From: Roseovarius sp. EL26 | GTDB taxonomy: Bacteria > Pseudomonadota > Alphaproteobacteria > Rhodobacterales > Rhodobacteraceae | Length of the DNA: 64,000 nt | Direction of reading: 5' to 3' | Assembly: GCF_900327775.1 (NCBI RefSeq) | Contig: NZ_OUMZ01000007.1 | Span: 2,177,428-2,241,427 of the forward strand | Part shown: piece after piece, positions 1-64,000 of the stretch | Layout of the letters: each line of letters starts with the position of its first letter | How positions within the stretch are numbered: the stretch's first letter is position 1 | Notes under the pieces: generated by a model | The model's input: only the letters and a program-made list of their open reading frames with translations | Told to the model about the DNA's origin: nothing | Databases searched by the model: none | Program-made: the position numbers and the translations under genes

Positions 1-18
1 TGTGTTGACCTTCTAATT

Positions 19-36
19 CCTCAACATTAGTTTAGG
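19..36. promoter_or_regulatory. sox box (SoxR operator) in a divergent promoter
   Basis: The 18-bp dyad CCTCAACATTAGTTTAGG matches 13 of 18 positions of the enterobacterial sox box. On the minus strand it lies inside a TTGACC (40-35) / TAGAAG (15-10) promoter with the 19-bp spacer typical of SoxR and other MerR targets. A SoxR-activated gene is therefore expected to run leftward off the window, with soxR itself reading rightward from the same region. Confidence 0.65.
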
Positions 37-60
37 TCAAGAGAAAAAAGGACGAAGATA

Positions 61-558
61 ATGGCGGGCGGTTTAACTGTCGGGGAAGTCTCTGAACGAA
101 GCGGAATTGCGGTGTCAGCAATTCATTTTTACGAGCGCAAAGGGCTGGTTCACTCTGATCGAACACCCGCGAACCATCGTCGATATGCGCCATCAGTGTT
201 GCGAAAAATCGCAGTAATCCAGGTAGCACAAAGAGCAGGCATACCTTTAAAGGAGATCGCGGAAACGATGTCTTTCTTGCCGCCAGAAGCGAAGATACAA
301 CAAAGAGACTGGGCGAAACTTTCAGCACGATGGACAGAACGGCTCGATGATCGAATCTCACGACTCCAGCGATTGCGTGATGGCATGGCCGAGTGCATTG
401 GTTGTGGGTGTCTTTCGATGAAACGTTGCAACCTGCTCAATCCTAAAGATGAAATTGGTGAAAATGGTACAGGGCCACGTTTTCTTGAAGAGGACGCACA
501 CCTGTTCAAGAAAGCCTATAGCTATGCTAGCCAATCCAAAAATACCGACAAGTTTTAG
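61..558 (+). CDS. soxR: SoxR, redox-sensing MerR-family activator
   Basis: SoxR senses redox-cycling compounds through a [2Fe-2S] cluster and activates promoters with an over-long spacer. The 165-residue protein has an N-terminal MerR winged helix (residues 5-75, with the YERKGL turn), a dimerisation helix, and the cluster motif C112-x2-C115-x-C117-x5-C123 that defines the family. The C-terminal tail is slightly longer than in the E. coli protein. An AAGGA ribosome site precedes the ATG. The upstream dyad at 19-36 suggests control of a divergent gene outside the window. The identification rests on the four cysteines and is secure; the target gene is not visible. Confidence 0.95.
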   Translation: MAGGLTVGEVSERSGIAVSAIHFYERKGLVHSDRTPANHRRYAPSVLRKIAVIQVAQRAGIPLKEIAETMSFLPPEAKIQQRDWAKLSARWTERLDDRISRLQRLRDGMAECIGCGCLSMKRCNLLNPKDEIGENGTGPRFLEEDAHLFKKAYSYASQSKNTDKF

Positions 559-696
559 CAACATGATCGATCTTTTCAGCGTACTGAAATATCCGAGACT
601 ACGCCCTGTCTTGGATTGAGGCGTTCCTTGTGCATCACGTGATCGATCTTACGGGGCAAGCCGACAAGAAGGGTGCATATCTGCCGCCACATTTCC

Positions 697-744
697 ACAA
701 TCAACAATCAACAATCAACAATCAACAATCAACAATCAACAATC
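697..744. repeat. 7-bp tandem repeat, about 6.9 copies
   Basis: The unit ACAATCA (TGATTGT on the minus strand) repeats without error. It starts exactly where the minus-strand ureohydrolase fragment loses similarity to its full-length relative, and the unit matches the codons for Val-Asp-Cys of that gene. Slipped-strand expansion at a deletion end is a likely origin. Confidence 0.9.
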
Positions 745-1013
745 TTGATGTCGCGATTATCCAGAAAAGGCCCACCTAGATCGAAATCGTAGTGATTGAT
801 GAAGTAAGACGAATCCTCTTCGCTGAAAGCCAAATGCAATGCATCGGGTGCAGAGCTTTCTTCATTGGCCATGGCATACGGCGCGTAGGGCATGCCAAAC
901 GGTACACCCAAAACCGCAATATCGGCATTTAGCCTGTCCAGATCGCCTTCAAATGGGAAATTCATATATGTGCTCGGAACGCGTAAAGGGCGTTCGGTGA
1001 ATTTTTGCGGCAT
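729..1013 (-). pseudogene. truncated ureohydrolase (agmatinase family) fragment
   Basis: The first ~90 residues closely follow the N-terminus of the complete ureohydrolase at 5944-6915: STYM-x-FPFEGDLD, the FGMPY loop, NHYDFD and LDNRDIK-x-VDC are shared. The frame then enters the 7-bp repeat and stops before any metal-binding residue, so about 230 residues are missing and it cannot be an active enzyme. The start is taken at the ATG at 1013, which has GGAG upstream. It lies 43 bp downstream of the amidase and probably was the last gene of an amidase/BCCT/ureohydrolase operon. Confidence 0.85.
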
Positions 1014-1056
1014 GATTTTCTCCATATCACGTCGTATGATAAACTGATGTCGCACC

Positions 1057-2472
1057 TTAGATCTTGGGAAGCCCAAGGGGTGAGACGCCACTCTCAATTG
1101 CCCGCCCGATATCCATTACTGTTTGATCATCGTAAGGTTTCGATACTACCTGCGCACCTACAGGCAAACCCCTTCTGGTTAACCCACAAGGGACGCTCAG
1201 CGCTGGACATTGATTGAACATGTTGAAAAGTGCATTCATCGAAGTATCGGTGTCGGTAACCTTTTTCCCATTAACTTCAATGGGATCGAACGGCCCATTT
1301 TCGACGGGCACTTCGGGACATGAAACAGTAGGCGTTATCAAAGCGTCATACTGTTCAAAGAGTGGGCCGAGGTGTGTATGCCATACCTCTCCAGCGATAG
1401 ACTTTGCCCGACCATAGTCCAAAGGTGAAACAGAACGTGCACGTGCGATGACGTCGTGCATATAGCCGCTGACCTGGTCCAGATGATTTTCCGCTACGTC
1501 TTCGAAGACATTGAGCATCAGGAAAATCTCACTCTTGTGCGCCAGCTCAATCGCCTCTTCTGCCCAGTCGATCTCGACGTGTTCGACTGTTGCCCCCGCA
1601 TCTTCCAAAACTGCGATGGTATCTTGCAGGCTTTGTCGCACATCTGGATCAATCTCGTAACATCCCAGATCCATCGAACACGCAATTCGTTTTCCTTTGA
1701 TATCGCCCGTTGGGACAACAAGCGTCTCATCTTTTGGCTGGGAATACGGATCGAGCGCATGCTGCCCGGACATTACATTTTGCATGAGGACAATATCATT
1801 CACTGTCCGCGCCATAGGACCTGCACTGTTGTATGTCAGGTAAGACGCAGCATAATGAGCCGGATTGCGGCCAAATGGCGGCTTGTATCCAACCACTCCA
1901 CACTGCGACGCCGGTTGACGAGTTGAACCAGTACTATCCGTTCCAATTGCTAATGTGGTTCCCCCACAGGCCAGTGCCGCAGCAGACCCACCGGACGACC
2001 CACCGGGTGATATATCAAGCCTCCAGGGGTTTCGAGTAACGCCCCACAAGCGTGAATAACAACAATACAACCAGCAAAATTCAGGGCATGTACTGCGCGC
2101 CAAGAAAATAGAACCATTGTGCAAAAGGCGATCCACCGAAGGGTCAGAGGCATCTGCCACGGAATTCACATGTATATTTGATCCGACGGTTGCGCGGGTG
2201 CCTTTTATAGGAACATTGTCTTTGATCAATAACGGTAGACCATCCAAAGGTAGGGCGGTCCCTTTTTGGTATCGTTGCTCTGCAAGTACTGCCGTGTCAT
2301 AGGCTTGTTCGAAAAAAGTATCTGCATATGGGTTGACCGAGGGCGTGATTTCTTCAGCCCGTTTGATCATGGCGGCTACAACATCAACCGGAGATAAGTC
2401 TTTGGATTTGAATCGTTGCAAAAGGTTGGTTGCCGACGCAAAGCAGAGTTCAAGCTCATCCGGGTTCATCAT
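1057..2472 (-). CDS. amidase signature family hydrolase
   Basis: This 471-residue enzyme hydrolyses an amide bond with a Ser-cisSer-Lys triad. The triad is visible: the Lys in LLIKDN, the Ser in SPGGSSGGSAAALA and the nucleophilic Ser in GTDSTGSTRQPAS. Length is normal for the family. The start at 2472 has GGAAGG upstream; a second Met follows at once. It lies between a BCCT-type transporter and a truncated ureohydrolase on the same strand, so the substrate may be an amide of a guanidino or quaternary-amine compound. The exact substrate cannot be read from the sequence. Confidence 0.85.
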   Translation of the reverse strand: MMNPDELELCFASATNLLQRFKSKDLSPVDVVAAMIKRAEEITPSVNPYADTFFEQAYDTAVLAEQRYQKGTALPLDGLPLLIKDNVPIKGTRATVGSNIHVNSVADASDPSVDRLLHNGSIFLARSTCPEFCWLYCCYSRLWGVTRNPWRLDISPGGSSGGSAAALACGGTTLAIGTDSTGSTRQPASQCGVVGYKPPFGRNPAHYAASYLTYNSAGPMARTVNDIVLMQNVMSGQHALDPYSQPKDETLVVPTGDIKGKRIACSMDLGCYEIDPDVRQSLQDTIAVLEDAGATVEHVEIDWAEEAIELAHKSEIFLMLNVFEDVAENHLDQVSGYMHDVIARARSVSPLDYGRAKSIAGEVWHTHLGPLFEQYDALITPTVSCPEVPVENGPFDPIEVNGKKVTDTDTSMNALFNMFNQCPALSVPCGLTRRGLPVGAQVVSKPYDDQTVMDIGRAIESGVSPLGLPKI

Positions 2473-2577
2473 ACTTTACCTTCCGAATTTAGCCGACAAA
2501 CGATTGTCAGTTTAGGGCGTGTTACCTAATTTCTAAGTCGTTGGGCCGCCCACACAGGGACGAGTAGGCGACCCGGA

Positions 2578-2609
2578 CTTTTCGACCACCTCCGTCAGCA
2601 GTCGAAAAG
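2578..2609. terminator. hairpin between BCCT transporter and amidase
   Basis: CTTTTCGAC and GTCGAAAAG form a perfect 9-bp stem around a 14-nt loop, 28 bp after the transporter stop. There is no T-run, so it may act as an mRNA 3'-end stabiliser or attenuator rather than a full terminator. Confidence 0.45.
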
Positions 2610-2637
2610 CATTGGTTGTATCTGAAACATGGCAGCG

Positions 2638-3822
2638 CTACGCCATCTTTTCTTGCTCACTTTCCCCCTCGACTTCGGGGCAGTTCAGATTTGTGAAAAC
2701 TGTCTGGCGGTTCCGCAAAATGTTAAAGTAAACGACGCCGTAGATGAAGATCACCGTCAACCCGACATATTCCATTTTCAACCCAAGGAAGGCGTATGCG
2801 GCGGTCAATCCAGCCATGATGGCAAAGTTTCCACCGATGAACTTGCCCCGGCCTAACCGCTCGGTCGTCAAGTTCAGGCTGTCTGTGTAGAGCCGGATCA
2901 AACTGTCGAAAGTATTGATCACGAACACAATACCAATAGTCATCATCGCCAGGTTCCAGGTTGGTGAGATTTCAATGCCGCCGGAGTGATAGATGTAAAG
3001 AACCGAAAACCAGATCGACAGTGGGATTGACGGAAATATCACCATCATCACGAACAACATGCGTACACTCGTTGGTGTCGCAAATTTTGACATGAATTGG
3101 CCGATCATAATGCTCCAGGCGAACCACCATAGAAGGTAAAACTCGTGATATTCTCCAAGCGGCAATATGAATCGGTATATATTCACGATGTACTCTGACG
3201 CCTCCCCGAGGGTTTGCCCTAGTAACACCACATCACCTCCGGAATTGAACCACATCCCAACAATCAGCGCAAAAAAGCCGTACATCGAGCAGATCGACAA
3301 CCATTTCATGAAGATAATGTCAGAGGCCGAATAGCAGGCAACGATAATAACGATAGCTGTGATGACTATGGGCGACCAATCAGGCAGGCCAGGAAAATAA
3401 GATGGAAGAGATGTAAGCAATACATATCCGCCAAATGCACAGGTGGCCATGACCACAAAGTTGTTGATCACTTTAATCCAGAGTATTTCAAACAGCTTCA
3501 ACCGAGGTTCTATGCAAAGAAAATAAAATGCGGTGAGGAAGTAGAAACTCCAAATTATAAAACCCCAAAATCCGATCTCAATCGCGATGGGAGATGCAAA
3601 ACTATATGCTGCGTCTTCCTCATAGATCGGGAACTCTGTTAGCGGGTATGTTATGATTGCGATATCCAAGCCTGAACAAAAAAGTACGGCCACAAAGGGA
3701 AACATACCCAGAGGATATTTCCCAGCTACGCGCATGTTTCCATATCTTAACAGGACCAATCCCGTTAAAACGATTGACGTCAGGACGGTTGCCCCAACAA
3801 TAAAAGTCATCAAGCTGTCCAT
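2638..3822 (-). CDS. short BCCT-family (betaine/choline/carnitine-type) transporter
   Basis: A 394-residue inner-membrane protein with about ten hydrophobic segments. RYGNMR and FSGLD-like residues near the start correspond to the BCCT KYG-x-IRLG region, and WWFAWSIMIGQFMSKF corresponds to the conserved BCCT tryptophan-rich segment. RMLFVMMVIFPSIPLSIWF follows as in the family. It is roughly 100 residues shorter than typical BCCT proteins, mainly at the N-terminus, and the tryptophan box is degenerate. No frameshift is seen, so it may be a distinct short subfamily. It probably imports the amidase substrate; cotransport ion and ligand are unknown. Confidence 0.7.
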   Translation of the reverse strand: MDSLMTFIVGATVLTSIVLTGLVLLRYGNMRVAGKYPLGMFPFVAVLFCSGLDIAIITYPLTEFPIYEEDAAYSFASPIAIEIGFWGFIIWSFYFLTAFYFLCIEPRLKLFEILWIKVINNFVVMATCAFGGYVLLTSLPSYFPGLPDWSPIVITAIVIIVACYSASDIIFMKWLSICSMYGFFALIVGMWFNSGGDVVLLGQTLGEASEYIVNIYRFILPLGEYHEFYLLWWFAWSIMIGQFMSKFATPTSVRMLFVMMVIFPSIPLSIWFSVLYIYHSGGIEISPTWNLAMMTIGIVFVINTFDSLIRLYTDSLNLTTERLGRGKFIGGNFAIMAGLTAAYAFLGLKMEYVGLTVIFIYGVVYFNILRNRQTVFTNLNCPEVEGESEQEKMA

Positions 3823-4012
3823 GTTCCCCTCACCTGTTTATAGTGTGTTTGTTTTTGAGAACCGGAAGAGTTGGCATCCGTCAATTGATAGACTTCGCCC
3901 ACTTAGAACGGCTCACACTACGCTCAGTTAAGAGAAAGATGCACGGCTGAGGAAGTCGCTAATTGTCGTTAATAACGGTACATAACGTTACATATATAAT
4001 TTGAATAAATGG

Positions 4013-4840
4013 CTATTGATGTTGCCAAGCCCTGCCAACGAACGCGCTTTCGTCATCTCGAACGTCGTTGCGAATTGCTTCTCTTATGTCTGAAGGAATG
4101 CATTCATCAGTAACATCAAAAAGTCCACAGGATCCCAATGCATTTCTGAGATTCACTGGTGCAGGCAATGGCTCCCAAACGACGCGGTAGCAAGCAATGT
4201 CGCGGATAGCAGAACTGCTCACACCCATTGTAAGCCCAGTCAGGAGGTTTGTCTGATCTGTATTGGGCGGATGAAGAACTGTTGTCCACATCATCTGACC
4301 GGCTTTCACTTCGCGTTCATGGGCCATGATGCGTTCACCCGTATGAAATACGACACCCGTAAACTTAAGAGTACGACGCGACCGCCGTGTGGCGGAAGAA
4401 TAATTTTCAACGTTCTTCAGATACACAAACCCGTGTTTTGAATGCAGCTTCACTAATGAGCAAAGAATTTTGCCCGGAAAATCAGCAGGCAAGAAGTAGG
4501 ATCTATAGTAGCCTAAATAGGGCTTCATGTTCTCGTAAGCGTCAGGATTGATCCGATGGATTTTCGCGATGTACTCGCCAAATGGATCCATCTCGGCAAC
4601 GCGTGGTTTTCGAAGCGAGATTAAAGACTTGAACGATGCATGATCGAGAAGCAATTCACTCTCCTCAACACCAAAGTAGTCACAAATCTCTCGCATGACC
4701 CGCATCGAAGGTCGGTTTTCTCCGTTGAGGTACCGGTGAATTTGTTGTCGATTGATCCCGAGAATGTCGCTCGTTTTCGTGATTGAAGTTCCATAGCTGA
4801 ACAACAACCGAAGATTGGCTTTTAGGTTGTCATTACTCAT
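4013..4840 (-). CDS. XRE-type helix-turn-helix regulator with C-terminal sensor region
   Basis: A 275-residue protein. Residues 17-62 form an XRE/Cro-like HTH (TSDILGINRQQIHRYLNGENRPS). The remaining ~200 residues contain no domain I recognise and may bind a ligand. It reads in the same direction as the BCCT-amidase group and ends about 190 bp before the transporter start, so local control of that group is a reasonable guess. It is not a classical LysR or GntR regulator. Confidence 0.6.
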   Translation of the reverse strand: MSNDNLKANLRLLFSYGTSITKTSDILGINRQQIHRYLNGENRPSMRVMREICDYFGVEESELLLDHASFKSLISLRKPRVAEMDPFGEYIAKIHRINPDAYENMKPYLGYYRSYFLPADFPGKILCSLVKLHSKHGFVYLKNVENYSSATRRSRRTLKFTGVVFHTGERIMAHEREVKAGQMMWTTVLHPPNTDQTNLLTGLTMGVSSSAIRDIACYRVVWEPLPAPVNLRNALGSCGLFDVTDECIPSDIREAIRNDVRDDESAFVGRAWQHQ

Positions 4841-4990
4841 CGAAACTTACCTGCTTTTATATCAATCACTGAGCAAGTTTCGGAATTTTGGAACATGCCC
4901 TCGTGATTGTCTACAATGCAGAACTCCCAATTGTTTGTCGAACAAATCATTCGAAACGCGGCGCATACAAATCCTGAGTACAAGCCCATA

Positions 4991-5240
4991 TTCCTTCCCG
5001 CCAGACTGGATGATGTTGCTATTAGCCTCTCTCGGAGAAAGGCACATAATTAATAGTGCAATTTGCTGGCAATTCGGCTATTCACGCTTGGCGCAGCATT
5101 GGTCAATATGGGCTCTCTGCCAGTCACGGATGCGGCGCTGCATCTGCACCGTAATACGCAAGATCTTGCGACGCAAACGGCCCTTTCCGGTCTTTGAGCA
5201 GCTATAAAAATGCTGCTAAGTAGCATCCTCATTGCAGACA
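4991..5240. repeat. dispersed repeat A, copy 1
   Basis: The first 193 bp (4991-5183) match 11037-11229 with about a dozen substitutions and no gaps. Weaker similarity continues for ~55 bp. It fills the gap between the XRE regulator and the small gene at 5297. No conserved reading frame, terminal inverted repeat or transposase was recognised. Confidence 0.85.
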
Positions 5241-5296
5241 TTGGCTTCTGCACTCAACGATCCTATAAAGCTCCGGCAGACCAGCGAGGCATTCAG

Positions 5297-5563
5297 ATGG
5301 AACGTGAACCCAATCTTGTCATATCAAGCGCCTCACAGCGCATCATTGAGGATGGTGTGCCGTTCAAAGTGGATATCTACAAATTGGAAAGTGGCGATGG
5401 CTGGTCGCTGGAAGTTGTGACCGAAGATGGAACATCCATTGTCTGGGATGATCTTTTCGACGACGACCAGGCAGCCCTTGAAGAGGCACTTACAACCATT
5501 CGCACTGAAGGTGCCCTTGCATTTGCCAATGGCGGGTCAAACGTCATCCCCTTCAAGCCGTAG
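5297..5563 (+). CDS. small conserved-looking acidic protein, function unknown
   Basis: An 88-residue acidic protein starting MEREPNLVISS and ending in NVIPFKP. No signal peptide, membrane segment or known domain is seen. The composition (WSLEVV, SIVWDDLF, then an acidic helix) fits a small folded cytoplasmic protein. The ATG at 5297 is preferred over an upstream in-frame start because the upstream part lies in repeat A. A hairpin follows directly after the stop. I do not recognise the family. Confidence 0.6.
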   Translation: MEREPNLVISSASQRIIEDGVPFKVDIYKLESGDGWSLEVVTEDGTSIVWDDLFDDDQAALEEALTTIRTEGALAFANGGSNVIPFKP

Positions 5564-5570
5564 GTGGAAG

Positions 5571-5594
5571 CAAGATCGGCCCTAGGAGATCTTG
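5571..5594. terminator. hairpin after the small acidic protein gene
   Basis: CAAGATC and GATCTTG form a 7-bp perfect stem with a 10-nt loop, starting 8 bp after the stop codon. There is no strong T-run. Confidence 0.4.
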
Positions 5595-5943
5595 ATCGCT
5601 ATGCCTCACGCCGCAGTGCGGCTTCACAAGACCAGCCGTTCGTTCATCGTGCAGCATTCTAGGAACAGAATTGACGGCAGTGTGGACAAACTTGCCTTTT
5701 GCCGGCGCCGCTATTGCTGACGCAGTATTTCCTCGCACCTGCGGCAGACTTTTGCAGCGATGCTGTCATTGTCATCGAAGCGGTCGTTAAAACCCATCAC
5801 CAGATCCGAAATCCAATCTACCCTTTCGCTGCTTGCTGGCAGAAAAAGAATGGAGCGGGACATTACGGGCTTTTGCTGCAGCTGTGCCAAAGTCCGCTTT
5901 CAGAACTCAACGCAGCTCGACGCCAGGATCAAAGAAGAACCTT
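5595..5943. other. non-coding gap
   Basis: About 350 bp between the small acidic gene and the 3' end of the ureohydrolase gene. I see no convincing gene. It looks like decayed sequence. Confidence 0.5.
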
Positions 5944-6915
5944 CTAAGCTTTCTTTTCATAATAGTTGGCTCTGACAGTTGCCCCGATGAAGTTGTTAAT
6001 CAGCCTCCTTGCATGCACCATCGTGGTGTTGCCGACGTCCTTGCTTGGAGCGATTTCCACCAGGTCCATACCCACCACACGGCCTTTGTTCACCAACCCA
6101 TGGATCAGCTTGTGCATCTGAACCCAGGACAGTCCGCCTGGCGCTTGTGTGATTACGGCGGGCATGATGGTTGGGTCAAGCCCATCCGCGTCCACCGTCA
6201 GATAATATGGACCGCCATCGGGAATGCGGTCCAGCACCGCCTGCATACCCATGTCATGCATTTCATAGGCGGTTATGATGTCAGCGCCGTAAGACTTGGC
6301 AAGTTCGACTTCGCCAGTACGGGCGCTGCCGGTTCCGCGAATGCCGATCTGAACGATATCACCGATCCAATCCATTTCCGAGGCGCGGCGGATCGGGCTG
6401 GAGTAACCGTTGGTTTCGCCGTTCACATCATCACGCCAGTCGATATGGGCATCGACCTGCACAAGCGTAATTTTCTCACCCAGCTCTTCCATACCACGCA
6501 GTATCGGAATTGGGATACCATGATCGCCCCCAATCGAGATCAGCGTACTGCCGGATTTCATGATCTTGCGAACAGCCGCTTCGGCGTTACGGTAATGCGC
6601 GGCGTGATCGCCCATGTCTGCAACGACGTTCCCGCAATCGACGACTTTGATGTCGCGGTTGTCCAGTAGGGGTCCGCCCACGTCAAAATCATAATGATTG
6701 AGATCGTAGAAAGCATCGGCTTCGGAAATGTCGTGGCGCAGCGCATCAGGTGCGAAGCTTTGATCATTCGCCATGGCATCGGGAGAATAAGGCATTCCGA
6801 ACGGAATCCCCAAAATCGCAATATCTGCGCTCAGATTGTCTAGATCACCCTCAAACGGAAAACCCATATAAGTGCTCGGGCCCTGGGATGGGCGTTTTAC
6901 GAGTTTCTCCGACAT
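5944..6915 (-). CDS. speB: ureohydrolase, agmatinase family
   Basis: A 323-residue enzyme of the arginase/agmatinase fold, which uses two metal ions to split a guanidino group into an amine and urea. All metal ligands are present: H132 in GGDHG, D155/H157/D159 in VDAHIDWRD, and D242/D244 in VDADGLDP. An AAGGAG ribosome site precedes the ATG. It is transcribed away from the LysR gene at 7118, and a dyad lies between them. The symbol gives the family; agmatine, guanidinobutyrate or another guanidino compound could be the substrate. A truncated close relative lies at 729-1013. Confidence 0.85.
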   Translation of the reverse strand: MSEKLVKRPSQGPSTYMGFPFEGDLDNLSADIAILGIPFGMPYSPDAMANDQSFAPDALRHDISEADAFYDLNHYDFDVGGPLLDNRDIKVVDCGNVVADMGDHAAHYRNAEAAVRKIMKSGSTLISIGGDHGIPIPILRGMEELGEKITLVQVDAHIDWRDDVNGETNGYSSPIRRASEMDWIGDIVQIGIRGTGSARTGEVELAKSYGADIITAYEMHDMGMQAVLDRIPDGGPYYLTVDADGLDPTIMPAVITQAPGGLSWVQMHKLIHGLVNKGRVVGMDLVEIAPSKDVGNTTMVHARRLINNFIGATVRANYYEKKA

Positions 6916-7088
6916 GCTGATCTCCTTTTTAGTTTCTCAAACTGCAGGGCCGCTCGGGCCACATTCGTGCTGGTCCGCATCGAACAGTGAGTTTCGCGAC
7001 GATAGTTCCCGGGTCGCCATACGTCTATTGATGCTACGTCACGCTAGTAAGATTTAGCTCGACTTTGAACAATAAATATGAACACTTC

Positions 7089-7107
7089 ACTTGCGCTTTT
7101 TGCAAGT
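7089..7107. promoter_or_regulatory. LysR-type operator ACTTGC-N7-GCAAGT
   Basis: A perfect 6+6 dyad in the region between the ureohydrolase and LysR genes, ending 10 bp before the LysR start codon and overlapping its ribosome site region. An almost identical dyad lies at 9775-9793 before the binding-protein gene, so the LysR protein probably controls both and itself. Confidence 0.6.
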
Positions 7108-7117
7108 AAGGAGCTAA

Positions 7118-8056
7118 ATGAATTCTTTTAATCTATCCAATTTTGATCTCCGGCATCTGCGCGTCTTCATCTCCGTTGTGGAAAATGAAGGGGTGAGCGC
7201 CGCCGCGTTTGCTAATGGCGTTGCTTTGTCGACCATCAGCCGCGACCTCACATCGTTGGAGGAGCGCTTGGGTGTAAAGCTGTGCAATCGTGGACGGGGT
7301 GGATTTTCCCTTACCCTTCAAGGCGAGGCAATTTATCGTGCTGCAGTCGACTTGCAAAAACGCATACAGGTTTTTGAGCTTGAGGTGCAGGCGGCCAAGG
7401 ATGTTGTCTCGGACAGTTTCAATATAGGGATCAACGACCACCTTATTGCAAATACCGACAGTGGCTTGGTCGCGGCCATGGTCCAAATGCGGAAAAAATT
7501 TCCTGACACCCTGATAAATGTCAGCGTGCATGAAACAACCACACTCGACGTATCGATACGAGAAAGGCGTCTGGATGTCGGTGTAACCGGACAGCCCGCG
7601 TGGCTGCAGCCGTTACAGTATACAAAGCTCTTTCTGGAAGAGCATCGCCTTTATGTTGGAACCAACTGCCCGCTTTTGGATGAAGTTCGACGCTCTCTGG
7701 GTAAAGCCCCCACAGAAATAAAAAAACCGCTACCCTACATCGCACGAAGAGAGCAGACGGATGGCTTCAAAAAGTTTGAAGAACGCTATCCACTTAGCGT
7801 CGTCAGCCGGTGTGAAAATCTCGAAGCGGTTCTTGCGGCCGTACTTTCTGGCGCGGGATGCGCGTTGATGCCTGTAAAATTCGTCGAATCCGTCCACCGA
7901 GATGACGTGGTCGAGCTTCCAGTCAAGGAAGCTCCCTTCTTTGTTCAGTTCTACCTTGCCTATCGCCGGGATGCGGTGCGGCAGAAGGGTCTCAAAACCT
8001 TCCTTTTCCATTTCTCAAAAACTGGGAAAGGACTGATTTATTATCCTGGAAGCTAG
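7118..8056 (+). CDS. LysR-family regulator of the ureohydrolase/binding-protein unit
   Basis: A 312-residue LysR protein with an N-terminal winged HTH (residues 10-70; RHLRVFISVVENEGVSAAA) and a C-terminal periplasmic-binding-like effector domain. The residues around LCNRGRGGFSLT also occur, slightly changed, in the LysR at 41667, so the two form a subfamily. AAGGAG precedes the ATG. It is divergent from the ureohydrolase gene and convergent with the binding protein, with overlapping 3' ends (8053-8056). The matching dyads at 7089 and 9775 make co-regulation likely. Confidence 0.85.
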   Translation: MNSFNLSNFDLRHLRVFISVVENEGVSAAAFANGVALSTISRDLTSLEERLGVKLCNRGRGGFSLTLQGEAIYRAAVDLQKRIQVFELEVQAAKDVVSDSFNIGINDHLIANTDSGLVAAMVQMRKKFPDTLINVSVHETTTLDVSIRERRLDVGVTGQPAWLQPLQYTKLFLEEHRLYVGTNCPLLDEVRRSLGKAPTEIKKPLPYIARREQTDGFKKFEERYPLSVVSRCENLEAVLAAVLSGAGCALMPVKFVESVHRDDVVELPVKEAPFFVQFYLAYRRDAVRQKGLKTFLFHFSKTGKGLIYYPGS

Positions 8057-9666
8057 CTTTTGAACCACCAACGCTCAAAGGCACGTCCGCCGTCAAGTTC
8101 CCAGGTCGAACCTATTGTTTCAGCATGACCAACCTTGTCAGAATGCGCATAGACGTAGTTTGTGAACATCGGTATGAGGGTGGCCCCTTCATCACGGGAA
8201 ATCATGCACATTTCCCGATAGATTTCCGCCCGTTTCACATCGTCCAGCTCGCCTTTGGCCATGCCAAGAAGCTCGTCAAAACGGTCATTGCCCCAGAACG
8301 TCTCGGACCAGTCAGTGCCGGACTTGTAGGTGAGTGAGAAGATCATATCAGGCGTGGGCCGTGCACCCCACTTTGAAAAGACGAAAGGCTTTTTCTGCCA
8401 AACGCTGTCCCAATATCCATCATTTGGTTCGCGAACCGGCTTGAGGTTGATATTTGCAGCCTTGGCCTGCTCGGAATAGAGCGCGGCCAGATCAACCGCG
8501 CCAGGCATCACCCCGTCGGCTGCCGACAATGCAGTATCTAGGCTGTCCAGACCGGCTTGCTTGAGGTGCCATTTGGCTTTGTCAGGATCATAGCCGCGCT
8601 GCGGAATATCGTCAGGGAAATATGGCATGTTCGGTGAGATGTGGAAGTCGTTCCCGAGCGTCGCCGTCCCGAACATGATTTTTCCGATGATTTCTTCGCG
8701 GTCGATGGCAAATTTCATGGCCATGCGCACATCATTATTGTCAAAAGGTGCAGCATTGGTAAGCATCGGCAAGGTAACGGTTGATCCCGACGGAATGTTG
8801 AGAACCTCAACACCTGACCGACGTTGAAGCAGAGCAAGTGTTTTAAGATCGACAGAACTCACCGCATCCACATCACCCGACACCAGCGCGGTCTGACGTG
8901 CGTTCGGGTCGTTGATGGCGATCAGCTCAAGAGCGTCAAACCAGGCACCTTCTCTGTGCCAGCCGTCATGCTTGACCAAACTTGCACCGACCCCAGGATT
9001 GAAATTTTCGATCCGGTAAGGTCCCGATCCCATGCCGCCTTTCCAGTCAGCTTTCCCATCGGCATCCGCTGGAACCATAGCGATGTGATAGTCGGTCAGA
9101 ATATATGGAAGATCTGCAACGCCGCTGTCCAATTCCATGATAACCGCGTGATCGCCATCCGCTCGTACATCCACAACAGCGGCCAAAAGCGACTTTGCCG
9201 CTGACGAGCTGTCTTCGCTGATATGATGCTGAATCGACGCTATTACATCTCTCGACGTGACAGGGCGCCCATCGTGGAACGTGGCATTTGTGTTCAACTC
9301 GAACGTCCAAACCATTGCATCTGGCGTCGCACTCCAGCTGTCGGCAAGGTCCGGGCCAAGCGACCCATCGGGTTCGATAAGGGTTAGATAGCTGCGCGAG
9401 GCATGTGCCAGCTGAATCATGAATATCGTGACATAATGCGCCGGATCCATGGAATCCGTCGTGGCGGCCTCATGGACGCCCACGCGAAACGTTCCACCTT
9501 GTTGAGGCGTGGCCGCAGCGACTTGATTTGACCAGAGGGTTGAGGCGGTGCTTGTCGTCAAACCTGCAGCCGTGGCATGGCCTATAAAGCTGCGTCGCGA
9601 TATCCTGCGCTGTCGTCCGGCATCGATGATCCCAGAGAATGTCGGGTTGTCTTCCAGGTATTTCAT
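8053..9666 (-). CDS. ABC transporter substrate-binding protein, family 5 (peptide/opine type), Tat-exported
   Basis: A 537-residue periplasmic protein of the DppA/OppA family (SBP_bac_5). The N-terminus carries a twin-arginine signal (SRRSFIGHATAAG) followed by a hydrophobic stretch. The body shows the family features: LADSW near residue 105, FHDGRPVTSRDV, and YDPDKAKWHLKQAG. No permease or ATPase gene accompanies it, so it must use membrane components encoded elsewhere, or it has lost them. Its upstream dyad at 9775 links it to the LysR at 7118 and hence to the ureohydrolase at 5944. The ligand may be a guanidino compound or oligopeptide. Confidence 0.85.
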   Translation of the reverse strand: MKYLEDNPTFSGIIDAGRQRRISRRSFIGHATAAGLTTSTASTLWSNQVAAATPQQGGTFRVGVHEAATTDSMDPAHYVTIFMIQLAHASRSYLTLIEPDGSLGPDLADSWSATPDAMVWTFELNTNATFHDGRPVTSRDVIASIQHHISEDSSSAAKSLLAAVVDVRADGDHAVIMELDSGVADLPYILTDYHIAMVPADADGKADWKGGMGSGPYRIENFNPGVGASLVKHDGWHREGAWFDALELIAINDPNARQTALVSGDVDAVSSVDLKTLALLQRRSGVEVLNIPSGSTVTLPMLTNAAPFDNNDVRMAMKFAIDREEIIGKIMFGTATLGNDFHISPNMPYFPDDIPQRGYDPDKAKWHLKQAGLDSLDTALSAADGVMPGAVDLAALYSEQAKAANINLKPVREPNDGYWDSVWQKKPFVFSKWGARPTPDMIFSLTYKSGTDWSETFWGNDRFDELLGMAKGELDDVKRAEIYREMCMISRDEGATLIPMFTNYVYAHSDKVGHAETIGSTWELDGGRAFERWWFKS

Positions 9667-9774
9667 TGTGGCATCTACCCATTTTTGTTGGTTCGACCGT
9701 CAAGGCTGGCCAAATTAATTGGGGTGACGTTAGTGAGGTAATCTTCGGCAAAAAACGGAAAAAAGGATAACTTT

Positions 9775-9793
9775 ACTTGCGGGTTTTGCAAAC
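9775..9793. promoter_or_regulatory. LysR-type operator ACTTGC-N7-GCAAAC
   Basis: It matches the dyad at 7089-7107 in 11 of 12 arm positions, with the same 7-bp spacer. It lies about 110 bp upstream of the binding-protein start codon. Confidence 0.55.
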
Positions 9794-9858
9794 TAAACTG
9801 AAACCTTAGCGCTTGATCGGCTAACATTCTGCCGCGAACATGCTGTCAACTTGCGTGT

Positions 9859-9877
9859 TACGAAGTGCTACTTCGTA
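9859..9877. promoter_or_regulatory. 19-bp palindrome upstream of the Crp/Fnr-type gene
   Basis: TACGAAGTGCTACTTCGTA is an 8+8 perfect dyad with a 3-bp centre, 46 bp before the start codon at 9924. It does not match FNR or CRP consensus boxes. It could be an autoregulatory operator. Confidence 0.5.
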
Positions 9878-9923
9878 TGAAAAGGACTGTACTCATGCGT
9901 GACAAATTGATGGGGAATTACAC

Positions 9924-10463
9924 ATGAAGATTTCGCAGGAGCTACAAGGACTGTTTTCACGGCTCGGCGTTGCCAAAACATTCCCGAAACGCTTCACTCT
10001 TTTGCATGAGGGCGACGTAAGCCGACACGCCTACTTCATCGAAACCGGTTGTATTCGCCTCTGGCACAACAACGACGGCGCAGATGTCTCCGTGAAGTTC
10101 TTTCTACCCGGCGAGCTTTGCGCCTCCTTGCAAAGCATGCATCGCGAAGAACCCAGTAAATACGAGCTCGAAACCATTACCCCCTGTGTGGTGAGCATGT
10201 TGGACAAATCTGAACTGGAGCGAGAAGCGGCTGAAACGCCTGGCCTGAAGGATTACATCTCATCGGTCATGGTGCACTGCCTGGTGAACTATCAGGACCT
10301 GTTTGTCGACCGGATCGCCAAAGCACCGGAAGAGCGCTATCGTGCCTTGATCGAAGAAGACCCCGCCATTCTCGACATAGTGCCGCTGCACTACATCGCG
10401 TCATATCTTGGGATCACGCCGGTCTCGCTCAGCCGTATTCGAAAAAAGATCGCACTCTCTTAA
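9924..10463 (+). CDS. Crp/Fnr-superfamily transcriptional regulator
   Basis: A 179-residue protein with an N-terminal cyclic-nucleotide-binding-type beta roll (residues 20-115) and a short C-terminal HTH (YIASYLGITPVSLSRIRKKI). It lacks FNR cysteines and the full set of cAMP-binding residues, so its signal is unknown. It is shorter than CRP because the C-terminus ends directly after the recognition helix. A GGGGA ribosome site precedes the ATG. The palindrome at 9859-9877 suggests autoregulation. The gene at 10617 follows on the same strand and may be its target. Confidence 0.85.
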   Translation: MKISQELQGLFSRLGVAKTFPKRFTLLHEGDVSRHAYFIETGCIRLWHNNDGADVSVKFFLPGELCASLQSMHREEPSKYELETITPCVVSMLDKSELEREAAETPGLKDYISSVMVHCLVNYQDLFVDRIAKAPEERYRALIEEDPAILDIVPLHYIASYLGITPVSLSRIRKKIALS

Positions 10464-10616
10464 CAAACGATAAGGCGTCGCGACGCGCCCCCTTGTAAAG
10501 CCCGCATTGAAGGGCGCGGCGCTCTCTGGCAACGGCCACATTTTGCCGTGTGTTGATGAGGTTCGCAGCCGAGGAACGACATATGCGATTACGCGCTGCA
10601 TCAAAGGAAAATCGAA

Positions 10617-11021
10617 ATGAACGCAAGACTGTTGATCGGTCGGTTTTTAATCCTGCTTGGTCTTATCGGGGGCTTTATTAGTTTCTGGTACACGGTCAGC
10701 TTCACATGGAATCCTGAGTTTCAGTCCGTAAACCTTCCAGATGCGCCGACGCACGCAAACTATCATGCATTTCGCGGCGCTATGCTGGCGCTCGGAGTTA
10801 ACCTGCTTCTCGTCTGGGTCGCGTTCAACGCCGCAAAACTCACGCGAGAAGGTTGGAGCATCGTGACCTTCATGACCGTTTTCTACTACCTAGGTTGGTG
10901 GGCGGCATGGCCGATCTGGGGCCTGCATGCCCCAAACATTACTGCCGAAATGAACCATGTTCTTGGAACGGTCGGAGGATTGGGCGGCCTGATCATTTTG
11001 CGGCCGAGTGGCACCGCGTGA
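10617..11021 (+). CDS. four-helix membrane protein, function unknown
   Basis: A 134-residue protein with about four hydrophobic helices (near residues 8-25, 52-70, 82-100 and 112-128). The loop after the first helix contains FTWNPEFQSVNLPDAPTHANYHAFRG. An AAGGA ribosome site precedes the ATG. It follows the Crp/Fnr gene by 150 bp on the same strand. The size and topology suggest a small integral membrane protein of unassigned role. I do not recognise the family. Confidence 0.6.
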   Translation: MNARLLIGRFLILLGLIGGFISFWYTVSFTWNPEFQSVNLPDAPTHANYHAFRGAMLALGVNLLLVWVAFNAAKLTREGWSIVTFMTVFYYLGWWAAWPIWGLHAPNITAEMNHVLGTVGGLGGLIILRPSGTA

Positions 11022-11036
11022 TGTAACGTACGCGGT

Positions 11037-11286
11037 TTCCTTCCCGCCATACTGGATGATGTTGCTATTAGACTCTCTCGGAGAAAGGTACTCCATTAAC
11101 AGCGCAATTTACTGGCAATTCGGCTATTCACGCTCGGCGCAGCATTGGTCATTATGGGCTCTCTGCCAGTCACGGATGCGGTGCTGCATCTGCACCGTAA
11201 TACGCAAGATCTTGCGACGCAAACGGCCCAAACCTGACATTGACCCAGCTATCAGGATGCTGCGAAGCGACCCGTCATTGCGGACT
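11037..11286. repeat. dispersed repeat A, copy 2
   Basis: It begins 16 bp after the stop of the membrane-protein gene and matches 4991-5240 in the same orientation. The first 193 bp align without gaps at roughly 93% identity by eye. The remainder to the LysR gene end at 11446 contains no gene I can support. Confidence 0.85.
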
Positions 11287-11445
11287 TTCGCTGCGATGGC
11301 AAAGTCTGGGGTTATGCGAACTTACCGTCTAGCGTACAAAACTGCCATTGGCCTAAAGTATACCAAGGGCAAGACCGGAAATAAGCGATCATTTGTATTT
11401 ATTGGTTGAGCAGTGTCACGTCGTAAGCCTGTTGAAACGACATTT

Positions 11446-12333
11446 TTATTTTTCATACTGGGAAACAACGGCCAACAATTCGCGGACGAATTCACCAACA
11501 AGGTCTGATGCCTCTCCTGGTGGAGGGTGAAGAAGAACGACTTCGTGAAATACTTCCATCTCGATTGGAACAACTACAAGATTTCTGTTTTGAAAATGTG
11601 CCGCAGTAATAGGATCAATAATTGAAATCCCGACACCTTTTGCAACCAATTCGCAATTGGTTGCAAAGAACTGAGTGTGTATCGACGGCGCCCAGTCGAA
11701 GCCGGCAAGCGCAAAAGCTGCAGATAGCTGCCGGCTCGTGGAGTGATCGCTAAATAGCGCCACCAGTTTTTCAGATACCAGATCTTCGACAGACAAAACA
11801 TCCCGCCCGGCCAACTTATGGCCTGCTGGGACAGCACAAACACATCGCAGGCTAATTTCACGGTAGACATTTCCTGACGGTTCCACCGGCGGTTCGACCA
11901 AGGCAATGTCATATTGCTGAGAAGGAAACAGGCTGCGGACCATGTGGGAACTTCGGGTCTGGATATCGAATTTCACATCTGGATAATTGAGGTGCATTCG
12001 GGCAATCGCTTGTGGCAATACGGTCAAACCATAACCGGGAAGCGTGGCTATCGTAATGGCGCCAAATTTTCCCTGACGGATCTGGCTGGCGACTTGGTTG
12101 GCAAGGTCCAAATCGCCTAAAAGACGGTCAGTGACTTCATAGAAGTATGTGGCTTCAACCGTTGGATGCAGCCGACCTGATCGACGATCAAAAAGCAAAA
12201 AGCCCAATTGATGTTCCAGATTTGCGATCATTGTGCTGACGCCGGGTTGGGACATGTTGAGCGCGACGGCTGCTTTCGAGACCGTTTTGTGCGCCATGAT
12301 CATCTTAAAGCATTGAAGCTGTTTTAAATTCAT
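11446..12333 (-). CDS. LysR-family regulator of the DctPQM cassette
   Basis: A 295-residue LysR protein with an HTH at residues 5-65 (MAHKTVSKAAVALNMSQPGVSTMI) and a C-terminal effector domain. It belongs to the OccR/NocR-like group, and the LysR at 22780 is a clear relative (both have GFxLFxR-x-SGRL-x-PT-x-EA-x-xFYE). It is divergent from the TRAP operon starting at 12465, with an AT-rich spacer that should hold the operator. A GAGGGAC ribosome site precedes the ATG. The inducer is presumably the compound imported by the TRAP system. Confidence 0.85.
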   Translation of the reverse strand: MNLKQLQCFKMIMAHKTVSKAAVALNMSQPGVSTMIANLEHQLGFLLFDRRSGRLHPTVEATYFYEVTDRLLGDLDLANQVASQIRQGKFGAITIATLPGYGLTVLPQAIARMHLNYPDVKFDIQTRSSHMVRSLFPSQQYDIALVEPPVEPSGNVYREISLRCVCAVPAGHKLAGRDVLSVEDLVSEKLVALFSDHSTSRQLSAAFALAGFDWAPSIHTQFFATNCELVAKGVGISIIDPITAAHFQNRNLVVVPIEMEVFHEVVLLHPPPGEASDLVGEFVRELLAVVSQYEK

Positions 12334-12464
12334 CTAGTCCCTCGTGTCGGCTCAATACAGGTATTTTAATATCGTATACTAAACGCAAATTATATTATTA
12401 TTATTGTATATTAATCTTGGCTACGCTCACCAAATGATAAGCATGAATGCTAGGGGAGCGAACC

Positions 12465-13460
12465 ATGATCAATAAAATCAAATTTACTTTGTCGGGCCTG
12501 GCTTTTGCCATTGGTTCGAGTGCTGCATATGCAGATGAAGTCGCAATAAACTTAGGATTTGCAGCGCCGGTAGAAAGCGCCTATGGCGTTCTAGCCGCGA
12601 AATTCGAAGAACTGGCGGAGGAATACTCGGGCGGGACCATCGATGTGAAAGTCCGGTGCTGTACACAACTCGCCACTGAAGACGAAGCTTTCAAAGCAAT
12701 GCAATTGGGCACGGTGGACATGTACATCATGACCCACAACAATATTTCGCCCCACTTTGCGCCGATGGAAGCGTTTGTACTGCCGTATATCTTCCAGAGC
12801 ACGGATCACGCCTATGCCGTGTTGGACGGCGAAGTTGGTGCAGGGATAGCCGCGCAAATCAAGCAGAAGACGTCACTGGAATTGCTGACCTTCGGTTACG
12901 TCGAATACCGCGATTTTTACAATACCGAACGCCCTATCAACAGCATCGACGATATCAAGGGTATCCGCGTGCGCGTTCCACAAAACAATGTGATGATCAA
13001 AACGCACGAAGCATTCGGGTCAGTGCCATTGCCGATTGCGTGGTCCGAAACTCTGGCCGCTTTGCAAACCGGAGCCGTTTCTGCGGGTGACAGTGGCGCG
13101 TCTTTTGTTAAGTCACAAAAGTTTTACGAGATCGCTGACAATCTGGCCGTGCTTGAACATTTTGCCTTTTTCACACCGATGCTCGCGAGCAGCCGGATTA
13201 TGGGCAAGTTGGACGAAGCCCAAAAAGACGCTGTGCGCCGAGCCGCGCTGGATGCGGGACAACACCAGCGTGAAGAAATGGCGCGTCAGTTGGAAGAAGC
13301 CCGTGAATTCCTAGCGGCAGACGGTGGCATGACAATCACCTTCCCGGACAAGGAAGGCTTTATCGCTGCAGGTATCGAAGTGCAGGACACGTTCATCGAA
13401 GAAGGTGCCAATGAGGCGACCAAGACGCTGATCCTCGATATTCGCGCGGCGGCCGAATAA
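12465..13460 (+). CDS. dctP: TRAP transporter substrate-binding protein, DctP family
   Basis: A 331-residue periplasmic binding protein with a Sec signal peptide (residues 1-23, ending AAYADE). The region VRVPQNNVMIKTHEAFGSVPLPIAWSE contains the conserved arginine and ligand-cavity segment of the DctP fold. The ATG at 12465 is chosen because GGGGAG lies just upstream; an earlier in-frame start at 12447 is less likely. It is the first gene of a dctPQM-ureohydrolase-TSUP operon and is followed by a strong hairpin that should raise its mRNA level relative to dctQM. The ligand may be a guanidino acid or other organic acid. Confidence 0.9.
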   Translation: MINKIKFTLSGLAFAIGSSAAYADEVAINLGFAAPVESAYGVLAAKFEELAEEYSGGTIDVKVRCCTQLATEDEAFKAMQLGTVDMYIMTHNNISPHFAPMEAFVLPYIFQSTDHAYAVLDGEVGAGIAAQIKQKTSLELLTFGYVEYRDFYNTERPINSIDDIKGIRVRVPQNNVMIKTHEAFGSVPLPIAWSETLAALQTGAVSAGDSGASFVKSQKFYEIADNLAVLEHFAFFTPMLASSRIMGKLDEAQKDAVRRAALDAGQHQREEMARQLEEAREFLAADGGMTITFPDKEGFIAAGIEVQDTFIEEGANEATKTLILDIRAAAE

Positions 13461-13497
13461 CGAGCACACCTCCCGTGGCTTTTTGGGTCCACCTTTT

Positions 13498-13522
13498 GGG
13501 GTGCGTGAAATATGCGCACCCC
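13498..13522 (+). terminator. attenuator hairpin between dctP and dctQ
   Basis: GGGGTGCG pairs with CGCACCCC around a 9-nt loop and is followed by CTTTTT. It is a partial rho-independent terminator, consistent with excess production of the binding protein over the permease. Confidence 0.7.
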
Positions 13523-13545
13523 CTTTTTCAGAATTGGAGACAAGC

Positions 13546-14043
13546 ATGTTTGCGAATGCTCTGCATAAATTGGATACGCGTTTCGAAGAGATATTCTGCG
13601 TTATTGGCCTGTCGGTCATGGCCACATGCATCTTTGCGCAAGTCGTTCTGCGTGTGTTCTTTGAATCCGCGTTTCACGGCGCGGAAGAACTCGCTGTCTA
13701 CGGCATGGTGACCGCCGTTTATCTTGGATGTTCAATGGCCATTCGCGAACGCGCGCATATCCGGATTACCTTCCTCGTCGAAAAGCTTCCGCACAAAGGG
13801 CAAGTCTTTTGTATCGTCATGGCAGATCTGCTTTGGTTTGCATTCATTCTGCTGTTGCTCAAAGAAAGCATCGCCTGGATCCAGCTGTTGATCCAGTTTG
13901 ATTACATATCACCCGCCTTGGGAATTGATCAAAAATACCCCCAATCTGTAGTCCCACTTGCCTTGTGTCTAATGATCGGACGCATGATTCAAGTCTACTA
14001 CCGGTGGATCATTCGGGACAACAAAGAAGGATTGCCGCTATGA
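13546..14043 (+). CDS. dctQ: TRAP transporter small permease, DctQ family
   Basis: A 165-residue membrane protein with four predicted helices, as expected for the TRAP small subunit. The region EELAVYGMVTAVYLGCSMAIRERAHIRI is typical. The start at 13546 has GGAG upstream and removes an unrelated leader. The stop overlaps the dctM start (ATGA), indicating translational coupling. It acts with DctM in the inner membrane. Confidence 0.9.
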   Translation: MFANALHKLDTRFEEIFCVIGLSVMATCIFAQVVLRVFFESAFHGAEELAVYGMVTAVYLGCSMAIRERAHIRITFLVEKLPHKGQVFCIVMADLLWFAFILLLLKESIAWIQLLIQFDYISPALGIDQKYPQSVVPLALCLMIGRMIQVYYRWIIRDNKEGLPL

Positions 14044-15335
14044 ACGGTCCAACGTGGATGGCGGCAGTCTTTCTGTTCACCATCGTTATCGGGGTCCCAA
14101 TCCCCTTCGCTGCGGGTATCGCAACGGTTATTGGCCTCTATATTGCCGATATCCCGCTCACGCTGTTGGCGCAGAGTGCCTACAACGCATTTGAGCCCTT
14201 TCCACTGACCACAATTCCGCTTTTCGTTCTGGCAGGCCAGCTCATGGAAAAGGGTGGTATGTCCGAAAAACTGATCGAGATCGCTCAACGGATGATCGGG
14301 GCCTACAAGGGTGGCATTGGTCTTGTGACCGTTGTAGCCTGCATGTTTTTCTCGGCTCTTTCCGGATCTGGTCCAGCAACAACTGCCGCTATCGGGTCGA
14401 TCACCATTCCGACCATGCTAAAGGAAAAATACCGCCCTCGTTTCGCTGGTGCGGTAGCAGCGGCGGCAGGAGCGATGGGCAGTATGATACCGCCCAGCAA
14501 CCTGCTGATCATCTATGGCCTCGTTACAGACGAGAGCATTCCGCGTCTCTTCCTGGCGGGCATTGTTCCAGGGTTGTTCCTAGGCTTCCTGCTTTGCGTC
14601 GTTACTTACGGCATAGCCAAAAAGAATAACTATGGCGGCACCGGCGATAGGTTCACGCTTGTCCCTCTCCTGTGGGCACTTTGGGAAGGAAAATGGGCCA
14701 TCGGTGCACCAGTCTTTATTCTGGGTGGTATCTATGCTGGTTTCTTCACACCTTCAGAAGCCGCTGCGGCCGCCGTTTTCTATGGGCTTTTTGTCGGCCT
14801 CTTTATCTATCGTGGCCTGACCTGGCGCGGTGTCTACGAATCCCTGCGGTTTACGGCGCTCCTTGCTGGTTCCATCCTGTTCATTCTGGGTTCAACCAAA
14901 GCCTTTGGTCAACTGGTCACGATCTTTGACATCCCGGACATGGTTGGCGCTGCCTTCTCAGGCATCATTGATTATCCTTGGCTGGTGATGCTTTGTATCG
15001 GTGTGGTCTACATCTTTGTTGGTATGTGGTTGGAATCAATCCCACAGATCATCATCTTCACTGCGGTCATGCTGCCAATCACGACCCAAATTGGTGTTGA
15101 TCCGATTGTGTTTGGTGTCTTCACCGTGATGGCTTGCGAGGTAGGTTTCTTAACGCCACCTATTGGAGTGAACCTCTTTGTTGCCTCCAAACTGACAAAA
15201 ACATCCGTCGAGGATATCTCAGTGGGCGTTATTCCACTGTTGATCCCTTACCTTTTCATCATCGTTCTTCTCTGCTTCTGGGGAGACTGGGTGACCTGGT
15301 TGCCCGATCTCGTCATGGGCCCATCGCTGGACTAG
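14040..15335 (+). CDS. dctM: TRAP transporter large permease, DctM family
   Basis: A 431-residue protein with about twelve membrane helices. Family segments are visible: FVLAGQLMEKGGMSEKLI, SALSGSGPATTAAIGSITIPTM, and MIPPSNLLIIYGLV. It forms the sodium-driven transport channel that receives ligand from DctP. The start is the ATG overlapping the dctQ stop. The downstream ureohydrolase begins 9 bp later, so the imported compound is probably the substrate of that enzyme or converted to it. Confidence 0.92.
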   Translation: MNGPTWMAAVFLFTIVIGVPIPFAAGIATVIGLYIADIPLTLLAQSAYNAFEPFPLTTIPLFVLAGQLMEKGGMSEKLIEIAQRMIGAYKGGIGLVTVVACMFFSALSGSGPATTAAIGSITIPTMLKEKYRPRFAGAVAAAAGAMGSMIPPSNLLIIYGLVTDESIPRLFLAGIVPGLFLGFLLCVVTYGIAKKNNYGGTGDRFTLVPLLWALWEGKWAIGAPVFILGGIYAGFFTPSEAAAAAVFYGLFVGLFIYRGLTWRGVYESLRFTALLAGSILFILGSTKAFGQLVTIFDIPDMVGAAFSGIIDYPWLVMLCIGVVYIFVGMWLESIPQIIIFTAVMLPITTQIGVDPIVFGVFTVMACEVGFLTPPIGVNLFVASKLTKTSVEDISVGVIPLLIPYLFIIVLLCFWGDWVTWLPDLVMGPSLD

Positions 15336-15344
15336 GAGATTTCA

Positions 15345-16346
15345 ATGACCAACAAGAGTGAACTTCCTTTCCTGCATGGCATGAGTGAACCCGCGACCTT
15401 CATGGGCGTGCCATTCTCATCGGATCTGAAAACATGTGAGGCTGCAATCCTGGGCATCCCCTTTGATTGCGGCCAGCACCCAACACGTATCGGGGCCCGT
15501 GGTGGGCCCCGTGCAATCCGTGCACAATCTTCTTTAGTAAGGCGATATCAGCCACCCTTCGCTGATTTCGACCCCTTGGAAGAACTAAATGTTGTTGACA
15601 TGGGAGATGTATCAGTAACGTCAGCCAAACTTGAAGACGCATCACAGCAGATTGAGGCGTCCTTAGATTATATACTCAAAAACTCAGCGGTGCCCATCAC
15701 ATTTGGCGGCGATGGGGCGGTGACACTTCCTCAGTTGCGGTCGGTCTACCGCAAGTATCCTGAATTGTGCGTTGTGCATTTAGATGCTCATGCGGATGCC
15801 AGCATCGGCGATGGACCAAACTACGATGATCGCTACAACACCGCGACCACCTTCACCCGAGCCGCTGACGAAGGCCTAGTGGATACGTCCCGCTCATTTC
15901 ACATCGGTGCGAGAGGGACTTTGCCGCTGCAAGGAACATACAAGCACGCTCAGGGACTAGGATATCAATTGATCACAACTGATGTAATGCTTGAGCGTGG
16001 AATTCCAAACGTCGCAGAAGAGGTGCATCAAACCATTGGCAACAAGCCGGTTTATCTATGCTTTGACATGGACTTTTTTGATCCGTCCTGTGCGCCGGGT
16101 GTCTGTACACCGACCTGGGGTGGCCCGACGGCGCGCGAGGGATTGACCTTGTTGCGATGGCTGTCCGAGTTAAACATCGTCGCAGTGGATATCAATACCG
16201 TCAGTCCCGATCATGACGTAGGAGGCATGACCGCATTTCTAGCCGGAACGGTTGCGATGGAGTGCGCCACTCTAATAGCCATGAAGGCACGGACAGAAAC
16301 ACAAAGCGAAAAATCTGTTGCTGCCAAACAAGTTAAAGCGGATTGA
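15345..16346 (+). CDS. ureohydrolase-family protein with an altered metal site
   Basis: A 333-residue protein of the arginase/agmatinase fold. D147/H149/D151 (LDAHADAS) and D241/D243 (FDMDFFDP) are the expected metal ligands. The first metal-binding His, in the GGDH motif, is replaced by Gly (GGDG, residue 124); the codon is plainly GGG. Loss of this ligand usually weakens one of the two metal sites, so it may use a single metal, act on an unusual substrate, or be a non-catalytic partner. AGGAG precedes the ATG. It lies between dctM and a TauE/SafE permease gene in one operon. It is only distantly similar to the enzyme at 5944. Confidence 0.85.
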   Translation: MTNKSELPFLHGMSEPATFMGVPFSSDLKTCEAAILGIPFDCGQHPTRIGARGGPRAIRAQSSLVRRYQPPFADFDPLEELNVVDMGDVSVTSAKLEDASQQIEASLDYILKNSAVPITFGGDGAVTLPQLRSVYRKYPELCVVHLDAHADASIGDGPNYDDRYNTATTFTRAADEGLVDTSRSFHIGARGTLPLQGTYKHAQGLGYQLITTDVMLERGIPNVAEEVHQTIGNKPVYLCFDMDFFDPSCAPGVCTPTWGGPTAREGLTLLRWLSELNIVAVDINTVSPDHDVGGMTAFLAGTVAMECATLIAMKARTETQSEKSVAAKQVKAD

Positions 16347-16350
16347 GGAA

Positions 16351-17103
16351 TTGACTATCTTTGACATATCTCTACTGGCTATGGCCGCATTCTTTGCTGG
16401 CATCGTTAATTCGATTGCGGGTGGCGGCAGCTTTCTGACCTTCCCCGCGTTAGTGTTCACGGGCGTGCCGACCATTGCCGCCAACGCCACGAGTGCTGTG
16501 GCTGTCTTCCCTGGTTATCTCAGCGGCGCATTAGGCTTTCTTAAAGAGTTGCGGGACTTCCCGCTCCGGCAATGGCTGGTGCTCTTAGGGTTGTCATTAC
16601 TGGGCGGCGTGCTGGGAGCGCTGTTGCTATTGATAACACCCGCAAGTGTGTTTGCGGCCGTAGTGCCCTGGCTTCTAGGGTTTGCGACCCTCATATTCGC
16701 CCTCGGTTACCGCGTCTCGGCCTGGGCTGAGCGAAACATAAAGGCTGAAGGCTTCACTGGAAACTTCGCAACGTTGTTGGTTTGTATCTACGGCGGCTAC
16801 TTCAATGGTGGTCTGGGCATCGTCCTTTTGGCATTATTTTCTGCGTTGGGCATGCGCGACATCAACCTGATGAATGGGCTTAAGAATGGTATGTCATTCG
16901 TACTGTCTGGCGCATCGGTTGTTACTTTCGCCTTGGCCGGCATCGTAGTCTGGCCGCAGGCCTTATTGATGATGGTTGCCGCAACTATTGGCGGCTATTG
17001 CGGTGCTATCGTCGCACGGCGTCTTTCGGCGGGCGTCGTTCGGGCAATCGTTGTTTGTATTGGTTTAGCAATGACTGTGGTATTCGCAGCCAAAACATTG
17101 TGA
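16351..17103 (+). CDS. TauE/SafE (TSUP) family permease, copy 1
   Basis: About 250 residues with seven to eight membrane helices and the family repeat segments NSIAGGGSFLTFPALVF and YGGYFNGGLGIVLLALFSALG. TSUP proteins move small anions such as sulfite, sulfonates or organic acids. The start is uncertain: TTG at 16351 gives the best alignment with the paralogue at 17218, while TTG at 16318 would overlap the ureohydrolase. It is the last gene of the dctPQM-ureohydrolase operon and could export a product or take up a substrate. The paralogue lies tail to tail with it. Confidence 0.8.
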   Translation: MTIFDISLLAMAAFFAGIVNSIAGGGSFLTFPALVFTGVPTIAANATSAVAVFPGYLSGALGFLKELRDFPLRQWLVLLGLSLLGGVLGALLLLITPASVFAAVVPWLLGFATLIFALGYRVSAWAERNIKAEGFTGNFATLLVCIYGGYFNGGLGIVLLALFSALGMRDINLMNGLKNGMSFVLSGASVVTFALAGIVVWPQALLMMVAATIGGYCGAIVARRLSAGVVRAIVVCIGLAMTVVFAAKTL

Positions 17104-17217
17104 ATTGTATTTAGTCAAAAGCCTGAATTTGAGAAGAAACTCTACACCACGACCTTTATGCTGTTGAGCGCAAGAACTGGGTGATGATTAAAGTGAGAAA
17201 TGCGCCACTTACCAATT

Positions 17218-17961
17218 TTAGCTTCTGGCCAAAAATACTACCGTCATACTCAGACCGACCATAATTACGATTGCCCGGATCACGGGGACAGGTAATTTTC
17301 GGGCCAGTCTTGCACCCACATAACCTCCGATTGTTGCGGCCATCATCATAATCGCCGCTTCTCGCATATAAACGATGCCCGCCAGTAAAAAGGTCACAAC
17401 CGATGCGCCGGACAAAATGAAGGACAATGCATTCTTGAGGCCGTTCATCAGGTTCATGTCGCGAAAGCCCAAGCCTGAAAACAATGCAAGCAGAACAATT
17501 CCCAATCCGCCATTGAAGTAACCACCGTAGGTCGTGACGGCCAATGTGGCGGCGGTCTTACCGATGGGGTTTGTGTCTTTGTCACCTTTGGTCCAAGCGC
17601 GTATCTTTTTGTCAAAGGCAAAAAGTAGCGTTGCAAAAAGCAACAACCACGGGACAATGAAACTGAACACTTCTGATGGTGTGACAAGCAGCAAGAGAGC
17701 CCCTGCGACGCCACCGATGACGGACAAACCTAACAGCCAATAAAGCTCTCGCCGGTCAAAGGCCTTAATCTCTGATAAAAAACCCGCAGCGCCACTCAGA
17801 TACCCGGGGAAAACCGCGACGGCACTTGTTGCATTCGCCGCAATAGCAGGCACACCAATAAAGACAAGCGCAGGGAAGGTCAGAAAGCTGCCACCCCCGG
17901 CAATCGCATTCAAAACACCCGCGAAAAAGGCAGCGAGAGAGATCAGGACAACATCAAGCAT
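17218..17961 (-). CDS. TauE/SafE (TSUP) family permease, copy 2
   Basis: A 247-residue membrane protein, strongly similar throughout to the convergent gene at 16351: AAFFAG, AIAGGGSFLTFPALVF-x-GVP-x-IAANATSAVAVFPGYLSGA and YGGYFNGGLGIVLLALFSGLG are shared. The ATG at 17961 overlaps the end of the M20 hydrolase gene by 8 bp, so translation is coupled. It is the last gene of the TAXI-TRAP operon, in the same position as copy 1 in its operon. This parallel suggests a linked role for TSUP permeases in both pathways. Confidence 0.85.
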   Translation of the reverse strand: MLDVVLISLAAFFAGVLNAIAGGGSFLTFPALVFIGVPAIAANATSAVAVFPGYLSGAAGFLSEIKAFDRRELYWLLGLSVIGGVAGALLLLVTPSEVFSFIVPWLLLFATLLFAFDKKIRAWTKGDKDTNPIGKTAATLAVTTYGGYFNGGLGIVLLALFSGLGFRDMNLMNGLKNALSFILSGASVVTFLLAGIVYMREAAIMMMAATIGGYVGARLARKLPVPVIRAIVIMVGLSMTVVFLARS

Positions 17962-19225
17962 TATGCACCAGATAATCATGAGCAGACAATGCGAAGATAT
18001 CCACCAATGCGTATAGCTCATCAAGCATGATATGTTCATCTGCCGCGCCAAGGTTGTAGGCCATCAAACCGCACACAACAGAGGGGACTCCAGCATACCG
18101 ATAGAGCCTCGCATCAGATGCGCCTACGCGCATAGTCACTGCGGGCTCCTTCCCCAGAACCGTTGTGCAATTCTGGCGAACCGCTTCTATCACCGGGTGA
18201 TCTGGGGCGGTCCAGCTGGGTTCATAGCGGCGCGTAATTTCTAGCTCGATTCCCTCATCGGCCTCGCAAAGGCGCATCATCTCTGCTTCGACTTGTGCAA
18301 CGGAAACGCCAACCGGCAAGCGGACATCACAGGTGAACTCTGCTCGATCTGCGACCAGGTTGGACAGCCTTCCGCCATTCATGGTGCCAAAAGTAACTGT
18401 GACGTTCTTCAAGACATTCGTTTCACCTTCGCCCGACAGGTTTTCAGACCTCTCAGACCAGTGATCAATCGCCGACACAACGTTGTGACCCGTGGTGTCT
18501 GTTGGAAATGACCGCAAGGATTTGAAACTTTCCATAACGGCAGTCAACTTCTCGATTGCGCTTTCGCCACGGTGCACATGTGCCGCATGAGTTGACCTGC
18601 CTTTTGCAGTGACCTTTGCCCAAACCATCCCCTTTTCGCCAAAGCGCAAAATGTGGGGCGAACCGACATCACCGCTGATCATCGCATCACCAACCGCATG
18701 CGGGACATTATCAAGCAGAAATTGCGTCCCCAACACACCCATGGTTTCCTCGTCACCTGCGAATGTGCCGACAATTTCTCCCGGAAAATCCGCACCGGTC
18801 TCAGCGAGACATTTCATCGCCAGAAGGCTGGCCGCAATACCGCCTTTCATGTCAGAAATACCCAGGCCATAGGCTTTGTCACCATCGACTTCGCCCTTTG
18901 GATCACGCGTCCAGCCAGATAGATCCCCGGCAGGGAATGTATCCATGTGCCCATTGAATATCAGGCGCTTTCCCGGGCGATTGCCCGGGAGACGGATGAC
19001 CAGATTGTGCACAGGCTCTTCTGAAATAAAGCGCTCTACTATGGTTCCGGGTATCTCTCTGGCGATGGTTTCAATCTCATTCGCCATCGCCCGAACATCG
19101 CCTTCGGGCTGTTGGCTTTTGATTTTCACCAGACGTAACGTCAGGTCGACAACTTGATTGCGGTTTTCATTGAGCCAAAACCAAATCTTATTGCGCAAGT
19201 TCTGTTCAGTTTTGTTCAGTTCCAT
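17954..19225 (-). CDS. M20-family amidohydrolase (ArgE/DapE/ACY1 type)
   Basis: A 423-residue zinc-dependent deacylase. The metal site residues are visible in FNGHMDTFPAGD, the bridging Asp in GISDMKGG, the catalytic Glu pair in GDEETMG, and a C-terminal His in DEHIML. The GRSTHAAHVHRGESAIEKL segment is the lid-domain motif. Enzymes of this family remove acyl groups from amino acids such as N-acetylornithine or N-succinyl-diaminopimelate. A GTG at 19231 overlapping the upstream stop is an alternative start. It sits between a TAXI-TRAP permease and a TSUP permease, so the imported compound is probably an N-acyl amino acid or related amide. Confidence 0.85.
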   Translation of the reverse strand: MELNKTEQNLRNKIWFWLNENRNQVVDLTLRLVKIKSQQPEGDVRAMANEIETIAREIPGTIVERFISEEPVHNLVIRLPGNRPGKRLIFNGHMDTFPAGDLSGWTRDPKGEVDGDKAYGLGISDMKGGIAASLLAMKCLAETGADFPGEIVGTFAGDEETMGVLGTQFLLDNVPHAVGDAMISGDVGSPHILRFGEKGMVWAKVTAKGRSTHAAHVHRGESAIEKLTAVMESFKSLRSFPTDTTGHNVVSAIDHWSERSENLSGEGETNVLKNVTVTFGTMNGGRLSNLVADRAEFTCDVRLPVGVSVAQVEAEMMRLCEADEGIELEITRRYEPSWTAPDHPVIEAVRQNCTTVLGKEPAVTMRVGASDARLYRYAGVPSVVCGLMAYNLGAADEHIMLDELYALVDIFALSAHDYLVHNA

Positions 19226-19227
19226 TG

Positions 19228-21600
19228 TCACGCTTTCACCAAATCGGTTTCTTCGATTGCCTTCAATCGGCGACGCTGCATCACAACGACGGCGGCATAG
19301 GCCAAAATACCGAAAATATAGATGATTTCCTTTGGCATGCGACCGGATTGTTCAAGGCCAACGGATGTCACATAGTCGCCCCAAGTAATCCCCAGCTGTT
19401 CAGCGGGGCCATTGAACGCCACATCCGAAACACTCGTGCGGCCATCATCCTCTGTACCAAGGGATACGCCAACTGCCTCCAGTACATTCTTGGATGCTGT
19501 CGGAACTGTTGCGGTAAAGAGCTTGAAGCGATCCCCATATTCCGTTTCGCGGGTGACATAGAGGCGCACCTTTTGCCCCGCTTCCACAGGGGTTTCGTTT
19601 GCCACAACCTGCGCCATCGGCACATCACTGAAGGCAGGGCTGAAACGATCCAGCACAAAGTCAGGTCGAAATAAGCTAATCACCACGAAGACAAGCAAAA
19701 CAGCCTCGACCAGTTTGAGGCGCACAAACATCCATTGGAGCGTCAACGAAGAGAAGGCAAAGATTGCCATCAGCGCAACAACAAAGATCATGATGCCATG
19801 CCAGATGCTCTCAACGCCAACTAACAAAAGTTCGGGATTGAAGATGAACACAACTGGCAGGATCGCTGTGCGGATCGCGTATTTAAAGGATTGAACGCCT
19901 GTTTTCATCGGATCAGCGCCAGAGATTGCCGATGCGGCAAAGGCCGCCAGACAGACCGGTGGCGTCGCATCTGCCATAAGCCCGAAGTAAAATACGTAAA
20001 GGTGCACCGCGATCAGGGGCAGTACAAGGCCAGAAGCATTGCCAAGTTCGACCATCACCCCGGCCATTAACGACGCCACAACAATGTAGTTCGCGGTTGT
20101 TGGCAACCCCATCCCCAGCACGATGGAAACCACGGCGACCAAAAACAAGAGGATATAAATATTGCCCTGTGATAGCGCCTCTACAATACCCAGCATTGCA
20201 TTGTTCAAGCCCGTCGAAGACACGATGCCAACGATAATGCCCGCAGCACCGACAGCCGCAGTAACCGCTGTCATCGATTTGGCGCCAGCGACCAGCGAAT
20301 AGAAAATGATAATCCCGCCAGATTTCACCCCTTTAAGCACGGACAGTTTGTGTTCACGGGCCAGCAAAACCTGCTGGATCACGATTATACCGGCCATCAT
20401 CATGATGGACCAGAATACCGCACTGCCGGGGCTCCAACGTTTGACCAAGAGCAGATAGACCAACATCCCGATTGGAACAAGAAAATAGGCCCCCTCTTTG
20501 AAGGTCTTACGCATGGCTGGCAAATCAGCTTTGGGGAGGCCCACAAGGCCCATCTTCAAGCTTTCCAAATGCGAGATATAGAACAGCGAGATGTAAGCAA
20601 TAAATGCTGGGATCATCGCATGCACAATCACATCGTAGTATGATATTCCGATGAATTCAGCGATGATAAAGGCCGATGCCCCCATGATCGGCGGCATAAG
20701 CTGACCGTTGATTGAAGCAGAGACCTCAATGGCGCCGGCCTTGTCTCCAGGGAAACCCGTTTTCTTCATCACTGGAATAGTAAATGCACCAGTGGTGACA
20801 GTATTTGCTATCGACGATCCAGAAATCATACCAGTCAAACCGGATGCCAGGATCGCCGCTTTGGCGGGACCACCTCGGTATTTGCCAACTGCTGCAAAGG
20901 ACATATCGAGAAAGAACTTTCCTGCCCCGGCGGTATCCATGAAAGCGCCAAACAGAACGAACAGAAAAACATAGCTTAGTGAAACAGCAATGGGGATGCC
21001 GAAAATTGCCTCGCTGGTCAACCAGTTGTATCCAACCATACGGGAAAGCGAGACGCCTCTATGCGAGATAATCTCAGGCATATGAGGGCCGAAGAGAGAA
21101 TAGATCATAAACACGCCGCATACGATCACCAACGGCAATCCGACACCGCGTCGTGTTGCTTCCAGCAGCAACAGCATGCCAACCGCCGATATTATAACTT
21201 CGATGGGAATGCTAAACCCTAAGAAATCAATATTCAGCAAAATGCCGGCGCGAAGAACAATGCCATCATAGCCAAAGTAAACATACATGGCACTGGCTGC
21301 CGCAATAGTAGCCAAAACAAGACTGAACCAAGCCTTTCCGCTGCGCTTCTCTTCAAACTTGGCTGGGAAAAGGAGAAAACAAAGGAACAGACCAAACGCC
21401 AAGTGTACCCCTCGTGCAGGCAAATCCACGAAAATCCCCCACCCCAGTGAATAAGGGAGCGGAGAAGCGATCCAGAGCTGGTACAAAGACCAAAGCGCCC
21501 CGAAAGTGATAAAGGTTTTGGGCCAGGCGCCAAAATAGTCGCGGCGCTCAATTTTCAACGCCTCTTCTACGGCTTCTTGTTGCAGTGATTTCTCGGACAT
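19228..21600 (-). CDS. TRAP transporter permease, fused 4TM/12TM subunits (TAXI type)
   Basis: A 790-residue inner-membrane protein that joins the small and large TRAP permease domains. Typical segments are GLTGMISGSSIANTVTTGAFTIPVMKKTGF and MGLPTTANYIVVASLMAGVM. The C-terminal ~120 residues contain a soluble region before two last helices, as in many TAXI permeases. It works with the TAXI binding protein encoded just upstream. Its stop overlaps the M20 gene start region. The gap to the binding-protein gene contains a strong hairpin. Confidence 0.92.
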   Translation of the reverse strand: MSEKSLQQEAVEEALKIERRDYFGAWPKTFITFGALWSLYQLWIASPLPYSLGWGIFVDLPARGVHLAFGLFLCFLLFPAKFEEKRSGKAWFSLVLATIAAASAMYVYFGYDGIVLRAGILLNIDFLGFSIPIEVIISAVGMLLLLEATRRGVGLPLVIVCGVFMIYSLFGPHMPEIISHRGVSLSRMVGYNWLTSEAIFGIPIAVSLSYVFLFVLFGAFMDTAGAGKFFLDMSFAAVGKYRGGPAKAAILASGLTGMISGSSIANTVTTGAFTIPVMKKTGFPGDKAGAIEVSASINGQLMPPIMGASAFIIAEFIGISYYDVIVHAMIPAFIAYISLFYISHLESLKMGLVGLPKADLPAMRKTFKEGAYFLVPIGMLVYLLLVKRWSPGSAVFWSIMMMAGIIVIQQVLLAREHKLSVLKGVKSGGIIIFYSLVAGAKSMTAVTAAVGAAGIIVGIVSSTGLNNAMLGIVEALSQGNIYILLFLVAVVSIVLGMGLPTTANYIVVASLMAGVMVELGNASGLVLPLIAVHLYVFYFGLMADATPPVCLAAFAASAISGADPMKTGVQSFKYAIRTAILPVVFIFNPELLLVGVESIWHGIMIFVVALMAIFAFSSLTLQWMFVRLKLVEAVLLVFVVISLFRPDFVLDRFSPAFSDVPMAQVVANETPVEAGQKVRLYVTRETEYGDRFKLFTATVPTASKNVLEAVGVSLGTEDDGRTSVSDVAFNGPAEQLGITWGDYVTSVGLEQSGRMPKEIIYIFGILAYAAVVVMQRRRLKAIEETDLVKA

Positions 21601-21632
21601 AACTTTTCCCGATTTAAATGTGTGTGTGGTTA

Positions 21633-21655
21633 GTCTCTGCCGTTATGGCAGAGAC
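21633..21655. terminator. hairpin between TAXI binding protein and TRAP permease genes
   Basis: GTCTCTGCC and GGCAGAGAC form a perfect 9-bp stem with a 5-nt loop. It lies 28 bp after the binding-protein stop. As with the dctP hairpin it probably protects or attenuates the mRNA so that more binding protein than permease is made. Confidence 0.6.
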
Positions 21656-21682
21656 CTGAGTGGATCGAACGGGAGGGAGAGC

Positions 21683-22669
21683 TTATTCGATCCAGCCTTG
21701 TTCGCGGTAATACCGTGCCGCGCCTTCGTGCAATGGCGCCGAGTTGCCATTGTTGATCATGCTCTCGGGATCGAGATTTGCGAATGCCGGGTGCAACCCA
21801 CGAAAGTCATCGAGATTTTCGAACACAGCGCGCACAACCTCATAAACGACTTCCGGATCTACGCTTTCGTGCGATACAATCGTCGCATACCCCCCGAATG
21901 TGGTCACATCTTCTTTTTGGGAAGAATACACTCCCGCAGGGATGCTTGTTGCGGCATAAAACGGACGCTCTTCAATAAGAGCTTGCTCGACTTCCGTGTT
22001 CAGCGAAACGATCTGTGCGCCGCAACCCTCTGTTGCAACCGCAACACCGGAGTTGGGTACGCCTACGACATAAGTGAAGGCATCAATATTGCCATCACAC
22101 AGTGCACTCGCATGCTCTGATGATGTCATTTCTGTAACCAGGCCGTAAAAATCCCGATCAGTTCCATAGCGCTCCATCAACAACTCGGTGGTTCCGCGCT
22201 GGCCCGAACCAGGATTGCCGATATTCAACTTTTTACCCTCGAGGTCCATCCAGGATTTGATACCTGAATCGGCTGAAACGATCAGCTGAAACGGCTCAGG
22301 GTGAACTGAAAATACCGCGCGAAATCCTTCGTCATTTACCACTTTGTCCGAGGTTCCGTTGACGGCGTAGTACTGCCAGTCAGATTGAGAAACGCCGAAT
22401 TCGAACTCTCCCTGCGATATTTGGGCTAAGTTATATGTCGAGCCATTGCTCGACGGGGCCGCACAACGAAAGCCGTGCTTTCGCCCTTCTTTGCGTCCTT
22501 CCGCGGCCTCCTTGTGAATCATGCGGCAGATCGCATTTCCTGCGACAAAGTAGACGCCAGTTGGTCCGCCAGTGCCTATTGTAATGAATTGGTTTTCAGC
22601 TTGTGCTGGGGCCGATACGCCAAGCGACACTAAAGCAGCCAACGCTGATGTTGTTATAAATTTCCTCAT
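21683..22669 (-). CDS. TAXI-family TRAP substrate-binding protein
   Basis: A 328-residue periplasmic protein with a signal peptide (residues 1-24, ending PAQAEN) followed by the TAXI hallmark FITIGTGGPTGVYF. SSNGSTYNL-x-QISQGEFEFGVSQSDW is the second conserved block. A GGAGG site precedes the ATG. It is the first gene of an operon continuing with the fused permease, M20 hydrolase and TSUP permease. The known TAXI ligands are mostly glutamate or other carboxylates; here an N-acyl amino acid is plausible. Confidence 0.92.
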   Translation of the reverse strand: MRKFITTSALAALVSLGVSAPAQAENQFITIGTGGPTGVYFVAGNAICRMIHKEAAEGRKEGRKHGFRCAAPSSNGSTYNLAQISQGEFEFGVSQSDWQYYAVNGTSDKVVNDEGFRAVFSVHPEPFQLIVSADSGIKSWMDLEGKKLNIGNPGSGQRGTTELLMERYGTDRDFYGLVTEMTSSEHASALCDGNIDAFTYVVGVPNSGVAVATEGCGAQIVSLNTEVEQALIEERPFYAATSIPAGVYSSQKEDVTTFGGYATIVSHESVDPEVVYEVVRAVFENLDDFRGLHPAFANLDPESMINNGNSAPLHEGAARYYREQGWIE

Positions 22670-22754
22670 TTTATCCTCCCTCGAGATTTGACCGGAAACG
22701 TCGGTAATTTACGAAGTCGGGGCAATCAAATATAATAATTTTAGTTGGCTTAGT

Positions 22755-22771
22755 TATAATAAATAATTATA
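22755..22771. promoter_or_regulatory. candidate LysR operator TATAAT-N5-ATTATA
   Basis: An AT-rich 6+6 dyad just before the LysR gene at 22780, in the spacer shared with the TAXI operon. A similar AT-rich spacer (ATATTATTATTATTGTATAT) lies in front of the related LysR/dctP pair near 12400. Confidence 0.4.
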
Positions 22772-22779
22772 GTAGTGAT

Positions 22780-23670
22780 ATGCAAATCCGAGAAATTGAA
22801 TGCTTTCAAGCCATTATGACTGCCGGGACCATGACGCGGGCGGCACAAATGCTGGGAATATCGCAACCAGCAGTCAGCAATACGATATCAACATTAGAGC
22901 ATAGGCTAGGATTTCAGTTGTTTCTGCGCAAGTCAGGGCGGCTGCAACCTACACCTGAAGCTATGATTTTTTATGAAGATGCGCAGAGGTTGCTTGAGGC
23001 CGTGGTGCGGGCGAACGAGGCGGCAACTCGACTGCGACAAGGAGAATCTGGTCATTTGACCATCTCTGCCTTTCCCGGAGTATCGATCAAGTTCCTGCCT
23101 GACTTAATCAGCCGTTTTTTGGCAACCCGAGAGAATGTGAAAATCCGCCTGTTGTCCCGAAGCTCACACATCCTCATTGAGCAACTTCCAAGTCAGATGT
23201 TCGACATTGCCGTGGCGGAAAAGCCATCACAGTTTGTTGGAGTCGATGCCGAGCAATTCACCTATAGATGTCACTGCATTATGGCGCCTGATCACCCGCT
23301 GGCAAAACAAGAGCTTTTGACACCGCGCAATCTGGACGGTGTCCCATTCGCGGCATTGTTTCGCGATCACATGACCACCTATCAGATAGCCCGAGCATTT
23401 TCGGATGCGAAGGCTCACTGGAATGTAGTTCTGGAAGCGCAGTACTTTGCATCGTTAATAGAATTTGTACGGTCAGGAAACGCGGTTGCACTGGTCGACC
23501 CCATCAACAGACAAGGCCTAGATGAAGAACTGGTCAGCATACCGTTCAAGCCCTCCATTCAGTACCAAATTGGCGTTCTGACACCCCAGGATAAACCAGT
23601 TTCAAAGGTCGCGGCAGCTTTTTTGGCACTAATGAAAACTGAACTGTCTAAAAATGCCATGATCTCTTAA
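22780..23670 (+). CDS. LysR-family regulator of the TAXI-TRAP cassette
   Basis: A 296-residue LysR protein with an HTH at residues 5-65 (MTAGTMTRAAQMLGISQPAVSNTI) and a C-terminal effector domain. It is closely related to the LysR at 11446. It is divergent from the TAXI-TRAP operon, the usual arrangement for a local activator. The ribosome site is weak. The two regulators of the two mirror-image cassettes may respond to related compounds. Confidence 0.85.
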   Translation: MQIREIECFQAIMTAGTMTRAAQMLGISQPAVSNTISTLEHRLGFQLFLRKSGRLQPTPEAMIFYEDAQRLLEAVVRANEAATRLRQGESGHLTISAFPGVSIKFLPDLISRFLATRENVKIRLLSRSSHILIEQLPSQMFDIAVAEKPSQFVGVDAEQFTYRCHCIMAPDHPLAKQELLTPRNLDGVPFAALFRDHMTTYQIARAFSDAKAHWNVVLEAQYFASLIEFVRSGNAVALVDPINRQGLDEELVSIPFKPSIQYQIGVLTPQDKPVSKVAAAFLALMKTELSKNAMIS

Positions 23671-25389
23671 AACTACTATTGATTTACCAATCGAACATTT
23701 TCCGAAATTTAGGGGCAAAAAGTATTCTGTGTCACTCTCCTCTTTGCATTGACCTCAGCGGCCTCAAAGCAGACATAGGTATCAAAGCATTAAACGGCAG
23801 TTTTGACCACTCAGTTGATGTTAGCGCACAATGCAGTGAAAGTCCGCCTTCCGCCCTTCTATGGTCAATCCGTATTGACTGAAGGGCCTTAAGTAAGAGG
23901 AAATAGCTTAAGGCGCAGTTGGCCCCAAACTGGTAACTTTTGCATGGGCGTTTCTGATTGCCTGGCCTTAGCCGCAGCGGACGATAGTATTGCATTTTAA
24001 GTCCTCCATCTCGGATGAAAGAAAGAGCTTGAAACGGCCAAATTTGTCACCGTTTAACGCACTAATATTGCCAAAATTTACTCTGGATTCTGCTCAGCCT
24101 GTGGTTTATCGGCAGTTTCTTTGAATTCAACATCAATGGTTTTCAAAACACTGAGCGCACAGGGCAATGAGGTTTCACATTGCGCCTTTAATTGATCTTA
24201 GATTAGTTCACTGAAAAATTTGGTAGTGTTTGTTTGGTTAAAACTTTCGCCAATCATTAAGCAATGCGAACACCACGTTCTGCAGAAGTCCGCATGCCAT
24301 ATTCCTGAGATTGCCATTAGCGCCTTCTAGCAGAAGACTGCCTATTGAAACTCCACGGAAGACGCTCTCAAGGCTTCACTATTCAATGGATCTTTAAACG
24401 TCAGCACGCAAACGCAATTCGAAACCCTCTTAAGCTTAGACATTCAAGGCCTCCTTTTCGCTGCCAACACCACGGGAGAGAGCCCCTAGCGTCATCGATT
24501 TCAGTTGCCACTCAGTGTGATCTCGGAATCGATTCGAGTCAATAACTAATTGTTTTTAATATCTATTCTTGGAAATTATATATAAAATAAACTCGGGGCA
24601 CCCGAATTTGGGCATAGCCCAAATTTAAGGCCGGATAGTTTTCAAGAATAGATGGGCAGATATCTGAATTATTCTTCCTTTTCAGTGAAGGATAAATTGG
24701 TAAAACAGAAGGCCAATCCAGTCGTTATTCTTGGACACTCAGCATGCTACAATCGTTTGCTCGGAGGGATCTCTGACTCTTATGACATCCCGTTTAGCTC
24801 AATCTGCGCAACAGGCTTATGACTTGATCAAAGTCCATCCCTGGCTGCACAGGTATGTGGGCAACAGATGAATGGCCTAATATTTCCTGGATGCGAGCTA
24901 CACCTCACTGATTATGATTTGACATACGGAGCAGTTGCGAAAACATCGCCACTCCCCAAGGTTGAAAATATTTGAGAGAATCGAAAAATTGCCGATTGAC
25001 TTTCATATGCCTTTTGTTGTGTTATCGCACTCATGACAAACGCACGCATCATCTACGGATCCAATCAAATACGGGGCTAATTCCCTGTATCTTTGGCTGC
25101 TTGAGCTTTCGTCAAATCTCTCAAAACTATCCTCGAGCAACCATTTCGAATGACTATCGATTTTGGACCGTTATTATGGCTCTTTGTTTTTTACACACTC
25201 TGGAAGATTGCTTTGCATCTGACCCTTTGTGGCAGCTGCGACTGAATAGTGTAATCCATGACACTCATCGCTTCACGCGAATAGCTGTGTGATCCCAGCG
25301 GTCTCGGCCGCCCCAATCCCACAAAAATTCAACTTCGAGCAACTTCGTCGACTTGGTTCGACGGCGCTCGATAGTCGTGAGGTACTCCC
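23671..25389. other. 1.7-kb AT-rich gap without a convincing gene (left flank of the Tn7-like element)
   Basis: No supported gene. Short frames only, including a possible 29-residue peptide from 24782. It contains a nested inverted repeat (24561-24653). The left end of the transposon should lie here but I could not fix it. ATTTGGCCGTT, present at 31271-31281 near the right flank, recurs inverted at 24033-24043, which is compatible with a transposase-binding site but could be chance. Confidence 0.5.
24561..24653. repeat. 93-bp nested inverted repeat (MITE-like or structured RNA)
   Basis: ATCTATTCTTGGAAA (24561-24575) and its near-perfect inverse (24639-24653, one mismatch) enclose a second perfect hairpin AATTTGGGC-ATA-GCCCAAATT (24605-24625). 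It has the form of a tiny inverted-repeat element or a two-stem RNA. No target duplication is obvious. Confidence 0.6.
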
Positions 25390-26070
25390 ATGAGTAAGAA
25401 AGACATTAAGGGGATCAAGCTCCCCGCCCAATTTCGCGGCGACCGTAGTGTCCAAAGCGTATCCAAACACAACTGTAAAGCATTCACGGTTTTAGGATCA
25501 GAAGCCGGAGTCCGCATTCAAGCGGATTCGCATCTCGAGCTCGTAAACCTTTTTGTTCTCAACGCAAAACTCGATGTTGAAGAGATCTTTGACCAAGTGC
25601 TTTTTGTTTGGCGTGATCAGATCGGTAAGTTGCATAAGCATTTCTTTGACTACGTTGCACGGCTGCGTAACGGCAAGAAAATTGGGTTTGCTGTCAAGCC
25701 AGCCTTTCGCGCAGAATCTCCCGATTTCCTGAAGAAAATGCAGGAAATTGCATGGTTTGCTGAAAGTTCGGGGTTTTGTTCAGAGGTCCGCATTCTCACC
25801 GAACATAGTTGTGATCGGATTGAACAGCGAAATGCGCAGCTTTTTTGGGCCGTACGTGAGCCCAATGACGACGCAGATCGTCGAGCGCGTAGGGTAGCTT
25901 CGGATCTTCATGGTACGACCTCGCTTCGTGACTTGAGCATTCAAACAGAGGCCGGCGCAGAAGGTTACCGAGCCTTGGTTCGACTGATCGTCGTTCAGCA
26001 TCTGATCCCACTCAAACACGAAATTATTACCCCTAAAACTCTGGTTCAAAAGAAAGAAGTTTTCCAATGA
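25390..26070 (+). CDS. tnsA: TnsA-type endonuclease of a Tn7-like transposon
   Basis: A 226-residue protein. Its N-terminal half shows the restriction-like nuclease core: E50 (DSHLELVNLF), D87 (HFFDYVARLRNG) and K103 (GFAVKP). TnsA cuts the 5' strands at transposon ends while TnsB cuts the 3' strands, giving clean excision. The C-terminal half is the helical region that contacts TnsB/TnsC. GAGGT precedes the ATG. The stop overlaps the tnsB start by four bases. Sequence is divergent from Tn7 itself, but motif order, size and neighbours make the call firm. Confidence 0.85.
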   Translation: MSKKDIKGIKLPAQFRGDRSVQSVSKHNCKAFTVLGSEAGVRIQADSHLELVNLFVLNAKLDVEEIFDQVLFVWRDQIGKLHKHFFDYVARLRNGKKIGFAVKPAFRAESPDFLKKMQEIAWFAESSGFCSEVRILTEHSCDRIEQRNAQLFWAVREPNDDADRRARRVASDLHGTTSLRDLSIQTEAGAEGYRALVRLIVVQHLIPLKHEIITPKTLVQKKEVFQ

Positions 26071-28331
26071 GTATTCACACTGACCTCCTCGACAATGTTT
26101 CTCGTGCAACGCGCATCGCCGACACTTCGTCAAAGAGTCGTTTTATCATCACACCAGATGACAGGGTTACCATTTATGGGCAGCACATGCGGTTGAGCCA
26201 GAAGACCTCTGAAGGGTACATCCTTTACCCGGCTAATGGAGAAGGATTGTCGCAGTTGTATTGCTATGAGCAGCTTAGCCGCCTCAATGCAGCTGGTGAG
26301 ATTGACCATGAGAAAGGTTACTATCTTCCCGAAGAAGCAAAACCTCAGCCAAAACTCAACACCAATTCCATTTTTGATTTGACCGAAAAACAGCTTGAAC
26401 GGTTCTCGCAGAGGTACGCTTTGGTAAAAGCCTTTCTTGATTTGCAAGAACAGAAGAAGGTTTTACCAAACGACCGATCCATCGCAGATGCGATGGATGA
26501 CATTTGTAAATTGGCTGACACATACATGCAGGCTAAGCTTCCTAACCCGGATGATTTGATCCGCGATGAAGAGATTAGCATTGAAAAGCGTAGAGGCCGA
26601 CAAGGTGGGAATCGGCAAGCGAAACTAGCCATTGAGGTTCACCCGACAACTTTGAGAAAATGGGTTAAAAATCATGCCCGATTGGGGTGGCTTGGGTTAG
26701 TCGATTGCGTGCACAACCGAGGCAATCGATATAGCTATTTTTCAACTGAAGAACGCGAACTTCTAGCAGAAAAAACACGCGAATTTTATCTCCATCTCAA
26801 TCGACCCACCAAGAAACAGACGGTCGATGATGTTCAGCGCGCATTTGCAAAGGTCAACACAGAAAGAGAGCAACAGGGCCTTGCGCAGTTACGCGTACCC
26901 AGTCGTGACGCGGTGCATAGGTGTATTAACAATTTCGGAAAGTTTGAAACCGACGTGGCTCGCCTCGGGTATAAAGAGGCGATGAAACGCTGCAAACCAG
27001 TTCAGCGGGGAATCGAGGTCTATCGACCTCTTGAGCGCTGTGAGATGGATGAATGGAAGATTGATCTCCGCACAATTATCTCAGACTCCCAACTGAGCCC
27101 TATCTTTTCCAAGAAAGAACTGAAAAAGCTTGGGTATTACCCTGATAAAAAGGGAAAAAAGACACGGTGGTGGCTTTCAGTCATTATCGACTGCCGGACA
27201 CGATGCATCTTGGCCATGAATCTAACGAAGAGCACAAAAGCTGCAACTGCAATCGATTCTCTGAAGATGGCGATGCGGGACAAAGGCGCTTGGAAAGATG
27301 CAGTTGGGGCGGTTTCAAACTGGGATATGTTTGGTGTACCTGAGGTGCTGGCAACGGACAATGGGCCTGGATACAAGGCGCAAGACTTCACCAATACTTG
27401 CCTTGACCTTGGCATTACTCACCTCCGAACGACAGCGGAAACACCAGATCTGCGAGCGACCGTGGAGCGTTTTTTCAAAACATCCTCTGTAAACCTTTGC
27501 TCTCGCTTGTATGGCCGAACCTTTTCTTCTGCAGCAGAACGCGGGAGCCATCCAACCGATGCTCGTGCGGTCTTAAACACAGACGACCTGTGTACTGCCC
27601 TAGTTCGTTGGGTCGTAGACATCTACCATAACACCCCTCACGCAGAGCTCCACGGGCGCACGCCTTTGCAGCAATGGGAAACGGACATGGCCGAAGGGAA
27701 CTTTCCTACTCGTGCTCTCCCTGATTTGCGCCGCCAGCGTTTGAATTTCGGATCCAAGCTAACCCGTAAGGTACGCAAGAAAGGCATCGCAGTACTTGGA
27801 GTGTCGTATCACTCAAAAGAGTTGGCAAAATCATTTAGTCGGTTTGGATCGCAGAAAATCGATGTGCGTTGGTTGCCTGATAATATTGGGTCCATCGAGG
27901 CGTTGTTAGATGGCGAGTGGCATGAAGTTCCCGCGGTCTATGAAGAGTTTAACGGCGTCGATGCACAGCAATGGGTGGCGGCACGTCGCCAGATGAAAAT
28001 TTCCGACCCATCTCGTAAATCATGGGACCTTGAAACAGTATCAGCAGCAGTAGAAGCAATCGATGCAATGAACCTGAAGCGGTCACTTGAATTTCGTATG
28101 GTCACTCAAGATTGGGGGCCCAAACGTATGAAATCACTGGAACATGAGCTCTATTCCAGCTTCGAAGTCTCGAAGGCGCCAAAAGCCATTCATGCAAATG
28201 CAGGTCAGTTTGGTGAAACAGTTATTCCAGAAAAACCGGAATGGCTCGTGGAGCCTGAAGATGTGGCAAAATTCGGTCCACCAAGTCAACTGAATGACAC
28301 CTGGGAACTGGACGAGGGGGACGAGAAATGA
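26067..28331 (+). CDS. tnsB: TnsB-type DDE transposase
   Basis: A 754-residue transposase of the Mu/Tn7 TnsB family. The catalytic triad is visible as D328 (EMDEWKID), D431 (ATDNGPGY) and E467 (ATVERFFK), with the 35-residue D-E spacing normal for DDE enzymes. N-terminal HTH domains (about residues 150-300) should bind the repeated sites in the element ends. The C-terminal 150 residues include the Mu-type beta barrel and a tail that contacts the ATPase. It overlaps both neighbours by four bases. It appears intact. Confidence 0.93.
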   Translation: MSIHTDLLDNVSRATRIADTSSKSRFIITPDDRVTIYGQHMRLSQKTSEGYILYPANGEGLSQLYCYEQLSRLNAAGEIDHEKGYYLPEEAKPQPKLNTNSIFDLTEKQLERFSQRYALVKAFLDLQEQKKVLPNDRSIADAMDDICKLADTYMQAKLPNPDDLIRDEEISIEKRRGRQGGNRQAKLAIEVHPTTLRKWVKNHARLGWLGLVDCVHNRGNRYSYFSTEERELLAEKTREFYLHLNRPTKKQTVDDVQRAFAKVNTEREQQGLAQLRVPSRDAVHRCINNFGKFETDVARLGYKEAMKRCKPVQRGIEVYRPLERCEMDEWKIDLRTIISDSQLSPIFSKKELKKLGYYPDKKGKKTRWWLSVIIDCRTRCILAMNLTKSTKAATAIDSLKMAMRDKGAWKDAVGAVSNWDMFGVPEVLATDNGPGYKAQDFTNTCLDLGITHLRTTAETPDLRATVERFFKTSSVNLCSRLYGRTFSSAAERGSHPTDARAVLNTDDLCTALVRWVVDIYHNTPHAELHGRTPLQQWETDMAEGNFPTRALPDLRRQRLNFGSKLTRKVRKKGIAVLGVSYHSKELAKSFSRFGSQKIDVRWLPDNIGSIEALLDGEWHEVPAVYEEFNGVDAQQWVAARRQMKISDPSRKSWDLETVSAAVEAIDAMNLKRSLEFRMVTQDWGPKRMKSLEHELYSSFEVSKAPKAIHANAGQFGETVIPEKPEWLVEPEDVAKFGPPSQLNDTWELDEGDEK

Positions 28332-29329
28332 ACCAGATGATCGATAGCCATGACCCTCAGTCAATCATGCAGAAATTGCGTTCGAAGTACTTCAAAACAC
28401 AACGGCATCGCCAAATTCAGCGCGAGTTGGATCGACTTTTGAGCGTCGATGAGAGAGACCCTCAGATTGCCGTTCCCGTTCGCTTCACTGACAATCTGGA
28501 GACCAAGGGGTTCTTGATCGCGGCTAAATCAGGCGATGGGAAGACAACCGCTATTGCAAGAGTGCTCAGGCAACATCCTGCACTAGGGGAAGCAAATGAC
28601 GCCAGTTCTCCAAAATATGTGAGGATCATAGTTCCTAGTCCGGCGACACTAAAAAGCCTCGGGAAAGCGATTTTGGCGGCACTTGGCGTAACAGGGGTTT
28701 CGGATCGCACTTCAGCTATGGATATCTGGAGCGCTATTGGGCACCGGCTAAAATTACTCGGTATCGTGGTGCTGTGGATTGACGAAGCTCAAGACGTTTT
28801 CCTTTCTAAGTCCGCTCGAGAAATCGACGACATGCTGAAAACTCTGAAGTCATTAATGCAGGGAGACGGGGCCGTCATCGTCATTTTGAGCGGTACAGAT
28901 CGCTTGCTTGATGTAGCTCGATACGACCAGCAAGTTGATCGCCGATTTCGAAAAGTTGTCACCGCTCCTCTAGCCATTGGGCACGACGAGCCGAAAATTT
29001 TGCAGTTGGTCGAGACGTATTGTGAACTCGCGAGGCTAAAGCCACAAATTGACCAAAACGCAATCATGCGTCTAATTCATGGCAGTCGATTTAGGTTCGG
29101 AAGAGCCATCGAAATCATTCTGGCTGCCATTGAAAGCGCTTTGTACGATGAAAGCTCTACCCTTAGCATTCAACATTTTGCCGAAGCCTGGACCATTCAG
29201 GAGGCGTGTTCTTGGGACCAAAACGTTTTTGTTTGCAAAGATTGGGCGTCACTGGATCTGGATGCTGAAGCTGATGAGTTTGAAGGGGAACGAACATCTC
29301 GGCAGCGCCGGCAAGTAGGGCGGGGATAA
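28328..29329 (+). CDS. tnsC: TnsC/TniB-type AAA+ ATPase
   Basis: A 333-residue AAA+ regulator. The Walker A motif is KSGDGKTT (K72) and Walker B is LWIDEAQD (D152-E153). This protein links the target selector to the transposase and gives target immunity. It is much shorter than Tn7 TnsC and closer to TniB in length. Coupled translation with tnsB (ATGA) and a 4-bp gap to tniQ indicate one operon. Confidence 0.9.
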   Translation: MNQMIDSHDPQSIMQKLRSKYFKTQRHRQIQRELDRLLSVDERDPQIAVPVRFTDNLETKGFLIAAKSGDGKTTAIARVLRQHPALGEANDASSPKYVRIIVPSPATLKSLGKAILAALGVTGVSDRTSAMDIWSAIGHRLKLLGIVVLWIDEAQDVFLSKSAREIDDMLKTLKSLMQGDGAVIVILSGTDRLLDVARYDQQVDRRFRKVVTAPLAIGHDEPKILQLVETYCELARLKPQIDQNAIMRLIHGSRFRFGRAIEIILAAIESALYDESSTLSIQHFAEAWTIQEACSWDQNVFVCKDWASLDLDAEADEFEGERTSRQRRQVGRG

Positions 29330-29333
29330 AACA

Positions 29334-31172
29334 ATGAAACGCTTACAGCCTTTTCTACCGATGCTACCTGGGGAAAGTCTCGTCTCTTTGGTCAGCCGAT
29401 ATGGTCGTTATCACTGCAATATGTCTGCAATGGCGTTTTCGCCTTTTATGGGCATGAAACGTCAAGATGTGGTCTGCGTGAAAGATTACGTTGTTGAACG
29501 GATGCATGAGTTATCCGGGATTTCGACTGACCGACTTATGCAAGGCAGTTATCAAAAAATCGGACCTCGCTATTATCTTCACAGAGGCGAAGAATTCCAT
29601 TCAGAATTTCTAGCGGCAAACCGTATTACCTATTGCCCTCAATGCATCTTAAACAACCTCGAAGCTTCTCAATGCTCTGAGGGGCTACCGGTAGGTTTAA
29701 TCAATTGGGCATTCTCACCTGTGCGAACTTGCACTGCCCATTCGAGCCCATTGGTACGGGAACGAACCTTGAAGGCCGGAATTCCCTTCTTGGATGTCGC
29801 CGCCCACTTACCTGATCGGGCAAAACTATCCAAAATTGTGGATCTTTCTGAAAAGCGGGAAGCTTCAAGCCTTCAAATGTATGTTGAGAATAGATTGGCA
29901 GGCGGCTCAGGACCCAGTTGGTTGGACGGGCAGCAAATTGACCTAGCCACTCGGGCGACCGAGATGTTGGGTGCCTGTATCGCTTTTGGCGCCTTCGTAA
30001 ATTTGCCGACGTTAAATCAAGCGCAATGGGACACGGCGGCTAGTATCGGATTTGAGTATGTCAGCCAAGGCGAGCAAGGCATCATGGAAGGCCTTGAGGA
30101 AGTCCAAAGAGTTGCATCATGTTCAAAGATCCATGCCGGGCCACAAGCTGTCTTTGGCGTTCTCTACCAGTGGATTCAATTCAAAAAAAACACCAAACCT
30201 GTTGGGCCATTTCGAGATGTATTCAGAGAGCATATTTTGGATACGATTCCGTTGGCTACGGGTGTGAATTTATTTGGGGAGCCTGTTGCACATCGACGAA
30301 GGCATTCGGTTTCTTCTCTCAGCCGTAAGCACAACATGAATCCCAAAACGGTTCAGAACGCTTTGATGGTTGGTGGACTGCTTGACCAAAACTACGATCC
30401 AGCAAGAGATCTTGGGGATGTATCTGCTGCTAAGGCGGAAGCCCTATTGAATAAGCTGAAGCATTCAGTTCCAGTTTCTCGCGTTCCAGAGTACCTGGGC
30501 TGTAAAAGGCCCCTCGTTACAGCATTGCTTCAAGAAGGTATTCTCAAACCAATTGCTGGGGGCAGAGATGGTCGACGCAGCATCGCGCAGGGTATTCACG
30601 CAGCAGATCTAGATGCCTTTTTGGGTCTAATTAGAGTATCTGGCAGTTGCGTTCTTAAGCCGTCGCACAGGATGCACTCTGTTACAAAAACGGCCGAAAA
30701 ACTGAGAGTTCAGACTTTCGATATCGTTAAGAAAATTCTAGACAGAAATCTCGAACAGGTTGAACTTTTGGGGGTCGATCCGAAATTTGATTCCATTCTT
30801 GTCCACGTCGATGAGGTCGCAGCCAAACTTGGAGTGTTGGAAGGCAAGCCGGGAATGACGCTTTCGGAAACGGCACGGACACTCGGATTGTCGAGCCGCA
30901 CCGTGGAATTTCTTATGCAGGCTTCTCCAAACGGTGAAGCCCCAGTCTTGCAAATTTGCGGTCAATTTCGACACATGGGAAAGTTTCGAAAACTGGTGGA
31001 TCCCTGCAGCATCACAAAATTCAGGTTAGGGTTTCGAAGGCTAACTGATGTCGCCAAGAACTTGAATTTGCCCAAACCTGTTGCAAGGAAAACGCTGCAA
31101 GAAAACGGGGTGTTGCCGGTTTGGGATCCTAAGAACTTGGGATCAGAAATCTATAGAAGACAAGATCTCTAA
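29334..31172 (+). CDS. tniQ: TniQ/TnsD-type target selector
   Basis: A 612-residue protein with the TniQ N-terminal domain: FLPMLPGESLVSLVSRYG and a zinc-binding set C101-x2-C104 and C133-x2-H136. The C-terminal 350 residues contain several short HTH-like repeats (for example LSRKHNMNPKTVQNALMVGG and AARTLGLSSRTVEFLM-like segments), suggesting direct recognition of a specific DNA site as in TnsD. The length argues for a TnsD-type protein rather than the short TniQ of CRISPR-associated transposons. The recognised site is unknown; repeat B just downstream is a candidate neighbourhood. Confidence 0.85.
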   Translation: MKRLQPFLPMLPGESLVSLVSRYGRYHCNMSAMAFSPFMGMKRQDVVCVKDYVVERMHELSGISTDRLMQGSYQKIGPRYYLHRGEEFHSEFLAANRITYCPQCILNNLEASQCSEGLPVGLINWAFSPVRTCTAHSSPLVRERTLKAGIPFLDVAAHLPDRAKLSKIVDLSEKREASSLQMYVENRLAGGSGPSWLDGQQIDLATRATEMLGACIAFGAFVNLPTLNQAQWDTAASIGFEYVSQGEQGIMEGLEEVQRVASCSKIHAGPQAVFGVLYQWIQFKKNTKPVGPFRDVFREHILDTIPLATGVNLFGEPVAHRRRHSVSSLSRKHNMNPKTVQNALMVGGLLDQNYDPARDLGDVSAAKAEALLNKLKHSVPVSRVPEYLGCKRPLVTALLQEGILKPIAGGRDGRRSIAQGIHAADLDAFLGLIRVSGSCVLKPSHRMHSVTKTAEKLRVQTFDIVKKILDRNLEQVELLGVDPKFDSILVHVDEVAAKLGVLEGKPGMTLSETARTLGLSSRTVEFLMQASPNGEAPVLQICGQFRHMGKFRKLVDPCSITKFRLGFRRLTDVAKNLNLPKPVARKTLQENGVLPVWDPKNLGSEIYRRQDL

Positions 31173-31195
31173 ATCTTAACTCAGATGAGTTCACG

Positions 31196-31218
31196 CCGCC
31201 CTTCGGGGCGGTTTTTTT
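31196..31218 (+). terminator. rho-independent terminator of the tns operon
   Basis: CCGCCC-TTCG-GGGCGG with a stable UUCG tetraloop, followed by seven T residues, 24 bp after the tniQ stop. Confidence 0.95.
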
Positions 31219-31412
31219 GTTGCTAACTGAAAATTCTTTTGTGGGTGACAATGGGTTGGAGGAATGGGTGATTTGGCCGTTACAAAGGTTTACCCAAATT
31301 AATATATCATTATAATTCAATACCTTACCGAGATCATACTTGATGGATATGGGTTATAATCAAGCGATTTTACAGAACTGTGAAGTGACCCATAGTTTGC
31401 CCATTTCGTTCT

Positions 31413-31687
31413 AACTTGGGTACACTATCTACACATAGGTTGTACATTGAGTGGTTTCAAAACGATGCTTTCGGGGTGAAGCCGTCTCTATTTTGAGTAT
31501 GGGGCTTGAGTGGATTTTGGACGCGAAAATCATGCTTCGGTCACACCCAAAACCGTACAAGCCCTTTGTAGATTGCATGGTTAGTAAACGAAATCAGATC
31601 CTTAAATCCGTTCACCCGGTGGCACTGCCTTAATGACGGCTTCGAAAAAGTGTTCCGCAGGAACATCGAGCGCTCGCGCAATGATCA
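31413..31687. repeat. dispersed repeat B, copy 1 (beside the Tn7-like element)
   Basis: About 275 bp similar to 43716-43988 in the same orientation. It includes the 3' ~85 bp of an XRE-type gene on the minus strand and ~190 bp beyond that gene's stop. The 13-mer AGTTTGCCCATTT at 31394-31406, next to the repeat edge, occurs inverted at 43707-43719 next to copy 2. Confidence 0.8.
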
Positions 31688-31874
31688 CCAATTCTGGCAC
31701 ATCAATACGCCGCTGCCCCGACTCGATCCGCGCGACGAACGATTGATGACACCTTAACCGCTCTGCCAAGGCTGCTTGTGAGAGATTTTGGGATTTACGG
31801 GCTCTGGCGGGCCGACCGAACCGAAAGAACACACAATGACAATCTGGTATACGGCTGACACGCATTTCGGCCAT
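31602..31874 (-). pseudogene. XRE-type HTH gene with replaced 5' end
   Basis: From about 31799 to the stop at 31602 the frame encodes a typical small XRE regulator: KSQNLSQAALAERLRCHQSF, ESGQRRIDVPEL and ARALDVPAEHFF. The preceding ~25 residues are unrelated and lie antisense to the start region of a metallophosphoesterase gene. The original 5' end has thus been lost in a rearrangement with a junction near 31800. The 3' end of a second copy survives at 43905-43988. Confidence 0.65.
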
Positions 31875-32201
31875 GAAAACATCATGCGGTTTTGTAACCG
31901 CCCTTCCGTTTCGACATCACAGATGGATGCCGCGATGCTGGAAAACATGTGGAAGGTGGTTGGCCCGGAAGACCAGCTATGGATTATGGGCGACTTCGCT
32001 TTTGGTTCCAAAGCCAAGGACAGCGTTTATGTTGAGCAGATATTCAATCAGTTGCCGGGTGCTGAGCGTCATCTGGTCGTTGGCAACCATGATCACAAGC
32101 CAACACTGGAACTTCCCTGGGATTCTATCTCGCACTTCGTTGAATTGCAGGATGGACCTCAGAACCAGCTAAATACGTTGTGCCACTACGCTCGGGATTG
32201 A
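31836..32201 (+). pseudogene. 3'-truncated metallophosphoesterase
   Basis: A 121-residue frame beginning MTIWYTADTHFGHENIMRF. The family metal motifs D-x-H (TADTHFGH), GDF (IMGDFAFG) and GNHD (VVGNHDHKP) are present. The protein ends abruptly after NTLCHYARD; relatives continue with about 50 residues carrying the last GH-x-H metal ligands, so activity is doubtful. The downstream sequence is unrelated. It looks like a gene fragment left by the same rearrangement that broke the XRE gene at its 5' side. Confidence 0.7.
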
Positions 32202-32833
32202 TTGGGGCATAGATCCCACACGTTTTGACGGGGAGCCGGATACAGATTGCCGAGGCGCCCTTGTGACTGGAAGCAATTGCGAAAGTTGCCCCAGCAAAGG
32301 CCTGCTTCGTACCGCAGACTACCAGTTCGCAGATTGCCCGATTTCGCGCGTGCAGCGAATGTCACCTCTGGCTGACCGCGCCGCAGCATCTTGACAGGTT
32401 GGCCAACGGCACCAACGGGCCGCGGCCCAACAGGCTGAATTTTCCGCACGTTCGATACGCTGCGGGACAGCATTTGAAAATATGGGCTCTCCCGGCACCT
32501 TCGCCGCGCTGGTCATGAGTGGCCGGTTCGGGAAATAACGGCATTCGCTGCGTGCTGTCTGAACTGGTAAGGTGCGGACATAGCGAGCCTTTGTTGCGCA
32601 AACACGAACGGCTGTTTAGATGGCATTTTCGCCATCCACTCTAAATTGGTTTGCAGCCATTTTTTCAATGACAACTTGGCCTTTTACGTAACTTTTTCAT
32701 TGATTGAATGTGGGCAATCATTACCGCGAGCAACCGTGAATTGTAAGGCCTAAGTACTTTTCGGAGGGTCATTTTTACGCAATGAACATCAACGGCAAAG
32801 CCTCAATTTATCATATAATAAGTTCGTCCAATA
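32202..32833. other. 630-bp gap of decayed sequence
   Basis: I see no supported gene. A short hairpin GATGGC-ATTTTC-GCCATC lies at 32619-32636. The stretch separates the mobile-element wreckage from the catabolic operon that ends at 32834. Confidence 0.5.
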
Positions 32834-33730
32834 CTAACCTTTTACGACATCGATGGGTCCTGTGTAGGCGGGCACAGATTCAGTTCTCAGATGCACTTCG
32901 CCGGATTTTTTGACGGAACGAACGTATGCAGCAATCTCCTCCATCGGAGCAAACCAAGTTTCACCAGCGGTGACTTCTTGTTCAAGAAATTCTGCGAACA
33001 CTTCCCACCGGGCCAAACGGCCCGTAGCAAAAGGATGCACGACCGGCACCCATAGGCCGCCGTATTTTTTGATGACTTGATATTCCTGGCGGAATGCATC
33101 GAAACCGGTACGTGGTGCACGGATCGGCATCATGTAGTCAAGATCGGCAGATTGCACATATTGCGGCCAGTCATCCAAGCCCCAGTGGGTAGGTAACTCA
33201 ACCAGGGAACCATTATCGGTCTTCAGAATGTAAGGGATATCATCGCCCATCAGCGAGGCATCGTACTGAAAGCCCCGGTCGACCAACAACGCGGGTGATA
33301 CGTCAGAAATATTGTAAAGTGGTGCGCGCCAGCCGCGTGGGCGCTGGCCCGTGGCTTTTTCGATCACGGCAATTCCACGGTCAAGCCAATAGGCTTCTTC
33401 TTCGGGTGGGAGTTCGTTGGGATGTTCATGCAGATAACCATGATGGGCTATCTCGTGCCCGCCTTCGAGAATGATCTCTATCGCTTCGGGATAGTTTTCA
33501 ATGCACCAAGCTGGGATGTAAAAAGTTTGGCGAATGCCAAGCTTGCGGTAAGTTTCAACGATGCGCGCGATAGCCACCTTGGGCCCGTATTGAAGCATTG
33601 AAATGCCAGACAACCGCCGATGTCCGTCATTTGGATGCGCGATGTGGATCAGACTGTCCGCATCCATATCAAATGTTACACAGGCCGCACATTTTGCGTC
33701 GTTTGGCCACGGAATTGGATTCTTGATCAT
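32834..33730 (-). CDS. CE4-family (polysaccharide deacetylase-like) hydrolase
   Basis: A 298-residue NodB-fold metal hydrolase. VTFDMDAD supplies the catalytic and metal Asp residues, and HEIAHHGYLHEHP the metal His pair. The pattern resembles the subgroup containing allantoinase PuuE, cyclic imidase and Helicobacter PgdA rather than chitin deacetylases. There is no signal peptide, which supports a cytoplasmic C-N hydrolase acting on a small molecule. The ATG at 33730 overlaps the SDR stop (ATGA). It is the last gene of the 11-gene operon starting at 41564. A cyclic amide or imide intermediate is a reasonable guess for its substrate. Confidence 0.75.
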   Translation of the reverse strand: MIKNPIPWPNDAKCAACVTFDMDADSLIHIAHPNDGHRRLSGISMLQYGPKVAIARIVETYRKLGIRQTFYIPAWCIENYPEAIEIILEGGHEIAHHGYLHEHPNELPPEEEAYWLDRGIAVIEKATGQRPRGWRAPLYNISDVSPALLVDRGFQYDASLMGDDIPYILKTDNGSLVELPTHWGLDDWPQYVQSADLDYMMPIRAPRTGFDAFRQEYQVIKKYGGLWVPVVHPFATGRLARWEVFAEFLEQEVTAGETWFAPMEEIAAYVRSVKKSGEVHLRTESVPAYTGPIDVVKG

Positions 33731-34464
33731 GGCATGACACTCCCACCATTGATGCCGACCCCCTGGCCGGTGATGAAGCTCGCCATGTCGCTGCCTAAAA
33801 ACAGTGCCATATGTGCGATTTCTTCTGCAGAACCAAATCGCGCCGCAGGAATATCCAACTCTTTTTGCCGCCATTTCTCAGTCATCTGTTCGGCCCCCAG
33901 CATTTCTGTATCAATAGGACCAGGGCATAAAGCATTTACCTGAATGTCAGGCGAGAACTCCTTGGCCCAGGATCGAACCAATCCCATGACACCGTGTTTT
34001 GAGGCGACATAGGGCGAAAATGTCTCGCGTCCGGAATAGCCCAGATCCGACGAGGTCAGGATCACCCGGCCTGATCGGCTGTGCATTTGGCGGATCGCGG
34101 CTTGTCCCACCAGAAAACTGCCGCGCAGGTTGACGGCGATCACCTTGTCGAACTCGGCCGCCGGCGTATCAAGTAGCGGGCGTTCGTGAATGACACCAGC
34201 GCAATGCACCACAACATCCACAGCCCCTTGGTGGGACTGCAATTGGTTCATCATTTCGACGACCGACACTTCATCAGCAACATCGCATTGAATGCCAGCG
34301 GCCGTGCCGCCAGCCTGTGTGATCTGTTCAACCGTAGACGTCGGGTTTTTCAAGTCCGCACACAGGACTTTTGCACCGGCAGCGGCATAAGCCTTCGCGA
34401 CGGCAGCCCCGATGCCGCCATAGGCCCCTGTCACAAGGACAGATTTTCCTGCAATGCCGATCAT
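33727..34464 (-). CDS. short-chain dehydrogenase/reductase (SDR) 1
   Basis: A 245-residue NAD(P)-dependent oxidoreductase. The cofactor motif TGAYGGIG is near residue 13 and the catalytic Tyr/Lys pair is in YVASK. The C-terminus GQGVGINGG is typical. The start at 34464 overlaps the stop of SDR 2, with GAGGTG upstream. It likely oxidises a hydroxyl intermediate of the operon pathway. It is related to, but not a recent duplicate of, the adjacent SDR. Confidence 0.85.
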   Translation of the reverse strand: MIGIAGKSVLVTGAYGGIGAAVAKAYAAAGAKVLCADLKNPTSTVEQITQAGGTAAGIQCDVADEVSVVEMMNQLQSHQGAVDVVVHCAGVIHERPLLDTPAAEFDKVIAVNLRGSFLVGQAAIRQMHSRSGRVILTSSDLGYSGRETFSPYVASKHGVMGLVRSWAKEFSPDIQVNALCPGPIDTEMLGAEQMTEKWRQKELDIPAARFGSAEEIAHMALFLGSDMASFITGQGVGINGGSVMP

Positions 34465-35243
34465 GCCATCACCTCGCCTCGGTCGACGTTCCACGCCTGC
34501 CCGGTGATATTTCGCGCCGCGTCTGACGCCAGATAAAGATAGATTGAAGCCATATCCTGCGGCTCTAACAGCCCGCCAATCACTTGCGCACCGGTGATCT
34601 CATCCAGAAGTTCTTCTTCGCTGCGCCCGCTTTGAAGCGACATGTTTTTCAAGGAAAGCATCGAGGCTTCGGTTCTAACCCAACCGGGGCAAACCGCATT
34701 AACCGTAATTCCTCTGGGTCCAAGTTCCTTCGCGATGGATCGCATGAAGCCGAGATTTGCATGTTTGGTGCAGCAATAGGCGGAAAACTCGGGTACAGCT
34801 GTGCGACTCCAGATCGATCCGGTCAGGATAATCCGCCCGCCAGAATCCATTTTAGATACGCTGTGGCGAGTCATCAGGAAGGTGCCCATTATGTTAATGT
34901 CAACAATCCTGCGAAACATGTTCTCGACGGCCGGATCATCATCCAGCAGGGGCGTAATCCGCTCCAGCCCGGCATTGTTGATAAGCACATCGATCCGGTC
35001 TATCTGCGAAAGCGCACGCTGCACGCCAGCAGAGTCGGTTATATCGCATTCGATCCCAGCTACAGTGGCACCGCTTTGCGCGCTCAGTCGGGCGGCGGAC
35101 TGTTTCACCTGCGGATCGTCAGCCAACAGCGTCACGTTGGCCCCAGCGGCAGCAAAACCTTCGGCGATGCCAAATCCGATGCCCCTGCTGCCACCGGTGA
35201 CCAAAACTGTTTTGCCAGAAAAATTGTTGTGAAGTTCAGTCAT
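34461..35243 (-). CDS. short-chain dehydrogenase/reductase (SDR) 2
   Basis: A 260-residue SDR with the cofactor motif TGGSRGIG, NNAG (INNAGLER) and catalytic YCCTK. The ATG at 35243 overlaps the ureohydrolase stop by 8 bp. Two SDRs side by side suggest two successive or alternative dehydrogenation steps on hydroxylated intermediates. The substrate cannot be read from the sequence. Confidence 0.85.
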   Translation of the reverse strand: MTELHNNFSGKTVLVTGGSRGIGFGIAEGFAAAGANVTLLADDPQVKQSAARLSAQSGATVAGIECDITDSAGVQRALSQIDRIDVLINNAGLERITPLLDDDPAVENMFRRIVDINIMGTFLMTRHSVSKMDSGGRIILTGSIWSRTAVPEFSAYCCTKHANLGFMRSIAKELGPRGITVNAVCPGWVRTEASMLSLKNMSLQSGRSEEELLDEITGAQVIGGLLEPQDMASIYLYLASDAARNITGQAWNVDRGEVMA

Positions 35244-36207
35244 TGTTGCGCTCGCCACGGTGATGCAGCATCCGCCCGATCGTGTTCATCAGTATCTGAG
35301 CGGCTAGGATGGATGTGGTACCCGTGTGGTCGTAATCCGGGGCAACCTCAACCAAATCAAGCCCAACGATATTGCCCCGTTTGCACAGCCCATCAAACAG
35401 CTCCAGCACCTCATAATAGAGAAAACCGCCATGGCTGGGCGTTCCGGTGCCCGGCGCGATGGAGGGGTCGAACCCGTCAATGTCGATAGTCACGTAATAA
35501 CGTACGCCTTCGGGAATACGTGACAGTACATTGCCCACGCCTAGTTTGCGGAATTGCCGGACGCTTAGGATGTCTGACCCCATAGCGCGGGCATCGTCAT
35601 AGCCGTCTTTCGCAGTGGACGAGACATTACGAATACCAATCTGGCTGAGCCCTGTGACATAAGGCTTTTCAGCCGCGCGGCGCATGGGGTTTCCATGACC
35701 ATAGCGCACGCCGTGGCGTTCATCGACAAAGTCCAGATGCGCGTCGATCTGAACGATATGAATGGGTTCCTGATCATCAAAGGCGTTGACACAGGGGATA
35801 TTGATTGAATGATCTCCGCCCAGAGTGATCGGAATGGCACCAGCTTTGAGTATCTGACGCACGCCATATTCGATATTGGCGTGGCTTTTGATTGTATCGG
35901 TGTGCACGATGTCTGCATCGCCGATATCGACGATATTTATCTCACCGGCAGGCAGATAAGTTATATCGCCCTCGTGGTCATAAGCCCCGCCATGGCCAAA
36001 TGAGAACAAAGTCGATGCCTCACGGATGGCGCGTGGACCGAAACGTGCTCCAGACCGAAACTGGGTGCCAAAATCGAATGGTGCTCCCAGAATTGCCACA
36101 TCGGCGTCAATTGCATCCCAGTCCTGAACATAAGAGTTTTTGCCAAAAGTCGAAATGCCGACAAATGGCAGGTCCAGCCGACCTGATTCATATCCGTGTT
36201 CACTCAT
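35236..36207 (-). CDS. speB: ureohydrolase, agmatinase family (operon copy)
   Basis: A 323-residue ureohydrolase with a complete two-metal site: H133 (GGDHS), D155/H157/D159 (IDAHLDFVD) and D242/D244 (IDIDGFDP). It releases urea from a guanidino compound. It is encoded directly after the ABC importer ATPase gene, so the imported amino acid probably carries a guanidino group. It is clearly distinct from the copies at 5944 and 15345. The symbol denotes family only; the substrate may well not be agmatine. Confidence 0.85.
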   Translation of the reverse strand: MSEHGYESGRLDLPFVGISTFGKNSYVQDWDAIDADVAILGAPFDFGTQFRSGARFGPRAIREASTLFSFGHGGAYDHEGDITYLPAGEINIVDIGDADIVHTDTIKSHANIEYGVRQILKAGAIPITLGGDHSINIPCVNAFDDQEPIHIVQIDAHLDFVDERHGVRYGHGNPMRRAAEKPYVTGLSQIGIRNVSSTAKDGYDDARAMGSDILSVRQFRKLGVGNVLSRIPEGVRYYVTIDIDGFDPSIAPGTGTPSHGGFLYYEVLELFDGLCKRGNIVGLDLVEVAPDYDHTGTTSILAAQILMNTIGRMLHHRGERNND

Positions 36208-36236
36208 GAAGCTCGTCCTATCTTCTAATGTCTGTG

Positions 36237-36995
36237 CTATTTGAAGTCTGAGATGAAGTTTGCGAAAACCTCAGTATCGGGGTTCGTAAACATTTTTTGG
36301 GGTGCACCGCGCTCTGCTATTTCCCCCTGATGAAGAAACACAACCTCGGTGGATACATCCCGGGCAAATGCCATTTCATGGGTCACGATGATCATCGTAC
36401 GGCCTTCACCAGCCAGTTCTTTCATAACCTTCAGAACTTCGCCAACTAGTTCCGGGTCAAGCGCTGAAGTTGGTTCGTCAAAGAGGATCGCATCTGGTTC
36501 CATTGCCAATGCCCGTGCAATGGCAACCCGTTGCTGTTGCCCCCCGGACAGGGCGGAGGGATACATCTCCATTCGCTCGCTCAAACCGACGCGGTTCAGA
36601 ATGTGTTCGGCCTCTTCGCGTGCTTCCTGCCTGCTTTTTTTCAGTACCTGGACAGGTCCTTCCATGACGTTTTCGATGACGGTCCGGTGGGTCCACAAAT
36701 TAAACTGTTGAAACACCATACCAAGGCGTTGTCGTAGCCGTTCTATGGCCTTCCGGTCTGCCGGTTTTCCATCCTTGAACGCGATCTCTTCGCCATGAAC
36801 GTGGATGCGCCCACCAGAGGGAACTTCGAGTGCGTTCAGGCAACGCAGAAATGTGCTTTTGCCTGAACCGCTTGATCCCAATATCGAAATTACATCGTGT
36901 GCATTGGCTGTCAGGTCGATCCCCTTCAGTACTTCTATGGCCCCAAAGGATTTCCGAATGCCTTCGGCCTTTACGACTGCGTCTTGTTCTTGCAT
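36237..36995 (-). CDS. amino-acid ABC transporter ATPase (HisP/OccP type)
   Basis: A 252-residue ABC ATPase. The Walker A motif is GSSGSGKST (from residue 40), the signature LSGGQQQR, and Walker [13 protein letters not shown]. Phe in [17 protein letters not shown] is typical of the polar amino-acid (PAAT) subclass. It energises the two permeases encoded just upstream. GGGGGA precedes the ATG. Confidence 0.93.
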
Positions 36996-37006
36996 GAGAT
37001 TTCCCC

Positions 37007-37705
37007 CTACACGCGGTCAGATTTGAAAAACTGTGGATTCAGTAAAATTTCTGCACGACACCAAACCCAAACAAGGACTGCCGTCAAAGCCAGATAAAGC
37101 AACGCTGCCCAGAGATAGGCCGACAAATCGAAGGTCTTCGAAAAGATCAGCCGGGTTTCACCCAGAAGATCGAAGATTGTGACTACACTTGCCAGAGCGC
37201 TGGCCTTGACTAACAGGATGACCTCGTTACCAAGTGCTGGCCAGGCGATACGATAAGCGTGTGGAAAGATCACTCGGCGGTAGCGTGTAATTGGTGACAT
37301 ACCAACAGCTTTCGCAGCTTCGATTTCGCCATAGGGAACCCCCATAAGGCCTCCGCGCAAAATCTCGATTTGGTAAGCGGTGGAACTGATGACAAAGGTC
37401 AGCATCGCACAGTTGTAGGGCTCTCTGAATAACGACCACAGCCCCCAGTCCTGCAGGAACGGTCTGAACTGTCCTGAGCCGTAGTAGATCAGGAACAACT
37501 GTGCCAGCATCGGGGTGCCGCGAATAAAAGAGACATAGACGCGCACTGGAACGCTGAACATTGCAGGACCATTCAGTCGCACCAACGCCAACCCCGGCGC
37601 GATGATCGCCGCCAAAATCGCGCCAATCCCTGCCAGTTGGATCGTGACCCAAAGCCCTTCCAGGTATTTCGGCCAATATTGTATGAGCAGCTCAATCGGG
37701 TTCAT
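37007..37705 (-). CDS. amino-acid ABC transporter permease (HisM/OccM type)
   Basis: A 232-residue inner-membrane permease. The EAA loop [32 protein letters not shown] identifies the PAAT family. The ATG at 37705 has GGAGG upstream and overlaps the preceding permease stop (ATGA). It forms a heterodimeric channel with the permease at 37702-38409. Confidence 0.92.
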
Positions 37706-38409
37706 GCGCCTGCCCTCCGTACACCGCGATTGGCTCGGCGTTCCAATTTCGCTAACCCGACCTCGGAGGCAAGGCACAGAACCCAATATATCAGGCAGGC
37801 TGCCAGATAGAAGTTAAACGGAAGTTTTGTGAAACCGGCGGCAACCTTAGTCATGCGCATCAGATCGTCGAGCGCGATGACCGAGACAAGTGCCGTGTCT
37901 TTCAAAAGATTGATCCAAAGGTTGCCAAGCCCAGGTAGAGCAAACCGCCAGACTTGAGGAACTTTGACACGTATGAAAATCTGCCACCGTGTCATGCCGA
38001 TGGCTTGAGCTGCCTCGGTCTGACCCGGGTCAAGCGATTGAAACGCCCCGCGCAGAACCTCGGCCGCAAACGCACCAAACACCATGCCAAGTGCAATAAC
38101 GCCTGCCGCCATTGGCGAGAACTCTACCGGTTCAGCGCCCATCGTACTCATAATCGCGTTCAGAAGAATCCCTGCGCCATTATAAATCACGAACAGTGTT
38201 AGAATTTCAGGCAGGCCGCGCATTGTCGTTGTGTACAGACGCGCGCCCGCCCTTAGAGCTCTTGAGTTTGCCAAAGACATGCCGGAAAAAACGAACCCCA
38301 GCAGTAGCCCGACAGGCAGTGCTAGTATGGCAAGCTGCAGCGTGATGCCGAGGCCTGCCAATAGCTCATCTCCCCACCCCGTGTCTCCATATGCAAACAA
38401 TTCAAGCAT
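37702..38409 (-). CDS. amino-acid ABC transporter permease (HisQ/OccQ type)
   Basis: A 235-residue inner-membrane permease with the EAA loop QAIGMTRWQIFIRVKVPQVWRFALPGLGN. It is translated just after the binding protein gene (9-bp gap) and coupled to the second permease by an ATGA overlap. The pattern matches histidine, lysine/arginine/ornithine and octopine importers. Confidence 0.92.
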   Translation of the reverse strand: MLELFAYGDTGWGDELLAGLGITLQLAILALPVGLLLGFVFSGMSLANSRALRAGARLYTTTMRGLPEILTLFVIYNGAGILLNAIMSTMGAEPVEFSPMAAGVIALGMVFGAFAAEVLRGAFQSLDPGQTEAAQAIGMTRWQIFIRVKVPQVWRFALPGLGNLWINLLKDTALVSVIALDDLMRMTKVAAGFTKLPFNFYLAACLIYWVLCLASEVGLAKLERRANRGVRRAGA

Positions 38410-38418
38410 CAGATTCTA

Positions 38419-39207
38419 TCACTCAGCTTTCATGGTTCGAACATTGATATCGAAGTATTGGTCGTTGATTTCCTTGTAGGTTCCATTCTCGATGATCGTG
38501 GCAAGGGCTGCATTAATGGCCTCAACAAGATCCGTATCTGCCTGGCGGATAGCGATGCCGACACCATCCCCAACAAATTCTGGGTCCGTGATTGGGTCAC
38601 CAATGATTTCGCAACAAGCACCATCTTCGGTTTTCAACGTCCAATCTGAAAGGGGAATCGTGTCGCCCACCATCAGGTCCAACCGACCGCTTGCCATATC
38701 CAGATTGGCGTCATCCTGGCTTGCATAAAGTCGAAGGTCAGCTTGCGGATAGACCGCTTGAATAAAATCCGCCTGTGTCGTTCCGCTTTGCGCGCCAAAA
38801 GTCCTGTTAGACAGGGCCTCAGGCGAAAAGTCGGTGATGCCTGCATCTTTTGCGGCAACATAGCTCATTGCTGCCAGATAGTACGGGTCCGAGAAGGCTA
38901 CCTGCTTTTTGCGCTCTTCAGTGATGAACATCGAGGCAATCACAAAATCATATTTGTTGGCAATCAGGCCGGGAATAATTCCGTCCCAATCCTGTGCAAC
39001 CAATTCACATTCGCGACCCATCTCTTCACAAAGCGCAAGACCAATATCTACATCAAAACCAGCAAGTTGACCGGAGGAATCGATATAGTTAAAGGGGGGA
39101 AAGGCACCTTCAGTACCCAGACGCAGTGTATCCTGAGCATTGACTGCTGTAGCTGAAAGAGATGTGAGGACTGCCAGTCCTACAAGTGATTTGACGATGG
39201 TTTTCAT
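38419..39207 (-). CDS. amino-acid ABC transporter binding protein (arginine/opine-like)
   Basis: A 262-residue periplasmic protein with a Sec signal (residues 1-24, ending AVNAQD). TEGAFPPFNY, GFDVDIGLALCEEMG and QDWDGIIPGLIANKYDFVIASM-like segments place it near the LAO/ArgT and octopine/nopaline-binding proteins, which recognise basic or guanidino amino acids. GGAG precedes the ATG. It starts the transporter part of the operon. An arginine derivative is the most likely ligand. Confidence 0.88.
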   Translation of the reverse strand: MKTIVKSLVGLAVLTSLSATAVNAQDTLRLGTEGAFPPFNYIDSSGQLAGFDVDIGLALCEEMGRECELVAQDWDGIIPGLIANKYDFVIASMFITEERKKQVAFSDPYYLAAMSYVAAKDAGITDFSPEALSNRTFGAQSGTTQADFIQAVYPQADLRLYASQDDANLDMASGRLDLMVGDTIPLSDWTLKTEDGACCEIIGDPITDPEFVGDGVGIAIRQADTDLVEAINAALATIIENGTYKEINDQYFDINVRTMKAE

Positions 39208-39258
39208 GAGTTTTCTCCTCTGTCGTGGTGCCGCATCCGCGGATCTCTTTTATTGCTG

Positions 39259-39648
39259 TTAATTTGGGGGGCAGTAGGCGATGAACTCGATTTCCACCGC
39301 AGCGCCGATTGTTAGACCCGCACAAATTATCGCGCGTGCCGGGGCGTTTGATTTGAAGTACTCTGTATAGGCGGCATTAAACGCGTCGAAGTCATCCGCA
39401 TTCGGCAAGCAAACATTTGTCTTGATGACGTCTCCTAGCGTGGCACCCGCCTGTGCGAGGATACGTTTGGCATCTGCCAAGATCTGATGAGTTTCAGCGA
39501 CAACACCGCCCCGTACGATCTCAAAGTCTGCGCCAAACCCAACCAAGCCGGAAACGTAGATCATATCCCCGGCCCGGACATAGGTAGAATATGGCAAGTC
39601 TTCTTCGCTTGGCTTACCGTGCTCAATTATTTTTTTGGTTGAGTTCAT
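39259..39648 (-). CDS. RidA-family (YjgF/Rid) enamine/imine deaminase
   Basis: A 129-residue Rid protein. The catalytic Arg is in APARAIICAG and the trimer-forming C-terminus is GAAVEIEFIAY. Rid enzymes hydrolyse reactive enamine/imine intermediates, such as those released by PLP-dependent dehydratases. It follows the dehydratase gene by 3 bp, so it probably handles that enzyme's product. Length is normal. Confidence 0.9.
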   Translation of the reverse strand: MNSTKKIIEHGKPSEEDLPYSTYVRAGDMIYVSGLVGFGADFEIVRGGVVAETHQILADAKRILAQAGATLGDVIKTNVCLPNADDFDAFNAAYTEYFKSNAPARAIICAGLTIGAAVEIEFIAYCPPN

Positions 39649-39651
39649 GGT

Positions 39652-40638
39652 TCAGCTCGCTCCATTAATTGCCGATGTGAATGTGGGTAAGTCGATGTTG
39701 CGGCCGCTGATCACCACAATCGCGCGATCCGGGTTATGTTCGCGAACTTCGGGACTTAGTGCAGCGATAACCGAAGTGATTGAACCGCCCTCGACAATCA
39801 GCCCTTCGCTGTCAGCAAAGTGATGCATTTCCGGTGCCAGACTTTCTTCGGAAACAAGGACAGCCCTGTCCATGAAATCTCGTACAATCGGAAAGGTGTG
39901 AGTGTTCCGCATACCGATCGCCCCGGTAATGCAACTTGCCAGACTGGGAAATTCATCCACATGTACCGGCTTACCCGCCTCTAGGCTGCGAACCATTCCC
40001 GGTTCGATCTCCATTGACGAACCAACGACGGTCAGGTTTGGGGAAACCGATTTGGCCGCAAGTGCAATACCCGACAACAATCCTCCACCAGAAAGAGGGG
40101 CTACGATCATATCAGCGTCTGGCAGATCGGTCAGAGCCTCAAGTGCAATGGTGCCCTGCCCCGCAATAACTCTCAGGTCATCATATGGATCGGCCCAAGT
40201 GTATCCGTGTGTCTCTATCAACTGATCTGCATGGGCCTGGGCCTCGTCCTGGCTATCACCATGGACAATCACCTCGGCCCCATACGAACGCATCGCCTTC
40301 CGTTTGTTTTCGGGACAGAGATCGCACACTACAATCTTTGCCTGAATCCCAAGTTTCTTTGCCAGATAGGCAACCGCCCGTCCGTGATTACCACTTGATA
40401 CGGCAACAACACCGCGTGATTTTTCTTCTTCGGTCAGTTGTAGAATGCGGTTGGAGGCCCCCCTTAACTTGAAGCTTCCTGTGATTTGCAGATTTTCCAA
40501 TTTGAGCCAGATTTCAAAACCAGCGCGTTCAGATAAAACTTCGGAAAACACCAAGGGTGTGCGACGAATGATCGGCGTTATCCGTTGATGCGCCGTCATG
40601 ATATCCTGCAGCGCCAGAAATTTGGCAGGGACCCTCAT
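39652..40638 (-). CDS. PLP-dependent threonine/serine dehydratase-family enzyme
   Basis: A 328-residue fold-type II PLP enzyme. The Schiff-base Lys is K57 (GSFKLRGASN), the phosphate loop is LSGGGLLSG, and SSGNHGRAVAY is conserved. It lacks the regulatory ACT domain of biosynthetic IlvA, so it is catabolic. Relatives act on threonine, serine, 3-hydroxyaspartate or hydroxyectoine-pathway intermediates. The ATG at 40638 overlaps the DapA-like stop. With RidA next to it, it likely removes ammonia from a beta-hydroxy amino acid intermediate. Confidence 0.85.
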   Translation of the reverse strand: MRVPAKFLALQDIMTAHQRITPIIRRTPLVFSEVLSERAGFEIWLKLENLQITGSFKLRGASNRILQLTEEEKSRGVVAVSSGNHGRAVAYLAKKLGIQAKIVVCDLCPENKRKAMRSYGAEVIVHGDSQDEAQAHADQLIETHGYTWADPYDDLRVIAGQGTIALEALTDLPDADMIVAPLSGGGLLSGIALAAKSVSPNLTVVGSSMEIEPGMVRSLEAGKPVHVDEFPSLASCITGAIGMRNTHTFPIVRDFMDRAVLVSEESLAPEMHHFADSEGLIVEGGSITSVIAALSPEVREHNPDRAIVVISGRNIDLPTFTSAINGAS

Positions 40639-41564
40639 CGCATTGTTCCCAGGCCAGCCGGGAAATGGGGCGAAAACGGTACCACCATTTCCGAAAGTTG
40701 CTGGCAACGCGCCTCCGGCAATGTTTCGAGCGGCGGCCGAACCAGACGCCAGTTCTCATCACCAGAGGCATTCGCAACAATGTCTTTGACCGCTTCGCTG
40801 ATTGGAAACTTCAGCAACGTTTCTTCCCAAAGCCGAACAAGCAAATCTTGTGCCTCTTGCGCCATTGGAGTGTTTTCTGACCATTCGGCATATACGCGCG
40901 CCAGAAGATTGGGCGTCAGATTCGCCGTCGCCGTAATTGCGCCATGGCCGCCTTCTTGCAGCAACGGCCACAACAAATTGTCATCACCCGAAAAGACCTT
41001 GAGCTGTGGGAACGTTTTTGCCAAGTAAATCATGTTTTCCAGCGACCCGGTGCTGTCCTTTATGCCCACAAAGACCTCCGGATAGCGGTCAATCAACCGA
41101 CTTATGACATTTGGATTGACAGGTGCGCCGGTTGCCTCAGGGAAATGGTAAAAGATTATATCACGCGCGCTGTCGCTCAGGCTCTCGAGCAGCTCAGAAT
41201 AGAAACCGAACACGCCGTTATCTGATGCGGGGCGGAAAAAATATGGCGGGTGAACCAGAATTCCGGCACAGCCCAGATCAAGCGCATGAGCACTGAGCAG
41301 AGCTGTATCAGCAACTGAGCAACAGCCGGTTCCAACAATCACGCTATTTGCATTAATCCCTGATGCGATCAGGGCTTCAAGCACTTCCCGACGTTCCGCC
41401 AGTCCAAACGACGCAGCTTCCCCGGTTGTTCCAAACAGCACGATCCCGTCGCAGCCATTGGCCAAAAGCCAACGGCAATGGCCGATTAGTTTACCCCGAT
41501 CAATACTGCCGTTCGCCAATAACGGAACGATACTTGCTGCGCAAACGGATGGAAGGCGTCCCAT
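40635..41564 (-). CDS. DapA/NAL-family lyase or dehydratase
   Basis: A 309-residue TIM-barrel enzyme. The Schiff-base Lys is K169 (VGIKDSTG), the catalytic Tyr is Y139 (IIFYHFP), and GTTGEAASF is the phosphate/carboxylate loop. The family includes dihydrodipicolinate synthase, N-acetylneuraminate lyase, sugar-acid dehydratases and 4-hydroxy-pyrroline-carboxylate deaminase. It is the first gene of the operon, so it is catabolic rather than for lysine synthesis. A keto acid or cyclic imine derived from the imported amino acid is the probable substrate. Confidence 0.85.
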   Translation of the reverse strand: MGRLPSVCAASIVPLLANGSIDRGKLIGHCRWLLANGCDGIVLFGTTGEAASFGLAERREVLEALIASGINANSVIVGTGCCSVADTALLSAHALDLGCAGILVHPPYFFRPASDNGVFGFYSELLESLSDSARDIIFYHFPEATGAPVNPNVISRLIDRYPEVFVGIKDSTGSLENMIYLAKTFPQLKVFSGDDNLLWPLLQEGGHGAITATANLTPNLLARVYAEWSENTPMAQEAQDLLVRLWEETLLKFPISEAVKDIVANASGDENWRLVRPPLETLPEARCQQLSEMVVPFSPHFPAGLGTMR

Positions 41565-41642
41565 AGTTCATCAATCCCCTCGAGTGTTGCGAGCATTCAA
41601 GGGAAGTTTTAGTTCGGCTAAAATCACAATTTACAAAAGTTA

Positions 41643-41661
41643 ACTTTTGCCCAGCAAAAGT
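41643..41661. promoter_or_regulatory. LysR-type operator ACTTTTGC-N3-GCAAAAGT
   Basis: A perfect 8+8 dyad with a 3-bp centre, between the LysR stop and the first gene of the 11-gene operon. It resembles the ACTTGC-N7-GCAAGT operators near 7 and 9.8 kb, whose LysR belongs to the same subfamily. It could also serve as a weak terminator for the LysR gene. Confidence 0.55.
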
Positions 41662-41666
41662 ATAGT

Positions 41667-42587
41667 TCAATCGATTGCCTGAACCTCTGTCAGGGCTTTC
41701 AGAAACATGTCCACGCGTTTGTCGTTACTGACTCTATGGTAGACAATTTTGATGTCCGTTCCGTAAGAGTAAATTTCGGGTAACAACGGCCAGATTTCGT
41801 TTTGATCGATCCAATGTTCACAAGCATGTCTAGGCAAATAGCCAAGATAAGCCCCGCTCAGAACCATCCCGAGCATTGCTTCAACTGTCGCAACAGTCGC
41901 ACTTTTGGCAAAAATTGTGGGTCTAGTTTCCTTGTGGCTATCATCAAAGTTGCGCGCGGAAAACTTCGAGCTCGACACAATAGCAGCCAACTCATCCTTG
42001 TTCTCAATTCCAAAGGCAGCATGCGTGCTTCCGCAGCACAGAAGCTGCATCTCATTGTAAATCACGACTGAATCGAGAGCACTGGAAACTTCTCGGAACG
42101 GGCCCACTGCCAAGTTTAGTTCATTGTTAAGCAACGCGCGTTCCATTTGTGGCGCGTTCATCAAAACGATATTAAAATCCACATCCGGTGCCAGGGTGGA
42201 AAATTTGCGGATAACCTTATAGATCGGGCATCGTAAATTGGTCAAAATAGCGTCGTCCATTGCAATTTTGATCTGACCTCGCAGATCCCCTCTGAAGGCG
42301 TCAATTGACTTTTCAAATTGGCTTAGGGCGTTGCTCAATGGCTTTATCTGCGAGACAACTAAATGCCCACCCTCAGTAAGCTTGAAGCCACTTCGACCGC
42401 GATCACACAACCGAAATCCCAATCGCGCTTCAAGGTTTGATATGGCGGCACTAATTGCAGGCAGGCTCATGTTCAGGCTGTACTGTGCTGACGATAACCC
42501 ACCGGCCTCGACCACATGAGCAAACACATGCAACAGCTTCAGGTCCGCATCCTGTAGCCTAGGATGATCAGAGATGCCATTTTGCAA
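41667..42587 (-). CDS. LysR-family regulator of the 11-gene operon
   Basis: A LysR protein of about 306 residues. Its HTH (LKLLHVFAHVVEAGGLSSAQ) and the LCDRGRSGFKLTEGG segment are similar to the LysR at 7118. A TTG start at 42587 is preferred because GGAAGG lies 7 bp upstream and it places the HTH at the usual distance; a GTG at 42662 would add 25 residues. It is upstream of and co-directional with the operon starting at 41564, separated by about 100 bp containing the dyad at 41643. It probably senses the operon substrate. Confidence 0.8.
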   Translation of the reverse strand: MQNGISDHPRLQDADLKLLHVFAHVVEAGGLSSAQYSLNMSLPAISAAISNLEARLGFRLCDRGRSGFKLTEGGHLVVSQIKPLSNALSQFEKSIDAFRGDLRGQIKIAMDDAILTNLRCPIYKVIRKFSTLAPDVDFNIVLMNAPQMERALLNNELNLAVGPFREVSSALDSVVIYNEMQLLCCGSTHAAFGIENKDELAAIVSSSKFSARNFDDSHKETRPTIFAKSATVATVEAMLGMVLSGAYLGYLPRHACEHWIDQNEIWPLLPEIYSYGTDIKIVYHRVSNDKRVDMFLKALTEVQAID

Positions 42588-42909
42588 AAAATTTACCTTC
42601 CATTTAGCAGTTGGATCCTCGTTTTTACACTGACCCGCACGACTCTTTATAGATTTGCACACTATCTTAATTTTTGCACTCTAAGCCAGTGATCTAAGGA
42701 TCACCTGCGTTTTGGGTGGATATGCGCGGCTGGTCTTTCAATTTTACCGACCTCTGAGGAGATTTTCAGGTCGGCTCTCTACCGTCATTCTCTGCGTTTC
42801 GCATTAATGTCTGCTATCGGGTTTAGCGTGCCAGGAGTGAAAACCCGGCTTTGGCCATTAGCAACAAAGCTGCTTTGCGTTGATCGATGAACGTGGGAAA
42901 GTCGTTGTC
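42588..42909. other. intergenic region between LysR and the exonuclease gene
   Basis: It carries the divergent promoters of both genes; no gene is seen. TTTGCAC occurs twice near 42651-42678. Confidence 0.4.
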
Positions 42910-43527
42910 ATGGCCAATGCTGCACCTTTGTCTTTACCAACCTGTTTCAATCAGGTCGAACCGCTAAGCGACAATCTCAGATTCATAGCTGTAGACGTAG
43001 AGACTGCCGGATATGACATCGCGAGCATCTGTCAAATCGGCCTGGCTTTTGTTGGGTTTGACAACTCAATTGCGACTTACAGCACTTACATCGATCCTCG
43101 CACGCCATTCGCCGCAGGCAATACGCGATTGCATGGCATTGATGCTGCAACTATCAAGAACGCCCCCAAATTTGCAGAAATATTGCCTGACCTGCGTCCG
43201 GTTCTTGAGACATATCCGCTTATTCAACATAGCCGTTACGATGAGAAAGCCTTTGATGCAGCGTGCCGACTTGCAGGACTTCAAGTGTTGAAGTCGGTAT
43301 GGTCAGACAGCGTTGCCATCGCTCGCCAAGCCTGGCCGGAGTTGCGGGGCAATGGTGGGCATGGTCTGGCCAATCTCAAAAAGGTGTTAGGGCTTCAATT
43401 CAAACACCATGATGCTGGAGAAGATGCACGTGCTGCTGCCGAAGTTACTTTGAAAGCAGAAGCATCAATGGGGCGAAAAATCAGGCTGCTGAATGCCTCA
43501 CAGCAGTTGGTCTTTGATTTTCTGTGA
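42910..43527 (+). CDS. DEDDh 3'-5' exonuclease
   Basis: A protein of about 205 residues with the DnaQ/RNase T-like exonuclease fold. Catalytic residues are D and E in VDVETAG, D in HSRYDEKAF, and H/D in HHDAGEDARAA. Small stand-alone proteins of this type trim DNA or RNA 3' ends. The ATG at 42910 is chosen; a TTG at 42880 is possible. It is not part of the neighbouring catabolic operons. Confidence 0.85.
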   Translation: MANAAPLSLPTCFNQVEPLSDNLRFIAVDVETAGYDIASICQIGLAFVGFDNSIATYSTYIDPRTPFAAGNTRLHGIDAATIKNAPKFAEILPDLRPVLETYPLIQHSRYDEKAFDAACRLAGLQVLKSVWSDSVAIARQAWPELRGNGGHGLANLKKVLGLQFKHHDAGEDARAAAEVTLKAEASMGRKIRLLNASQQLVFDFL

Positions 43528-43715
43528 TGCGAGAGGGCGACTTCGTGGGCCATAAGGCATCAGAACAACCATCAGCTCAAACTGAGGGCTCAAATTTCAT
43601 GACAAATAGTACTTAGAATTAATGTACATGCTATGTGTATTTTATGGACGCCAAAGAGTCACATTCAAATATGAGTCATAGTAAAAACAATAAGTTACAT
43701 GAGGTCAAATGGGCA
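43528..43715. other. intergenic sequence after the exonuclease gene
   Basis: No gene seen. It includes AAATGGGCAAACT (43707-43719) at the edge of repeat B copy 2. Confidence 0.4.
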
Positions 43716-43988
43716 AACTCGGGTCCATTATCTATACATAAGGTGTACATTGAGCGGCTTCACAACGATGCTTTCGGGGTGAAGCCGTCTCTATTTGAGT
43801 ATGGGGTTCGAGGAAATTTTTGGACGCGAAGATCACTCTTTGGTCACACGAAAAGCCGTACAAACCCTTTGTGGATTGCGTGATTAACGCACGAAATCAG
43901 AGTGTTAAATCCGTTCCCCAGGTGGCACAGCCTTAATGACCGCATCGAAGAAATGTTCTGCAGGAACGTCGAGAGCCCGGCTATGATG
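43716..43988. repeat. dispersed repeat B, copy 2, with XRE 3' fragment
   Basis: It matches 31413-31687 in the same orientation. It contains a perfect long-loop hairpin, CGGCTTCAC / GTGAAGCCG, at about 43752-43786. The minus-strand frame ending at 43905 encodes only RALDVPAEHFFDAVIKAVPP of an XRE regulator, so this copy carries just the gene's 3' end. No transposase is present. Confidence 0.8.
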
Positions 43989-44116
43989 ACGGGCAATGTC
44001 TTGAGGTCGGCGGCACATGGCTTTTGCGCCTAAACTCCACCAACTTAGATAAGGAGACAGAATACCCATGGTAAGGGGGTCGGGAAGCAGTCTTTCGCTG
44101 CACCTACAAATCAAAG

Positions 44117-45628
44117 CTATGCAGAGGCGTTCTTTGTTAAATGCACAAGCTGTTTTCTCTGAATTTTACCAGAAGGTCCCTTTGGCAGGTCGTCTAGGAC
44201 ATGCACTATTTCGGGGGACTTAAACTTCCCTACTTTGTCATTGCATATTTTGATTAGTCTATCTGACCCCAATTCGGAGCCTTCTTTTAGCTTAACAGCA
44301 GCTTCGACCCTTTCGCCGTAAATTTTGCAAGGTCGCGCAAAAGCAGCGGCCTCGATTACATCGGGGTGCGAATACAGGGCTTCATCGATTTCTCGGGGGG
44401 CGATGTTTTCCCCGCCTTTAATAATAAGTTCCTTCAGGCGGCCCGTGACAAAGAAATACCCATCCTCATCGACATGCCCCAAATCCCCGGTACGCAACCA
44501 ACCATCGGGCGTGAAAGTATCTTTCGTAGCCTGCGGATTGTTAAGGTATTCGCGCATCACATTTGGTCCGCGTACCGCAATTTCGCCCTGAATGTTTGGT
44601 CCCAGCGGAGTGAAGTCAGACGACAAAATACAGGCTTCGTTCCCATAGGCTTTACCAGGGGAACCAATTTTACGAATTCCGGGAGGCAAAGGGTTTGATA
44701 AAATCTGAGCAGCCGTCTCCGTCAGTCCCATGGTTTCGACAATCGGAACTTCAAATCGATTTTCAAAGCTGTTTTGAACATCGGGCGCCAGAGGTGAGCT
44801 TGCAGATCGTCCAAACCGCAATCTGTCGCGCGTTGCTTGATCGGGCGTGACGTCCGAGTGCAACAAGTGAGAAATGATAGTCGGAACAACTGAAAACCAC
44901 GTCGCTTGCGATTCAGAACATTGATTCCAGAAATTTCGAGAGGAGAACTTCTCAGCGACGGCAACAGAACCGCCTGAGATAAGGGCACTGAGTATGGTGA
45001 CGCAAAGGCCATTGATGTGGTAAATCGGAAGCACACACAATCCACAATCTTCGGATGTCAGTTTGTGCGAAACGGTGGGGGTCCAGCCCCCTGCAAGTAA
45101 ACTGGAGTGGCTGTGAACAACACCTTTGGGCCGCCCAGTTGTGCCAGACGTGTACATGAGCAATGCAGCATCTGTCGAAGATATATCATGCAGTTTGCCC
45201 GATTGGAGCGTTGGCATATCCGTCATAAGTTCCAACTTGACCGGTCGCACACGTTCAAAGAGATCAATCTGCTGATTGCCACCAAAAGCTACACGAGCAC
45301 CACAGTGACCAAGAGCATAACCAATCGCCTCGTCCCCAGCGACAAGGTTGATAATTGCTGCACAAAATCCTCCGTACAGAACGCCATAAAGGCATTCGAT
45401 AGCGTCTTGACCATTGGGTTGAAGGATCGCGACGCTTTCCCCTTTTTCCAATCCAGTTGAGGTCAAGTGCCAAGCGATGTTGCGCGCCTTATCTCGAAGG
45501 CTTGCCCATTTAAGTGGCGGGGATCCGTCAAAAAAGTGATACGCTATTGTGTCACCGGATACCGCAGCTCGATGATCTAACCAATCACGAACGGTTCCTA
45601 GGGGAGGTATCTCAGGATCAAATATCAT
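44117..45628 (-). CDS. sauT: AMP-forming acyl-CoA ligase, SauT-like (sulfoacetate-CoA ligase)
   Basis: A 503-residue ANL-superfamily ligase. The ATP loop YTSGTTGRPKG, the adenylation motif GLTETA, TGDLGHVDEDGY and the C-terminal catalytic Lys in PSGKIQRK are all present. The gene overlaps the acylating aldehyde dehydrogenase gene by ATGA. In Cupriavidus necator, SauT makes sulfoacetyl-CoA from sulfoacetate, and SauS reduces it to sulfoacetaldehyde. The pairing here supports that role but other short acids are possible. The ATG at 45628 is chosen. Confidence 0.75.
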   Translation of the reverse strand: MIFDPEIPPLGTVRDWLDHRAAVSGDTIAYHFFDGSPPLKWASLRDKARNIAWHLTSTGLEKGESVAILQPNGQDAIECLYGVLYGGFCAAIINLVAGDEAIGYALGHCGARVAFGGNQQIDLFERVRPVKLELMTDMPTLQSGKLHDISSTDAALLMYTSGTTGRPKGVVHSHSSLLAGGWTPTVSHKLTSEDCGLCVLPIYHINGLCVTILSALISGGSVAVAEKFSSRNFWNQCSESQATWFSVVPTIISHLLHSDVTPDQATRDRLRFGRSASSPLAPDVQNSFENRFEVPIVETMGLTETAAQILSNPLPPGIRKIGSPGKAYGNEACILSSDFTPLGPNIQGEIAVRGPNVMREYLNNPQATKDTFTPDGWLRTGDLGHVDEDGYFFVTGRLKELIIKGGENIAPREIDEALYSHPDVIEAAAFARPCKIYGERVEAAVKLKEGSELGSDRLIKICNDKVGKFKSPEIVHVLDDLPKGPSGKIQRKQLVHLTKNASA

Positions 45629-47028
45629 TGCCCTGATGCCTCCCAATAGTCGCTGAAGATGTCTTCAAGCGAAGGTTGCCTTGGCGCAATTTCTCGAATG
45701 ATCCTCGTCGTCTGGATAAAGTGCTTCCAATGCAGATTGTCGTCTATCGAATTGCCGCCCCAGCTCCCGCATCCCATCGAGAGGGAGAAGGGCATGCCAT
45801 TCGTGAATGACCCGCCTGTGGCAAAGGTATGAGCCTGATTTACGATGACCCGACAAGTTGGCATCTGTTGACCCAGTTCAATCGCGCGTTGGTCTTCGCT
45901 GGTGTGTATGCCAAGCGAATGGCCCGCACCTTGGTAATTCAAAATGCGTGCGGCAATGCTTCGGGCGTCTTCATAATCTCTGGCACGGTACACCGCGACA
46001 ACTCGGCTCAATTTCTCACCAGACAGCGGATTATCTGCCCCAATGCCCGAAGTTTCAACGGCAAGGAACTTGGTGTTGGACGGCACATTTTTCGCCATGC
46101 CAAGCGCTGCGATCATTTTATCAGCATCTTGGGCGATCACCTCCCGGTTCAGGTGCCCATCTGGCCACAGCTTTTCAACAATCGCAGCCTCATCCGTGAC
46201 AAGCGCACCGCCTTCCGCTGCTAAAGCTGTAACAAAATCAGTGTAAACTGCATCAACAACAATAATTGAATTTTCCGAAGAGCACGATGTTGCGTTGTCA
46301 AAGATTTTAGACGCCGTAATCTTTTGCGCCGCTGCTACCAGATCAGCAGTTTCATCTACAATGCTTGTGACATTTCCTGCACCAACAGCAACAGCCGGGG
46401 TGCCACAGGTTTGCGCGCGATACACGTTATTTTGACTGCCGGTACATATCACCCGGTCGGCCAATTCCATCATCGCCTGCGTCTTTGCCTTAGAACCAGG
46501 GGCTGGCAACATCTGAACCAAATCCTGATCCAGCCCGATTTTAGCAAACTCCGCATGAATGTATTCTAATAACACTTCACAGCACGCAACACCCTTTGGC
46601 GAAGGAGCCACGACAATTGAATTGCCGCATTTCAGGGCATTGATGATGTTGTTAGCTGGCGTTGCCGCGGGATTTGTGGATGGCACCACAGCCCCCACAA
46701 CACCCAAAGGACGCGCGATTTCTGTAATTCCGGTGTCAGGATCATCGGACAGAATTCCACAGGTTTGAACATCCTTGATATCACGCATCAGGCCAAGTGT
46801 TTTGCGGTGGTTTTTTGTAACCTTGTCCGGAGCGTTCCCAAGGCCAGTTGTCTTCACCGCAAGTTCGGCCAGTTCCTGGTTGCGCGTTGGTTCCATGATG
46901 GCCCATGCAGCGGCTTCAGCAGCGCGGTCATATCGACCCTGAGTCGCCCCGAACTCGTAGTTTTTCTGAGCGACACGAGCGCGCGCCATGATTAGCTCCA
47001 CCTGAGCGATGTCATCATGTGCGTTCAT
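45625..47028 (-). CDS. sauS: acylating aldehyde dehydrogenase, SauS-like (sulfoacetaldehyde dehydrogenase)
   Basis: A 467-residue CoA-acylating aldehyde dehydrogenase of the EutE/AdhE-N class. The nucleophilic Cys is in FDNATSCSSE. PLGVVGAVVPSTNPAATPANN and GTPAVAVGAGNV form the nucleotide site. The class fits conversion of sulfoacetyl-CoA to sulfoacetaldehyde. It is translationally coupled to the ligase gene and follows the TctC gene, giving a transporter-dehydrogenase-ligase operon. No xsc gene lies in the window. Confidence 0.8.
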   Translation of the reverse strand: MNAHDDIAQVELIMARARVAQKNYEFGATQGRYDRAAEAAAWAIMEPTRNQELAELAVKTTGLGNAPDKVTKNHRKTLGLMRDIKDVQTCGILSDDPDTGITEIARPLGVVGAVVPSTNPAATPANNIINALKCGNSIVVAPSPKGVACCEVLLEYIHAEFAKIGLDQDLVQMLPAPGSKAKTQAMMELADRVICTGSQNNVYRAQTCGTPAVAVGAGNVTSIVDETADLVAAAQKITASKIFDNATSCSSENSIIVVDAVYTDFVTALAAEGGALVTDEAAIVEKLWPDGHLNREVIAQDADKMIAALGMAKNVPSNTKFLAVETSGIGADNPLSGEKLSRVVAVYRARDYEDARSIAARILNYQGAGHSLGIHTSEDQRAIELGQQMPTCRVIVNQAHTFATGGSFTNGMPFSLSMGCGSWGGNSIDDNLHWKHFIQTTRIIREIAPRQPSLEDIFSDYWEASGQ

Positions 47029-47049
47029 CTTGGAAATCTCCCTTGGTTT

Positions 47050-47075
47050 GGACAGGGCAGCAATCGGCCCCGTCC
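47050..47075. terminator. hairpin between tctC and sauS
   Basis: GGAC-A-GGGC pairs with GCCC-C-GTCC (one internal mismatch) around an 8-nt loop. It lies between the binding protein and enzyme genes and may favour the former. Confidence 0.4.
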
Positions 47076-47091
47076 TTTGGTGAGCAGTGGC

Positions 47092-48054
47092 TTAAAGTCC
47101 TGCCAGCAGTTCTTTGAGTGTTTCTTCCCGAGCGGCCCACATTTCGATGACTTCATCGCGGGTCATGATGTGCATTGGGGATCCGCCCGCATCCATTTTT
47201 TTGGAAACTTTTCCGTTTTTGAACATTTCCGGAACTGTTGCGGCCAAGGTATCGATCACCTCTTGCGGCGTCCCCTTTGGCACCATGATGCCGCGAAAAT
47301 TCACGCTGGCATTGTCGATATCATAGCCTTGCTCTTTCAGGGTTGGGACGTCCGGTAAGAATGCATTACGCTCAAGATCGAACACGCCAAGAATTTTTAC
47401 ATTCCCTGCCTCTTGCGCGCGAAAGGCATCGGACAAATTATTCACCCCTCCTATGACCTCGCCGGCGATCACGGCCTTCATTGCTGCAGCCCCGCCACCT
47501 TTGGTGGGGATATAAGCCATTTTCACACCTGCTGCTTTTTCAAGCTGTAACGCTGCAATGTGGTGCCCGACGAACAGACCCGCGCCAGAAAAAGTAAGCT
47601 TACCGGGGTTCTCATTGGCAAAAGCGACAACATCATCCATAGAATTCATCGGGCTGTCTGTTGCCACAACGAAAACGGCAGGGTCCGCACCCCAATTCGC
47701 AATTGGTTCAAAACTGTCAGTGGAATATTCGACACCGCCTTTGATTGATTGCGCAATGAAATGCGGGACGTTGTAAGCCCCAAGGGTGTAGCCGTCAGCT
47801 TCAGCTTGTGTCGCAAACCAGTTCCAGCCAACACGGCCACCTGCACCAGGTTTGTTGATGATAGCAATTGGCATGCCAAGAGCATCTTCGTTGCCAGCTG
47901 TCATAGTCACAATGCGTGCCTGAAAGTCTGTCGCGCCACCAGCGCCGTAACTGACCATCATCATGACGGGGCGCTCAGGGTAAGCGTCTGCGAAAACTAC
48001 GCCGCCAGCTAATGTTGTGAGAGCTAAAGTTGCTCCTAAAATAAGTTTCTTCAT
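47092..48054 (-). CDS. tctC: tripartite tricarboxylate transporter binding protein, TctC family
   Basis: A 320-residue periplasmic binding protein with a signal peptide (residues 1-21, ending FADAYP). YPERPVMMMVSYGAGGATD is the family opening. The start at 48054 has GGAGG upstream. It delivers the ligand to the TctAB permease. In this operon the ligand is probably sulfoacetate, as TctABC-type importers replace other transporters in some sau clusters. Confidence 0.88.
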   Translation of the reverse strand: MKKLILGATLALTTLAGGVVFADAYPERPVMMMVSYGAGGATDFQARIVTMTAGNEDALGMPIAIINKPGAGGRVGWNWFATQAEADGYTLGAYNVPHFIAQSIKGGVEYSTDSFEPIANWGADPAVFVVATDSPMNSMDDVVAFANENPGKLTFSGAGLFVGHHIAALQLEKAAGVKMAYIPTKGGGAAAMKAVIAGEVIGGVNNLSDAFRAQEAGNVKILGVFDLERNAFLPDVPTLKEQGYDIDNASVNFRGIMVPKGTPQEVIDTLAATVPEMFKNGKVSKKMDAGGSPMHIMTRDEVIEMWAAREETLKELLAGL

Positions 48055-48080
48055 TTTTTCCTCCCTAGGATTGTTGCTCA

Positions 48081-48097
48081 GTTGCGTTTTCCGCAAC
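48081..48097. terminator. hairpin between tctB and tctC
   Basis: GTTGCG and CGCAAC form a 6-bp stem with a 5-nt loop, in the intercistronic gap. Confidence 0.45.
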
Positions 48098-48100
48098 GTT

Positions 48101-48571
48101 TTAGAAAAAGATCTCGCGTGGTGTGTAGACTTTCAACAGCTTGGCAAAGAGGCCGTACATAACGACCAAATAGCAGGCAGTAATGATCATGCGTTTGATC
48201 CAGGTTTTTAGCTCGCGATGAGATGCCGGATCGTAAATTGAAAGCAGGATGAAAAAGACGATTGCACCTGCAGTGTAAAACCCAATCGCCTTGGCAAGCC
48301 AGAACACGTAAATCAAAGCGATGATCAAACCCGGAAACAGATTGATGACATCTGTTCTGCCTAGCCCGTGCCCGACTTTGGTCCATCCCATAAGCGCCTT
48401 GGCAAATGTCCATAGTGCAAGAACAACGAAGACCGTAGATATCAGTCTTGGGAACAAGAATGCTTCTGCTGGTTGCTGCGTGTAACTAACCCAAGCAACC
48501 CAGCACCCAACTGCTGCAATAACTCCAGATGCGACAATGTGCTGTACGCGGGGCAAAGAAGGTACCGTCAT
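48101..48571 (-). CDS. tctB: tripartite tricarboxylate transporter small subunit, TctB family
   Basis: A 156-residue membrane protein with four helices, matching the TctB size and topology. The ATG at 48571 overlaps the TctA stop (ATGA). It pairs with TctA to form the inner-membrane transporter. Confidence 0.85.
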   Translation of the reverse strand: MTVPSLPRVQHIVASGVIAAVGCWVAWVSYTQQPAEAFLFPRLISTVFVVLALWTFAKALMGWTKVGHGLGRTDVINLFPGLIIALIYVFWLAKAIGFYTAGAIVFFILLSIYDPASHRELKTWIKRMIITACYLVVMYGLFAKLLKVYTPREIFF

Positions 48572-50079
48572 CCCATGATCTCCTCTTTTGACGTGTAGCG
48601 GCGAGATTTGATTTCCATCCATGACGAATAAATAATCGATGCGACGACCGCTCCGATGAGCGCGATGTTCAAAGCGCCGCTCAAGAAGTACGCACCAAGC
48701 CCGTCAGTGGCACTTGCAATCATGCTGCCCTGGATGAAGTTGGCTTCGGCAATTGGGCCGAGGATCAGGCCCAATACAAGTGGGGCTGCGGAAAACCCAA
48801 ACCGTTCCAGAAAATACATCATCACACCAAGTGCGGCCATGACGTAGACATCGCCCATTGATGATTGGACTGAATAGCTGCCAAAGACTGCCAGCCCCAA
48901 AACCACGGCAGCCATCACACTCTGTGGGACTTGAGCAACGCGTGCGGCCAACCCAGCAACATAGAGCCCAAAAATACACATCAAAATTTGCCCGATCAGC
49001 ATCGAGTTGATGAAGGTCCAAGCAACGTCTGGATGATTGTCAAAAAGATCAGTACCGGGGAAAATTCCGTGTATCAGCAAGCCCCCAAGTAAGACGGCTG
49101 CGGTTGGTGAACCAGGAATTGATAGCGTCAATAAGGGCACAAGGCTGGGGCCAACCATGGCGTTGTTTGCTGCTTCTGCGGCAATGACACCTTCAGGGTG
49201 TCCCTTGCCAAATTGATCCCGGTGTGGGCTGAATTTTTTGGCTTGGTCATAGGCAACTAGGCCTGCGATCTGCCCTCCGACCCCGGGAATAAGTCCAATG
49301 ATTGATCCGGTTATAGTTCCGATGGAAAGGGCGCGTGGTTGTCGAGCGACTTCTCGAACAGCGTCGATCACCGAATGTTTTTCAACGGCGATCACTTCGG
49401 CTCCTTTGTCGCTACGCCCTTTTGCAAACATGGTCAGAACTTGAGGGATCGCGAACAGGCCAATCAAAGCAGCTATAATGTTGATCCCGCCCCCAAGCGC
49501 AGGATGAAAGATAAAGCGCTGTGCGCCCATGATGTCGTCAAATCCAATCGTGGCAAGCCACAATCCAATACAGCCGGACAATAGCCCCTTCACTACAGAT
49601 GAAGAATCCAAAGACCCAATTACGGTGACGCCGAGGATGGCCAGCCAAAACAGATGACTTGGCCCAAAAGCAAGCGCCCATTTAGACAAAACTGGGGTCA
49701 AGAAAATCAACAGAAGAACTCCGATCACCCCACCCACTGCCGATGCTAGAAAGCTAAGTTGAAGCGCTTTTGCGCCTTTGCCTTGTTTGGCCATTGTGTG
49801 GCCATCCAAAGTTGTCGCGATATTCGCTGGTGCGCCGGGAATCTTGAGCAAGATTGCACTTACTGCACCACCCGCAACCGTTGAGGTATAGGCAGCACCC
49901 AACAAAATCAAACCTTGGACGGGTTGAAGGTGAAACGTGAACGGGATCAGTAGAGCAACTGCCATTGTGGGAGAAAGCCCCGGTGTTGCCCCTAAAATTA
50001 AGCCACCAACCGTGCCCAAGATTAAGAGCCCAAAGGACACAGGGGCAAAGACATCTCCGAAGTAATAAAGAAATTCCAA
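48568..50079 (-). CDS. tctA: tripartite tricarboxylate transporter large subunit, TctA family
   Basis: A 503-residue protein with about twelve membrane helices. GATPGLSPTMAVALLIPFTF near residue 30 and IGLIPGVGGQIAG in the middle are the duplicated TctA signature loops. A TTG start at 50079 is used; no ATG with a better site was found. It begins the operon that continues with TctB, TctC, SauS and SauT. The divergent LacI gene and operator lie just upstream. Confidence 0.9.
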   Translation of the reverse strand: MEFLYYFGDVFAPVSFGLLILGTVGGLILGATPGLSPTMAVALLIPFTFHLQPVQGLILLGAAYTSTVAGGAVSAILLKIPGAPANIATTLDGHTMAKQGKGAKALQLSFLASAVGGVIGVLLLIFLTPVLSKWALAFGPSHLFWLAILGVTVIGSLDSSSVVKGLLSGCIGLWLATIGFDDIMGAQRFIFHPALGGGINIIAALIGLFAIPQVLTMFAKGRSDKGAEVIAVEKHSVIDAVREVARQPRALSIGTITGSIIGLIPGVGGQIAGLVAYDQAKKFSPHRDQFGKGHPEGVIAAEAANNAMVGPSLVPLLTLSIPGSPTAAVLLGGLLIHGIFPGTDLFDNHPDVAWTFINSMLIGQILMCIFGLYVAGLAARVAQVPQSVMAAVVLGLAVFGSYSVQSSMGDVYVMAALGVMMYFLERFGFSAAPLVLGLILGPIAEANFIQGSMIASATDGLGAYFLSGALNIALIGAVVASIIYSSWMEIKSRRYTSKEEIMG

Positions 50080-50137
50080 GTTCTCATCCCACCAAAAGCT
50101 TTTGATTGACAGAAAAGGTTACGTCATGAAAATAGTA

Positions 50138-50153
50138 TTGCAAACGTTTTCAT
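50138..50153. promoter_or_regulatory. LacI-family operator TTGCAAACGTTTTCAT
   Basis: It has the central CG and AAACGTTT core typical of LacI/GalR operators. It lies 25 bp before the LacI gene and 59 bp before TctA, so both operons could be controlled. Confidence 0.65.
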
Positions 50154-50177
50154 AAAAATTGGAAAAATGTATCCTAA

Positions 50178-51206
50178 ATGACTGTTATTAATGATAATAA
50201 ACCAGATATTGTGGATGTAGCAAAGGCTGCAAGAGTTTCCATTTCAACCGTATCGAGAAGCTTTAATCACCCGGATCTGGTGAACCCAACGACTCGAAGG
50301 AGGGTCGAACGCGCGGTCATAAAACTTGGGTACATCCGTAATCGCGCCGCTCAAGTAATGCATGGCAAGAGAAGTGGAACAATTGGCCTGGTTGTACCAA
50401 CAATTGATAACGCAATATTTGCTGAACTTATTCAGTCGTTTACGACCGAGCTCGACGCTTGTGGTTTTACAATGTTGATTGCGTCACATGGGTTCGATCT
50501 TGACCGTGAGTACGCAATGCTGCGCAAGCTGCTTGAGCACCGGGTTGACGGATTGGCTGTGATTGGCCTTGAGCATTCAGATGCGACCCATCATTTGATC
50601 GAACAACAAGGTATACCGATTATTGCGATTTGGAACTATAGCGAGAACACCAATATGTCATGTGTAGGTGTAGAAAACACCGAAGCCGGTCGCTTGGCAG
50701 CCCATCACCTTCTATCGCTCGGACATCGAAAAATTAGCCTCGTGTTCCCTAGCACGGCAGGGAATGATCGCGCATATGATAGATTTCATGGTGCCTTAAA
50801 TGAATTGCGAAGCAAAGATGTTGAGGTCCCCGAAAATTGGATATTAGAGGCCCCTTATAATATCGCCGAGGCAAAACGCGCCTGTTTATCATTGTTAAAA
50901 GAAAACAACATTCCCACAGCTATTTTGTGTGGCAATGACATCATCGCCCAAGGTGCACTATATGCAGCTCAGAAACTATCTATAGATGTTCCCGCAGATC
51001 TTTCGGTTATGGGAATTGGCGATTTCAAAGGTTCTGGTGAAATTGAACCAGGCTTGTCGACTATTCGGATTCCTGCCAAAAACATTGGCTCGCTAGCTGC
51101 AAAGCACCTAACCGACGAAATAGCTGATAAGCACGCCGATTTGGTTAAAGAGAAGTGTGAATTGCGTATCATTGAGAGAGGATCCACGGCACGTCAATTT
51201 AACTAA
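50178..51206 (+). CDS. LacI-family regulator of the TctABC-SauS-SauT operon
   Basis: A 342-residue LacI/GalR protein. The HTH and hinge are VDVAKAARVSISTVSRSFN and VIKLGYIRNRAAQVM-like; the C-terminal domain binds an effector (TIGLVVPTIDNAIFAELIQ). It is divergent from the operon with a LacI-type operator in between. It likely responds to the imported sulfonate or its CoA-linked product. A repressor role is inferred from family. Confidence 0.85.
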   Translation: MTVINDNKPDIVDVAKAARVSISTVSRSFNHPDLVNPTTRRRVERAVIKLGYIRNRAAQVMHGKRSGTIGLVVPTIDNAIFAELIQSFTTELDACGFTMLIASHGFDLDREYAMLRKLLEHRVDGLAVIGLEHSDATHHLIEQQGIPIIAIWNYSENTNMSCVGVENTEAGRLAAHHLLSLGHRKISLVFPSTAGNDRAYDRFHGALNELRSKDVEVPENWILEAPYNIAEAKRACLSLLKENNIPTAILCGNDIIAQGALYAAQKLSIDVPADLSVMGIGDFKGSGEIEPGLSTIRIPAKNIGSLAAKHLTDEIADKHADLVKEKCELRIIERGSTARQFN

Positions 51207-51548
51207 CTTTGCCACAGAGCCTAGCCTGTTTGGTAAGTCTAACTTTACTGCAGACGATGACTTGATTGGTGAAGTCAAATTTCTTGATGTTAAGTCAACA
51301 CTGACAAATGGCTTTGATATCACCGGGCCAGAATTACTTGATAACACAGATAGCTATCTGACCACAGATTCTGCTGAGACGCTTATGCTTCTACAAACAC
51401 GGCAGGTATTGCCATTGATCGGCGTGGCGGGAACGATACCATTACCGGAGGTATAGGCGACGATACCCTGACCGGTGGCACTGGGAGCGACAACGCAACA
51501 GATGGAGCGGGTAATGATCGGTTACTCACGCTGGCTAATGCAACTTGA
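51207..51548 (+). pseudogene. RTX (hemolysin-type calcium-binding) protein remnant
   Basis: In the frame ending at 51548 the sequence reads GGNDTITGGIGDDTLTGG and continues with further GxGxD repeats, the nonapeptide hallmark of RTX proteins. The upstream part sits in a different frame with NFTADDDLIGEVKFLDVK-like sequence, so at least one frameshift and loss of most of the gene have occurred. It follows the LacI gene directly. It is probably the 3' end of a secreted protein gene lost by deletion. Confidence 0.7.
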
Positions 51549-52416
51549 CTTGAGATCGAAACCAATCACGAACCTCCGCTGCCCGCCCTCGAGATACCGG
51601 AATATCAACACCTGATCGTGTTTTGATGACGTTACCCGACAACTCCAAAGCATCGTCTGCGGACACCCAGTACGATCGATGCGTCTGCAAACCGCTCTCT
51701 GCGCTCATTTGGCGGATAAAGTCTTTCATCCGCGCGCGGTATTCAGTCGCCCCAGTTTTTGTCGTCACAACCAGATAGTGTTCTGCACTTTTCACATGGA
51801 GCACACTGCGCCACGGGATGGATCGCCCGTTCAAGACCACGAATTCACCAATCATATCCGTCTCGGCGGATGTGACCGTTTCTTCTACTCGCAGATCATC
51901 GGCTTGGTTTGGCCCTTGTTCATCGGCTTGACGGGCGCGATACAGTGGCAAAAGCCAACTCAAACTTACCGTGTCTAAGATTTGACCGATCAGGCAGTTC
52001 TTTACAACAGTGACCCAGGTCATTTCGACACCTCGGTCTGGTGCCCAGTCTCCCATAGCAATGGATAAATTGTCCGCAAAATACGAAAGAGCAACCACTA
52101 AAAGAGGAGTACAGCACAACAAAGGCAAGGGTGCTGAGGTCAGCTTCGTCCAGAGTGAGAAAGTATATTTGACCCAGCTTGGCACGATCAAAAGATAAAG
52201 TACGATACACAGGCCCCAATAGAATGCCCGTGATGTATAGTGCGGTAAGGTCGGAAACAGCACTGGATTCCCTAGAACAAGTAGAAACAATGTCGCAAAA
52301 GAAAGAACAATTATATTCTTACTGCGAACAAATCCTCGCAATTCGCGCAGCGTGAACTGCACAACCCCGCCATTCATGAGCAGAATGCGACATTCGTGAC
52401 TTTCGGATTCGAACAT
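51535..52416 (-). CDS. membrane-anchored LytTR-family transcription factor
   Basis: A 293-residue protein with four N-terminal membrane helices (about residues 35-160) and a C-terminal LytTR DNA-binding domain (residues 195-290; SAEHYLVVTTKTG and THRSYWVSADDALE). Such proteins sense membrane or small-molecule signals without a separate kinase. The start at 52416 (GAGAACAG) or a Met at 52377 are both possible. Its 3' end overlaps the RTX remnant's end. The target genes may be the neighbours at 52577-54097. Confidence 0.85.
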   Translation of the reverse strand: MFESESHECRILLMNGGVVQFTLRELRGFVRSKNIIVLSFATLFLLVLGNPVLFPTLPHYTSRAFYWGLCIVLYLLIVPSWVKYTFSLWTKLTSAPLPLLCCTPLLVVALSYFADNLSIAMGDWAPDRGVEMTWVTVVKNCLIGQILDTVSLSWLLPLYRARQADEQGPNQADDLRVEETVTSAETDMIGEFVVLNGRSIPWRSVLHVKSAEHYLVVTTKTGATEYRARMKDFIRQMSAESGLQTHRSYWVSADDALELSGNVIKTRSGVDIPVSRGRAAEVRDWFRSQVKLH

Positions 52417-52576
52417 CTGTTCTCGCGTGTCATTAGGGAACCAACCCGAAGGTAACTATTGCAACTTGGTATTTATGATCAAGGGCGCGACCAACATCCT
52501 TTATCTGGTTCTGTGTTTTGTGCACGGATGTTGGCCAATACCCCTCCACTGGGTACCGTTCCGTGCGGCGCAAAAT

Positions 52577-53329
52577 TTATCGCGCTGCACGGAGCTCCAC
52601 CAACGACTTTCCCAACCGAAAAGGCGCAGCAAAGCTCACCAAAGAGAGTGAGATAATTTGCAGCAACAAAAGAAACGCGTTTTCTTGCAAGAACTCCCAT
52701 TCTGTTTTGAGTGTTCGAACCTGCGAAATCAACTTTTCATAGCTTTGCGCAAGAATTTGAAAATCCCCAGCCACGCCGGGCTGTATACCCCGTAAGGCCC
52801 CCATCGCCATCAGGGTATGTTCATCAAAGGCGGCGAAGGCCAGAAACTGGTCTGGATCAAAATTATCTGCGGCTTCGACCATGGTTTCCATATCTGTGTT
52901 CTCACTACCTGGGCGACCTAAAACAAAACGCAACCCTTGTAATGGAGAAACCTGATTGGTCACTTCGATGAATAAAGGTAATTCGGCATTCCCTGCCGTT
53001 GACGCCGACAGATAATCGACCTTGTCGCACAAAATCGAAACATATTGGTTAATATCAGATTGGCAGTAATGCAGGCGAAAACGCGCGGCATCACGGTCAA
53101 AGGCCGTCGTTGTCGCATAGGCGATATCAATTTGGCGCTCGATCCGTGAACTGTCATCGGTGTATACCCCGGCCAGTATAGCGCCAAATGCACCAAATCC
53201 GCCCAACACGATCCAGAGCAAATCAGCCACCTTCCAGACACGATGTCCGGCGGGTTTGCGGAACAAAAACAGCGTGCCGATAATCCCAACCGTGAAAGGA
53301 AGGATCAAAAAGAGCAGTTGGTTATCCAT
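52577..53329 (-). CDS. membrane protein of unknown function with two N-terminal helices
   Basis: A 250-residue protein. It has two membrane helices near the start (residues 5-22 and 38-56), a ~150-residue soluble part with HYCQSDINQYVSILCDKVDYL, and one C-terminal helix. Two cysteines in that region could form a disulfide if it faces the periplasm. ATG at 53329 with AAGG upstream is chosen. It lies between the LytTR gene and a lipoprotein gene on the same strand. I do not recognise the family. Confidence 0.6.
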   Translation of the reverse strand: MDNQLLFLILPFTVGIIGTLFLFRKPAGHRVWKVADLLWIVLGGFGAFGAILAGVYTDDSSRIERQIDIAYATTTAFDRDAARFRLHYCQSDINQYVSILCDKVDYLSASTAGNAELPLFIEVTNQVSPLQGLRFVLGRPGSENTDMETMVEAADNFDPDQFLAFAAFDEHTLMAMGALRGIQPGVAGDFQILAQSYEKLISQVRTLKTEWEFLQENAFLLLLQIISLSLVSFAAPFRLGKSLVELRAAR

Positions 53330-53422
53330 AGCCATCACCTTACCCTGATATGTGATGTCAAAAATTTAATGCCTCTATGGCCCCTTGAGCAAGATACAGC
53401 ACCTTTGTTCAGCATTTTGTGA

Positions 53423-54097
53423 TCATCGGCAAATACCGTCGATCTGCGCCTCACCCCAGGGCAGGGCTACCTGTTGCGGAATACTGAGCTTCTGCAAAGG
53501 GAAGCTGCCCCGAAGAAGGGTTTCTAACCTTTTTGTCCGAGGCGCCGTAGGATCCAGCGTGGCGCAGCAGACATATTCTTCGACAATACTAGCCTGCTGC
53601 TCATAACCATAATCCAGCAGTGACGTATCGGTCGCGACATCAAACAGATAGGGGTCATTGCCGCTACTGTGCTCACGCGCCGCCTTGAACGGGGAATAGC
53701 CTGTCAGGGCACGGTTTTGCCATTGCCAGACATGGGCCAACTCATGCGCAAACAACATCGCGTGGATCAGGCTGAAACGTTCTGGATAAGCGGGCAAAAA
53801 ATTCGACTCAAACCAGTCTTTCGAAAAAAAGACCTTATTATGTAACACAATAGCAGCGGCTGAGACCGTCACCTTTTCAGTTGTCGGCTCTGGTAAAATA
53901 CGTTCACGGCAGGTTAGGCGGGGGCGTTTTTGGCGATCATACGTGACCTTACCAATCAAAGCACCATTCATCACCCTTATGCGATTGATGTTCAGGCTCT
54001 CGCCATAAAGCTGGCTCGCAAATGAGACCTCAGATGAGGTCAGCGGCCTCCCACAGGCCGCCAATAACACCAAGAAGAGAAGAACACCCCGGAACAT
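53423..54097 (-). CDS. lipoprotein with HELAH zinc-protease-like motif
   Basis: A 224-residue protein. The start MFRGVLLFLVLLAACGRP is a lipoprotein signal with lipobox LAAC, so it is anchored in the outer or inner membrane. FAHELAHVWQWQ is a zinc-binding HExxH-type motif (HELAH), suggesting a metallopeptidase-like fold. No third ligand is assigned. A peptidase role is tentative. Four or more cysteines occur in the mature part. Confidence 0.65.
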   Translation of the reverse strand: MFRGVLLFLVLLAACGRPLTSSEVSFASQLYGESLNINRIRVMNGALIGKVTYDRQKRPRLTCRERILPEPTTEKVTVSAAAIVLHNKVFFSKDWFESNFLPAYPERFSLIHAMLFAHELAHVWQWQNRALTGYSPFKAAREHSSGNDPYLFDVATDTSLLDYGYEQQASIVEEYVCCATLDPTAPRTKRLETLLRGSFPLQKLSIPQQVALPWGEAQIDGICR

Positions 54098-54330
54098 ATT
54101 CAAACGTTACCAACCCCAACGGGCAGAAGCGAGCCAGTATCTTCCACAAAAACAGATTTGTGGGAAGCCGCGTATGGCCGGCAACCCACTTGATCAACAG
54201 ACAACGTGCCGTAAAGTAAATCTGAGCACATACTTCAAAAACCTAGTGCTTTGGTCTGTTTTAGGGCTGCCACAAACGCAATTCGACAATAGACTGATAG
54301 GCCCCAGACCCAATTATAGTGGAGTTAACA

Positions 54331-54801
54331 ATGAGCAAAATCACTTTCGCGGCGATTGGTGTCACAGTCCTTGCAGTGATTGTAGTGGCATTCAACCGCC
54401 CAGAACCAACACCTTCAGAAAAACTGGGGACCGCGTTTCAGGACTTGGGGAATGCTGCGACTGGCGTCGGGGATGCGCTTGTGGATAGCGTGAAAGGCAC
54501 ACAAGAAACTCTGCAGAAGGAATTGCGATCAGCCGCGGATGAATTTGCAGACTATGCAGCGGACTCGGCGCAAAGCCTGAGCCAGCAAGCCAAGGATCTT
54601 GTGGCCTCATGGCAGGACACAGGTATCATTTCCGAGGACGGCTTTGATTTCAAGACTGCTGTTCAGGCCTTGAAAGAAAGCTCTTTGGGCGACGCTACAA
54701 AGGAAAAAATCGTAAATGTCCTTGACCAAATACGAGAAACACCGGAATTGGCTGCCGAAAAACTACGCGAAATCAGAGAATTACTGGAACAAGCCGGTTA
54801 A
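54331..54801 (+). CDS. membrane-anchored helical protein of unknown function
   Basis: A 156-residue protein with one N-terminal membrane helix (residues 3-20) and a long, acidic, alanine- and glutamate-rich helical region that may form a coiled coil. It resembles small envelope stress or anchor proteins only in composition. GGAG precedes the ATG at 54331. It is divergent from the lipoprotein gene. I do not recognise the family. Confidence 0.55.
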   Translation: MSKITFAAIGVTVLAVIVVAFNRPEPTPSEKLGTAFQDLGNAATGVGDALVDSVKGTQETLQKELRSAADEFADYAADSAQSLSQQAKDLVASWQDTGIISEDGFDFKTAVQALKESSLGDATKEKIVNVLDQIRETPELAAEKLREIRELLEQAG

Positions 54802-54807
54802 GGTTGA

Positions 54808-55518
54808 TGTGGAAGGGGCATAAAATCATGTTTTATCCATGCTTGCACAGCTAAAATCAAAAATCATAACCCTATCCTCGCCTCACGTGGACACGCAGCA
54901 GAGCCGACCATATGCGGCGATGGGGGGGGCGGTTACTTTTACCCATATCACCCTTTCCAAAGACTCTTTCAACGTAACACCGGTGATGCCATTGATGCGT
55001 TTACGCAAAAATTTGGCGCATCAGAGAGGTTAACAGAAACGGTTCACGCCCTGTCTGCGCAAAGCCAATCGCAAGCCGAAATGCTGGATAGATTTTACAT
55101 GACCAAGCGTTTTGGCATCTGGAATCAAAAACTGGCGCGCGAAGGCAGACAAAGGCTTAGCCCGTTTTATGCCCGTCATGCGATGTCGGGCCTCGGGCAT
55201 GGCCTTAAATGCGAACACCACGTAGCCCTGATCAAAGAGTATCTAGCAAACTGCTTGCACATTTCGATTAATGGCGAAGCGCCCCCATCGCAATATTCAG
55301 GCGGGGTGTTTTCGAATACGTTTCTGGAAAGCCGCATATTGGCAGGAAAAGTGATGCGCCGCCTGCGCAAACAAGCTGACCTTCAATCCAGCCGTTCTTC
55401 GGTCATTCGTGAAGCGATCGAAACCCTTCCCAATGGCTTTCTACATGGCAAGGCTCTAAACTATGCAGATTATGGCGCACAGCGTTTCCTGAAAATGTAC
55501 AAAGAAGCCGCAAGTTGA
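54808..55518 (+). pseudogene. open frame without a usable start; probable 5'-truncated gene
   Basis: A frame of 237 codons stays open to the stop at 55518, but the first Met is at 55081. Reading upstream of that Met gives sensible protein (GGGGYFYPYHPFQRLF, DAIDAFTQKFGASERL), so coding sequence probably began earlier. A run of eight G at 54922-54929 could be a frameshift point joining it to an ATG at 54839 in another frame. The later part (FYMTKRFGIWNQ, then a helix-rich region) has faint asparagine-synthase-like character. Function unknown. Confidence 0.5.
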
Positions 55519-55524
55519 ATACAT

Positions 55525-55598
55525 TGGAGCGGGTAGCGGGAATTGAACCCGCAACTAGAGCTTGGGAAGCTCGCATGAGACCATTTCACCATACCCGC
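55525..55598 (-). tRNA. tRNA-Gly (CCC)
   Basis: On the minus strand the acceptor arms GCGGGTA/TACCCGC, the anticodon stem GAGC/GCTC with loop TTCCCAA, and the T-arm GTTCAATTC are present. CCA is encoded. Anticodon CCC reads glycine codon GGG. Confidence 0.92.
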
Positions 55599-55674
55599 CG
55601 CTGGCTTTTGCTCTATCATCGCCCCATGGGTGGCATCAAGTTGATTTCTCTGCTCAGCATGCCATTGCCAAATG

Positions 55675-57345
55675 TCAGCCAAGGATACCCGGCAGGCGCA
55701 AACCATGTAGGCGCGCACAATCCTTAGCGCTTTCATACCCTGCATCCGCGTGACGCCAAACGCCCGAGGCTGGATCGTTCCACAGCACCCGTTCCAGCCG
55801 CTTGGCCGCCTCATCCGTGCCATCGGCACAGATCACAACGCCAGAGTGTTGACTGAAACCCATGCCAACCCCGCCGCCATGGTGTAGCGACACCCATGTC
55901 GCGCCGGATGCCGTATTGACCAACGCATTCAGCAAAGGCCAATCGGACACGGCATCAGAACCATCGCGCATCGCCTCGGTTTCGCGGTTGGGCGAAGCAA
56001 CTGAACCTGAATCCAAATGGTCACGCCCAATCACAACCGGAGCTTTCAACTCGCCGCTTTTAACCATCTCATTAAAGGCCAACCCTAGACGGTGACGGTC
56101 CCCCAGACCAACCCAGCAGATCCGCGCAGGCAGACCTTGGAAATCAATCCGCTCACGCGCCATATCCAACCAATTATGCAGGTGTTTGTTATCCGGCAGG
56201 ATCTCTTTCACTTTTTGGTCGGTCTTATAGATATCCTCGGGATCGCCCGACAAGGCCGCCCAGCGGAACGGGCCGATGCCACGACAAAACAGCGGTCGAA
56301 TATAAGCCGGCACAAAGCCGGGGAAGGCAAAGGCATCTTCCAGCCCTTCCTCCAGTGCCATCTGGCGGATGTTGTTACCGTAATCAACTGTCGGCACGCC
56401 ACCGTTGTGAAAATCCACCATTGCGGCAACCTGCACTTTCATCGACGCGCGCGCGGCCTTTTCCACTGTTTTAGGCTCTGTTTCGATACGCGAGCGCCAT
56501 TCCGCTACAGTCCAACCCTGCGGCAAGTAGCCATTCACCGGATCATGCGCAGAGGTCTGATCCGTCACGATGTCGGGCCGCACACCACGTTGGTAAATCT
56601 CTGGGAAAATATCTGCAGCATTACCAATCAAGCCAACAGATTTGGCCTCTCCTGCCTTGGTCCAATGGTCGATCATACCCAAAGCATCATCAAGGCTATG
56701 AGTGATCTCATCAACATAGCGGGTGCGCTTGCGGAACTCGGCGCTTTTCTCGTCACACTCGACCGCAAGACAGCAGGCCCCGGCCATCACTGCCGCTAGG
56801 GGCTGCGCCCCACCCATACCGCCAAGACCTCCAGTCAGGATCCAGCGGCCCTTGAGATTACCGCCATAATGCTGACGACCAGCTTCCATGAAGGTCTCAT
56901 ATGTCCCCTGTACGATACCTTGACTACCGATGTAGATCCAGGATCCAGCCGTCATCTGCCCGTACATCATCAAGCCTTTTTTATCGAGCTCGTTAAAATG
57001 ATCCCAGTTCGCCCAATGTGGCACAAGGTTGGAGTTGGCAATTAACACGCGCGGCGCATCCTTATGCGTGCGCACAATGGCTACGGGTTTGCCCGACTGC
57101 ACCACAAGGGTTTCGTCCTCTTCCAGATCCTTCAGGCTCTCACAGATCAGGTCAAAATCTTTCCAAGTCCGTGCCGCACGCCCAATGCCGCCGTAAACCA
57201 CCAATTCATGCGGGTTTTCAGCCACGTCAGGATGCAGGTTGTTCATCAGCATCCGCAAGGGCGCCTCGGTCAGCCAGCTTTTGGCATTCAGTTCCGTGCC
57301 CGTGGGTGGAAATACATCGCGGGTGTTTTTACGAGGATCGCTCAT
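55675..57345 (-). CDS. hutU: urocanate hydratase (urocanase)
   Basis: A 556-residue NAD-dependent enzyme that converts urocanate to imidazolone propionate in histidine breakdown. Characteristic segments are [28 protein letters not shown] and [15 protein letters not shown], which contains the active-site Cys. The length is normal. The start overlaps the hutG stop (ATGA). It is the last gene of the hutI-hutH-hutG-hutU operon. Confidence 0.96.
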
Positions 57346-58157
57346 TGGGCATTCCCTTCTGATTGCAAGCTGCCCGAACGGGCAAGTGTGTTGAGTTTTT
57401 TAAGCATTTTCCGCAAGTGCGGTCTGATCTTAGCTGCGTATGTCGCATCGAAATTCCAATGTGGACCCTCGTGCATATAAGCCCGCTGCGAGATTTCCAT
57501 TTGCACCGCGTGGATGCCGGTTTCAGGGCGGCCATAGTGGCGTGTTGTCCAGCCACCTTTGAAACGTTCATTCAGAACCGCCGACATCCCCGAAGTTTCA
57601 GCAATGCTATGAACCATCTGCTGAATTCTGGCGGCGCAAGTTTCACCATTGTTGGTGCCGGTATTGAAAATCGGCAACTTACCGTCAAACAGGAAAGGAA
57701 TGTTTGAACGGATCGAATGGCAATCGAACAAGATCGCCACGCCGTGTTTGGCTTTGACACGCTCCAATTCCTGCGTCAGTGCCGCGTGATAAGGTGTGTG
57801 AAACCACACTTTTCGCTCTTCGACTTCATCTGCTGAAGGTTCTTGCCCGTCATGCCAAATCGGCACGCCGTCAAAATCCGTCAGCGGCACCAGTGTCGTG
57901 GTGTTCTGCCCGGGATAAAGCGACACGCCCTGCGGATCGCGATTGGCATCAATCACATAGCGGTGGATATGCGACTGCACCACCGTTGCACCGGGCAAAA
58001 GCCCATCATAGAGCCTATCGATATGCCAGTCCGTGTCTGCCAAAACACGCCCATTTTGATTCAGTCGCACCAGAATTTCATCTGGCACCGATATGCCACC
58101 ATGCGGTTGACCCAGAACAATGGGGCTATCGCCCGGCTGTACCGTGACCACCTGCAT
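57342..58157 (-). CDS. hutG: N-formylglutamate deformylase
   Basis: A 271-residue hydrolase of the N-formylglutamate amidohydrolase family, making glutamate and formate. [11 protein letters not shown] and [16 protein letters not shown] carry likely metal ligands. It needs the HutF product N-formylglutamate, which explains hutF nearby. The ATG overlaps the hutH stop (TAATG) and the stop overlaps hutU. Confidence 0.93.
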
Positions 58158-59686
58158 TAGATCAGTTCCGGCAAGGGTAAATCACCATCGGCAAGCAACG
58201 CTGCCTCTGCAACGAGGGTTTTGGCGGCTTCCAGATCAGGGGCCATATAGCGATCATCCCCAAGGGTTTCGACGTCTTGCCGCAACCGCCCAATCACGAC
58301 TTGCAGGGCTGGGCTGGTGCTGAGCGGCGCGCGAAACTCTACCCCCTGCGCGGCACAAAGCAGTTCGACCCCAAGGATATAGTGCAGGTTCCCAACCATC
58401 CGACCCAAACGCCGTGCGCCGTGGGCGGCCATGGACACATGATCTTCCTGATTGGCAGAGGTTGGCGTGCTATCGGTCACGCACGGGTTGGCCAGATGCT
58501 TGTTTTCACTCATCAGGGCAGCAGTTGTCACTTCAGCAATCATCAGGCCAGAATTCAGCCCCGGTTCGGGGGTCAGGAACGGTGGCAGATCAAAACTCAG
58601 CGTCGGATCGACCATCAGCGCGATGCGGCGTTGCGAAATGGCGCCGATTTCGGACAGGGCCAAGGCCATCATGTCGGCAGCAAAACCCACGGGTTCGGCA
58701 TGAAAATTACCACCCGAGACAATCATGTCACTTTCAGTCAGAACCAGCGGGTTATCAGTCGCTGCGTTCGCCTCGATCAACAGCGTTTGTGCCGCTTGTC
58801 GCAGTACATCCATTGCCGCCCCAGTGACCTGTGGCTGACAACGAATGCAATACGGATCCTGCACACGGCTATCCCCTTCGCGGTGGCTTTCGCGAATCTC
58901 TGACCCCGACAACACCGCACGCATGGAAGCCGCCGCTTCGATCTGGCCACGATGGCCGCGCAGTTCGTGAATTTCAGGTTGCAATGGTGCAGTGGATCCC
59001 ATGATCGCATCTGTCGACAAGGCCGAGATCACCAGTGCATTTTGCGCCGCGCGCCAACCCTCGAACAGGCCGGCAAGCGCATAGGCGGTGGAAAACTGTG
59101 TGCCATTAATGAAGGCCAGCCCTTCCTTTGGGCCCAAATCAATTGGAGCCAACCCAGCCTGCGCCAGTGCCTTGGCCCCCGGCAACACCTGACCGTTATA
59201 TTCAGCCTCACCTTCGCCGATGATGACAGCCGTCATATGGGCCAACGGGGCCAGATCACCCGAAGCCCCGACGGACCCTTGGGCCGGAATAACCGGTGTC
59301 ACCCCCTGCGCCAGCATTTCCTGCAATAGCTGGACCAGTTCCCAACGCACGCCAGAGGCCCCGCGCCCAAATGACAGCAGCTTCAATGTCATCATCAGGC
59401 GCGTTATCCGGCGGTCAACCGGGTCACCCACCCCACAGCAATGCGACAGGATCAGGTTGCGCTGCAACTGCGCGGTATTTTCCGGCTCGATTTTAAGAGA
59501 CGCAAGTTTACCAAAGCCAGTGTTTACCCCGTAAACCGGTACATCACCTGCCGCAGCTGCCGCCACTTTTTCAGCTGCTAACACCACCTGTGGCTTGCAA
59601 GCGTTATCTAATGTGACCGCGGGCTGAGTCCAATAAATTTCGTGTAATTGCACTAGATCGGTTTGGCCGGGAATAAGTGTCAGCAT
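58157..59686 (-). CDS. hutH: histidine ammonia-lyase
   Basis: A 509-residue enzyme that removes ammonia from histidine to give urocanate. The self-formed MIO cofactor comes from ASG in [26 protein letters not shown] and the active-site Tyr loop are also seen. The ATG at 59686 gives the normal family length and overlaps the hutI stop (ATGCTGA). Confidence 0.96.
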
Positions 59687-60894
59687 GGGTTTGTCTGTCC
59701 CTGAAAGATGCGTTGATACAGCGGGTTGAACCCGATGCGATAAGAAAGCTCGGCCGGGTGCGCCACATCCCAAACCGCCAGATCAGCACGTTTTCCTGCC
59801 GCAATCACACCCCTGTCATCTAGCCCCAGCGCGTCAGCCGCATTGCGTGTCACACCCGCCAGCGCTTCTTCCGGTGTCATCCGAAACAGGGTGCAAGCCA
59901 TATTCATGGTCAGCAATAGAGATGTCAGCGGCGATGATCCCGGATTGCAATCGGTGGCCAATGCCATCGGCACCCCATGTTTGCGCAACAGGTCAATCGG
60001 TGGCTGTTGTGTTTCACGTAACGTGTAGAACGCCCCAGGTAAGATCACGCCTGTTGCGTTCGCCTGCGCCATGGCAATCACGCCATCCTCATCCAGATAT
60101 TCGATGTGGTCAGCGGACAATGCGCCATATGAGGCGGCCAGTTTAGCTCCTCCCAGATTTGAGAGCTGCTCGGCATGAAGTTTGACCGGCAGACCCAGCG
60201 CCCTTGCCGTGTCAAAAACCCGCGCGATTTGCGCTGGCTGAAACGCGATGCCCTCACAAAACCCATCGACCGCATCCACCAACCCTTCTGCATGGGCGTC
60301 GCACAGGGTCGGAATGACTACCTCGTCAATATAGGCGTCATCGCGCCCTGCATATTCTGATGGAACGGCATGGGCGCCCAGATATGTTGTTTTAACCATA
60401 ACGGGCCGCAGGTCTGCAATGCGGCGCGCGGCGCGCAGCATGTTCAGTTCGGCGTCTCGCTCCAACCCGTAGCCGGACTTAATCTCTATCGTGGTCAGTC
60501 CTTCTGCGATCAGCGCATCAACCCGCGGCAAAGCATCAGTGACCAGTGTTTCAAGGTTGGCCGCGCGCGTGGCCCGCACTGTCGAATTGATCCCGCCCCC
60601 AGCCCGAGCAATCTCTTCATACCCAGCCCCATTCAGACGCATCTCAAACTCTGCCGCACGGTCGCCGCCAAACACTACATGCGTATGGCAATCGATCAAA
60701 CCCGGCGTCACCAGACGGCCGCCCAGATCACACCGCTCAGCCGCTTGATGCGTCTCCGGCAGCGCATCCAAAGGGCCAACCCACGCAATTTTCCCTGCCT
60801 CAATCACAACAGAGGCATTTTTGATCAGACTATAAGGTAGAGATGACGCAACCATCGTTGCCAACTGAATGTTGTATAAAATCCATTTTTTCAT
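59680..60894 (-). CDS. hutI: imidazolonepropionase
   Basis: A 404-residue amidohydrolase that opens imidazolone propionate to formiminoglutamate. The metal motif is [10 protein letters not shown], followed by the [14 protein letters not shown] loop and later HAEQL and [10 protein letters not shown]. It is the first gene of the minus-strand hut operon and faces hutF across an 83-bp promoter region with two TTGTCTATA motifs. Confidence 0.95.
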
Positions 60895-60928
60895 CGAATT
60901 TTTACCAGAACCTAGAACCCTTGATGTT

Positions 60929-60962
60929 TTGTCTATAACGCTGTAGGTATTTATTGTCTATA
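60929..60962. promoter_or_regulatory. direct repeat of a candidate HutC operator
   Basis: TTGTCTATA occurs at 60929-60937 and 60954-60962, 25 bp apart, in the hutI-hutF divergent promoter. The second copy is part of TGTCTATACA, a short dyad similar to GntR-type operators. HutC is encoded nearby at 62356-63045. Confidence 0.55.
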
Positions 60963-60977
60963 CATAATGGAAACACC

Positions 60978-62339
60978 ATGCAAATCCACGCGCAATCCGT
61001 CTTGCTGGGAAACGACTGGGCAAACGATGTCAGAGTGACCGTACAAGACGGTAAAATCGCCAGCATCGACACTGGCGTTGGCCGTAAGGCAGAGGATCTT
61101 GGCGTTGATTGCCTCTTGCCTGCACTCGCCAATCTGCACAGCCATTCCTTTCAGCGCGCAATGGCGGGCATGACCGAAACCCGCGTAACTGGCAAAGACA
61201 GTTTCTGGAGCTGGCGCAGCCTAATGTACCGCTTCCTTGATCACCTGACGCCAGAACAAGTTGAAGCGATCGCGGCACTTGTGTTCATGGAAATGCAGGA
61301 AACCGGATACGCTTCGGTTGGTGAATTTCACTACCTCCATCACCAACCTGGCGGGGCAGCTTACTCCAAGTTGTCAGAAATGAGCCAACGTATTTTTGCC
61401 GCAGCGACCACAACCGGCATCGGCCTGACCCATCTGCCCGTACTCTATACCTATGGCGGAGTTAACCAAGAACCCTTGGCTGGGGGGCAACTTCGCTTTG
61501 GCAACGATGTTGAGCGGTTTTTGAGATTGGTTGAAGAGTGTCGCCATAACCTCAGCGCCCTCCCCGATGACGCACGTATTGGCATTGCGCCACATTCACT
61601 ACGGGCAACCTCCCCGGGCGATTTGACGCAAACCTTGGCGAACGCACCCGATGGGCCAGTGCACATTCATGTTTCCGAGCAGCTGCAAGAAGTGGCAGAA
61701 GTGTCCACGAAACTGGGGCAACGGCCAGTGGAATGGCTGTTGAGCAACGTCGACGTTAATGCTCGCTGGTGTCTGATCCATGCCACCCACATGACCAAAG
61801 TTGAAACCATCGCCATGGCTGAAAGCGGCGCTGTGGCTGGGCTATGTCCAATTACCGAGGCCAATCTAGGCGACGGGGCTTTCAATGGTCCAACTTATCT
61901 ACAACATAGCGGAAACTTTGGCCTTGGGTCAGATTCGAATGTGCGCATCTCCCTGACTGAAGAACTGCGTGTGTTGGAATACTCCCAACGTCTGCGCGAC
62001 ATGCAGCGCAATGTATTGGCCGTTGATGGTGGATCGACTGGTGCCGCGTTATATTGTGGGGCCGCACGGGGTGGTGCGCAGGCACTAAATCGCGACGCCG
62101 GGGCGATCTCTATCGGGAAGTTGGCTGACTTAGTGGCCGTGGATCGAACACATCCAACGTTATCCGCCCTGAGTGATGCTCAGGTTCTGGACGGGTTATG
62201 TTTTGCCGCGTCCGATCAGGTCATAACTGACACTTGGTCTGCTGGCAGGCATATGGTTCGCGAAGGACAACACATTGCACGGGCGCAGATTACTGCGCGC
62301 TATAGCAAAGCCATCCACTCTCTGCTCGAATGTCTGTAA
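60978..62339 (+). CDS. hutF: formimidoylglutamate deiminase
   Basis: A 453-residue amidohydrolase that turns formiminoglutamate into N-formylglutamate plus ammonia. Motifs are LANLHSHSFQRAMAG, HIHVSEQLQEV, IHATHM and GSDSNV, all metal or catalytic positions. The ATG at 60978 is chosen; an earlier TTG is unlikely. It is divergent from hutI and completes the route with HutG. Confidence 0.95.
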   Translation: MQIHAQSVLLGNDWANDVRVTVQDGKIASIDTGVGRKAEDLGVDCLLPALANLHSHSFQRAMAGMTETRVTGKDSFWSWRSLMYRFLDHLTPEQVEAIAALVFMEMQETGYASVGEFHYLHHQPGGAAYSKLSEMSQRIFAAATTTGIGLTHLPVLYTYGGVNQEPLAGGQLRFGNDVERFLRLVEECRHNLSALPDDARIGIAPHSLRATSPGDLTQTLANAPDGPVHIHVSEQLQEVAEVSTKLGQRPVEWLLSNVDVNARWCLIHATHMTKVETIAMAESGAVAGLCPITEANLGDGAFNGPTYLQHSGNFGLGSDSNVRISLTEELRVLEYSQRLRDMQRNVLAVDGGSTGAALYCGAARGGAQALNRDAGAISIGKLADLVAVDRTHPTLSALSDAQVLDGLCFAASDQVITDTWSAGRHMVREGQHIARAQITARYSKAIHSLLECL

Positions 62340-62355
62340 TTAACTGGATTAGAGC

Positions 62356-63045
62356 CTAATATTGCATCGACATCTTATGACCACGCTGATGTAGCATGCG
62401 TACATAGGTGATCGGCTGACCCTGAAATGATGTCATCCGCTCTGCCGTGAACAAGGCATCCCCGAACGAGCACCCTAAGTGGTGCGCCAGATCTTCGTCT
62501 GCATTTGCCGCACCAAAACTGATCTGCGCGTCGGTATAGGGAACTGTAGCCAGCAGCCATTCATTGGGGCCAATGGTCGAGAAATCAGCTTGCTCAGCCT
62601 GTGGTAGGGCGGCAAGATTGATCCAGCGATCCTCATACTGATAGGGATGGTCATCCGCAGAATGCAGGCACGTCAAATGCAAAACGGCCGCCTCCGCCGG
62701 CAGTCCCAACCGGGCACAGAGCCAAGCAGGGGCGGGACATGTAGTGCGGTTGATCAATGCAAACCTGTATCGCTCGCCACGTGCCTCAATTTCTTTGCGC
62801 ACCACCGGAACCTCAAACGTGGCCTGCTTGCGCGGTACGTCCCGCACGCGCGTGCCCGCCTTGCGACGGCGCACAACCAGCCCTTCTTCGGCCAATTCGC
62901 GCATGGCCCGATTAACCGTGGCCCGCGCGCAGCTGAACTCAGCACAAAGCTCCATTTCATTTGGAATCAAAGCACCGGGTGGCCATTCGTTTTCAATGAT
63001 ACGTCGCCGCAGCTCATCCCTGATATCACGAAACGCCGTTTTCAT
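62356..63045 (-). CDS. hutC: HutC, GntR-family repressor of the hut genes
   Basis: A 229-residue regulator. The N-terminal GntR winged helix contains PNEMELCAEFSCARATVNRAMRELAEEGLV; the C-terminal UTRA domain binds an effector, urocanate in characterised HutC proteins. A GGGGGG ribosome site precedes the ATG. It is convergent with hutF. The TTGTCTATA repeats at 60929 and 60954 are its likely targets. Confidence 0.93.
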   Translation of the reverse strand: MKTAFRDIRDELRRRIIENEWPPGALIPNEMELCAEFSCARATVNRAMRELAEEGLVVRRRKAGTRVRDVPRKQATFEVPVVRKEIEARGERYRFALINRTTCPAPAWLCARLGLPAEAAVLHLTCLHSADDHPYQYEDRWINLAALPQAEQADFSTIGPNEWLLATVPYTDAQISFGAANADEDLAHHLGCSFGDALFTAERMTSFQGQPITYVRMLHQRGHKMSMQY

Positions 63046-63163
63046 CGCTACCCCCCTGCCCGCCCAATGTAGCCCCGCAACCGCACTTTCGTATAAACCA
63101 TAAACGTTTGTAGCAGCAAACCGCTTGCGGATTGATTAGCCCATGAAGTCAAAGGAAGATTTA

Positions 63164-63208
63164 TGGAGCGGGCCGCGGGAATGGAAACCGGGTCATTAGA
63201 TTGGAAGA
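63164..63208 (-). other. degenerate tRNA-Gly 3' fragment (possible relic attachment site)
   Basis: About 45 bp resemble the 3' part of the tRNA-Gly(TCC) gene at 63301 (CCA end, acceptor and T-arm up to the anticodon region), with several substitutions. It lies 93 bp upstream of the intact gene in the same orientation. A 3' tRNA fragment beside the intact gene is the usual trace of site-specific integration. Confidence 0.65.
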
Positions 63209-63300
63209 CAAACGTTCAAAAACACATAAACCGCGTATTATCAATGCATTAACAAAGGTTAAGTTTTTCTTTTGCAGGTAAGTTGTCGGAAATGAATTTC

Positions 63301-63374
63301 TGGAGCGGGCGGCGGGAATCGAACCCGCGTCATTAGCTTGGAAGGCTAAGGTCTTACCACTACACAACGCCCGC
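63301..63374 (-). tRNA. tRNA-Gly (TCC)
   Basis: On the minus strand the acceptor arms GCGGGCG/CGCCCGC, the anticodon stem TTAGC/GCTAA with loop CTTCCAA, the T-arm GGGTTCGATTC and an encoded CCA are present. Anticodon TCC reads GGA and GGG. Confidence 0.96.
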
Positions 63375-64000
63375 TCAACAGATTCACCTGATATTTCATG
63401 GAGGAAAGGAGGTCAACCCTACCTATGAGCGAGACCAGCAAAATCTAACCCGTTTCATAAAAGCCCGCCGCTGGAAATTGTGTACAGGTTGTACGCGGGT
63501 TTGGTACGCAAAGGAGGGGCGCGCGGACGGAGTGGTGATGCAAGGCTAAGGGACGGCCATCAGGGTGAGCGAATGACGTGAAGTTCCATGGCACCCAAAA
63601 GCGGTGGGCAAATATCATCTACCCTACGGCTCGCTGACATCAATGCCGCGCTCGGCCAGCATATCCTCTCATTGCCGAAGCGAGAGCCCATAATGGATCC
63701 GCAACTTCACGGCGAAACGGATGACATCACGACTGGATTTGAAATATTTAAATGGGCATCTACTGGTCATACCGATACGCTATCCCTGCCCCGAACACGG
63801 CGCAAGCGGTTAACTTGACAATGCCCATATGATATTAATTTGCCAATCGTCTAGATTTAATAACGCATCTTGCTTAGTTAAAAACCAATTATCGAACCCT
63901 TAATTGTCATTTTGTGGGTTTGAAAATACGAGATAGTAGCCACCTGTATCTCTGAGGGTAAAGTTCAATTCAGCTACTCAGCAGATTTGAATATTGTCCT
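63375..64000. other. gap downstream of tRNA-Gly with an IS relic
   Basis: I see no intact gene to the end of the window. It contains the IS6-like transposase relic at 63630-63752; the rest is unexplained and AT-rich near the end. Confidence 0.5.
63630..63752 (-). pseudogene. IS6/IS240-family transposase N-terminal relic
   Basis: The minus strand encodes FKYFKSSRDVIRFAVKL and, after a one-base frameshift, EDMLAERGIDVS, a hallmark of IS6-type transposases. It then hits stops. Only this N-terminal fragment is recognisable, so the element is dead. Terminal repeats were not found. Confidence 0.65.

What the first reader, a model, noticed from the sequence alone, without database searches (positions are those of the whole stretch)
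32834..42587. Eleven-gene LysR-associated operon that does not match a known pathway
The sequence shows an operon-like minus-strand array from 41564 to 32834, with several ATGA overlaps: DapA-type lyase, PLP dehydratase, RidA, basic-amino-acid ABC importer, intact ureohydrolase, two SDRs and a CE4 hydrolase. The LysR gene lies directly upstream. Known family chemistry suggests import of a guanidino amino acid, release of urea, deamination with an unstable enamine cleaned up by RidA, and retro-aldol or dehydration by the DapA-like enzyme. I know no described pathway with this set. A hydroxylated or cyclic arginine derivative (hydroxyarginine or an opine-like compound) is an inference.
Basis: partly seen in the sequence, partly recalled or inferred. 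Interest (0 to 1): 0.8.

Follow-up and report, generated by a model that had tools for sequence, protein, structure and literature searches.

The report
Two-part amino-acid breakdown operon
A marine bacterium seems to have joined two sets of breakdown genes, found apart in other bacteria, into one operon that probably imports an unusual arginine-like amino acid and takes it apart to pyruvate and urea; the exact food molecule is not known.

Summary
In detail: eleven intact minus-strand genes, DapA-type to CE4 (41564-32834), four ATGA junctions, LysR upstream. Other genomes show two separable parts. Module A (LysR, DapA-like, EutB-like PLP dehydratase, RidA, basic-amino-acid ABC importer) is rare; one other full copy was found, in a Kiloniellaceae MAG, with a lactonase gene inside and a creatininase-family gene after it, and no module B beside it. 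Module B (ureohydrolase-SDR-SDR-CE4) is a recurrent cassette with exchangeable transporters. The three DapA-clade genomes that I searched also carry SDR-SDR-CE4, on other contigs in two of them (one of those CE4 genes has an in-frame stop). DapA and PLP enzymes form their own clades; a true eutBC pair lies elsewhere in the genome, so this is not ectoine breakdown. Best reading: A dehydrates and deaminates an oxygenated cationic, probably guanidino, amino acid and splits it to pyruvate plus an aldehyde; B oxidises that, opens a cyclic amide and releases urea. All reactions and the substrate are inferred. Seven library searches listed no paper that describes this gene set. Interest moderate; new variant of a known kind.

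The parts
41667..42662 (-). LysR-type regulator (start 42662 GTG or 42587 TTG); module A
   Evidence: PF03466, PF00126; 50% identical LysR upstream of the module A copy in Kiloniellaceae L031
40635..41564 (-). DapA/KDG-aldolase superfamily enzyme, probable retro-aldolase; module A
   Evidence: PF00701; below the dapA NCBIfam cut-off, 154.8 vs 206.15; own clade with 100/100 support; clade-only residues H105, F110, E143, D194
39652..40638 (-). EutB-like fold-II PLP dehydratase / ammonia-lyase (likely start 40638); module A
   Evidence: PF00291; EutB models below cut-off, 375.2 vs 413 and 335.3 vs 413.35; clade with L031 100/99, apart from the EutB rows
39259..39648 (-). RidA-family enamine/imine deaminase; module A
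   Evidence: PF01042; 69% to L031
38419..39207 (-). periplasmic binding protein, lysine/arginine/ornithine type; module A
   Evidence: PF00497; TIGR01096 234.8 vs cut-off 256.35; best solved relative is an arginine-binding protein, 3tql
37702..38409 (-). ABC permease 2; module A
   Evidence: PF00528; 68% to L031
37007..37705 (-). ABC permease 1 (likely start 37705); module A
   Evidence: PF00528; 69% to L031
36237..36995 (-). ABC ATPase; module A
   Evidence: PF00005; 72% to L031
35236..36207 (-). ureohydrolase (arginase family, TIGR01230 agmatinase above cut-off); module B
   Evidence: PF00491 276 bits; TIGR01230 186.3 vs 174.3; metal-ligand motifs intact
34461..35243 (-). SDR dehydrogenase 2 (likely start 35243); module B
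   Evidence: PF13561; homologs at E<=1e-90 in 5 of 295 family genomes and 6 of 60 genus genomes, own included
33727..34464 (-). SDR dehydrogenase 1 (likely start 34464); module B
   Evidence: PF13561; ATGA overlaps on both sides
32834..33730 (-). CE4 / PuuE-type amide hydrolase (likely start 33730); module B
   Evidence: PF01522; allantoinase PuuE model 76.6 bits, below cut-off 424.6; best solved relative 3rxz

Best explanation
A catabolic operon made by joining an 'upper' module A to a 'lower' module B. The LAO-type ABC importer brings in a cationic alpha-amino acid oxygenated at C3 and C4, most likely an arginine derivative (a 3,4-dihydroxyarginine or a beta-hydroxylated cyclic arginine). 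PALP removes water and ammonia from the beta-hydroxy-alpha-amino acid; RidA hydrolyses the enamine/imine; the product is a 4-hydroxy-2-oxo acid that the DapA-like enzyme splits by retro-aldol into pyruvate and a guanidino aldehyde. That aldehyde cyclises to a hemiaminal, an SDR oxidises it to a cyclic acyl-guanidine (glycocyamidine type), the PuuE-like CE4 enzyme opens the ring, and the ureohydrolase releases urea, leaving glycine or a similar amino acid. Shown: gene content, intact motifs, the two modules, their separate existence and their presence together in the three genomes searched. Inferred: every reaction, the order of steps, the substrate, and that the operon is substrate-induced.
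For: Module A without module B beside it: L031, where an SMP-30 lactonase gene sits between the binding protein and permease genes and a creatininase-family gene follows the ATPase gene. Module B without module A beside it: 9 distinct loci with UREO-SDR2-SDR1-CE4 in order among 15 examined. The three DapA-clade genomes searched (own, G891, G774) also have SDR2-SDR1-CE4. The DapA clade gains two acidic residues (E143, D194), and the PALP clade changes EutB's SMERGAAM to SMEIEPGM, both fitting a cationic side chain. In Sulfitobacter a DapA 55% identical follows an imine-reductase-like OCD gene and a PLP enzyme of family PRK07324 (520.9 bits, cut-off 476) whose next best model is gamma-hydroxyarginine cyclodehydratase GntC (321 bits, below its cut-off 415). 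Precedent: RohR is named a retro-aldolase in the arginine-to-azomycin route (PMC10724926, passage), and Fgm3 a PLP retro-aldolase of gamma-hydroxyarginine (PMC10367076, passage). In 7 of 10 plasmid contexts the CE4 relatives stand near an NCS1 permease, a BMP transporter or a DUF1989 gene.
Against: The ureohydrolases of module B are not monophyletic and look like the widespread stand-alone enzyme, so they say little about the substrate; TIGR01230 would call this one agmatinase. The DapA clade occurs without PALP or ureohydrolase nearby in Sulfitobacter and G891; one Sulfitobacter plasmid has an annotated RidA-family gene about 0.4 kb away on the other strand, not recognisably like the window's at E<=1e-5. 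Only two complete module A copies are known, so co-occurrence rests on three genomes; in the genus sample the one informative genome would be positive by chance in 5 of 59 cases, and no base rate was measured for G774's order. The CE4 gene at G774's SDR2-SDR1-CE4 locus has one in-frame TGA near its start; a second CE4 there, beside a 70% ureohydrolase, is open. A creatininase-family gene occurs together with CE4 in the G774 genome and in L127, so 'one replaces the other' is not supported. The GntC link is remote. Human GDAH, a related ureohydrolase, does not hydrolyse guanidinoacetate (PMC9772407, passage). No aldehyde dehydrogenase is in the operon, and the drawn route needs only one SDR.
Confidence: 0.42

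Rival explanations
1. Two unrelated catabolic modules are merely cotranscribed: module A breaks down a non-guanidino polyoxygenated amino acid (a 2-amino-2-deoxy-aldonate, dihydroxylysine or similar) to pyruvate plus an aldehyde, and module B handles its own N-heterocycle.
For: Module B occurs with at least four other transporter types. L031 has module A with an SMP-30/gluconolactonase gene inside. Two Rhizobium relatives of the wider DapA family sit in sugar-acid loci with a four-carbon acid sugar kinase and PdxA. The junction between the modules is a 29-nt gap, not an overlap.
Against: The three DapA-clade genomes searched also have SDR2-SDR1-CE4, although SDR2 was found in only 5 of 295 family and 6 of 60 genus genomes. 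Module B here has no other transporter next to it.
Confidence: 0.3
2. Hydroxyproline-like route: the ureohydrolase acts first on a dihydroxyarginine to give dihydroxyornithine; PALP gives 5-amino-4-hydroxy-2-oxovalerate, that is the cyclic Pyr4H2C; the DapA enzyme acts as Pyr4H2C deaminase to 2-oxoglutarate semialdehyde.
For: DapA-superfamily Pyr4H2C deaminases are known (recalled). This route needs no guanidino aldehyde.
Against: No 2-oxoglutarate-semialdehyde dehydrogenase in the operon. The only DapA homolog that the search found in the 45 kb of S. meliloti pSymB fetched is 26% identical, but that gene was not identified as the hydroxyproline deaminase. The module A copy in L031 has no ureohydrolase beside it.
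Confidence: 0.12
3. A diverged ectoine/hydroxyectoine operon.
For: EutB is the closest named family of the PALP protein (45-49% identity).
Against: EutB models below cut-off; separate clade; the genome carries a eutB (76% to a Leisingera eutB) and eutC (63%) at contig C3; no DoeA, DoeB, EutA or EutC among the operon's proteins; the importer scores below the Ehu cut-offs.
Confidence: 0.03
4. Agmatine/arginine catabolism with accessory genes: the ureohydrolase is simply an agmatinase and the rest salvages side products.
For: TIGR01230 above cut-off; arginine-binding-like SBP; the genome has a second 74% copy without module genes around it.
Against: Does not explain the rare DapA/PALP/RidA trio or the conserved SDR-SDR-CE4 run; no arginine decarboxylase in the operon.
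Confidence: 0.1

Closest known systems
Ectoine/hydroxyectoine utilisation (EutABCDE / DoeAB)
   Same: EutB-type PLP dehydratase next to a small-solute importer
   Different: No EutA, EutC, DoeA or DoeB; PALP in its own clade; a true eutBC elsewhere in the genome
Azomycin biosynthesis RohP/RohR (retro-aldolase after arginine oxidation)
   Same: retro-aldol cleavage of a hydroxylated keto-arginine is proposed here too (DHDPS-family membership of RohR is recalled)
   Different: Here in a catabolic operon with importer, dehydratase, RidA and ureohydrolase; no RohR sequence could be compared
Beta-hydroxyaspartate dehydratase BhcB and D-glucosaminate-type routes (recalled)
   Same: beta-hydroxy-alpha-amino acid dehydratase logic; 2-oxo-3-deoxy acid, then aldolase
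   Different: different partner genes; the BhcB model is far below cut-off
Purine ureide pathway PuuE allantoinase
   Same: CE4-fold enzyme that acts on a small cyclic imide
   Different: this CE4 scores far below the PuuE cut-off; partners are an arginase-family ureohydrolase and two SDRs
Guanidino-compound ureohydrolases (GbuA, GpuA, S. meliloti SpeB2, human GDAH)
   Same: arginase family and metal motifs
   Different: substrate untested; generic enzyme reused here

Membership tests
Ectoine/hydroxyectoine utilisation | EutB equivalog score | tested here: not met
   375.2 vs 413 and 335.3 vs 413.35
Ectoine/hydroxyectoine utilisation | EutC/DoeA/DoeB partners and Ehu-type importer | tested here: not met
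   none among the operon's proteins; a eutBC pair at another contig
4-hydroxy-tetrahydrodipicolinate synthase (DapA) | NCBIfam cut-off and Arg at the E. coli R138 position | tested here: not met
   154.8 vs 206.15; alanine at that column
Pyruvate-dependent class I aldolase superfamily (PF00701) | Schiff-base lysine and YxxP motif | tested here: met
   GIKDS lysine 169 and Y139-HFP
RohR-type retro-aldolase | sequence clustering with RohR | not testable with these tools
Arginase-family ureohydrolase | family profile and metal-ligand motifs | tested here: met
   PF00491 276 bits; GGDHS, DAHLD, DIDGFD
Agmatinase (TIGR01230) | equivalog cut-off | tested here: met
   186.3 vs 174.3; says nothing certain on substrate
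PuuE allantoinase | equivalog cut-off | tested here: not met
   76.6 vs 424.6
Module B cassette (defined here: UREO-SDR-SDR-CE4) | four genes in this order on one strand | tested here: met
   window plus 9 distinct loci

The most novel reading that the evidence does not exclude
An undescribed catabolic pathway for a beta,gamma-oxygenated or cyclic arginine amino acid: dehydrative deamination (EutB-like PALP + RidA), retro-aldol to pyruvate and guanidinoacetaldehyde, oxidation of its cyclic hemiaminal to glycocyamidine, ring opening by a CE4 enzyme (perhaps in some genomes by a creatininase-family one), and urea release; module B being a general entry cassette for cyclic guanidines taken up by many transporter types.
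Probability: 0.15. Interest if true: 0.75.

Novelty: new variant of a known kind. Interest (0 to 1): 0.5.

Why it matters
If right, it assigns a use to a recurrent, unnamed four-gene cassette in marine and soil bacteria, links CE4 'polysaccharide deacetylases' to cyclic guanidine breakdown, and gives a route by which hydroxylated or cyclic arginines (in antibiotics, a cyanobacterial toxin and animal proteins; partly recalled) could return carbon and nitrogen. It makes the substrate question testable with one binding assay and a few purified enzymes.

Tried and rejected
Rejected: ectoine variant. Rejected: true DapA. Rejected: the ureohydrolase as a marker of the pathway; the 6 module-B rows need 5 label changes on the tree against a mean of 5.6 for shuffled labels (147 of 500 as low; the bootstrap had not settled), and 145 of 295 family genomes carry a homolog at E<=1e-130. 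Dropped on checking: creatininase-family gene as a replacement of CE4 (both occur in the G774 genome and at L127); the 94-residue L033 fragment as a further DapA-clade member (it is 97% identical to L032, which lies outside the clade).

Led nowhere: sequence link to RohR (no sequence at hand; paper searches searches gave 0 and 2 papers, and of the two I saw passages). Looking for annotated hydroxyproline genes in S. meliloti pSymB (record without annotation; the one DapA homolog found is 26% identical and its role was not identified). Riboswitch or other RNA family in 32000-44500: none at gathering threshold. Terminal inverted repeats of the neighbouring Tni module: nothing convincing. Literature for the gene set: searches returned no paper; some searches listed 15 of 16, 12 of 58, 12 of 8,163 and 8 of 17 papers, of which I saw titles and abstract starts, and passages of one each (PMC7268258, PMC9772407, PMC10367076, PMC3084791). 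None of what I saw describes the set; the library lacks most subscription journals. No paper was read whole.

Counts that lean against me: of 15 distinct module-B-type loci, six are incomplete or rearranged (L052 no SDR2; L124 no CE4 in its 3 kb contig; L104 CE4-UREO only; L105, L126, L127 with the ureohydrolase separate). The loci were chosen because they hit UREO, SDR2 or CE4, so 9 of 15 is not a frequency. In the genome searches only part of the first-look candidates per genome was scored (at most 5; 7 in 33; 9 in 41; 44 in 108). Rows dropped: L024 from the DapA tree (stop in its translation) and the L033 fragment. PALP was not searched in the genus sample, and the genomes of the two Sulfitobacter plasmids were not searched for module B.

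Full report
Observation. The eleven-gene run is real. All genes from the DapA-type gene (start 41564) to the CE4 gene (end 32834) are open, on the minus strand and tightly packed, with ATGA junctions at DapA/PALP, PERM2/PERM1, SDR2/SDR1 and SDR1/CE4, an 8-nt overlap at UREO/SDR2 and gaps of 3 to 51 nt elsewhere. Catalytic motifs are intact. LysR lies 102 nt upstream on the same strand; a terminator-like stem lies between (such matches are common in the region and prove nothing).

The operon is two modules. A scan of named genomes with the DapA protein gave 3 loci. One is a close copy, in a Kiloniellaceae MAG (L031): LysR, DapA, PALP, RidA, SBP, both permeases and the ATPase are 50-72% identical and in the same order. 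An SMP-30/gluconolactonase gene lies between the SBP and permease genes, and a creatininase-family gene follows the ATPase gene, where the window has module B; no ureohydrolase, SDR or CE4 homolog was found in the 14.9 kb held. Near these are NMT1-type ABC, NCS1 cytosine-type permease, BMP nucleoside-type ABC or APC permease genes; two loci (L070, L071) also have a polar-amino-acid ABC system close by. So module B is a portable cassette with exchangeable transporters, and the window is the only case seen in which it follows module A and its importer.

Rarity and co-occurrence. In 394 family genomes the DapA protein has no other hit better than 41% identity; the two-row profile finds 1 of 385 class genomes at E<=1e-85, the own one, and 2 of 60 genus genomes at E<=1e-75. 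Of 61 genomes in the order of the Kiloniellaceae MAG 8 have a hit at E<=1e-75, but the 7 besides the MAG are 38-42% identical to the window and lack the clade residues H105, E143 and D194. The PALP profile finds only the own genome of 394 at E<=1e-100. SDR2 occurs in 5 of 295 family genomes and 6 of 60 genus genomes at E<=1e-90, own included. The other genus genome with the DapA clade (G891) is one of these six, with the full module B on another contig. The Kiloniellaceae genome (G774) has SDR2-SDR1-CE4 on one contig, its CE4 gene with an in-frame TGA near the start, and a BMP transporter with an open CE4 and a 70% ureohydrolase on another. All three DapA-clade genomes searched thus have module B genes. 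Leaving out the own genome, the genus case alone would arise by chance in 5 of 59, and no base rate was measured for G774's order, so this is support, not proof. Two Sulfitobacter plasmids also carry the clade; their host genomes were not searched.

What the enzymes are like. The DapA proteins of the window, L031 and Sulfitobacter form a clade with 100/100 support in a tree of 36; long branches to the E. coli references make the wider placement unsure. Four residues are shared by the four clade members (G891 added) and absent or nearly so in 37 other homologs: H105 (L in 37 of 37), F110 (Y in 36, F in 1), E143 (Q in 27), D194 (S in 24). E143 sits next to the column of E. coli DapA R138 / NanA L142, a known specificity site (recalled); E. 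coli DapA itself has D at the column of D194. The DHDPS arginine is missing, and the motif YxFPxxTG is shared with the KDG aldolase YagE. Two Rhizobium relatives of the wider family sit in sugar-acid loci. In Sulfitobacter the gene follows an imine-reductase-like OCD gene and a PLP enzyme of family PRK07324 (above cut-off), whose next best model is the gamma-hydroxyarginine cyclodehydratase GntC, below cut-off; by sequence its best solved relatives are 3op7 and then 8fft, which I take to be GntC (recalled).

PALP is nearest to EutB, but the window and L031 proteins form their own clade (100/99) and differ in a conserved stretch (SMERGAAM to SMEIEPGM). The grouping of the three EutB rows themselves is weak (42/34). 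A eutB and eutC pair of this genome lies elsewhere. In the ectoine review the EutB step is described as proposed and not biochemically evaluated (PMC5924519, passages). The binding protein shares several motif positions with the arginine-binding protein 3tql (TE, the W of xWDx, ITxxR, GTT, GDT) and differs at others (SMF against GMN); their roles in ligand binding are recalled. The ureohydrolase is a generic family: 145 of 295 family genomes have a homolog at E<=1e-130, a second copy in this genome has no SDR2, SDR1 or CE4 homolog around it, and module-B members do not group together. A S. [quoted passage not shown] whether it is the ortholog was not tested.

CE4. Fifteen CE4 proteins (the window's and 14 from these loci) share 53 invariant positions, with the metal-motif residues D22, D24, H98 and H102 among them. 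In ten plasmid contexts, 5 have a DUF1989 'urea carboxylase-associated' gene, 3 an NCS1 permease close by and 2 a BMP transporter, together 7 of 10; the other three have an NMT1-type ABC (L035), an APC permease with a sugar ABC system farther on (L070), and a hydroxylase, a deacylase and an amino-acid ABC (L073). PuuE allantoinase is a precedent for this fold acting on a small cyclic imide, while the related HP0310 was inactive on allantoin (PMC3084791, passages).

Mechanism. The combination of a 2-amino-3-hydroxy-acid dehydratase, RidA and a class I pyruvate aldolase reads as dehydrative deamination followed by retro-aldol cleavage to pyruvate and an aldehyde. Module B reads as alcohol or hemiaminal oxidation, cyclic amide opening and urea release. 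Joined, they fit a guanidino amino acid oxygenated at C3 and C4. A retro-aldolase in the arginine-to-azomycin route (RohR) and a PLP retro-aldolase of gamma-hydroxyarginine (Fgm3) are in print (PMC10724926 and PMC10367076, passages), so guanidinoacetaldehyde is a fair candidate for the junction compound. A creatininase-family gene in L031 and one beside the module-B locus L127 (27% identical) hint at creatinine-like rings, but both genomes also have CE4, so replacement is not shown. This last part is inference and I give it about one in seven.

Known or new. None of the papers listed in seven searches of the held library describes the gene set, as far as titles, abstract starts and passages tell; subscription journals are mostly missing from it. 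The parts belong to known families; the assembly and the module-B cassette appear undescribed. The genus is that of Roseovarius sp. THAF9, inferred from the same-genus genome G868 having a contig of the same length (135260) as pTHAF9_b and identical transporter proteins.

Noticed in passing
window 25390-31172: TniA-like transposase (26067-28331), TniB (28328-29329) and TniQ (29334-31172), preceded by an unassigned 226-aa gene, end 1.7 kb from the operon; the operon may be cargo of a Tn7-like element, but no convincing terminal repeats were found.
   Followed up: partly
window 44117-50079: Acylating sulfoacetaldehyde dehydrogenase SauS (672.5 bits, cut-off 600), an AMP-binding acyl-CoA ligase and TctA/TctC transporter genes: a likely sulfoacetate-use locus next door.
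   Followed up: no
L072, L074, L075, L076, L077: A second recurrent CE4 cassette: CE4 about 47-53% identical with a DUF1989 gene in all five, an amidase and an NAD(P)H-dependent oxidoreductase in four; nearby BMP, NCS1, polyamine-type or branched-chain-type transporters; substrate unknown.
   Followed up: no
L034 8900-11912 and L089 5900-8912: Three-gene Sulfitobacter plasmid operon: OCD, PRK07324 (GntC/VioD-like) PLP enzyme, DapA clade member; the same protein accessions on two plasmids.
   Followed up: partly
G774 (genome of L031): Eleven arginase-family matches at E<=0.001 in one Kiloniellaceae genome; whether that number is unusual was not tested.
   Followed up: no
L127 12129-13824: A creatininase-family gene (27% to the one in L031) directly beside a 79% ureohydrolase, 3.7 kb from an SDR2-SDR1-CE4 run.
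   Followed up: no
window 41643-41661: Terminator-like stem between LysR and dapA, suggesting that LysR may be transcribed separately.
   Followed up: no
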